Of a stretch of DNA of 29,295 bases, positions 1 through 29,295 are shown in pieces. Every line of letters starts with the position of its first letter. Positions within the stretch are counted from its first letter, which is position 1. The stretch spans positions 1-29,295 of the IMG/VR virus record IMGVR_UViG_3300045993_000212. One strand, given 5' to 3'. The position numbers and the translations under genes were made by a program. This stretch comes from a virus. The notes under the pieces were generated by a model that was given only the letters and a program-made list of their open reading frames with translations, had not been told where the DNA came from and ran no database searches.

Positions 1-2048
1 GTGAGGCGCTTCGGGTCCACCATAGACAGACCAATAACAGCGATGGCCATGATGCCGATGGCTGCAGCAATCTTGAGCAAGATGTTTGCTTTCAGACTGG
101 CCTGCATGATCTTGAGCGTCTCGGTCAAAGTGCTGAACGCTTCCTTGACTCCACTGAACAGACCACCACCGGCATCAATGTTGAGGTCGAGGCCACCCTT
201 CATGAATTTCTTGATCATGAGGACGAGACCTGCAAACAGACCCGTGTTGATGGTGTCGAGGATTGCGGAATAGTCAACACCGCTGAAAGCATCTTGAATG
301 GTCGTCGCGAACCGACCAAAGAATGCCGAGAACATCGAACTGAGTGGCGCAAACGCAGACCAAGCAGTCTTGAGCGCAGACGTAACTTTGCTCCAGATTG
401 CGGAGAGGTTGTCGCCCAGACGGCCCATTGGAGCGAGACCAGTCTTGAGTGACGTCAGACCGGAAATATCGATGTTGGTCAGGCCGCTGAACGCACCAAG
501 GATGATGCCGGCAAAGGCTTTGAGCAACGTGATGATCGGCGTGAGGATGCTCGTCAACTTGCCGAAGAATTTGGTGAGACCTTCACCGTTCTTGATCGCA
601 TAGCGCAGGTTGTTAAACCAGTCACCGATCTTTGCCGCGAAATCGAGGAATCCGCCGGAGCCTTCTGTCACCGTGCCGAAAAGTCCGGCGAAGAATTTGA
701 TCCCGGCTTTTATGACCATCCAGCCGATGTCCAAGATCGCGAATATGCCTTGGAACACACGCTGAACTTTGAAGGCCGTCTCAGACCCTATCGTCAGCTT
801 TGCTGTGAAATCGCGGATGGCCTTTGTGATCGCGGCTAGACGTTCTCCAGTCATGGCCGGGAATATCGATCGGAAGGCGTCCTTGATCGGCGTGATAGCG
901 GCCATCAAAGCGTTGAACGTGTTCTTGACTGCGTCGATAGCAGCAGCACGTCCGCCAAGAGCCTTCCAGTCGCCCATTACCTTGTTGCGAGCGTCGGCAG
1001 ATCTTCCGATGAACCCACCGATGGTGTTCGTCAGACTCGTGAACATCTGGGTTGCTTCAGGCAGTGTGCCAAGAGCAATCTCGAACGTGTCCGTCCACCC
1101 AGTACCAGCAGAGGCCTTCAGAGTCTCGGTCATCATGCTGAAAGACTTGACCTCTGTGGCCGCCTTCCACGCTTTCTTACCAATATCCGTGGTCTTGCTG
1201 GCGTATGCGCTCAAGGTCTTGGTCAGAGCATCTGCCGTCAACCACTGCTCAGCAAGCGTGCTGCTGAAGTTCTTCGTCGTGACAGCAGTACCCTTGGTCG
1301 TCCGCATGACGCCATCGGTACCCTTCTTCAAGGTACCCATCGCCTCTGCAGAGTTCATGAGTTGCTGCTTGAACTCCATCGTGCCCATGTTGGCCAGCTC
1401 GACAGACTTCCAGTCCATCAACTTGACGCTGCCCTGACCGATTGCCTGACCAAGGTTGTACATCGCACGTGCTGCTTCTTCAGAACTTGCACCTGAGAGT
1501 GCAGCGACGTTGGCGATACCCTTCATTGCCTCAACCGCAACTGGCAACTTGACGCCAGCGTTCGTGAACTTGCCGATGTTACTCGTCATGTCCCGAAGGT
1601 TGTAGATGGTCTGGTCAGCGTAGATGTCAAGCTCTTTGAGGTACTTGGTCGTGGTCTGGATGTTCTCTCCAGTACCAGCCATGATGTTCTGAGTAGCGCC
1701 GACCTTCAACTCATAGTCAGCAAACCCATCCAGAACCTGATCCATAGACAGGGACTTGACCATCTGTGCGCCGACAGATACTGCTTTGCTTGCGATTGTA
1801 GCCAGAGCAGCGACACCGACAACAGACATTGCACTGAATCGAGACGAGATCTGGTCAACACCAGACGCGATGTTCGCAAGGGAGAAGTTCTTGCTTGCAG
1901 CGCTGACATCGCTCAGGCCTTTAGTAGCACCGTCCAGTTTGAGCCCCTGCTTGAGGGCTGCCAGTGAGCCAAGCGTCTTCTGAATGCCTGCCTCGAACTG
2001 AGCATTGTCGAACTTCATCTGGACAACGCGAGAGTCAATTCCGCTCAT
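1..2048 (-). CDS. Tape measure protein, N-terminal part (runs off the left edge)
   Basis: The minus-strand frame stays open from an ATG at 2048 to the window edge, giving about 682 residues without a stop. The N-terminus (MSGIDSRVVQMKFDNAQFEA) is typical of tape measure proteins of actinobacterial siphophages. Hydrophobic segments lie near residues 74-94 and again at the very left end (about 655-680), separated by helical, Ala/Gly-rich sequence. The family sets tail length, fills the tail tube and takes part in DNA entry. The start overlaps the stop of the preceding gene by ATGA and has no strong ribosome binding site of its own, so translation is probably coupled. The C-terminus, where lytic or peptidase domains often sit, is outside the window. 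Several plus-strand open frames here are shadows of this gene. Confidence 0.93.
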   Translation of the reverse strand, partial: MSGIDSRVVQMKFDNAQFEAGIQKTLGSLAALKQGLKLDGATKGLSDVSAASKNFSLANIASGVDQISSRFSAMSVVGVAALATIASKAVSVGAQMVKSLSMDQVLDGFADYELKVGATQNIMAGTGENIQTTTKYLKELDIYADQTIYNLRDMTSNIGKFTNAGVKLPVAVEAMKGIANVAALSGASSEEAARAMYNLGQAIGQGSVKLMDWKSVELANMGTMEFKQQLMNSAEAMGTLKKGTDGVMRTTKGTAVTTKNFSSTLAEQWLTADALTKTLSAYASKTTDIGKKAWKAATEVKSFSMMTETLKASAGTGWTDTFEIALGTLPEATQMFTSLTNTIGGFIGRSADARNKVMGDWKALGGRAAAIDAVKNTFNALMAAITPIKDAFRSIFPAMTGERLAAITKAIRDFTAKLTIGSETAFKVQRVFQGIFAILDIGWMVIKAGIKFFAGLFGTVTEGSGGFLDFAAKIGDWFNNLRYAIKNGEGLTKFFGKLTSILTPIITLLKAFAGIILGAFSGLTNIDISGLTSLKTGLAPMGRLGDNLSAIWSKVTSALKTAWSAFAPLSSMFSAFFGRFATTIQDAFSGVDYSAILDTINTGLFAGLVLMIKKFMKGGLDLNIDAGGGLFSGVKEAFSTLTETLKIMQASLKANILLKIAAAIGIMAIAVIGLSMVDPKRL

Positions 2049-2425
2049 GCTGATGTCACCGCCTTCCATACCTTGTCTGCGATCATGTCAAAGACTGGCT
2101 TCATTGCCGGGTTGATGTAGTCCCGACCTTGGACGTAGCCGCCCGTACCCGTTCCATAGCCGTACTGAAGCATGATGGCCACAGGGAATCCATTCTCCAC
2201 ATCAGAGTTCGTCCAACTAATGGTGCAACCACCGCCGGAGCTAGAAACTTCATAACCCCATGAGGATGAGGCCAGTCGAGAGTCAACCGGAGTTGCCCGT
2301 GCCAGAGCGTTTACGCCATCTCGGGCACATGACTGAAGAATGCCCGGAATATCTAGCTTCGATACGGATTTGAGGAACGACTCCGTTTTGTCGAAGGAGC
2401 CGCTATGTATGAACGTCATGGACAT
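2045..2425 (-). CDS. HK97 gp10-like tail-completion/tail-terminator family protein
   Basis: This protein has about 126 residues. The C-terminal half (LQYGYGTGTGGYVQGRDYIN, then a short helix) resembles HK97 gp10-like proteins, which act at the head-tail joint or the end of the tail tube. The longest frame begins at 2437, but that ATG has no ribosome binding site. GGGAG lies 5 bases before the ATG at 2425, which I chose. An ATG at 2419 is also possible. It sits just upstream of the tape measure gene and overlaps it by 4 bases. A second tail-terminator candidate lies at 11672-11977, so which of the two does the classical job is open. The family call is from memory of sequence pattern. Confidence 0.7.
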   Translation of the reverse strand: MSMTFIHSGSFDKTESFLKSVSKLDIPGILQSCARDGVNALARATPVDSRLASSSWGYEVSSSGGGCTISWTNSDVENGFPVAIMLQYGYGTGTGGYVQGRDYINPAMKPVFDMIADKVWKAVTSA

Positions 2426-2449
2426 AAGGACTCCCATTTTGACTAGTTG

Positions 2450-2701
2450 CTACGTGATGGTTGCGCCGTCGGTCATTGCTGCGGCACGAGCAGCATCGAT
2501 GGCTGTCTGATACTCGATGCCTCTGATTCTCTGTGCCTCTTGGAACTCATAGTCCGCGAGAACCTGCTGCCAGTATGATGATGTGACCGCCTTGAATGCT
2601 GCGGCATCGGACAGAGCGGCATACTCTGGGAATCGACTGCGCATCGCCGCACGAAGTCGAGGAACAAGTGTGTCTGGGATGTTGATTGCAACGCTTGCCA
2701 T
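2450..2701 (-). CDS. Small conserved tail-region protein, function unknown
   Basis: This 83-residue protein starts MASVAINIPDTLVPRLRAA and continues with predicted helices rich in Ala, Gln and Arg. Small proteins with this pattern recur, from memory, next to minor tail genes in actinobacteriophages, where they have no assigned role. The start is well supported by AAGGAC about 8 bases upstream of the ATG. The opening IPDTLVPRL stretch recalls the strand-then-helix beginning of ribbon-helix-helix proteins, but the rest does not fit that fold, so I do not call it a DNA-binding protein. It lies between a fibre-like gene and the gp10-like gene and is probably co-transcribed with both. Confidence 0.8.
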   Translation of the reverse strand: MASVAINIPDTLVPRLRAAMRSRFPEYAALSDAAAFKAVTSSYWQQVLADYEFQEAQRIRGIEYQTAIDAARAAAMTDGATIT

Positions 2702-2710
2702 GGGTTGTCC

Positions 2711-3718
2711 TTACCTGATCGAGAAAGAGAGGTTTGCTAGAGACACGAAGACGTTTGATCCACCAGTGCCGTACGCAGCGACACGAACGCTACCAACTGC
2801 GGCAACATCAACACGAGCAAAGCCAGTGTTTGACCAGCAAATGAAGATCTGGTCTTTGAGTGGGCGATACCCGACGGGAAGCGTGAGCATTGTGGCTGTA
2901 GCGGTACCGTTCTTGATGAGTCCTCGAAGCTCCACCTTATCGCCCAGCATCCGATACTGAGCAACGTCGAATCCCGTTGAGTAGGTAACCCAAGCGTTTT
3001 CGAGTGTCGCATTGATCCATGGCGTAGCCACAAAAACCTCAAACCAAGCCGACCACAAGGACGTTGAGTAGAAGTTTCGCACCCAAGTACGATTGTTACC
3101 TCCGCTGTATGCGGTGTAACGCTGGTAGATCATCGTTGTGGTGGCTGCATGAACCTCTAAAAGGCCAGCAATAGCCGCTGGGTAATGCAACGCCAACGTC
3201 GCGCTTGCTGTTGCGTTTTGTTGAAAGGCTCCCGTAGTCGTCATGTTGTTCAAATCAACACCTGTACCAAGAGCATCGGTATTGATCTGGTTCCCGACCC
3301 ACGTCTGCATAGTTTCGAAGTACGCTGCATCCTGTGTGTCGGCATAGTCTCGAGTAGCAGTGTCATCTGCAGCCGGACCACGAAGACTAAGCCCAGTCTC
3401 TTCCAAAGTTGCATGTGTTGCATCGCCAACGTTCGTGATCTTAGCGACACCACCCGGTCCCATGCCGTTGGTTGAGATTACGAAGTCGCCGATCTGTGGA
3501 GGAAGACCATCTGCAAAAGTAACCTCGACATTGACCATGGAGCCGTAAACCCAGATCGGGGTTGTCCCCCAACGAGTTCCTCGAACAACTCCGGCATTGA
3601 TCTCAACCCCACCGCGTGTGGTGAGAATAAGCTCGTTGTCAACCACGTCGCCATCGACAACAGATGCGGCCTCAATCTCGAGCATTCGTTCAGAGGTAAA
3701 ACCAGTAACTACGGCCAT
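2711..3718 (-). CDS. Minor tail / fibre-like protein with C-terminal knob module
   Basis: The predicted protein has 335 residues. The start is the ATG at 3718, preceded by AGGAG at 5 bases; a GTG codon lies directly before it. The N-terminus is a beta-rich region (residues 1 to about 110) of the kind found in baseplate and minor tail proteins. The middle is short and Thr/Ala-rich. The last about 104 residues contain an LPVGYRP motif and end in SFSIR. This last module is clearly related to the C-terminus of the fibre protein at 6722-8410, which has LPVGYRPAG and ends RFSVNG. Shared C-terminal modules in tail fibres are often the receptor-contacting part, so host-surface binding is a reasonable inference. 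Neither catalytic motifs nor membrane segments are visible. Confidence 0.85.
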   Translation of the reverse strand: MAVVTGFTSERMLEIEAASVVDGDVVDNELILTTRGGVEINAGVVRGTRWGTTPIWVYGSMVNVEVTFADGLPPQIGDFVISTNGMGPGGVAKITNVGDATHATLEETGLSLRGPAADDTATRDYADTQDAAYFETMQTWVGNQINTDALGTGVDLNNMTTTGAFQQNATASATLALHYPAAIAGLLEVHAATTTMIYQRYTAYSGGNNRTWVRNFYSTSLWSAWFEVFVATPWINATLENAWVTYSTGFDVAQYRMLGDKVELRGLIKNGTATATMLTLPVGYRPLKDQIFICWSNTGFARVDVAAVGSVRVAAYGTGGSNVFVSLANLSFSIR

Positions 3719-3730
3719 CACATCTCCTAT

Positions 3731-4459
3731 CTAGAGCGAACTGATCGTATAACTTTCAGGGTCAATGTAGACCGCAGAGGGCCAAGTGATCTGGAAAGTT
3801 GTGGGGTCGAGCATCTGGATCGCCTCGTCTGGACCAGTTACTGTGAAGGTCCCATCGCCATTATCAACGACCTTAAGCCGAGCGTTCCGCTCAAATATGC
3901 CGAGTAGTTCCTCTGGTGTTGGCAGACGAGCCATCTCTGTGTCCGAGCCGTAAAGGAATTCCTCGATCTCGGCAACAGTCTCGGTGTACGCCACAGCGGT
4001 GTCGATGATCAAATGTGCGGTGGCTTGCCGACCGTCGATGAATTGTGGTCGAGTTGTGAATTCCCAACTGAATATGGAGGAATCCCTCTGGACATACTCA
4101 CGCGATGCTGGTGCAAGTAGTGCTTTGTAGACCAGATGGATCTTGTGGGAGTCACCGGTCTCAACACGATATGACATCCCAAAGAACTTTGGGCGCCTCT
4201 GTAGGAGAACGCTTTGGTAGAACGAATCGGGATATGTGAACGCCTCTATTGTTCCGGCAAACTCGCCAAGTCGTCCTCGATTCCCGATCTTCACGCCGTC
4301 AATATAGCGCGGTTGCGCGTCGACGTCGGAAGGAGACTCCTGTACTGAGATCAGTCCATTCCAGACTTCTCCGAACCCGCCTTGAGGGTAGAATACTCCT
4401 CGGTCAACACCAGTTTCGTACTGGCGCAGACTGGTTTTGTCCCAATCAAGTCTAGTCAT
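3731..4459 (-). CDS. Tail tube protein paralogue (short form)
   Basis: This 242-residue protein is a homologue of the major tail tube protein at 11001-11657. Both start with M-x-x-L-x-W, then YETGVD(R/H)GV near residues 16-25, then WNGL(I/V)SV-ESPS, EAFTYP, HLVY-AL-AP and a final LYG segment with a Leu/Pro-rich tail. It lacks the roughly 18-residue insertion around FGQCDG seen in the other two copies. The C-terminal about 45 residues form an extra VVDNGDGTFTVTGP strand region that may be a small decoration domain. The ribosome binding site GGAAGGAGG lies 10-11 bases before the ATG. It could be a minor tube subunit, a distal tail or baseplate ring, or a decoy copy in a shuffled minor-tail cassette. 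Confidence 0.85.
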   Translation of the reverse strand: MTRLDWDKTSLRQYETGVDRGVFYPQGGFGEVWNGLISVQESPSDVDAQPRYIDGVKIGNRGRLGEFAGTIEAFTYPDSFYQSVLLQRRPKFFGMSYRVETGDSHKIHLVYKALLAPASREYVQRDSSIFSWEFTTRPQFIDGRQATAHLIIDTAVAYTETVAEIEEFLYGSDTEMARLPTPEELLGIFERNARLKVVDNGDGTFTVTGPDEAIQMLDPTTFQITWPSAVYIDPESYTISSL

Positions 4460-4489
4460 TGTACAAGAGCCTCCTTCCTAGTCGAGGTG

Positions 4490-6700
4490 TTACGGCACCG
4501 TTACTCCGATGCTTCGCCATGCCCGGTTGTTGCCTTCGCCACAGATCCCGTAGCCAGATCCAGTCAGTGTTGCGTTGGTTGGAACCGTCGCAGTGACGAT
4601 GACTGTCCCATCGCAAATAACCTCAACCTGTGTTCCCGTCATACGCATCGAAAGAGTGTGGTCAAGACCACTGTCTCTCCATCCGGCAGGAAGCACCGGC
4701 GTTCCCGCATAGACGTTGTTCTGACCGTAGTACATGGCGTCACCAATCTCGAGGTTTAGGCCACCACCATCGGTGAACATCGCTCGGACGCCGTTGGAGC
4801 CATCCCATCGACCAACCAACCCATAGAAGTTGGTGAACACAGTCGAACCCGGAATAACAGCAGTGACGGTGTAGTCAGCAGGCATGTCGACATCAGCCGG
4901 GTTGAGGAAGAGACGGTAGTCTCCGCTATCAACACGAACGAGATCGTTACTGACAAGGTTCGCGTCAGCATTCAACCCAGCAAACCAGCCGTTCCCGACG
5001 TTGGCCGCACCAGTAACATCAGCACGGGTGAAGTCGTCGAACCGAACGCCCGTTGTGGTGCCACTACCGACAGCTACAGTGACTGTCCAGCCTCGAGAAC
5101 GCAGTGCCAGCACGTTGGTATCAGTGCTAGGTGCTGCGCTACCAGACAGGTCCAGAGAGCCTCCACTGTTCCCCCAAGCGTTTGCTGCTGCAAGGATCGC
5201 ATCAACATCTGCCTGTGGGAATACGCTTCCAGCCAAGTCGTAGGTGTAGGTGTTTGGTCCACCGCCAATGCTGGATATGCTCGTCCACCTGTTGTTAGCG
5301 GCGGCAAGAGATGTGAGCTCTGTCGATGTGATTGACAGATCACCAACCTGTTCGGTGTTCCAATCCCACTGTTCCTCGATCACCGGCAAATATGCACCAG
5401 TCGGGTGGTTGACAACCAGTTGATCTCGAACGCAGAAGTGATACAACTGCGACATCGGCGACATCAGTGGCTCGAGCATTAGTGCACCACTATCCTGCTG
5501 AGCACTTCGAAGATCTCGAAGGTTTCCTGCCACAGGATTCAGATCCAACGGACCAAAGAGGTTTGTCTGCTCAAGACACATGCGGATCAACGATGTACAG
5601 CCCGTAAGGTCCACACCCTGAACGCCAGAATATGCGCACTCGATGAACTCCAAGGAAGACAGACCAGTGAAGTCCAGTGTTGAGGTGAAAGGAACCCTTG
5701 CTGCGGCGAAGCGAATCAAATTGGTGAGCAGCGGAATACCTTCGATAGCAGTTACCTGCTCGAATCCAGTATCGTACTGAACACCCATCTGGTATTGCCC
5801 TGCATCATCCGAGTTCTGGAAACCGAGGTTGAGCATGACAACCTGATCGAAAGCCGGAATATCGCCATCAGTGACGACCATCCGAACATAGTTGGTTCCC
5901 GCGACACCGAAGTTGATTGTCGGTTCTGTTCCAGTGACAGTCGCTGTCATCCCGCCCTCAGTTTCCCAAGACACCACGGCCGTTGAGCCGGGAGCAAGTT
6001 CCACAATCGGGTAGAATATGGCTGCCGTAGCAGTGAACCGAACGTATGTGGCTTCGGGTACGATGGGTGACATGAACATCGTGAGAAGTTCACTTGGCGT
6101 GGGTAATCTTGGAGGTGCGCTTACCGAACCGTAGAGAATATCCTCAACATCAGCGAGAGTTGCGACTGGTGTTGACCGAGAGTCAATCACGAAGTGTGAC
6201 GTTGGCCGATAACCCGACAGCATGGGCGGCTGTGTTGTGATTGACCACTCGAACGGAGTTGGCTCGACTGCTTCGCCGATGGTTGTGTTCGACCGCTCTG
6301 CCGGAGCAACAAGCGCGTTGTAGATCAGGTGGATCTTGTAAGCATGATCCGGCCCATCGACATCGTTGCCCAACTTCGTGCGATATGAGAGATTGAACGG
6401 ACGCCGAGGCTGCTGTGTTGCGAACAACCCGTTGGATATGGATGAGACGCCATCACACACAGCGAACTCTGGTGGACTGTAGAAGGCGCTAATGGTGGCT
6501 TCAAATTCCTCAGCGGCCGAGATGTTGAGGAACTTGAAGCCATCGATGTAGTACGGCCGAGGCTCTCCACCAGAGGGGGACTCCGAGACCGAAATCAAAC
6601 CGGCCCAAGCGACACCTTGCTCGGCAATATACAGAACGCCACGATCGACGCCTGTCTCATAGAATCGCTCACCTACAGCGCTCCAAGTAAGTCTTGCCAT
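4490..6700 (-). CDS. Tail tube paralogue fused to leucine-rich-like and lectin-like domains
   Basis: This is a 736-residue multi-domain protein. Residues 1 to about 211 match the major tail tube protein (MARLTW, YETGVDRGVLYI, ISVSESPSG, YRTKLGND, HLIYNALVAP, LYGS). Residues about 213-295 look like an immunoglobulin- or PKD-like beta domain. Residues about 315-545 have irregular leucine-rich-like repeats (TGLSSLEFIECAYS, LTGCTSLIRMCLEQTN). Residues about 553-736 form a beta-sandwich module, opening FDDFTRADVTG, that recurs in the fibre at 6722-8410 and resembles laminin-G/concanavalin-like folds. The ribosome binding site is GAAAGGAGG. A tube-like head with long surface domains suggests a decorated tube ring or distal tail ring that displays host-binding domains. 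The domain names are inferred from pattern only. Confidence 0.85.
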   Translation of the reverse strand: MARLTWSAVGERFYETGVDRGVLYIAEQGVAWAGLISVSESPSGGEPRPYYIDGFKFLNISAAEEFEATISAFYSPPEFAVCDGVSSISNGLFATQQPRRPFNLSYRTKLGNDVDGPDHAYKIHLIYNALVAPAERSNTTIGEAVEPTPFEWSITTQPPMLSGYRPTSHFVIDSRSTPVATLADVEDILYGSVSAPPRLPTPSELLTMFMSPIVPEATYVRFTATAAIFYPIVELAPGSTAVVSWETEGGMTATVTGTEPTINFGVAGTNYVRMVVTDGDIPAFDQVVMLNLGFQNSDDAGQYQMGVQYDTGFEQVTAIEGIPLLTNLIRFAAARVPFTSTLDFTGLSSLEFIECAYSGVQGVDLTGCTSLIRMCLEQTNLFGPLDLNPVAGNLRDLRSAQQDSGALMLEPLMSPMSQLYHFCVRDQLVVNHPTGAYLPVIEEQWDWNTEQVGDLSITSTELTSLAAANNRWTSISSIGGGPNTYTYDLAGSVFPQADVDAILAAANAWGNSGGSLDLSGSAAPSTDTNVLALRSRGWTVTVAVGSGTTTGVRFDDFTRADVTGAANVGNGWFAGLNADANLVSNDLVRVDSGDYRLFLNPADVDMPADYTVTAVIPGSTVFTNFYGLVGRWDGSNGVRAMFTDGGGLNLEIGDAMYYGQNNVYAGTPVLPAGWRDSGLDHTLSMRMTGTQVEVICDGTVIVTATVPTNATLTGSGYGICGEGNNRAWRSIGVTVP
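4493..5044 (-). repeat. Lectin-like module, copy 1 (protein-level repeat)
   Basis: This segment encodes residues about 553-736 of the long tail tube paralogue. It is related along its length to 7706-8260: shared stretches include FD(D/R)..R A-x-TG-ANVGNGW, SGDYR-FLNPA, LPADYTVTAV, YGLVGRW-G, NNVYAGTP-LPA and GFGICGEGN-like endings. The order of shared blocks is the same in both copies, which fits duplication or recombination of a whole domain between neighbouring tail genes. Confidence 0.85.
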
Positions 6701-6721
6701 GTCGGGGTCCTCCTTTCGTTG

Positions 6722-8410
6722 TTAGCCGTTGACTGAGAACCGGATTCCAGATAGTGAAACAAGCGCACTGGTTCCGGGTGAAATATAGGATGCGACTTTG
6801 ACTGTGCCATCGCTGCCGACATCCATTCGACACGTACCTAGGTTTGCCAATTGCTGCCACAAGGATGCGCCTGCTGGGCGATAACCAACTGGAAGTGTAA
6901 ATATAGCCAAGGCAACAGTGCCCGTCTTGACTAGACCACGAAGCATGACAGTTCCGTCAGCCATCTTTCGGTAACCGGCGACCTCGTAGATACCGCCATA
7001 GTTGGTCCAAGCGTTTGTCAGAGTTGCTGCTACCCAGTTCTCACTGGTAATTGTGGCCGGGCCACCTAGAGCGAGAGCACCTGCGCCAGATATGGTTGCG
7101 ACGTTGGCAGCACCGGCATAGAACCGGAACGAGCCACTGCTATCGGCTGTTGACAGCCAGAATATGTTCCCTGAGCTAATGCCAATGGCAAGATTTGTCG
7201 CTGTTGCACCCGCACTGCCATAGAGCACCAACTTTGTTCCAGCATTCGTTGCATTGACTGTCGGCAACCCAGTTCCGGCGCCACCCATCCGAAGAAGGCC
7301 AGTGCTTAAGGTCTTGTTTCCGCCAATCGTCTCGTCACCAGTCTTATGTACGACTAATGCATCCTGAGCAATCTCCGCCCATGGGAACCAGTTCGAAGCA
7401 CCATTCTTCTGTCGATGCCACGTCCTATTACTGAACTGATCGCAAGCGATTTGACTGACGTAGTTCGAATCCTGAGATGAGACGAACAAGTTGACATCAG
7501 AGGTTCCGAGAGCGGTTGTTACAGCGGTACCTGCCCACCAGTAAAACCCATTCTCGGTTATCACATCAGCATCCACGACAGCATTCGTAGAATATGATGC
7601 AACACGACCTGTGTCCAACTGATCTAGAAGCGGTCCGAGGTCAGAATTGAGTTGCGGCCAACCTACCGAACTCGCAGCAAGAGGCTCACCACCGCCAGTT
7701 GTTCCTGATGCACCAATCGAGCGCCAAATTTTGCCGTTGCCCTCACCACAGATACCGAAACCGGTGCCTTCGAGGGTGGCGTTTGTCGAACAAGTGGTAG
7801 ACACCACAACCACGCCATCGCAAATAAGCTCGATGGTTGGTCCAGTCATGCGCAGGGCTAGCGTGTGATCGCCAGCGTCAGTCCATGTTGCTGGGAGAGT
7901 TGGTGTTCCAGCATAGACGTTGTTCAGGCCGTAGCCCTCAGAGTCGCCTATCTCAAGACTTGCGCCATCGGTTGTGAATAGGGCTCGCACACCACTGGTC
8001 CCATTCCACCTGCCAACGAGACCGTAGAAGAACCGACCACCCGATGCACCGGATGTTGCCATGACAGCAGTGACGGTGTAGTCAGCAGGAAGTGTCACTC
8101 CCGTTGCCGGGTTAAGAAACTCCCGGTAGTCACCGCCATCGGTTCTGACGAGACTGTTGCTGACAATATCGCCATCGGCAACATTCCATGCAGTCCAACC
8201 GTTACCGACATTGGCTATGCCAGTAGCATTTGCCCGATCGAAGGTGTCCATCCAGCTAACTGTCACTGGTGGAATATAGTCCTTCTTGCCATCGAGTGCT
8301 GTCTGCGTAGCAGTAGATATCGGCTTGTTGACATCGCTTGTGTTGTCGACGTTCCCCAAACCGACATGCGCCTTTGTGACACCAACAGGTGCAGATATGA
8401 ACTCCGGCAT
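6722..8410 (-). CDS. Tail fibre-like protein with lectin-like and C-terminal knob modules
   Basis: The protein has 562 residues in a modular layout. Residues 1-42 contain TKAHVGLGNVDNTSD followed by NKPISTATQTAL, a short fibre repeat also found twice in the neighbour at 8412-9677. Residues about 51-235 are the lectin-like beta-sandwich shared with 4490-6700. Residues about 300-350 include an aromatic-rich WHRQKNGASNWFPW patch as in phage appendage proteins. A VHKTGDETIGGNKTLS segment follows, and the last about 107 residues are a knob-like module shared with 2711-3718. The ATG lies one base after the stop of the previous gene, with CAGGG as a weak ribosome binding site. It probably forms a host-binding tail appendage. 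The receptor cannot be inferred. Confidence 0.87.
   Translation of the reverse strand: MPEFISAPVGVTKAHVGLGNVDNTSDVNKPISTATQTALDGKKDYIPPVTVSWMDTFDRANATGIANVGNGWTAWNVADGDIVSNSLVRTDGGDYREFLNPATGVTLPADYTVTAVMATSGASGGRFFYGLVGRWNGTSGVRALFTTDGASLEIGDSEGYGLNNVYAGTPTLPATWTDAGDHTLALRMTGPTIELICDGVVVVSTTCSTNATLEGTGFGICGEGNGKIWRSIGASGTTGGGEPLAASSVGWPQLNSDLGPLLDQLDTGRVASYSTNAVVDADVITENGFYWWAGTAVTTALGTSDVNLFVSSQDSNYVSQIACDQFSNRTWHRQKNGASNWFPWAEIAQDALVVHKTGDETIGGNKTLSTGLLRMGGAGTGLPTVNATNAGTKLVLYGSAGATATNLAIGISSGNIFWLSTADSSGSFRFYAGAANVATISGAGALALGGPATITSENWVAATLTNAWTNYGGIYEVAGYRKMADGTVMLRGLVKTGTVALAIFTLPVGYRPAGASLWQQLANLGTCRMDVGSDGTVKVASYISPGTSALVSLSGIRFSVNG
7706..8260 (-). repeat. Lectin-like module, copy 2 (protein-level repeat)
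   Basis: This segment encodes residues about 51-235 of the fibre protein and is the counterpart of the module at 4493-5044. The two share the FDRA/FTRA opening, the ANVGNGW, LPADYTVTAV and NNVYAGTP blocks, and an ICGEGN block followed by WRSIG. The module sits at the C-terminus in one gene and near the N-terminus in the other, so it behaves as a mobile cassette. Confidence 0.85.
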
Positions 8411-8411
8411 G

Positions 8412-9677
8412 TTAGCCCTGCACAGACAAGCGCAGTGCGTTCAATGCTGGAGCCACAGTGAAGGACAGCGTGATGCTGTTCACCGTTGTTGCCACGACAT
8501 CGCACATGACAAACGCGTTGTCGGAGACCCGGCAGATCGACGTCGTAACATAGAGTGTGTTCAGGTTGTGGGTAACCACGATTGTCGTGGCAGCGCCAGT
8601 CCCCATCGTCGTGTTGAACTTGTGACAGACACCGGAGTCGAGAGCACGAAGCGCAATCGCAGCATCGACCGCATTCAGTCGAGTGGTAAGTGTCGCAGCG
8701 AAGTTCGGGTCGTCGCCAAGAGCAGCAGCCAACTCGTTCAACGTGTCCAATGCAGCAGGTGCAGCGTTGACGATCAACTGAATGCGAGCATCTGCAGCCG
8801 CAGAGAAGTCACTGATGGTTGCCGCAGTCTGAGTTCCGGTGTGAAGGGAACGATCCTTGGCACCAGCAATGCCCGTGGCCTGAGCCGTAGATATGGGCTT
8901 CGCAGCATCCGTCGTGTTGTCGACATTGGCCAAACCGACGTGAGCCTTGGTCAAACCCGTCGGAGTGCCAGAGAAAGCCGGTGATGCGAGGTTGGCTTTC
9001 AGGTTCAATGCAGTCTGAGTTGCCGAGGATACCGGCTTCGCAGCGTCAGTCGTGTTGTCAGCGTTGGCAAGTCCAACCATCGTCTTCGTGATACCGCCAA
9101 CCGTACCGGTGAAGGTCGGGCTGGCAATATCAGCTTTGCCTGTGATACCTGCAACCACCCGAAGGTCTGCTGCAGTGGCGAAGTCGTTGATCGTCGCAGC
9201 AACCTGAGTCCCGGTGTGGTTCCCGCGTGCGAGAAGGACTGCATCGGAAGCGTTTACCGTTGCACCGGTTGCAATGCCAGTCAGCTTCGTGTCATCAGCA
9301 ACCGTGAACACGTGGTTGGTGGTTCCATCGAGGATAGTGTCGGCTGACTGAGTCCCAGTGTGGTTTCCACGTGCGAGAAGAGTCGCGTCAGCAGCATTGG
9401 CTGTTGCGTTTGCAGCGATCCCATTCAGCTTTGTGCGCTCGGCCGGAAGAAATGCCAAGCGAGTTGCACTGTCCGGGACATCGTCCATGTTGGAGATCGC
9501 GAGACCACCAATATAGTCGAACGAGGTTCCGTTACCGCAGCCAAGCTTGTCGGTGACAGTGTTGTAGAAGAGACGACCCTTTGTCGGTGTTGGAGCAGCC
9601 GCAAGATTCTGCGCAAGTGCGTTGAGCAACTGGCTACCCGACAGGTCAAGGTCGCTCAAGAAAACGGTTGTAGCCAT
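8412..9677 (-). CDS. Repeat-rich minor tail / tail fibre protein
   Basis: The protein has 421 residues from the ATG at 9677; the longer frame would need a TTG start. AGGAC lies 8 bases before the ATG. The N-terminus, with PTKGRLFYNT at residues 31-40, is a common start of phage fibre shafts. Repeats follow: NHTGTQ at about 105-110 and 153-158 with a related LHTGTQ near 279, and DNTTDAAKP at about 207-215 and 253-261 after VGLAN. These Ala/Thr/Asn-rich repeats are typical of trimeric fibre shafts. The C-terminal about 90 residues form a beta domain that includes VVTHNLNTLYV. The repeats match the N-terminus of the next gene at 6722-8410, so the two proteins probably share shaft architecture. 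Confidence 0.87.
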   Translation of the reverse strand: MATTVFLSDLDLSGSQLLNALAQNLAAAPTPTKGRLFYNTVTDKLGCGNGTSFDYIGGLAISNMDDVPDSATRLAFLPAERTKLNGIAANATANAADATLLARGNHTGTQSADTILDGTTNHVFTVADDTKLTGIATGATVNASDAVLLARGNHTGTQVAATINDFATAADLRVVAGITGKADIASPTFTGTVGGITKTMVGLANADNTTDAAKPVSSATQTALNLKANLASPAFSGTPTGLTKAHVGLANVDNTTDAAKPISTAQATGIAGAKDRSLHTGTQTAATISDFSAAADARIQLIVNAAPAALDTLNELAAALGDDPNFAATLTTRLNAVDAAIALRALDSGVCHKFNTTMGTGAATTIVVTHNLNTLYVTTSICRVSDNAFVMCDVVATTVNSITLSFTVAPALNALRLSVQG

Positions 9678-9686
9678 GTTCAAGTC

Positions 9687-10112
9687 CTAACTGAGATATG
9701 CAGTGCCGGAGAAACCGGCAGAGAAACGGACGGTTACGGTCTGCTCCGAGTAGGAGACATCGCCATACACAACTGACCCAGCACTGTCGACAATGGTGAC
9801 CGACGGCTTGTACTCCAGTGGATGCTCGATAACCCACGTGTCAGATGGGACTGGCTGAATATAAGTCCATGACATCAGGCCGGTGCCATTCAAACCGGGG
9901 GCTCCCGGTAATCCCGGGTCACCCTTTTCACCACGACTACCCGGAATAACAGGGACGTACAGATTGGGGCGCGGCATTGGCGTGAAACTCAACGGGATCG
10001 GAGCGACATCCTGAATGACAAGAGTCGGTCTCTGTGGAAGTTTGACCGTGACGACAAGTTCTGGTGGGACGACAACCGTGACATTCGGGGTTTCGCCGAG
10101 AACGATCTTCAC
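9687..10112 (-). CDS. Collagen-like minor tail protein
   Basis: This 141-residue protein has seven Gly-X-Y triplets at residues about 58-78 (core GEKGDPGLPGAPGLNG) flanked by beta-rich domains. The C-terminal part (from TYIQPVPSDTWVIEHPL to FSGTAYLS) is a small beta-sandwich often found at the ends of phage tail appendage proteins. The start is GTG at 10112, overlapping the TGA of the gene before in GTGA, so translation is probably coupled. The collagen-like stretch probably forms a trimeric stalk linking a tail-attached N-terminal domain to the C-terminal domain. It belongs to the fibre cluster that continues down to 2711. Confidence 0.82.
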   Translation of the reverse strand: MKIVLGETPNVTVVVPPELVVTVKLPQRPTLVIQDVAPIPLSFTPMPRPNLYVPVIPGSRGEKGDPGLPGAPGLNGTGLMSWTYIQPVPSDTWVIEHPLEYKPSVTIVDSAGSVVYGDVSYSEQTVTVRFSAGFSGTAYLS

Positions 10113-10408
10113 AGTCGAACCTCTACTGTCCCCCGACCAAGGATGTTCCGACTGGTGGCATTCCCGAGACTCAGGACAGCAGGCGGCCGGTTAGTCAGAG
10201 CGGCAACGTCGGTTTCTGTCAGAGTCCATGTGTAGGTCGTACCCTCAAGGGCGGCAACATGGGTGATCTCGCCGAACTGAAGCTTGCAATCGACGTCGAC
10301 CAGATCAGCGGGCTCTACCTCCAATGTGATCGCGAACTTCTGAGCGACTCCGGACTGCAGAATCACCAAAAGTTCGGGAACATCGGACCCGAGCACAATG
10401 TCAGCCAT
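10109..10408 (-). CDS. Small minor tail-region protein, beta-rich
   Basis: The protein has 99 residues and starts MADIVLGSDVPELLVILQSG. AAAGGAG lies about 8 bases before the ATG. It contains two hydrophobic beta-strand blocks (FAITLEV, YTWTLTETDVAAL) and resembles small immunoglobulin-fold proteins that mount baseplate appendages in siphophages. The match is by pattern only. It sits between the tail chaperone and the collagen-like protein and overlaps the latter by 4 bases, which suggests the two products work together, perhaps as anchor and fibre. Signal peptide and membrane segment are both absent. Confidence 0.75.
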   Translation of the reverse strand: MADIVLGSDVPELLVILQSGVAQKFAITLEVEPADLVDVDCKLQFGEITHVAALEGTTYTWTLTETDVAALTNRPPAVLSLGNATSRNILGRGTVEVRL

Positions 10409-10428
10409 GTGTTTCTCCTTTCTTGGGT

Positions 10429-10971
10429 TTAACCCGAAGTGTTTAGTTGTGCTCTTCGTGACGCATTGAGATCACGGTTGCGTGCAGCGATGTCTCGACG
10501 GCTCATCTTCTTTGAAGGCGAGTTCTTCTGGTTGATTACACGAACCAGAGTCAGCAAACGGTTCAGATGCCAATGCTGACACTCAAATGGAATGGTAAGC
10601 GAAACCATCCAGTAGTAGATGATCTCTGCCGTGATGATATCACGGTTCTTCTTCGTGTCGTCCTTCTCATTGAACCATGTTGCTGTCATCTTCGCGTTGA
10701 TGTATGTGTTGATAGCGAGATAGTCGTCGCTTGAGAGTTTTTGGAAAACCTCCGGCGGGACATTGGGGGTAATCGTCATTGCTGTGACATACCACAATGT
10801 CTCTTCGGAAGTCTTCTCTTTCGGGCCTAAGAAAGGCTTCTCAAAGAAAGACTCCCATTTTGACAAGGAGGCCAGAGAGTGCTCCAACTCCAAAGTGAAC
10901 GACTCAGAAGTAACAAACTCGTTCTTCTTCTCGTCGAATCCTTCGGACATGGTGACAGTTAGTGTGAGCAC
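10429..10971 (-). CDS. Tail assembly chaperone-like protein
   Basis: The protein has 180 residues with conserved blocks I recognise from tail assembly chaperones of actinobacteriophages: [46 protein letters not shown] and [16 protein letters not shown]. These proteins bind the tape measure during tail assembly. The start is GTG at 10971 with AAAGGAG about 9 bases upstream. It follows the major tail protein gene. In many phages a programmed frameshift makes a longer form of this chaperone and the tape measure follows directly. Here no overlapping extension frame is visible, and the tape measure is 8 kb away beyond a fibre cluster, which is unusual. Confidence 0.85.
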
Positions 10972-11000
10972 TCTCTGGCTCCTTTCTATCTAGACTCCAG

Positions 11001-11657
11001 TTACGGAGTGACGAACAGCGCGATGACCGCGTCCGGAAGCGGAAGCTCCGGCTCGATGGCACCAGTGCCGTACAGCAGAAGCTCCAGAGCAGTCAGGTCC
11101 GCCGCATCCACCTTGGTGGAGTCGATGGTCAGAACTGCGGTGGGCTTCAGGCCGGTGACGTTGACCGGAGTGGTCGTGACCTCCCAGCTGAAGGTGATCG
11201 CCTCAGGCGAGTCGTTGATCGAGGCGTAGGCCTTCTCCGACGGAGCCGCGAGAGCGCCGTAGACGAGGTGGAGCTTGTAGCCATGCTCCGTGCCTTCGAG
11301 GTCGTTGCCGATCTTCGTCCGGTAGGCCAGACCGAAGGTCTTGCGAGCCTGCTGACCGACGAGAACACCCACCTTGGGTGCCGCCGTGCCGTCGCACTGC
11401 CCGAACTCCTCCGGGTAGGTGAACGCCTCGATGGTCGCACCGAACTCCTCAGCGGAGACGAGGTTCAGGTACTTGATGTTGTCCGCGTACTGCGGGCTGG
11501 CCTCGGCGCCGGAGGGAGACTCGGTGACAGACACCAAGCCGTTCCACGCGAAGCCGGTGCTGTACTCGCCAGCGACATCGGGGATGTAGAGGACACCGTG
11601 ATCGACACCGGTCTCGTAGACCCGCTCGCCGACGTTGTCCCAAGTGAGAGCTGCCAT
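11001..11657 (-). CDS. Major tail tube protein
   Basis: The protein has 218 residues and starts MAALTWDNVGERVYETGVDH. The ATG at 11657 has GAAAGGAAC about 8 bases upstream. A longer frame from 11723 exists but has no supporting signal. The layout is typical of a tail tube subunit: conserved strands with a SVTESPSG turn, an EEFGATIEAFTYPEEFGQCDG segment, HLVYGALAAPSEKAY and a C-terminal LYGTGAIEPELPLP tail. It follows the head-closure and tail-terminator genes and precedes the chaperone, the usual place for this gene. Codon use is strongly GC-ending (CTC, GTC, ACC) compared with the fibre genes, as in the capsid gene, which suits high expression. Two paralogues lie at 3731-4459 and 4490-6700. 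Confidence 0.88.
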   Translation of the reverse strand: MAALTWDNVGERVYETGVDHGVLYIPDVAGEYSTGFAWNGLVSVTESPSGAEASPQYADNIKYLNLVSAEEFGATIEAFTYPEEFGQCDGTAAPKVGVLVGQQARKTFGLAYRTKIGNDLEGTEHGYKLHLVYGALAAPSEKAYASINDSPEAITFSWEVTTTPVNVTGLKPTAVLTIDSTKVDAADLTALELLLYGTGAIEPELPLPDAVIALFVTP

Positions 11658-11671
11658 GATGGTTGTTCCTT

Positions 11672-11977
11672 TCAGAAGTAAACGTTGAAAACGTCGTGAT
11701 GGAGATTGTCTGCCGCAAACCACCTGTTGAAGAGGGTCATCGGAAGAGCAGCGACCTTATCGGGAATCTCACTATCGGGATTCCGGTCAATGACGGTCAC
11801 TTGGTATCGCTTTGTGTGGCGATATGGACTGTTGTCAGCGAACCGAGTATCGGTACTGTCTTTCGCATAGACAATACACGGATACTGAATCTGCACATTG
11901 GCTGGTGGTTGGAAGTACACGAATCTACTCCCCAGAATCCCTTCAAGAAGGGTCTGGAGATCAAGCCTTTGGCCCAT
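11672..11977 (-). CDS. Tail terminator / neck protein candidate
   Basis: The protein has 101 residues (MGQRLDLQTLLEGILGSRFV at the start). I chose the ATG at 11977 because GGGAGG lies about 8 bases upstream; the GTG at 11986 is too close to that site. The pattern of an N-terminal helix, a QYPCIVY strand, then RYQVTVIDRNPDSEIPDKVAAL fits the tail-terminator/neck family between head and tail of siphophages. Its position between the head-closure candidate and the major tail protein supports this. It overlaps the gene before by 17 bases. Confidence 0.75.
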   Translation of the reverse strand: MGQRLDLQTLLEGILGSRFVYFQPPANVQIQYPCIVYAKDSTDTRFADNSPYRHTKRYQVTVIDRNPDSEIPDKVAALPMTLFNRWFAADNLHHDVFNVYF

Positions 11978-12284
11978 TGTAGACACCTCCCAACCTCAAG
12001 AGTAGGCGGGGACTCTCGACATCGACGTTTGAAACCGTCCATAGAGTCCCCGCCCACTTGATGTAGCGAATGGCAAAGAAATGTTCGTTGGCATATGCGT
12101 TAGCGACGATACTGATGGAGTTTCCGACAGAGAGGTCGTTGTTGATGGCCTCTCCCTCTTTGACCTTGAGTGTGTTTCGAACAACATCACCATAGTACTT
12201 GTGCTCGGTGATGAGATCTTCCCAAACTCCAGGAACTGTCTCCACAGATTCGCCGAATCCGATTGCGCCGTAGAACTTTGCCAT
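11961..12284 (-). CDS. Head closure / head-tail connector protein
   Basis: The protein has 107 residues (MAKFYGAIGFGESVETVPGV at the start) with a strong CAAGGAG ribosome binding site. The pattern MAKFYG-IGF-ESVETVPG-W, then YYGDV-RN, SISIVA-AYAN and a final R-LL-LGGVYNG, is a familiar small protein placed directly after the capsid gene in many actinobacteriophages. There it is taken to be a head-closure or stopper protein that sits under the portal and keeps DNA in before tail joining. The role rests on position and recalled family pattern; motif evidence for catalysis is neither expected nor seen. Confidence 0.8.
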   Translation of the reverse strand: MAKFYGAIGFGESVETVPGVWEDLITEHKYYGDVVRNTLKVKEGEAINNDLSVGNSISIVANAYANEHFFAIRYIKWAGTLWTVSNVDVESPRLLLRLGGVYNGPKA

Positions 12285-12299
12285 CTGTTACTCCTTGAG

Positions 12300-14426
12300 T
12301 CAGGCGATGCGGGTGAAGGTCCAGTCGGCGTCGAAGTTGTGCGGGAAGTAGTAACCCACAGCAGGAGCAGCCGACACGTCGACGCTGGTACCAGCAGCGA
12401 TCGCAGCCTGAGCACCAGAGGCAACCACGTTGGTCGGGCCACCATCGATGCTCGTGGAGTAGACAACGCCGGCGACAGCCGGAATCGTCAGAACGCCAGT
12501 GGCAGGAACGAAGGTCGGAACCGTCGCCTCAACCTGAGTACCAGCCGCACGCAGAACGATCAGCGCAGACTTGAAGAGCGTCAGAGCACCCGACATGCGG
12601 GTCTCCATCAGGTACTTGTACTGGTTGTAGTCGATGTCGAAGTCATCGAACATCGAGATGGAGCCGCCCTTGTCTGCGCCCATGGTGTAGTCGGTCAGGT
12701 TGACGACGATCGCGAGGATCTCGCCACCGACAGTCGTGAGCGACTCCATGACGGGAACGGGCACGATCTTCGAAACGCGAAGCGTGACCGCCAGCTCGTC
12801 CAGCGAGGTGTACAGACGACGACCGAGCTTGTCCTTGACCAGAAGCAGGTCAGTCAGCAGACCCTCGGTGCAGAACAGGGTCGGGGACCCGGTGCCACGG
12901 TAGTTCGGACGTGCCCGAAGGATGGCCTCGACAATGGCGTCACCGGTGACGTTCGCCGCGATGATCGTCTTGTGCGCGTAGAAGTCCTCTTCGTACGCGA
13001 TCGGACGGATGTTGGTCTCGTTGACCTTGTCCTCGTCGTCGATCTCACGACCATCGCCAACCAGCACGGCGCGGGCGATCTCCTCGTCCAGCATGATGCG
13101 CATCTCGGCCTTGAGCCAAGCCACGACGTCGAGGTCGGTGATGTCGACGATGTCGTCCCGGTCCAGCTTCTGCTTCTTGTAGATGGTGGTCGGGGTGGTG
13201 ATGCGCTTCTGCAGACCGAACCACTCCTCCTTCTTCAGAGCAGCCTTGACGTAACCCTTGGCACGGGCCTCGTCGAGGGTCAGGTCAGCCGAGATCGTCT
13301 TGATCCGGGAGAAGGGCGACTTCTTGGCTCCGTTGAGAACCACGCTCACCCACTCCTGCCGGCGGGTGATCATCTCGGGGCTGGAGGCCAGCGTCCGAGC
13401 GTCCGGGAACAGGAAGTCGATGTTCTCGATGCCGTACTCCACCGCGTGCGCGAGGAAGGACTCCTTGAAGGAGCCGATCTTCTGCGCGTCGTCCACGATG
13501 GTCTTGAGCTGGTCGTGGGTCAGCGTGGCGCGCTCCTGAGGGGCAATGCCGTTCTGCTCGAAGACGTTGGTCATGTCAACGGTTCCTTCCGTGTGCTTGA
13601 GGTCGCCCTCGTTGGTGGTGTTGCCCTCTTCGGCATTGTCGTCAGAGGAGTGTGATGCTGACTGAGACGCGTCGATCGCGGCACCAATCATGTAGTAGAC
13701 GACGTTCTTCTGCTCTTCGGAGAGAGTCTCGAAAACGTCCTTGACGGTGGAATCCGCGGAGTGAACCACGGCATCGGTTGCGTCAGATCCATCGACAACC
13801 TCCGTGTCATCCAGTCCCGACTGTGCAACCGAGCCAGCCTTGGCCTGCTCGACGGCATCGCCGATCATGAAGTACACGACCTCCTTCTCCTCGGGAGAGA
13901 AAGCGTCGAAGACATCCTTGACTGTCACTTCGCCAGCGGATGCTGACTGTGCCAGACCTTCGTGCTCGAGAGTGAGACCTGTGAATATGATGGCCTCGTC
14001 CTCAAGCGTCTCGAAGTCCCCGTCGCCATGCGCGAGGCTGATGTTGTCGATGAGTGCGCCCGGGTTCGCACCTGAGAGGACCAGACTGACCTCTCGGATG
14101 GTTCCGTGGAACACACTCTTGGCACGCTCAACCAACTGGTTGGCGTAGATGGACAACGCGACGATGTCGCCGTGCTGAACGAGCGCCTTGGCGTTCTTGC
14201 CACCGGAGTTCTCATTGAAGAAGGCGTAGGTGTACACGCCGTCCTCACGAGCTTCGAGAATCGCGTGTCCGAGGACATTCGCGGGATCGTTGTGGCCATG
14301 CTGCCAGACGAGAGGAACCTTCTGACCGTCCATGTGCTTGAATGCTTCAGGCATGATGGTTCGCCCGTCGGAGCACTTGAGGCCAGCCTTGGTTGCGTAA
14401 CCGCTGAAATCGGCTTCTGCTGCCAT
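12300..14426 (-). CDS. Prohead protease - scaffold - major capsid protein fusion
   Basis: One 708-residue frame combines three parts. Residues 1 to about 130 are an HK97-type prohead protease, with His43/His45 in WQHGHNDP and a probable catalytic Ser114 in REVSLVLSGA. Residues about 130-280 are an acidic linker with two copies of a VKDVF..(S/L)..(E)(E/Q)K.VVY(F/Y)MIG helix, probably the scaffold part. Residues about 285-618 are an HK97-fold capsid protein, followed by a beta-rich C-terminal domain (about 620-708) like an added immunoglobulin-type decoration. The start at 14426 has AAGGAGA about 8 bases upstream; the frame is open to 14624 but without signals. An internal ATG at 13574 has its own ribosome binding site. 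Codon use is GC-ending as in the tail tube gene. Confidence 0.92.
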   Translation of the reverse strand: MAAEADFSGYATKAGLKCSDGRTIMPEAFKHMDGQKVPLVWQHGHNDPANVLGHAILEAREDGVYTYAFFNENSGGKNAKALVQHGDIVALSIYANQLVERAKSVFHGTIREVSLVLSGANPGALIDNISLAHGDGDFETLEDEAIIFTGLTLEHEGLAQSASAGEVTVKDVFDAFSPEEKEVVYFMIGDAVEQAKAGSVAQSGLDDTEVVDGSDATDAVVHSADSTVKDVFETLSEEQKNVVYYMIGAAIDASQSASHSSDDNAEEGNTTNEGDLKHTEGTVDMTNVFEQNGIAPQERATLTHDQLKTIVDDAQKIGSFKESFLAHAVEYGIENIDFLFPDARTLASSPEMITRRQEWVSVVLNGAKKSPFSRIKTISADLTLDEARAKGYVKAALKKEEWFGLQKRITTPTTIYKKQKLDRDDIVDITDLDVVAWLKAEMRIMLDEEIARAVLVGDGREIDDEDKVNETNIRPIAYEEDFYAHKTIIAANVTGDAIVEAILRARPNYRGTGSPTLFCTEGLLTDLLLVKDKLGRRLYTSLDELAVTLRVSKIVPVPVMESLTTVGGEILAIVVNLTDYTMGADKGGSISMFDDFDIDYNQYKYLMETRMSGALTLFKSALIVLRAAGTQVEATVPTFVPATGVLTIPAVAGVVYSTSIDGGPTNVVASGAQAAIAAGTSVDVSAAPAVGYYFPHNFDADWTFTRIA
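13572..13590 (-). promoter_or_regulatory. Possible internal translation start for free capsid protein
   Basis: Inside the protease-capsid fusion, reading on the minus strand, GGAAGGAACC is followed about 6-8 bases later by an ATG at 13574. The codons after it encode MTNVFEQNG, which looks like the natural N-terminus of a separate capsid protein. Use of this start would make a 424-residue capsid protein (12300-13574) in addition to the 708-residue fusion, allowing different amounts of protease and coat subunit. Confidence 0.45.
13665..13748 (-). repeat. Scaffold helix repeat, copy 2
   Basis: This segment encodes residues about 227-254 of the protease-capsid fusion: TVKDVFETLSEEQ, then KNVVYYMIGAAIDA. 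It is closely similar to the copy at 13842-13925, about 60 residues earlier. Helices of this type recur in the linker of phage protease-capsid proteins and probably do the scaffold's work. Confidence 0.85.
13842..13925 (-). repeat. Scaffold helix repeat, copy 1
   Basis: This segment encodes residues about 168-195 of the protease-capsid fusion: TVKDVFDAFSPEE, then KEVVYFMIGDAVEQ. Compared with the copy at 13665-13748, about two thirds of positions are identical. The linker between the copies is rich in Asp, Ser and Ala and looks disordered. Confidence 0.85.
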
Positions 14427-14442
14427 TTTGACTGTCTCCTTC

Positions 14443-15750
14443 CTAACTTGTTCGTACTGAAGTTGCTGACCCCGACGGAGCCGGCATGACACGCTTTGTA
14501 GAACCATTGGCCAAAGGATCGACCGGTGGGGCTGCTGTCGGCGGTGCTGCTGGTGGTGCTGCCGCTGGCATGTTGCTGTTCTGGAGTTTGTCCGCCTTCG
14601 GATCGGTCGAAGGCTGGATGCCAATGACCTGCCGGATCTCGTTCGAACTCATGATCTCATTCCGAGCGAACTTGTCCGCGATGTCGGCGATCGATGCGAT
14701 CGGGACAAGCTTGAAGGGATCTCGGAAGTACATGATCGACTGAAGTTGAGAGCGCGCAGTCTTTGTGAGGAAGGTGCGCTTCATTGCTTCAGTAATCGCG
14801 GCCAGAACCGGTTCAATCGTTCGGTTCATGTAGTTCAGCATGGCCTTCTCATCCGCGGTGCCATTCATGACTTCCTCGGTAAGACCCAACTGGCCATACA
14901 ACATGGTCGTGAGGTAGGTGACCTGCGCGAGGAGGTTGTTCTCGGCCGGCCGGTTCAGTTGAGTGATCTTCTCGGTACCGTCTGTGTAGGCGATGCCGTA
15001 CTTGCTACCCTTCAACTGGAACTCGATGTCTTCCCTACGCTGTTCTGCCTGCAGCCGTCTGGCTTCAGACTTGATGACGTATGGAAGCTGAATGATCAGG
15101 TCGAGTTTGCCCGAACTTGAAGCCTCATCGACGGTATCGAGAAGGTTGAGTTTCCGGATGAGTCGCTGCAGAGTCGAGTTCGACTCGTTCATCACCGAAT
15201 ACAGTGGGTTCTCAACAATCGCCACGAACTTCTTCTCGAGGACGATGTCTTGTCGCAGACCAGTTGCCTCATTGTAGAGACTGACCTTGACATGCTTTGG
15301 ATACCACGTGACAACCTCACCAACGCGCATGGTCTTGATGTCGAACGACCCTGAACTCGACGGATCGAGTGACGTGTCTACCGGAACAATCGCAATAACG
15401 CCCTTGTCAAAGAGAGTCATTGCTGCATCCTGCCGGAAAGCGCGAGCGGCTTGGTCAAGATTGGCCTCAATAGTCAAGCAAGCGTTGAGACCACTATCCT
15501 CGTCCTTCAGGTATCGCTTCTTTTCGTCCAAACGAACGTGTCGAAGATCCACTGACGCAACATCAATGCTGAGACGGGTGTAGATAGAGGAGATGATCGA
15601 TCGCTCGTTCGAGTAACGAAGTCTTACTCGATCTGGTCGAGCACCATAACTTGCGCTTCCCGACGAATATGAGAAGTCGTTGGTGAGTTCGCTCTCATTC
15701 GAAACTGTGAACGCACTCCACGCATGTTTGATCCTTGATCCGAGTGCCAT
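14443..15750 (-). CDS. Portal protein
   Basis: The protein has 435 residues, with ribosome binding site AAAGGAGG before the ATG. It carries the hallmarks of a siphophage portal. These include an N-terminal ring domain with RYSNERSIISSIYTRLSIDV and a helical region around LYGQLGLTEEVMNGTADEKA. A conserved C-terminal block (FKLVPIASIADIADKF, then NEIMSSNEIRQVIG) follows. The C-terminus after about residue 390 is a Pro/Ala-rich disordered tail. Twelve copies are expected at one capsid vertex, forming the DNA channel that docks with the terminase. It sits between the HYG-motif genes and the protease-capsid gene, the standard place. Confidence 0.92.
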   Translation of the reverse strand: MALGSRIKHAWSAFTVSNESELTNDFSYSSGSASYGARPDRVRLRYSNERSIISSIYTRLSIDVASVDLRHVRLDEKKRYLKDEDSGLNACLTIEANLDQAARAFRQDAAMTLFDKGVIAIVPVDTSLDPSSSGSFDIKTMRVGEVVTWYPKHVKVSLYNEATGLRQDIVLEKKFVAIVENPLYSVMNESNSTLQRLIRKLNLLDTVDEASSSGKLDLIIQLPYVIKSEARRLQAEQRREDIEFQLKGSKYGIAYTDGTEKITQLNRPAENNLLAQVTYLTTMLYGQLGLTEEVMNGTADEKAMLNYMNRTIEPVLAAITEAMKRTFLTKTARSQLQSIMYFRDPFKLVPIASIADIADKFARNEIMSSNEIRQVIGIQPSTDPKADKLQNSNMPAAAPPAAPPTAAPPVDPLANGSTKRVMPAPSGSATSVRTS

Positions 15751-15782
15751 GAGTCACCTCCTTTCTGAATATAGATGGCGAC

Positions 15783-16256
15783 CTACTTCTGGCCGAGAAT
15801 CATGCCAACAGCGATGAGTCCAGCAGCGCCGTAGACAATCCCGGCAGTGATCTTCTCGCCTCGGGTTGCCTGCATTGCCATCTGAGCATCTCCGCTGGTG
15901 TAGAAGTCCTTCTCCAGCTTTCGCATGGTCTTCTCGGCTCGGTCTTTGCCCTTGTTCGTACGGGCCACCATCAGATCACCCTGAGACTCTTGGTACTTGC
16001 GCCCACGAGCCTCTTGCCGGACACGAGCGCCATAGATCGCCTGCGTTCTCTCTGCCGAAGCAGCTTTCTTCGCAGATTTGGCGCTCTGCTTCTTGTTGTA
16101 ACGATCAGCATTCGCGGCGGATGCTTTGCCGAACTTGCTGTCGTTGAGTTTCTGAGCAACGGGTCGAACGCCAGTCTCTGCGTCTCGACGAACGCCCCAG
16201 TGCATGCCCTTCTTGCCGTAATGCGCGAGGACCACCTCGCTGGGAAGCTCAGTCAT
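15783..16256 (-). CDS. HYG-motif head-region protein with C-terminal membrane segment
   Basis: The protein has 157 residues. The motif HYGKKGMHWGVR lies at residues 12-23, followed by a Lys/Ala/Arg-rich helical middle and a hydrophobic C-terminus (residues about 135-155, GIVYGAAGLIAVGMILG). The start overlaps the stop of the gene before in ATGA. Two other proteins nearby (16253-16630 and 18385-18906) share the same motif near the N-terminus, but their remaining sequences differ. From memory, this motif recurs in head-region proteins of many phages without an assigned role. A membrane-active or capsid-internal protein injected with DNA is possible, but this is inference. Confidence 0.82.
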   Translation of the reverse strand: MTELPSEVVLAHYGKKGMHWGVRRDAETGVRPVAQKLNDSKFGKASAANADRYNKKQSAKSAKKAASAERTQAIYGARVRQEARGRKYQESQGDLMVARTNKGKDRAEKTMRKLEKDFYTSGDAQMAMQATRGEKITAGIVYGAAGLIAVGMILGQK

Positions 16257-16630
16257 CGCGGAGTCGCTGTGATACCGAGGTCCAGAAGACCGACATTTGC
16301 GTACTTGTCGATGCGGTCTGACCAGTTCTGCTTTCCGGCCTTCAGACGCTTGTCCTGAGCCTTCATCGTGGCCAGATTCATCTTCCAGTTCCGCTGCTGC
16401 TGCTCGGCGCCAAGGATCTTCTTGCCGACAGCGACCGAGACCTTGTACTTCTTGCCGGACTGAGCGTCCTTGATGATCTTCGTCGTCCGGGCGTTGCGGT
16501 CGATGAGTGCGCCGGAAGATCGGGAGACGCCAGTGGTCCCCTTACCCTTGCGAACTCCCCAGTGCATGCCTTTGGTCCCGAAGTGCTCGACGACTTCATC
16601 GATCGGTGGTTTCTCAGCTAATTGTGTCAT
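16253..16630 (-). CDS. HYG-motif head-region protein, basic
   Basis: The protein has 125 residues from the ATG at 16630, which has CAAGGAGG about 9 bases upstream and overlaps the terminase stop in ATGA. HFGTKGMHWGVR lies at residues 16-27. The remainder is strongly basic and helical (KDAQSGKKYKVSVAVGKKIL, then NWKMNLATMKAQDKRLKAGK), which would suit binding to packaged DNA. It is short compared with the two relatives. Function is unknown; its place between large terminase and portal points to head assembly or an internal capsid protein. Confidence 0.82.
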   Translation of the reverse strand: MTQLAEKPPIDEVVEHFGTKGMHWGVRKGKGTTGVSRSSGALIDRNARTTKIIKDAQSGKKYKVSVAVGKKILGAEQQQRNWKMNLATMKAQDKRLKAGKQNWSDRIDKYANVGLLDLGITATPR

Positions 16631-18369
16631 TCGAATGCCTCCTTGTTGGCTTTCCATGCGATGTAGGCATCCATCAAGGCTGCCACGTTGTCGATCTTCT
16701 CGTCTTGTCGCTTCTTCATGAGCTTGCGGTTACCATTTGTGTCTTCGAGCGTGATGGCATTACCCATCGTAAACGACATTAGATCCTGATCGAATATGAG
16801 CAGACGCTCTTCACTCAGAATCTTGAGTTCACCGAGTGGAACTGACTCGCTCTTGGCGCCCTGAATAACCTTCTCAATACCGAAGGGTCCGTTCTCCGCT
16901 TCCCAGCGTTTCACAAACTCCTTGGCGTTGTATGGGTCGAACCCAAAAGCACGAACATCAAACCTCTGGTCCTCGATGTACGACTCAAGGTCTTCGTACA
17001 CCTCCATCATGTCGAGGATCGTTCCCTCGAGAATATGAAGGCTGCCTTCGTTGATGAACTGATCGTACTTGTGACGCATTGCGCCCGGTAGTTTCATCAA
17101 AGTCAGCGACGAGATATAACTTCGGGTCTTTACGCCGAAACCAGTCCTCAACGGGAAGAGAAATGTGAACGCACAGAAGTCGTCACCCTGTGAAAGGTCC
17201 GCGCCCATGGCGCAAGGCATCTCCCAGAATTCTCGAGGGCGATGTGTCAGTGTCTCTTCGTATGTGAAGAAGTATGTGTAGCCCTCCATCGGAATACCGA
17301 ACCGCTTTGCAAGGATGTCATTCCTAGCAGCAGGAGCTTTCTCGGCTCGTTCGACATCGAGATGGTATGTGTCATACGTGACGGTCTTTCCGAGGTTTGG
17401 GTTCGCCTTAAGCCAAGTCGATGGGTCATTGACTTCCTCAAGTTCATCCAACTTGTAGTGCCAGATCGAAACATGTGGTGCAACGAAGTCGCCTTTGAGA
17501 ATATCGGCGAGTTCCATCTTGATCGTGTCACCACTGCCGTTTCGAACTGTTCCCTCGGAGCTAATCGCGACGATCAGGTAGTCATCAAGCTTCGATGCAC
17601 CCTGTTCGACTGCACCAACGACGTCTTCCCGAATATCACCAGACAACCACTCATCGATCGTTGAGATTTTGGGTCGTAGACCCTGAAGTTTGTTGATGGC
17701 CATCGGGCGAACCTCAAGCATTGACCCGGTAAGGAAGTTCTCGACGCCCTTCTTGGTCGAAGCAAGCTTCACACGGTTGGCCCGAGAGCCGGTAGTGTTC
17801 TGCATTGAACCTTCGGTCAAGAATTTGAAGAGTGGACCTCTACTACGAGTGATCGCAGTCCGGCAGGGAGACATAACTTCGTCTGCCTGCTTCATCGTCG
17901 GCGCAGTTGTGATCTGATGCGTCGTTGCTGTGTCAACGTTGAGGAAATAACTCTGGATGCAGGATGCATACATCGACTTCGCTGCACCTCGAGCGACGAT
18001 CAAATACTGCTTCGTGGTTAGTCGCTTCTTGATTGTCTTTTGGACATAGCGACCACCATGATGATCGGGCGTTGGTTCGTAAACACTACGCTCGACGAAG
18101 TAGTACCACCCAAATATCTGCTCTGACCACAACTTGAACGTGGGCAGAAGATGTAAGTCACCTCCGTCAGTGAGAGTAAGTTCGTTCTCGCAATATAGAA
18201 CGAACCCCTCAACGGCTTGATCGTCGTAGTAGATGTTCGGATTGGCGATGAGCGCGTCAATGCGGTTCATCTCCAGTGTGACCTCCCGGTTTACCGGAAT
18301 ATCGCCATGTAGCACCGCTTCACGAAACTGACCGTAGTACGTCGGTACCGCTTTGTTCGATAGCGTCAT
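16627..18369 (-). CDS. Terminase large subunit
   Basis: The protein has 580 residues. The ATG at 18369 has GGGAGGG about 8 bases upstream; a TTG two codons earlier is less likely. The N-terminal ATPase domain has a Walker A-like RGAAKS at residues 127-132 (preceded by QYLIVA) and Walker B TIDEW with Asp239-Glu240. The C-terminal RNase H-like nuclease domain has Asp391 in GADLSQGDD, Asp478 in FDPYNAKEF and an acidic DNVAALMDA near 560-568. This matches HK97-type large terminases, which cut concatemers and pump DNA through the portal. Length is in the usual range. The small subunit is separated from it by six genes. Confidence 0.93.
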   Translation of the reverse strand: MTLSNKAVPTYYGQFREAVLHGDIPVNREVTLEMNRIDALIANPNIYYDDQAVEGFVLYCENELTLTDGGDLHLLPTFKLWSEQIFGWYYFVERSVYEPTPDHHGGRYVQKTIKKRLTTKQYLIVARGAAKSMYASCIQSYFLNVDTATTHQITTAPTMKQADEVMSPCRTAITRSRGPLFKFLTEGSMQNTTGSRANRVKLASTKKGVENFLTGSMLEVRPMAINKLQGLRPKISTIDEWLSGDIREDVVGAVEQGASKLDDYLIVAISSEGTVRNGSGDTIKMELADILKGDFVAPHVSIWHYKLDELEEVNDPSTWLKANPNLGKTVTYDTYHLDVERAEKAPAARNDILAKRFGIPMEGYTYFFTYEETLTHRPREFWEMPCAMGADLSQGDDFCAFTFLFPLRTGFGVKTRSYISSLTLMKLPGAMRHKYDQFINEGSLHILEGTILDMMEVYEDLESYIEDQRFDVRAFGFDPYNAKEFVKRWEAENGPFGIEKVIQGAKSESVPLGELKILSEERLLIFDQDLMSFTMGNAITLEDTNGNRKLMKKRQDEKIDNVAALMDAYIAWKANKEAFE

Positions 18370-18384
18370 CGCCAACCCTCCCTT

Positions 18385-18906
18385 CTACTTCTTCTTCTTG
18401 CCGGGTTTCTTGGAACTGACCTGCAAGAACGCCTCGGCTACCTTCATGCCGATGGATACCCGCGGATCGTTTGCAACAAGCATCCCAACCTTGAGTGTTC
18501 CGCCAATGAGCGACTTGGTCGTCTTGTCCTTTGTCGCTTTCTTCGCGAATTCAGCCCCCTTCTTGAGGGCATTCGGGTCAAGCCGGGAATACTGCTGCTC
18601 AAGATTCATCCGGTTGACAAGTTCCTGCAGATCCTTCGTTGACAGCGAGTCAGTCGAACTCTTTCGAGCCTGCTGCTTCGATACCGCCACTTTCTTGGCA
18701 TCTGCAGATGCCGGAAGCTCTTTCCCGCCTTTGGTTCGGAGCTTCTTGCCCGGACGTTCCTTCATTGCGACTTCAGACTTCGATGTGGTCTCGGAATACT
18801 GGCTCTTGGTCCGAACACCCCAATGCATGCCCTTGGTTCCGTAGTGGGCAAGGACAACGTCGGTTACGCCTCCAGATCCACCACTACCGGATTTGGACTC
18901 GTCCAT
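18385..18906 (-). CDS. HYG-motif head-region protein, Lys-rich
   Basis: The protein has 173 residues from the ATG at 18906 (GGAAGGAG about 6 bases upstream; the longer frame from 18939 lacks a signal). HYGTKGMHWGVR lies at residues 21-32 after a Gly/Ser-rich start. A Lys/Ser-rich stretch follows, then a helical block (LSTKDLQELVNRMNLEQQYS) that I recognise from other phage proteins carrying this motif. A hydrophobic segment (SLIGGTLKVGMLVA) and a poly-Lys C-terminus complete it. It overlaps the connector gene by 43 bases. With the two relatives it forms a family sharing only the short N-terminal motif. Role unknown; capsid-internal or assembly protein is the best guess. Confidence 0.82.
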   Translation of the reverse strand: MDESKSGSGGSGGVTDVVLAHYGTKGMHWGVRTKSQYSETTSKSEVAMKERPGKKLRTKGGKELPASADAKKVAVSKQQARKSSTDSLSTKDLQELVNRMNLEQQYSRLDPNALKKGAEFAKKATKDKTTKSLIGGTLKVGMLVANDPRVSIGMKVAEAFLQVSSKKPGKKKK

Positions 18907-19244
18907 GATTCTCCTTCCCTCTTGACGTTGAGACGCCATTCGAACTCTGCGACCTGCTCCTTCAGCGCACCGATGAGGTACGACGTGGTTGGCGGGTCGA
19001 AGAGAAGACGAACACGCAAGTACACGTAGGTCTTGACCGAGTTGAGCTTGCGATCACCCATAGTGAAGCTGTCCCACTGGGCTACAGCATCTTCGATCCA
19101 GAATCCGTCCTCTGGTCCGATGCCCATCTGGTTCAGAGTGGCGAAGACGGAGTTGATGTGCATCATGATGTCCTCATCGAAGGCCGTGTAGTCAGCTTCG
19201 ATGCCCAAGATCTTCTTGGTTGTGTTGAGAATGCTGTTGTCCAT
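18864..19244 (-). CDS. Head-tail connector protein (HK97 gp6-like)
   Basis: The protein has 126 residues from the ATG at 19244, which sits 8 bases after AGGAGG; the GTG at 19253 would overlap that site. The sequence (ILGIEADYTAFDEDIMMHIN, NSVKTYVYLRVRLLFDPP, LIGALKEQVAEFEWRLN) fits the gp6-like connector family: four helices that form a ring beneath the portal. In most phages this gene lies after the capsid gene. Here it lies before the large terminase and directly after the endolysin gene, an unusual place. The 3' end overlaps the HYG-motif gene at 18385. Confidence 0.85.
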   Translation of the reverse strand: MDNSILNTTKKILGIEADYTAFDEDIMMHINSVFATLNQMGIGPEDGFWIEDAVAQWDSFTMGDRKLNSVKTYVYLRVRLLFDPPTTSYLIGALKEQVAEFEWRLNVKREGESWTSPNPVVVDLEA

Positions 19245-19284
19245 GTTGGTCACCTCCTAGGTTGACTCTCATTTTGACTCTTTG

Positions 19285-20109
19285 TTACAGCGGGGCGTTC
19301 CAAGCAGCGGCCCAAGTCTGAGGGTTGATGAGACCCGAGACGGTCAGGTGCTTCTCTGCTTGGAACTTGCGAACGACACGAGCGGTACCGTCGCCGAACA
19401 GACCATCGACATCGATCGTCCAACCACGGTTGTGCATCTGCTGCTGCCAAGCCTTCAGATCTGCTCGGTGCGAGTAGTAGCCAGAGATGCAGTTGTTCGG
19501 ACCACGCTTCGGGCCGAAGTACGAGCCGTTAGCCAGAGGGAACGCCGGAGCCTTGCCGACGGGCGGGTGCTTGACCGGAGGAACGCCGATCTTGATGGCC
19601 TTGAACGTGTCATAGGCAGTCTGTGCCTCGGACATGATCTTCGACCACACCTTGTCGGTGTAAGGACCGGCACAAGCAGTGGCAGACCAGTGCTCATGCT
19701 GGAAGAAGTTGCTCGAACTCGGACGAACGCCAATCACCTTGGCAAAGAGCCAACCCGCAAGACGGGCAGTACCCTTCCACGTGGCGTCGCCGATGGTCCA
19801 GTTCGGACCAACCTCTGAGTTGGCCATCTCGATGTGGATCGATGTCTGGTTGCCGGCAGTGTTGCCCGCGGCCCATGCGTACTCGTTGACCTTGACGTAC
19901 TGGGCAACTGCGCCAGCGCGGTCAACGTCGAAGTGTGCCGAAGCTGGACGAGACTTCCAGACGTTGAGGACACCCTCGTGCGAGAGACGACCAGCGTTGT
20001 GATGCACAGTGACCGAAGTCTTCCGGTATGCCCTGTGACTCACGTGTCCAGTTGCGTTGAGGCGAGAGATGAAGTCGTCGACGGGGCGGTCGTATGCGAT
20101 GGTTGCCAT
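19285..20109 (-). CDS. Endolysin: N-acetylmuramoyl-L-alanine amidase with peptidoglycan-binding domain
   Basis: The protein has 274 residues and two domains. Residues about 20-165 form an Amidase_2 (T7 lysozyme-type) zinc domain. His36 (in TVHHNAG), His138 and Cys146 (in FQHEHWSATACAGPY) fit the zinc ligands, with the same 8-residue spacing between the last two as in T7 lysozyme. Residues about 215-270 form a peptidoglycan-binding domain (LKAWQQQM, VDGLFGDGTARVVRKFQ). A Pro/Gly-rich linker joins them. The enzyme cuts the amide bond between the glycan and the stem peptide to release progeny. It has no signal peptide, so a holin is expected. The ATG overlaps the stop of the acidic gene (TGATG). 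It sits inside the packaging module. Confidence 0.93.
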   Translation of the reverse strand: MATIAYDRPVDDFISRLNATGHVSHRAYRKTSVTVHHNAGRLSHEGVLNVWKSRPASAHFDVDRAGAVAQYVKVNEYAWAAGNTAGNQTSIHIEMANSEVGPNWTIGDATWKGTARLAGWLFAKVIGVRPSSSNFFQHEHWSATACAGPYTDKVWSKIMSEAQTAYDTFKAIKIGVPPVKHPPVGKAPAFPLANGSYFGPKRGPNNCISGYYSHRADLKAWQQQMHNRGWTIDVDGLFGDGTARVVRKFQAEKHLTVSGLINPQTWAAAWNAPL

Positions 20110-20264
20110 CAGACGTCTTCCTTCTCGACATCGGCCTCGGCGAAGGACTCGAAGTCGCTCTCGGGAAGAGAACTTTCGTCGTCGGTGCCCGGACCGTCAA
20201 GGGTGTCGCGCTCGAGAGCTGCAGCGACATCCTCTTCGTCATGGTTCTCTTCGATTTCGTCCAT
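20109..20264 (-). CDS. Small acidic protein
   Basis: The frame is too short for most ORF cut-offs but looks real. It has 51 residues, about a third of them Asp or Glu, starting MDEIEENHDEEDVAAALERD and ending EKEDV. Two ATG codons stand side by side (20267 and 20264); AGGA lies 7 bases before the second. The stop overlaps the endolysin ATG and the start overlaps the stop of the LuxR-type gene, so all three genes appear translationally coupled. Function unknown. High negative charge could suggest a DNA mimic or a partner of a basic protein, but nothing proves that. Confidence 0.7.
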   Translation of the reverse strand: MDEIEENHDEEDVAAALERDTLDGPGTDDESSLPESDFESFAEADVEKEDV

Positions 20265-20689
20265 CATGCTGTCCTATCGATTGGTGTGGAAACGACAACG
20301 TCGTTACTGAGTGGATCTAGACCAAGGCGAAAGCCGGCTGCCGTTGCACCCCCTCGGTTATGTACGTCAAGCTTGATGTACACGCTTTGAATGAGCGACT
20401 TGACCGTTGATACGCTAATGAAGAAGCGCTTGGCCATTGCCGCAGTGCTGTCGCCCGCCATGATGCGTAGCAGAATTTCAGTTTCACGCGAAGAGAGATC
20501 CTTCTCAAGATCGATTCGTATGATCACTGGTTCTTGTCGTACTCTGAGAGCATCTATTGTCGTGAGTGCGATAGCCAACCTCGAAACCTCATTGCGGAGG
20601 TACTTGATTGTCTGACTCAGTCGAGCATTCTCTTTACGAGCCTCAAAAATCTCTTGACGCTTGTCGGCGCCTACTAAAGATCTGTTCAT
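20264..20689 (-). CDS. LuxR/GerE-type helix-turn-helix regulator
   Basis: The protein has 141 residues. The C-terminal half (residues about 65-124) is a GerE-type DNA-binding domain: LSSRETEILLRIMAGDS, then the recognition region MAKRFFISVSTVKSLIQSVY and IKLDVHNRGGA. The N-terminal 50 residues are a predicted coiled coil (EARKENARLSQTIKYLRNEV) and probably dimerise. No receiver or autoinducer domain is present, so it resembles small stand-alone regulators. The ATG at 20689 follows an in-frame stop a few codons upstream; GGGAG lies about 13 bases before it, which is too far for a strong site. It sits between HNH/terminase genes and the lysis gene and might time late or lysis gene expression. 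Confidence 0.87.
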   Translation of the reverse strand: MNRSLVGADKRQEIFEARKENARLSQTIKYLRNEVSRLAIALTTIDALRVRQEPVIIRIDLEKDLSSRETEILLRIMAGDSTAAMAKRFFISVSTVKSLIQSVYIKLDVHNRGGATAAGFRLGLDPLSNDVVVSTPIDRTA

Positions 20690-20737
20690 GCGTGGATCAA
20701 AACTCCCAGACTACCCCGTTTAGCAAAACCCCCTTGG

Positions 20738-21145
20738 TCACCACAACTTGGTATCACCACGACTTCGTGGAACGTGAATCTGCGGCAGCAGTTTCTCATC
20801 TCCATAGTGGATTGCGTTGTGGGTTCGATGCGTTGTCGTAATAAGGAACTCTGGCTCAAGGATGCTTGAGTCCCCATGCGAGATGTCGTCGGCAATCATC
20901 GGATTCATGTGATGGACAATAAGACCAGTGTGGATCTCGTACCCTTCAATGCCTAGATCGCAGCCATTGTCTCGCGCGATGACGTGTTGGCGAAGTTGTC
21001 GCCACTGTCTTGACGTGTAGAACTGCTGGTTGATGTAACGATCGTACCCGAAGGTCCGAACACCAACACCACCTCGAAGAGCAAGGTACTTGTAGCGCTC
21101 TAAAAAATCATCGAGGCTTCTCAGTTCCGAGTAACGCCTAATCAT
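20738..21145 (-). CDS. HNH endonuclease next to small terminase
   Basis: The protein has 135 residues with an HNH core: RDNGCD at 58-63, VHHMNP with His78-His79, and a final TTHRTHNAIHYG with Asn110 and His113. A YTSRQWRQLRQHVI helix precedes it. Such HNH proteins beside terminase genes are common in HK97-type phages, where they are needed for specific cutting of the packaging site by the terminase. The ATG overlaps the end of the preceding small terminase gene by 8 bases, a tight coupling that supports a joint role in packaging. A 48-base gap separates it from the LuxR-type gene. Confidence 0.87.
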   Translation of the reverse strand: MIRRYSELRSLDDFLERYKYLALRGGVGVRTFGYDRYINQQFYTSRQWRQLRQHVIARDNGCDLGIEGYEIHTGLIVHHMNPMIADDISHGDSSILEPEFLITTTHRTHNAIHYGDEKLLPQIHVPRSRGDTKLW

Positions 21146-21491
21146 CGAACTCTTCGGTCTGCTCTAACGCCGGCTGACCAGAATACGAGCGCATCGCGTT
21201 GAGTGCGTCCTTGTACATCTCTTCAACACGTGCCTGCGATTCGAGAGACTCGCGCTTTGTCTTCAAGAGACTGTTCTCGTTCACCAATCGCTCTTGCTCA
21301 AGCTTCTCGCGAGAGGAACCGAGCTTCAAGAAATGACTGATCACCTGAGCAGACGCTGTTCCGTTTGTAATCTGCTTCTCAGCAAGGTCAACAGCCTGTG
21401 CAATGAGCTGGTTCTCACGAGCCTCTGGAGTTGTCGCAGGTCTTCGTCTAGTTGTCTTCTCTTCAGGAGTGTTTGTTCGACGAGTAGCCAT
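21138..21491 (-). CDS. Probable terminase small subunit
   Basis: The protein has 117 residues, with GAAGGGAG about 9 bases before the ATG. After a basic N-terminus (RRTNTPEEKTTRRRPATTPE) comes a helical region with RENQLIAQAVDLAEKQITNG and SAQVISHFLKLGSSREKLEQE, then a coiled coil. This pattern is familiar from actinobacteriophage proteins placed first in the packaging module and called small terminase. The family recognises the packaging site and loads the large subunit. Gene order with the HNH endonuclease right after it supports the call, although a classical helix-turn-helix is not obvious. Confidence 0.72.
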   Translation of the reverse strand: MATRRTNTPEEKTTRRRPATTPEARENQLIAQAVDLAEKQITNGTASAQVISHFLKLGSSREKLEQERLVNENSLLKTKRESLESQARVEEMYKDALNAMRSYSGQPALEQTEEFDD

Positions 21492-21538
21492 AGAATCAAC
21501 TCCCTTCGGTAGTAGTTGTTAGTGAGTTTTGGAGGGCT

Positions 21539-21691
21539 CTAAAGAGACTGCAACGCGATGATCAAGGGTACCATCACCCAGAAAAACAAACCGAGGGCTA
21601 GCAGGTTGATCTTCTGGACTGGGACCGAGAATGCGGCAAGAAGGAAGCACACCGCAGAGAGAAGGAACAGAACTACGTAAAGAGTTGCCAT
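21539..21691 (-). CDS. Small two-helix membrane protein
   Basis: This gene is too short for most ORF cut-offs. It encodes 50 residues, starting MATLYVVLFLLSAVCFLLAA and followed by VQKINLLALGLFFWVMVPLI. Two hydrophobic helices fill almost the whole protein, with a short VPVQK turn between them. GAAAGG lies about 7 bases before the ATG at 21691. It is the first gene after the non-coding stretch 21692-21979. A holin-like role with the endolysin is possible given size and topology, but similar small membrane proteins are common in phages and have no proven role. Confidence 0.72.
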   Translation of the reverse strand: MATLYVVLFLLSAVCFLLAAFSVPVQKINLLALGLFFWVMVPLIIALQSL

Positions 21692-21785
21692 GTCAAAGCC
21701 TTTCGTAGGGGTCTAACAGGAGTAGAAACCGGAAGCTTCCCACCAAAAGTACCCCCGGGGCTAAAATATAGGGTGCGGCGATGCA

Positions 21786-21820
21786 GAGGGGGGGTCTCTT
21801 TTGCGAGGGTCCCCCCCCTC
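21786..21820. repeat. GC-rich inverted repeat (hairpin)
   Basis: Arms GAGGGGGGG (21786-21794) and CCCCCCCTC (21812-21820) are perfect 9-bp complements around a 17-base loop. The hairpin would be very stable. No T-run follows on either strand, so a simple intrinsic terminator is unlikely. Confidence 0.8.
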
Positions 21821-21831
21821 CCCAACAAATA

Positions 21832-21873
21832 GTCCCGAGATCTAAGAAATTTTTCATCCTCAAATCTCGGGAC
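21832..21873. repeat. Perfect 10-bp inverted repeat
   Basis: GTCCCGAGAT (21832-21841) and ATCTCGGGAC (21864-21873) are perfect complements separated by 22 bases that include an A/T-rich GAAATTTTTC. This may be an operator pair, a packaging-protein binding site or an RNA hairpin. No T-run follows. Confidence 0.8.
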
Positions 21874-21979
21874 CAAATGTTGTACGCACACAAACTGATA
21901 GTTCTTTTCAACGACTAACTGCATCGCTATTCAATTGCGCAAGAGTTTTCCAAACTCAAAACACAACCACTGTACTAAG

Positions 21980-22237
21980 TCAAGATGAGATTACTGGCTC
22001 ACCCTGTGCATCGACTTTCCTGTACAGTCCAAGAACATTCTCCTCTACAATCTCATCAATTGCCTGCATGATTGCAAGGTTCTGATCGGCTTCAGACAGA
22101 TCATCTGAAGTCTTGACAATCCTTGCAAGGAACGATGATGTGTAGTGTCCTAGTGCTTCATCGCATGCCTGCCACTCATCGAAGTGAGTGAAAGGATTGA
22201 ATGGATTGTCCACTGTTGTTAGCATGTACTGTGCCAC
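21980..22237 (-). CDS. Conserved actinophage protein of unknown function
   Basis: The protein has 85 residues, starting MAQYMLTTVDNPFNPFTHFD. The block TVDNPF-PFT-FDEW, then D-A-G-YT-SFLARI, is one I recognise from many actinobacteriophage proteins without known function. It is acidic and helical in the second half (LSEADQNLAIMQAIDEIVEE). The start is uncertain: GTG at 22237 has GAGAGG about 6 bases upstream, and ATG at 22225 has GAGG about 12 bases upstream. It follows the RNA-polymerase-like gene by 14 bases and is the last gene before the non-coding stretch. Confidence 0.8.
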   Translation of the reverse strand: MAQYMLTTVDNPFNPFTHFDEWQACDEALGHYTSSFLARIVKTSDDLSEADQNLAIMQAIDEIVEENVLGLYRKVDAQGEPVISS

Positions 22238-22251
22238 CTCATCCTCTCTCT

Positions 22252-24987
22252 CTAGATGCTTGTCTTGAGTGTTGTTACAGAGACGCCTAAAGCAGACGCT
22301 ATCTCTGCCTGTGTGTAGCCACGTGCAGCCATGCTTGCAGCCTTAGCAGTCTTAGCAGATGTCATCAGCAACTGTACTCTTGGTGTTGCCAATGCCTTGA
22401 CTACATCTAGATCAGCGTTGTCAAGGATCTTACCTAACCTGTCATTGCTGATTGCACCTGCCTGTATAGCAGCCCATTCGTTGGGTGTGATGATGATCTT
22501 CTGCTTCTCTGCACCAGTCCTTGTACGAGCAGCATCAAGTGCTTGAGACTTGAGCTTCTTGAGTTCAGACTTCTCCATGTCACCATTAGATGCACGCTTA
22601 GCGGCGATGACCGCGTTTGCTAGGACCTGGGCTTGTCTTTCAAGGGGGGCGTTTCTCTGGGCGAGGGTCAGTTTAGAAACGAGGGAGGCTACTTCTGGAG
22701 CATAGGCGGCCTTTGCTGAATCTGAGATCTTGTTGGTCTTGATGTGGACCATCTCAAGCCTTGCTGTGTTAGCCAATGCTTTCAGCTTGTTAGAGTGCTC
22801 TGCATAGACACGCTCTATCTTGGTGCCACCATCCTTGGATAGGAGAGTGCGTGCATCAGTGGTCTCAATCAGCTTCTGTGAACGCTGCTTGTTGAAGACG
22901 ACCGTGTCCTTCGAGACGCCCTTCTTGTTGACCGTAGTACGGGTGTAGTTCTCGCCTGTTGGGACGAAGACTAGAGCACCCGTCTTCTTGTCAATAGGGC
23001 CACCATCTTTGGCAGGGCGGGGCTTTTTTGCATTGATGGTCTTCTCACCAGTGGCCCTCGAAATGAGGGTTGATGCACCTGCTGTTGGCCCACCTTGATA
23101 TTTGACCTTGAGGGCCTTGATGCCATGATCAGTGGCAGACCGCTTGTAGTCGAGACTGTGCTTCTCTGCATCGATGACAACCATGGAATGCCGAACTGCT
23201 CGAGCAAGCTCGGTCGATGTTGCACCTTGGATAGTCATGTCCGTGATGAGGTTCGAGATGTCACCCATATGGGTACCTTTTGTCTGGACGGTCATCTTGA
23301 CCATGCCATCATATTTTGGGTACTCGGTTTTGGGGTCGAAACCAACAAGACGTGCTAGTGGAGGAGAAGTCTTGATTTCACCTTTGCCATTGGGTATGAC
23401 AAGGACTGTGTCGCCATCGAAATCTGCACCAGACAGCCTTTCGGCCACCTTAGAACTGATCCCAATTGCATCTGTAGCACCCTTGAGAAGCTTGATCGCA
23501 GCAGGGTTCTTGTTGTTGACGGTCAACTCAGGAATCTCGAATATGCCACCATGGGGGTAACGAATCAGTGCGACTCGAGTCCCATTGTCGAAGTTGGGGG
23601 CATAAACTTCGGTTTCCTTCATTTTTGGAACTGGAAGGATGACATGCGAACTCTGACGAGGCATTGCAGCAGCCTTGAGATGCACTGCTGACGAATCTGC
23701 CGAATCCGCAAACGACTGGAGAAGCTTGGCTCTGACAACAGGGTTGGTCAAAGCGGAGATCTCATCGAGATCGAGCTTCTTCTTGTCGTACGTCATGGCC
23801 AACTGTGCCTTAGCGAGTTCGGGACTCTGCTTCGACAGCATCTGGGATGAGAGGTTTCTCGACCACTTGTCCCAATCGCCTTCTTGGTTGACCATATTCA
23901 TGGCAGAGGTTGCACGCTCTTTACCATCAGGACCGAGGCCTTTGATCTGCCCAGCAGCACCAATTGCAGCGCCGAAGGGATTGCCTTCATCGATCTTTCC
24001 GGTTGCCTTGTCGATCTGCATCTTCTTCATCGCGTCCAGCTTGTTGCCTGTGTCGCTCTTGACTGTGTTGAATACGAGGTCGACGCCTTTCGGCATGTCA
24101 TCCTTGTACATGGCCATACCTTTGAGGTAGTGCGAGCCATCCACAGCAACACGAACTTGGGCATAGCGATTCTTGCCGAGAGACACATCATCCACGCCAC
24201 GACGGACATAGATCACGCCATCAGCTTCATCGCCACCTTCTTCCTTGTATCGAACGCCAACTCGAGAGGAGCTGATGTTCAACGGGGGAAGAAGACCGGA
24301 CCACGAGAGGCCACCATCATCGGTGTGTTCAGTTACCGACTTGATGTCACCCTTGTTCATCACGATGTCTCGGTATGTGGTTCCGGGAGGAGCCAACACT
24401 CTGATGGTGGTCTTCTGATTACCACCAGTACCAAGCTGATCGATCTGAACCTTGTGGTATGCGTAGCCCTGTTCTTTCAGGATCGCAATCGCTTTGTCTA
24501 GGCGGTCGCGGCTGAGATTCAGGTGATGCTCAACTCCAGCACCAACATCGATGAAACCCTTCTTGTCCACGTAACCTTGAAGCATGGTCGCCGTTGACAT
24601 GAGAGCCTTTGCCTTCTCCATCTGACCGGGAGCAAGCAGTGATCGAACAGATGACTCATTGAGCTCCATCTGTCGACCGATAGCACTCGTGGACATGCCC
24701 TTTGCTGCTAGGCGCTGAGCGGTAGATATGGCGGCCTGCTTCTGCTCGTTCTTGGCAATGGTCTTCATCGCCTGCAGATCAGTGCGGGTCATCTTGAATC
24801 CGTTTTCAGGATCGCTGAGCCCTTTCGCAATATCCGTGTCTGTGAGTCCTTGCTTCCTCATGCTCTCAACATAGTCGAGGAAGTTCTTGTTGCGTTGGTT
24901 CTCTGTGCCACCTGAGCCCCAAGGATAACGACCTGACTTGCGGGCCGTGCCATAGTGAGCGAGATAGTCTTCGATGTCTACGATCAC
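22252..24987 (-). CDS. RNA-polymerase-like protein with DFDGD motif, HYG-type N-terminus and helix-turn-helix ends
   Basis: This 911-residue protein has four visible parts. Residues 11-25 (HYGTARKSGRYPWGS) resemble the HYG-KGMHWGVR motif of the head-region proteins. Residues about 48-57 and 90-118 look like helix-turn-helix segments (AAKGMSTSAIGRQMELNESS). Residues about 485-616 hold RYPHGGIFEIPELTVN, GADFDGDTVLVIP (Asp522, Asp524 and Asp526, the metal-binding triad of multisubunit-type RNA polymerases), then MGDISNLITDM and VIDAEKHSLDYKRSA, in the order seen in single-chain QDE-1/YonO-like polymerases. The last 26 residues form another helix-turn-helix (ARGYTQAEIASALGVSVTTL). GTG at 24987 overlaps the previous stop. 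Enzyme activity is inferred, not shown. Confidence 0.8.
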   Translation of the reverse strand: MIVDIEDYLAHYGTARKSGRYPWGSGGTENQRNKNFLDYVESMRKQGLTDTDIAKGLSDPENGFKMTRTDLQAMKTIAKNEQKQAAISTAQRLAAKGMSTSAIGRQMELNESSVRSLLAPGQMEKAKALMSTATMLQGYVDKKGFIDVGAGVEHHLNLSRDRLDKAIAILKEQGYAYHKVQIDQLGTGGNQKTTIRVLAPPGTTYRDIVMNKGDIKSVTEHTDDGGLSWSGLLPPLNISSSRVGVRYKEEGGDEADGVIYVRRGVDDVSLGKNRYAQVRVAVDGSHYLKGMAMYKDDMPKGVDLVFNTVKSDTGNKLDAMKKMQIDKATGKIDEGNPFGAAIGAAGQIKGLGPDGKERATSAMNMVNQEGDWDKWSRNLSSQMLSKQSPELAKAQLAMTYDKKKLDLDEISALTNPVVRAKLLQSFADSADSSAVHLKAAAMPRQSSHVILPVPKMKETEVYAPNFDNGTRVALIRYPHGGIFEIPELTVNNKNPAAIKLLKGATDAIGISSKVAERLSGADFDGDTVLVIPNGKGEIKTSPPLARLVGFDPKTEYPKYDGMVKMTVQTKGTHMGDISNLITDMTIQGATSTELARAVRHSMVVIDAEKHSLDYKRSATDHGIKALKVKYQGGPTAGASTLISRATGEKTINAKKPRPAKDGGPIDKKTGALVFVPTGENYTRTTVNKKGVSKDTVVFNKQRSQKLIETTDARTLLSKDGGTKIERVYAEHSNKLKALANTARLEMVHIKTNKISDSAKAAYAPEVASLVSKLTLAQRNAPLERQAQVLANAVIAAKRASNGDMEKSELKKLKSQALDAARTRTGAEKQKIIITPNEWAAIQAGAISNDRLGKILDNADLDVVKALATPRVQLLMTSAKTAKAASMAARGYTQAEIASALGVSVTTLKTSI

Positions 24988-25544
24988 TGCATGGCCTCGA
25001 TTCTGATGGCTTGAATTCGCTTGTCGAACGTGATGATCCTATCCATGATATGGACGATTACATCTGGGTCTGCTTCGTAGATCCGTGTTTCATCGTTCTG
25101 GTAGATCCGAAGCTCAGTCTCGATCTCGAAAGGCTTGATCCGATACTCGAGGCAGAACATTGCAGCGTAGATCTCGAGCTGGTGTTCTGATGTAGGACCC
25201 ACGCCGGTCTTAAGGTCGTGAATCCGCAACTTATTACGCTTGAAGGATATGGTGTCGGCTGTTCCAAAGCAGTTGTCCGAGTAGTACAGGATCTGCTCTG
25301 AAGCCATCCGAAACCCGATCGCATCGTTGACATAGAGATGAAGAGTCTTCTCTGTTCTCGGAAGCTTGATGCCCAACCGAATTGCCTCATGTGCAAACTC
25401 GTGAAGTTCGGTTCCACGCCTTGCTGCCAAGTTGGCAATATAGACACGGTCGATCTTCTCCTCATCATAGTTGACCCACGCATACTTCGATGCTGACAGA
25501 AACGCGTGTTGTCCGATGAGATTGGTGTGCGGGTTGAAGAGCAT
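24984..25544 (-). CDS. RecB/Cas4-like PD-(D/E)XK nuclease
   Basis: The protein has 186 residues, with AGGAGG before the ATG. Motifs in order match the RecB/Cas4-type exonuclease fold: His48 in RRGTELHEFAHEA, Asp97 in FGTADTISF, Asp110-x-Lys112 in IHDLKTG, and Gln122 to Tyr126 in QLEIYAAMF. No four-cysteine iron-sulphur cluster is seen, so it is closer to phage exonucleases than to full Cas4. It probably processes DNA ends in replication or recombination. It overlaps the RNA-polymerase-like gene by 4 bases, so the two are made together. No Cas genes or repeats are nearby. Confidence 0.85.
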   Translation of the reverse strand: MLFNPHTNLIGQHAFLSASKYAWVNYDEEKIDRVYIANLAARRGTELHEFAHEAIRLGIKLPRTEKTLHLYVNDAIGFRMASEQILYYSDNCFGTADTISFKRNKLRIHDLKTGVGPTSEHQLEIYAAMFCLEYRIKPFEIETELRIYQNDETRIYEADPDVIVHIMDRIITFDKRIQAIRIEAMQ

Positions 25545-25568
25545 AAATTTAGCCTCCTAGTTTCGGGG

Positions 25569-25889
25569 CTACTCGCGCTGTTGTGCGCGTGCCTGCCGAC
25601 GAGGTTTGAACACGACAGCGAGCGCCTTCAAGACGTCGTTCTCGTTCTCGGGGTAGATGAATGCCGCGAAGGACATGTTGTTCAGCTCGTCCACGTAGTA
25701 CTCTTGGTTGGGCTGAGTTGGAGCGTCGATGGAAGCCTTCACCTCGAGCATCGCCCACTTGTCCTTGAACAGGATGGTGAGATCGGGCATGCCCTGCAGG
25801 TAGTCCGTGTCGTTCTTCAGGATGATGCATCCACGAAACCTGTGGCGCAACTCTTTGATGAGCTGGGCTTGGTAGTCGCGCTCGAGCAT
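25569..25889 (-). CDS. VRR-NUC-type nuclease
   Basis: The protein has 106 residues. The ATG at 25889 has GGGGAG about 8 bases upstream; a TTG five codons earlier is less likely. The PD-(D/E)XK pattern is clear: Glu13 in LIKELRHRF, GMPDL with Asp36, Glu49-x-Lys51 in MLEVKAS, and a downstream QPNQEYYVDEL helix. VRR-NUC domains cut branched DNA such as replication or recombination intermediates. Stand-alone phage versions often accompany helicases, as here. It is preceded by the best promoter in the window and followed after 24 bases by the RecB/Cas4-like nuclease gene. Confidence 0.88.
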   Translation of the reverse strand: MLERDYQAQLIKELRHRFRGCIILKNDTDYLQGMPDLTILFKDKWAMLEVKASIDAPTQPNQEYYVDELNNMSFAAFIYPENENDVLKALAVVFKPRRQARAQQRE

Positions 25890-25939
25890 GAGTATTCTCC
25901 CCAAAAGTCGTTGGCAGAAACATAGGCTTAGTCCCTTCT

Positions 25940-25969
25940 ATTATAGGGCACGATTAACGTGCTGCTCAA
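25940..25969 (-). promoter_or_regulatory. Sigma70-like promoter for the nuclease / RNA-polymerase-like operon
   Basis: On the minus strand, TTGAGC (25964-25969, four of six consensus) is followed after 18 bases by a perfect TATAAT (25940-25945). It lies in the 88-base gap after the HNH gene and would give a leader of about 45 bases before the VRR-NUC start at 25889. Genes down to 21980 follow with short gaps or overlaps and could be one transcript. Confidence 0.65.
25948..25962. promoter_or_regulatory. Operator-like dyad within the promoter spacer
   Basis: GCACG-attaa-CGTGC is a perfect inverted repeat with 5-bp arms and a 5-base centre, lying exactly between the -35 and -10 boxes. A repressor bound here would block RNA polymerase. 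A ribbon-helix-helix protein (29143-29295) and the LuxR-type protein are candidate binders; neither is proven. Confidence 0.5.
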
Positions 25970-25977
25970 TATACGAA

Positions 25978-26502
25978 TTAGTCATACCACCAGAAACTCT
26001 GACCGGTCGGGAAGACGTGCTGTTTGTTCACCAAAGCGATGTGAATACCTTGGTTAGTTCCCTCGAGAAGACCGTACTGAACGGCACAATCTTTTGGGTG
26101 TGCAAAGATCTCTCCTGTCTCGAGAAGCTCGAATGGCTTCTTCCAATTGGGGAATGGGTCCTTGATCCTTTCTTTGTGATAGATGCGGGCAAACCAACGT
26201 GGTCGCCACATGAGGTTGTCCACTCGACAGTTCATGCGATCGCCATCGAGGTGGATAGGTGTTGGGGTATCGCCACCACGCACTGTGTCATACTGCGAGT
26301 CGGCTAAGAACGTCTTCGCAACAAGCAGAGAGACCGAGCGACGATATGCCGATGGATCGCCAGCCAGCATCAGACGGACCGACGGAATACCCTGCTGATT
26401 CAGAGAGGTTGTTAGTCGATAGCCATCAGATCTCCATACGTCACCATACACATCGACGCTGTAGTCGGGAAAGCCATCAATATCAAGTTGTTCGTCGGGC
26501 AT
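25978..26502 (-). CDS. HNH endonuclease with NUMOD-type segments (homing-endonuclease-like)
   Basis: The protein has 174 residues, with GAAAGGAAC before the ATG. Residues about 7-25 (DIDGFPDYSVDVYGDVWR) match the NUMOD4 motif. An HNH core lies at 83-100 (IHLDGDRMNCRVDNLMWR; His84, Asp86, Asn91 and Asn96). A NUMOD1-like block (PFELLETGEIFAHPKDCAVQ) lies near 117-136. This layout is typical of homing endonucleases that move by cutting DNA. It is free-standing between two non-coding stretches, with a 253-bp gap upstream and a promoter just downstream, which fits an inserted gene. Whether it is active is unknown. Confidence 0.85.
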   Translation of the reverse strand: MPDEQLDIDGFPDYSVDVYGDVWRSDGYRLTTSLNQQGIPSVRLMLAGDPSAYRRSVSLLVAKTFLADSQYDTVRGGDTPTPIHLDGDRMNCRVDNLMWRPRWFARIYHKERIKDPFPNWKKPFELLETGEIFAHPKDCAVQYGLLEGTNQGIHIALVNKQHVFPTGQSFWWYD

Positions 26503-26524
26503 CAGGTTCCTTTCGTGTACTTGA

Positions 26525-26535
26525 GAGACATGTCA
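26525..26535. repeat. 11-bp direct repeat with palindromic core, copy 1
   Basis: GAGACATGTCA, containing the perfect 8-bp palindrome GACATGTC. An identical copy lies at 26711-26721, 186 bases away, close to the other end of the same non-coding region. Paired palindromes of this kind are typical protein-binding sites. Confidence 0.7.
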
Positions 26536-26628
26536 AAAACGTTGCCAAGAATGCTTTCGAAAGCAGCTCTATAAAACCTATGTAAATGTACGTATATTAA
26601 CTAAGACACAGGAAAATAGAGTTAGAGC

Positions 26629-26737
26629 AAAGTTTTGGCATTTGTGGCATTTCACGAAAAGTGGTATAACCGCAGGTCAGAGGCCTAAGGACCCCCTTTT
26701 TGCCCTCTTCGAGACATGTCATTTCTGCCAAAACTTT
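26629..26737. repeat. 12-bp inverted repeat
   Basis: AAAGTTTTGGCA (26629-26640) and TGCCAAAACTTT (26726-26737) are perfect complements 85 bases apart. The second arm continues into a run of T. A second GGCATTT lies next to the first arm. It may form a long-range hairpin or mark paired binding sites. Confidence 0.7.
26711..26721. repeat. 11-bp direct repeat with palindromic core, copy 2
   Basis: GAGACATGTCA, identical to 26525-26535. It lies 5 bases from one arm of the 12-bp inverted repeat, 35 bases beyond the helicase stop. Confidence 0.7.
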
Positions 26738-26755
26738 TTTTCAGCGTCAAAACCC

Positions 26756-27919
26756 TCAGAATTTGATGCCGAAACTGGACTCGTTGAACGCTCTCTTTCC
26801 GTTCAGTGATTTCGCAACTGCCAGATCTATGGCAGAATTTGACATGAGCCGGTAGTAGTACAGGTCCACAAATTTGGTGTTCAACCGGTCAATACGTCCG
26901 TGGGCTTGATACCAGTTCTTGTACGAGTAGGTCATGCTGTAGAAGACCATGGCGTCCGTAGACGTGCAGTTCCATCCTTCGCTCCCTGCAACGTACTGCA
27001 CAAGATACACCCACGAGTCTCCATCGGGTATTGGCTCATGTTTGTGACCATTCCACTCAGCCACAGTCACATCTTTCGAGAGCGTGCGCAATGCTTCCAG
27101 TTCGAAGTTGAAGTTGTAGAACACAATCAGCTTCGGATGCTTCTTCATCAGGATACGTACGGCCTGAAGACGTGAGTGATCAGAGTTGACCACCTTGCGC
27201 ATCAGCATGAACATCTCGGCTACGTCCCGGATTGGACGGTCCTCGTAGACATGCCATCTGTTCTTCATCACCTGGTTGAACTTCTCGATGTCGTGGTTCA
27301 CCTTGACATCTTCGGAGTGACGCTTGGTCAACCTATGGAAGGGCATCTCTACCAGAATGCTGTTCCTGTGCTTTACGAGCCTTCCAACGCTCGTGTACCG
27401 ATCCACCTTGGGGAACTTGGAGAAGGTGTTGTAGACAACATGCTCTCTCTTGAATTCGGTCCGGTTCTTGTAGAAGCCATTAGCCACAAAAACCGGGATG
27501 TAGTCAAGCCATGTGTCCCCTGGAGTTGCACTAAGTAGAATCCAGCGGTTCTTCTTTGCGATCTTGATGAAAGCTTTTGTCCAAGCTCCGGCGCCAACCA
27601 GTCGTTGCTCGTCGAATATGAAGAAGGCATCTTCCACCTCACTGTAGTTGCTGATGTTGTTCCACGAGTCGACGGTCAGTACTCCAGCACACGTCACGTC
27701 CTTAGACCTTCCCACACCGAATGCGGCAAACTCGCCCACCCAGTCCAAAGAGTCACGCTTCTTGGCTGTGGTGATGACGTACACATCTTTCGGCGCTTCA
27801 CGTCCTATGTAGTAAGCCGCAGCAGTCATCGACTTACCAACCCCAACGTCTCCGCAGAGGATAGAGCCGTTATGGAGTTCCCGGACTGCCTTCACTTGGT
27901 GGGGCCAAAGGTCGACCAT
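26756..27919 (-). CDS. SF2 (SNF2/DEAD-type) helicase
   Basis: The protein has 387 residues from the ATG at 27919 (GAGGAGG about 5 bases upstream; the longer frame to 27979 overlaps the previous gene without signals). Motifs of superfamily 2 appear in order: WPHQ with Gln8 (Q-like motif), Walker A GDVGVGKS at 23-30, DEQR in place of DEAH at 103-106, SATPG at 130-134 and motif [12 protein letters not shown] at 338-347. It is short for an SNF2 protein, with no extra domains, as usual for phage versions. It probably remodels DNA at forks or recombination intermediates, with the nucleases encoded downstream. Confidence 0.9.
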
Positions 27920-28088
27920 GATCCTCCTCGTAGTTCCCGTAGAACGTCGCCGTGATCGTACAGACAACCTTCTGGGCATGTGCCTCTTCGTATCGACGCT
28001 TGATCTCCTCGAGAGGAAGACCGGTCGCTTCAGAAGCCCAGATATGGTTCGTCTTTGTGACCCAGACCTTGACGTGTCGTTTCTGCAT
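27870..28088 (-). CDS. Small protein of unknown function
   Basis: The protein has 72 residues, starting [20 protein letters not shown]. The ATG at 28088 has AAGGAG about 6 bases upstream and overlaps the previous stop (TGATG). A helical block ([15 protein letters not shown]) is followed by a strand block ([12 protein letters not shown]) and a Pro-rich end. The last 50 bases overlap the helicase start, so the two are probably coupled. I do not recognise the family. Confidence 0.72.
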
Positions 28089-28444
28089 CACTTCTCCTTG
28101 TCATAACCGATGCGAGCCATGTGGTTAGCAGTCTTAGCATGAATATCGCTATCTGCTATTGCCTCTTGTGCTGTGTTGTAGTCCGGACTTCGCCAGTTAC
28201 AGTCGAGACAAGATGCTCTCCACCCGGGATCTATGGGCTTCCATGCACGAGCGTTCTTGATGTAGACCCAGCCATAGGCAAGAGCAGAGATATAGAAGCC
28301 CCACTGCTGTGTTGCCGTGGCGTATGCAATCCACAAGACCTGAGCACCGACGCCGACCATCCAACCACGACGGTCCTTACGACCTGCAAGCCAGAGTCCG
28401 AAGACACCAACAGCAGTCAAGAGATATGACCAGTATGGGTTCAT
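28088..28444 (-). CDS. Membrane protein with C-terminal zinc-finger-like tail
   Basis: The protein has 118 residues from the ATG at 28444, which overlaps the previous stop in ATGA. Residues about 5-65 hold two or three hydrophobic segments (SYLLTAVGVFGLWLAG, GWMVGVGAQVLWIAYATA, GFYISALAYGWVYI), a pattern recalling small PnuC-like phage membrane proteins. The C-terminal part has Cys79-x2-Cys82 and His102-x5-His108, a probable zinc site (CLDCNW, then HAKTANH). Joining a membrane anchor to a zinc-finger-like end on one small protein is unusual. Transport, anchoring of DNA or RNA, or exclusion of other phages are all possible; none is proven. Confidence 0.78.
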   Translation of the reverse strand: MNPYWSYLLTAVGVFGLWLAGRKDRRGWMVGVGAQVLWIAYATATQQWGFYISALAYGWVYIKNARAWKPIDPGWRASCLDCNWRSPDYNTAQEAIADSDIHAKTANHMARIGYDKEK

Positions 28445-28578
28445 GAACGCCACTTCCGTCCTATGAACATGATCGGGCCAACAGCAAACCCGTGATGAAA
28501 CGTTCGAAACAATGGTCCTCGCCAACTGCTCCGGCGATACCACTTCCGTCCGCACTCTTGAACAATCAGGAAGTTCAT
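28441..28578 (-). CDS. Very small basic protein, unknown
   Basis: The frame encodes 45 residues, starting MNFLIVQECGRKWYRRSSWR, and is too short for most ORF cut-offs. It overlaps its upstream neighbour by ATGA and its downstream neighbour by ATGA, and AAGGAG lies 6 bases before the ATG. It is basic and aromatic-rich with a repeated GRKW (GRKWYRRS and GRKWRS at the end). The perfect coupling on both sides is the main support. No family is recognised. Confidence 0.6.
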   Translation of the reverse strand: MNFLIVQECGRKWYRRSSWRGPLFRTFHHGFAVGPIMFIGRKWRS

Positions 28579-28913
28579 GACTTCTCCTTACGAACTAGGG
28601 CGACAAACGCCATACCATTGGGAAACTGCGCAAGCATCGGGTCGTGGAAGATCTCGATCTGGACTTCTGGACCATGCTTGATTCGCATACGCTTGGCAAA
28701 GGTGCGCAGCCACGTGTTGTACTTGTACTGATAGGCATCATCCATCGGATCGAGGTGGATCTGAGTACGATCTGGAGTCGACCGAGCCATGTGCCGGCGT
28801 ACACGATCAGGGTTGAGCTTTCGTGAGCGCATTTCTTTCTCCGTCCTTACACCTAGGGGGAACAACTGACCAGTTCGTTCGAAATATTGCGCCTCATCCA
28901 CAATTGCGTGCAT
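28575..28913 (-). CDS. Small phage protein, unknown
   Basis: The protein has 112 residues from the ATG at 28913 (GAAAGGAG about 6 bases upstream; the longer frame to 28934 is less likely because its ATG lies beyond that site). The sequence is basic and helical (RVRRHMARSTPDRTQIHLDP, KYNTWLRTFAKRMRIKHG) and ends in strands (VQIEIFHDP, GMAFVALVRKEKS). No motif or family is recognised. It begins a run of overlapping small genes leading to the helicase. Confidence 0.75.
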   Translation of the reverse strand: MHAIVDEAQYFERTGQLFPLGVRTEKEMRSRKLNPDRVRRHMARSTPDRTQIHLDPMDDAYQYKYNTWLRTFAKRMRIKHGPEVQIEIFHDPMLAQFPNGMAFVALVRKEKS

Positions 28914-28938
28914 GTTTGTCTCCTTTCGAGGCAAAACT

Positions 28939-28961
28939 AAAACCCGAGATATGTGGGTTCT
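28939..28961 (-). terminator. Weak terminator-like hairpin
   Basis: On the minus strand, AGAACCC and GGGTTTT pair (one G-T wobble) around a 9-base loop and are followed by AGTTTTG. The hairpin lies between the stop of the small membrane protein (28982) and the next ribosome binding site. The stem is short, so partial termination or attenuation is the most that can be claimed. Confidence 0.35.
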
Positions 28962-28981
28962 AGCTTCTTGAGCGATGGACT

Positions 28982-29143
28982 CTACTGGTCCTTGATCGTG
29001 TTGCGGTGGTTCTCGATCGTTTCCTTGACCCAGATCCCACCGATGATCCCCGCAGTCAGCACTAGCTGAAAGACGAAATTCTCTTTGGTGTAGGCCTGAA
29101 GGATGGGCGGGAAGAAACTGTCGGGGTTAGCGGTCCTGAACAT
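28982..29143 (-). CDS. Small single-pass membrane protein
   Basis: The protein has 53 residues, starting MFRTANPDSFFPPILQAYTK. The ATG at 29143 has GAAGGAGAA about 8 bases upstream and overlaps the previous stop (TGATG). One hydrophobic helix (FVFQLVLTAGIIGGIWV, residues about 23-39) is followed by a charged tail (KETIENHRNTIKDQ). A longer frame beginning at 29224 runs through the previous gene in another frame and has no signal. Holin accessory, exclusion or anchor roles are possible; the family is not recognised. Confidence 0.7.
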   Translation of the reverse strand: MFRTANPDSFFPPILQAYTKENFVFQLVLTAGIIGGIWVKETIENHRNTIKDQ

Positions 29144-29295
29144 CAGCGGTTCTCCTTCTCGATGAAGTAGTCGGCAACGCACATGCGAACGAAGTTGGCG
29201 CGGTTGATACCGAGCGTCTTGCACTCTCGTGTCACAAGCCCGTCTTCCTCTTGCGAGATGCCCGCAGTGAGAACGGGACGAGGCTGTGATGCCAC
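29143..29295 (-). CDS. Ribbon-helix-helix-like protein (may extend beyond right edge)
   Basis: Fifty residues are visible. A GTG codon stands exactly at the window edge, so the true start may be there or beyond. The sequence (PVLTAGISQEEDGLVTRECK, then TLGINRANFVRMCVADYFIE) has a strand, helix, turn, helix pattern like small CopG/Arc-type repressors, with GINRANFVRM as the second helix. The stop overlaps the next ATG. Such proteins bind operators as dimers of ribbon-helix-helix units. It could regulate early phage genes, for example through the dyad at 25948-25962, but nothing links them directly. Confidence 0.6.
   Translation of the reverse strand: MASQPRPVLTAGISQEEDGLVTRECKTLGINRANFVRMCVADYFIEKENR

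Follow-up and report, generated by a model that had tools for sequence, protein, structure and literature searches.

The window analysed here is a whole 29,295-nucleotide stretch of viral DNA (IMG/VR record IMGVR_UViG_3300045993_000212, positions 1 to 29,295). One of its minus-strand genes had been read in a first-pass annotation as a single-chain RNA polymerase (RNAP) with helix-turn-helix (HTH) segments at both ends. The locus raises the question of whether this protein is an RNAP and, if so, which genes it would transcribe, from which promoter, and how the first copies would reach the infected cell. The features of the gene are as follows.

22252-24987, minus strand: predicted single-chain two-barrel RNAP, 911 aa (PHROG 4291), GTG start
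23410-23424, minus strand: catalytic metal-binding triad, D522-F-D-G-D526
24121-24123, minus strand: K289 of the KGMAMY block, candidate DPBB lysine, invariant in the alignment
24058-24060, minus strand: K310, invariant in the alignment
24910-24963, minus strand: N-terminal tag, residues 9-26, LAHYGTARKSGRYPWGSG (HYG...SGRYPWGSG), conserved and predicted to be disordered
24634-24879, minus strand: N-terminal helical or HTH region, residues 37-118 (PHROG HTH matches, predicted helices)
22258-22344, minus strand: C-terminal HTH, residues 882-910 (Pfam HTH_28, 1.8e-6; Sigma70_r4_2, 3.7e-6; above cut-offs)

The metal-binding loop and the two blocks that the annotation had described were all located in the open reading frame: GADFDGDTVLVIP at residues 520-532 (SGADFDGDTVLVIP at 519-532), MGDISN at 574-579 and VIDAEKHSLDYKRSA at 604-618. 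Homologues were aligned (69 sequences, 44-82% identity to the window protein). The SGADFDGD loop was invariant, and the expected conservation of the three aspartates (D522, D524 and D526) was borne out in every sequence. GADFDGD was itself the search pattern in some family scans, which favours triad-bearing matches; the triad was also kept in a homologue set gathered with other patterns. K289 is a candidate for the DPBB lysine, and the places of K289 and K310 in the barrel are putative.

A model was built with AlphaFold2 from the 69 sequences (mean pLDDT 85, pTM 0.72) and compared with the PDB using Foldseek. All 16 matches at E<=0.001 were two-barrel RNAPs (QDE-1, RDR2 and P74-26 gp62), in agreement with the two-barrel fold that had been anticipated. 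Weaker matches, ranked below these 16, were msRNAP large subunits, and the crAss-type protein cr272_1 was among the weak viral fold matches. TM-scores were low, at about 0.3, which makes the domain arrangement uncertain; such values would be expected of a match confined to the barrels, with outer domains that differ.

The phrog_4291 profile gave a full-length match (residues 5-910, 1275 bits), and that of the YonO family, phrog_8308, a local one (residues 449-584, 5.6e-5). Since YonO of phage SPbeta itself falls in phrog_8308, with a score of 1220 bits, its link to the window RNAP is real and distant. No T7-type RNAP domain was matched in Pfam, in PHROGs or in the fold search of the window RNAP, and phmmer of the protein against the PDB gave no match. 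A sequence-profile search against the PDB returned no catalytic match and mainly HTH and designed helical proteins, together with a 'tape tail measure protein' (8h2n, E=0.66) that is probably the P23-45 gp96 RNAP. The PDB fold matches, the phrog_8308 match and the invariant Asp triad agree in supporting the annotation's assignment of the product as a single-chain msRNAP-type polymerase.

PHROGs and RefSeq label the family as an RNA-dependent RNA polymerase. Activity on RNA templates would be in keeping with the nearest solved folds, QDE-1 and RDR2, and with a Pfam RdRP match at E=0.026. There are, however, QDE-1 structures on DNA templates as well (7y7r, 7y7s), HTH domains are typical of DNA binding, and the genome is dsDNA with a lineage-specific promoter-like motif, described below. 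In addition, the non-virion RNAP of the DNA phage P23-45 has a close homologue in the relative P74-26 gp62 (PMC10770324). This reading is considered very improbable, and catalysis on DNA is presumed in what follows.

The HTH segments claimed for both ends were recovered, the C-terminal one by Pfam and the N-terminal one by PHROG HTH families, which match residues 72-117 (3e-6), and by helices predicted in the AlphaFold2 model at residues 68-95, 100-107 and 111-118. Another helical unit spans roughly residues 29-57. With the lineage-specific promoter-like motif now found, promoter recognition by the RNAP chain itself becomes plausible.

The spread of the family was assessed by tblastn. Relatives were found in 250 phage records in GenBank/RefSeq; in 249 of them the match covered 80% of the protein or more, and identity was about 38-58%. 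The hosts were Arthrobacter, Gordonia, Streptomyces, Lactococcus, Curtobacterium, Rhodococcus, Microbacterium, Bifidobacterium and others. More than 500 relatives were present among IMG/VR contigs and 142 in GTDB genomes, many of the latter from Lachnospiraceae and other Clostridia (prophages). The first-pass view that such phage enzymes are few does not survive these counts: the RNAP is common to a widespread phage lineage of Actinobacteria and Firmicutes. The family already has database entries, most often under the names 'HTH domain protein' or 'RNA-dependent RNA polymerase', and phage single-chain two-barrel RNAPs and virion RNAPs are kinds already known. A literature search confined to papers outside subscription returned no treatment of the RNAP family, the promoter motif or DUF7211, no characterisation of PHROG 4291 proteins (1706 orf75, actinobacteriophage homologues) as polymerases, and nothing relevant on DUF7211 or the tag sequence.

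The genes around the RNAP gene were assigned as follows.

25569-25889, minus strand: endonuclease, first gene of the operon (phrog_93, 6e-13; 42% identical to Arthrobacter phage Gordon gp86)
24984-25544, minus strand: exonuclease, overlapping the RNAP start (phrog_3953, 7.5e-79)
21980-22237, minus strand: small conserved protein 3' of the RNAP gene, last gene before the presumed cos gap (phrog_4303)
21492-21979: presumed cos gap
16627-18375, minus strand: terminase large subunit (phrog_9, 2.7e-110)
14443-15750, minus strand: portal (phrog_12, 3.4e-40)
12300-14624, minus strand: head protease-major capsid fusion, a lineage marker (phrog_3270, 1.5e-232; Peptidase_S78 and Phage_capsid)

A different frame for the first gene of the operon, 25549-25923, was rejected on comparison with Gordon gp86, which gives 25569-25889. 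The RNAP gene sits where the replication region ends, just ahead of the late module and outside the late operon. The order of RNAP and small protein is the same in Scap1, 1706 and ReqiPoco6, where the cos end comes next. The genus tally of the head protease-capsid fusion is nearly the same as that of the RNAP.

Several other features of the window were recorded. At 21823-21882, in the presumed cos gap that separates the RNAP operon from the late genes, there is an inverted repeat (24-nt arms, 79%) together with a terminator-like hairpin. The lysis/late region encodes a 141-aa LuxR/GerE-type HTH protein (20264-20689, minus strand; Pfam GerE, 3.5e-11; PHROG 'sigma factor', 5.6e-9), a candidate late-gene regulator. 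Two minus-strand genes, 4490-6700 and 11001-11723, belong to the major tail protein family phrog_2645, and the family match of the 736-aa member is restricted to its first 225 residues. The 423-aa product of 8412-9683 (minus strand) gave numerous partial matches, to tail fibre families and to repeat-rich phage families, and is likely to be a fibre-type protein. An Rfam search of the window gave no match.

Intergenic repeats were collected from three annotated phages of the lineage (Lactococcus 1706, Arthrobacter Gordon and Streptomyces Scap1). One common pattern, GCA-N3-TTTACA-N5-TATA(A/G)T, was present before early genes in all three, and in RNAP-bearing genomes it is part of a longer, bipartite motif placed ahead of early genes, TCGCARAWTTTACA-N5-TATARTGARA (full consensus, TCGCARAWTTTACANGSCYTATAATGARA; variants, TATAATGA versus TATAGTAGA). 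The exact motif was scanned for in 2.9 million viral contigs, and results were read at contigs of at least 32 kb (38 tested). The RNAP was encoded by 26 of these 38. Eleven of the remaining 12 carried the lineage's capsid-protease gene, mostly with several motif copies, and are therefore taken as fragments of the same lineage; a single contig was background-like. The motif is found almost only in viruses of the RNAP lineage.

The converse comparison was made on 30 RNAP contigs, 20 of them picked without reference to the motif. At up to two mismatches all 30 carried it, with 177 matches against 3 for the reversed pattern. The motif strand was that of the RNAP throughout in 28 contigs, with one stray in each of the other two. 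Ten bacterial genomes with RNAP prophages (2.2-6.6 Mb) gave 20 matches at up to one mismatch, 14 of which shared the strand of the RNAP gene and preceded it by 15-28 kb.

A weight matrix was derived from 20 contigs outside the motif definition. It gave 10 sites in Gordon, 7 in Scap1 and 9 in 1706, all forward and none reverse; the sites precede early-region genes, and none fell in the late module, which makes up 43-52% of each of these three genomes. In 18 terminase-bearing contigs, the 18 kb that follow the terL start contained none of the 79 motif sites, against an expectation of 28.8 (P~3e-16); the first sites appeared at 18-19 kb, near the end of the late module. From this distribution the motif is likely to be the promoter of the lineage's early genes. 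The late genes, which are without it, are probably left to host RNAP or to a later factor. In Gordon, a 391-bp gap without annotated genes (31468-31858) carries three motif copies about 100-150 nt apart and possibly encodes small RNAs. The idea that tRNA genes lie downstream of some 1706 and Gordon sites was rejected, as ARAGORN found none.

In the window, which is without the early region, a pattern search at up to three mismatches found no motif site. The weight matrix identified one.

25938-25962, minus strand: predicted promoter of the nuclease-RNAP operon, motif variant GCACGTTAATCGTGCCCTATAATAG (12.8 bits, weight matrix)

It is the sole minus-strand site in the window above 0 bits (the next scores -0.5), and its score was reached in 5 of 200 shuffles. 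It stands 0.95 kb upstream of the RNAP start, before the endonuclease-exonuclease-RNAP genes. Of 161 relatives, 111 had a site in that interval, some 0.9 kb before the RNAP start, compared with 4 that had one on the opposite strand and none with one in the adjacent interval.

The window site is a weak variant, and a sigma-70 reading could also fit it. The RNAP may be real and act elsewhere, with the motif being a host sigma-A -10 element and an adjoining box for another phage DNA-binding protein, such as an activator or a sigma-appropriation factor. TATAAT is the sigma-A -10 consensus hexamer, and at the window's own site TTGAGC, 18 nt upstream of it, is a fair -35 match; both count against a promoter read by the RNAP alone. 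The motif and the RNAP are also co-inherited with other lineage genes, including the capsid gene and the tag proteins, and co-occurrence alone does not assign the motif's reader. Across 733 non-redundant sites, however, TTGACA at 16-18 nt was not enriched (7.6% versus 8.6-10.6% in controls); conservation beyond the matrix consisted of T (0.83) and C (0.94) before GCA, and purines downstream. The same motif is moreover kept across hosts as distant as Lactococcus, Arthrobacter, Streptomyces and Clostridia. A spacing of 5 nt between box and TATA element is an unusual position for a sigma-A activator. A host-read motif is accordingly regarded as unlikely, and recognition of the motif by the RNAP chain is preferred.

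The N-terminal tag bears on how the enzyme might be supplied. Most of its positions were conserved in at least 90% of the 69 sequences, and G13, S18, G19, R20, G24 and S25 were invariant. Residues 9-27 of the AlphaFold2 model had pLDDT<50 and are predicted to be disordered; predicted disorder together with six invariant residues is the pattern of a linear signal. An exact scan for HYG....SGRYPWGSG found it in RNAPs only, some of them whole and others truncated at contig ends or by frame breaks. The start of the tag resembles DUF7211, the part in common being short (LxHYG only). A DUF7211-type profile made from 199 non-RNAP copies matched the N-terminus of 168 of 177 RNAP homologues; the highest score was 11.9 bits, and 1770 shuffles gave no more than 3.4. 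Three DUF7211 proteins are encoded in the window, adjoining the terminase and portal genes, each with LAHYGTKGMHWGVR or a close variant near its start.

18385-18939, minus strand: DUF7211 (HYG-tag) protein, LAHYGTKGMHWGVR (PF23847, 5.7e-9)
16253-16657, minus strand: DUF7211 (HYG-tag) protein, VEHFGTKGMHWGVR (PF23847, 1.2e-7)
15783-16256, minus strand: DUF7211 (HYG-tag) protein, LAHYGKKGMHWGVR (PF23847, 3.4e-9)

The HYG motif lies in the first 40 residues of 177 of 210 DUF7211 proteins, and its genus tally over 50,697 phage records is nearly that of the RNAP. Neighbouring genes were terminase (21/60), portal (10) and head protease (5). The domains beyond the tag are unrelated: 2'-5' RNA ligase-like in 15 of 121, GNAT, and papain-fold glutamine deamidase-like. 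DUF7211 is itself a 25-aa, mostly N-terminal tag, whose carriers also include P-loop NTPases and one portal fusion. DUF7211 proteins are candidates for an injected payload.

The RNAP homologue of Lactococcus phage 1706, orf75, is annotated as 'structural protein'. Both 1706 proteins with tag-like starts, orf7 and orf75, carry this annotation, and the ReqiPoco6 record repeats that of the 1706 homologue. The database annotation and the conserved disordered tag support the virion location that the first-pass annotation had raised, and suggest that the RNAP probably rides in the virion. The simplest reading of the HYG tag would then be a capsid-loading tag. The internal proteins of T4 have a capsid targeting sequence, a parallel to the proposed loading tag.

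A further possibility is a non-virion polymerase of the YonO kind, made by host RNAP after infection and transcribing late genes. YonO of Bacillus phage SPbeta is likewise a single-chain phage RNAP of msRNAP ancestry with a DxDxD loop. It transcribes the SPbeta late genes, with its promoter sequence left open (PMC5467207), and its gene lies upstream of them, just as the window RNAP gene lies just upstream of the late module. Against this stand the absence of motif sites from the late module (0/79), the structural annotation of the 1706 homologue and the conserved disordered tag. YonO also differs in its PHROG (phrog_8308 rather than PHROG 4291) and in having no HYG tag, and BLASTP and hhalign gave no full-length alignment between the two proteins, the PHROG profile being the sole link. 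A late polymerase appears quite improbable, less likely again than a motif read by the host.

The reading preferred here, and considered probable, is an early DNA-dependent single-chain two-barrel RNAP that is packaged into the virion by its tag and reads the bipartite promoter without host sigma. The enzyme, loaded through the N-terminal HYG...SGRYPWGSG tag, would enter the cell together with the genome and transcribe early genes from TCGCARAWTTTACA-N5-TATARTGARA, the HTH regions plausibly reading this promoter. The site before the nuclease-exonuclease-RNAP operon would then yield further enzyme for the next virions. Should this operon have no promoter other than one of the RNAP's own kind, the initial enzyme would have to be brought in from outside or be made by host transcription; virion packaging would solve its supply. 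Virion RNAPs of N4 (PMC12633501), phiKZ (PMC4666361) and P23-45 (PMC10770324) provide precedents. The position of the gene speaks against the preferred reading, as it falls outside the late operon, where the replication region ends, and overlaps the exonuclease gene.

A wider combination is put forward more tentatively, as possible. It joins a sigma-independent RNAP that reads its promoter with its own HTH domains, loading of the capsid by a general HYG/DUF7211 tag that would also deliver other enzymes into the host (2'-5' RNA ligase-like phosphoesterases, GNATs and papain-fold proteins), and one promoter code from Lactococcus and Clostridia to Streptomyces.

Among known systems, P23-45 and P74-26 likewise encode two-barrel single-chain RNAPs, non-virion (gp64/gp62) and virion (gp96, fused to the tape measure), and P74-26 gp62 is a fold match to the window RNAP. 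Their virion RNAP serves the pre-early genes, with an AT-rich motif (PMC10770324). The window RNAP is instead a stand-alone 911-aa chain with HTH ends, a short tag and no tape-measure fusion, and the motif of its lineage is different and bipartite. The gp66 RNAP of crAss-like phage phi14:2 is a much larger protein. It, too, is a single-chain two-barrel phage RNAP (PMC10770324). Unlike crAss-like phages, the window lineage has genomes of 43-60 kb and mainly Gram-positive hosts. QDE-1 and plant RDR2, the best solved-structure matches, are eukaryotic RNA-silencing enzymes with a known role that does not include promoter recognition. The full-length homologues, 1706 orf75 and the actinobacteriophage 'HTH DNA-binding domain protein', belong to the same family (PHROG 4291).

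The gene stands under 'HTH protein' or 'RNA-dependent RNA polymerase' labels in hundreds of sequenced genomes of actinobacteriophages and Clostridia prophages. If the pairing of motif and RNAP is true, the early transcription programme of these phages would be readable from sequence, and the tag hypothesis predicts other proteins injected by them. With a single chain of 100 kDa and a promoter of 30 bp, the pair would serve as a transcription tool independent of the host in Streptomyces, Lactococcus and gut Clostridia. The system would also offer a compact model of sigma-less initiation by a two-barrel RNAP and a simple means of transcription in distantly related bacteria.
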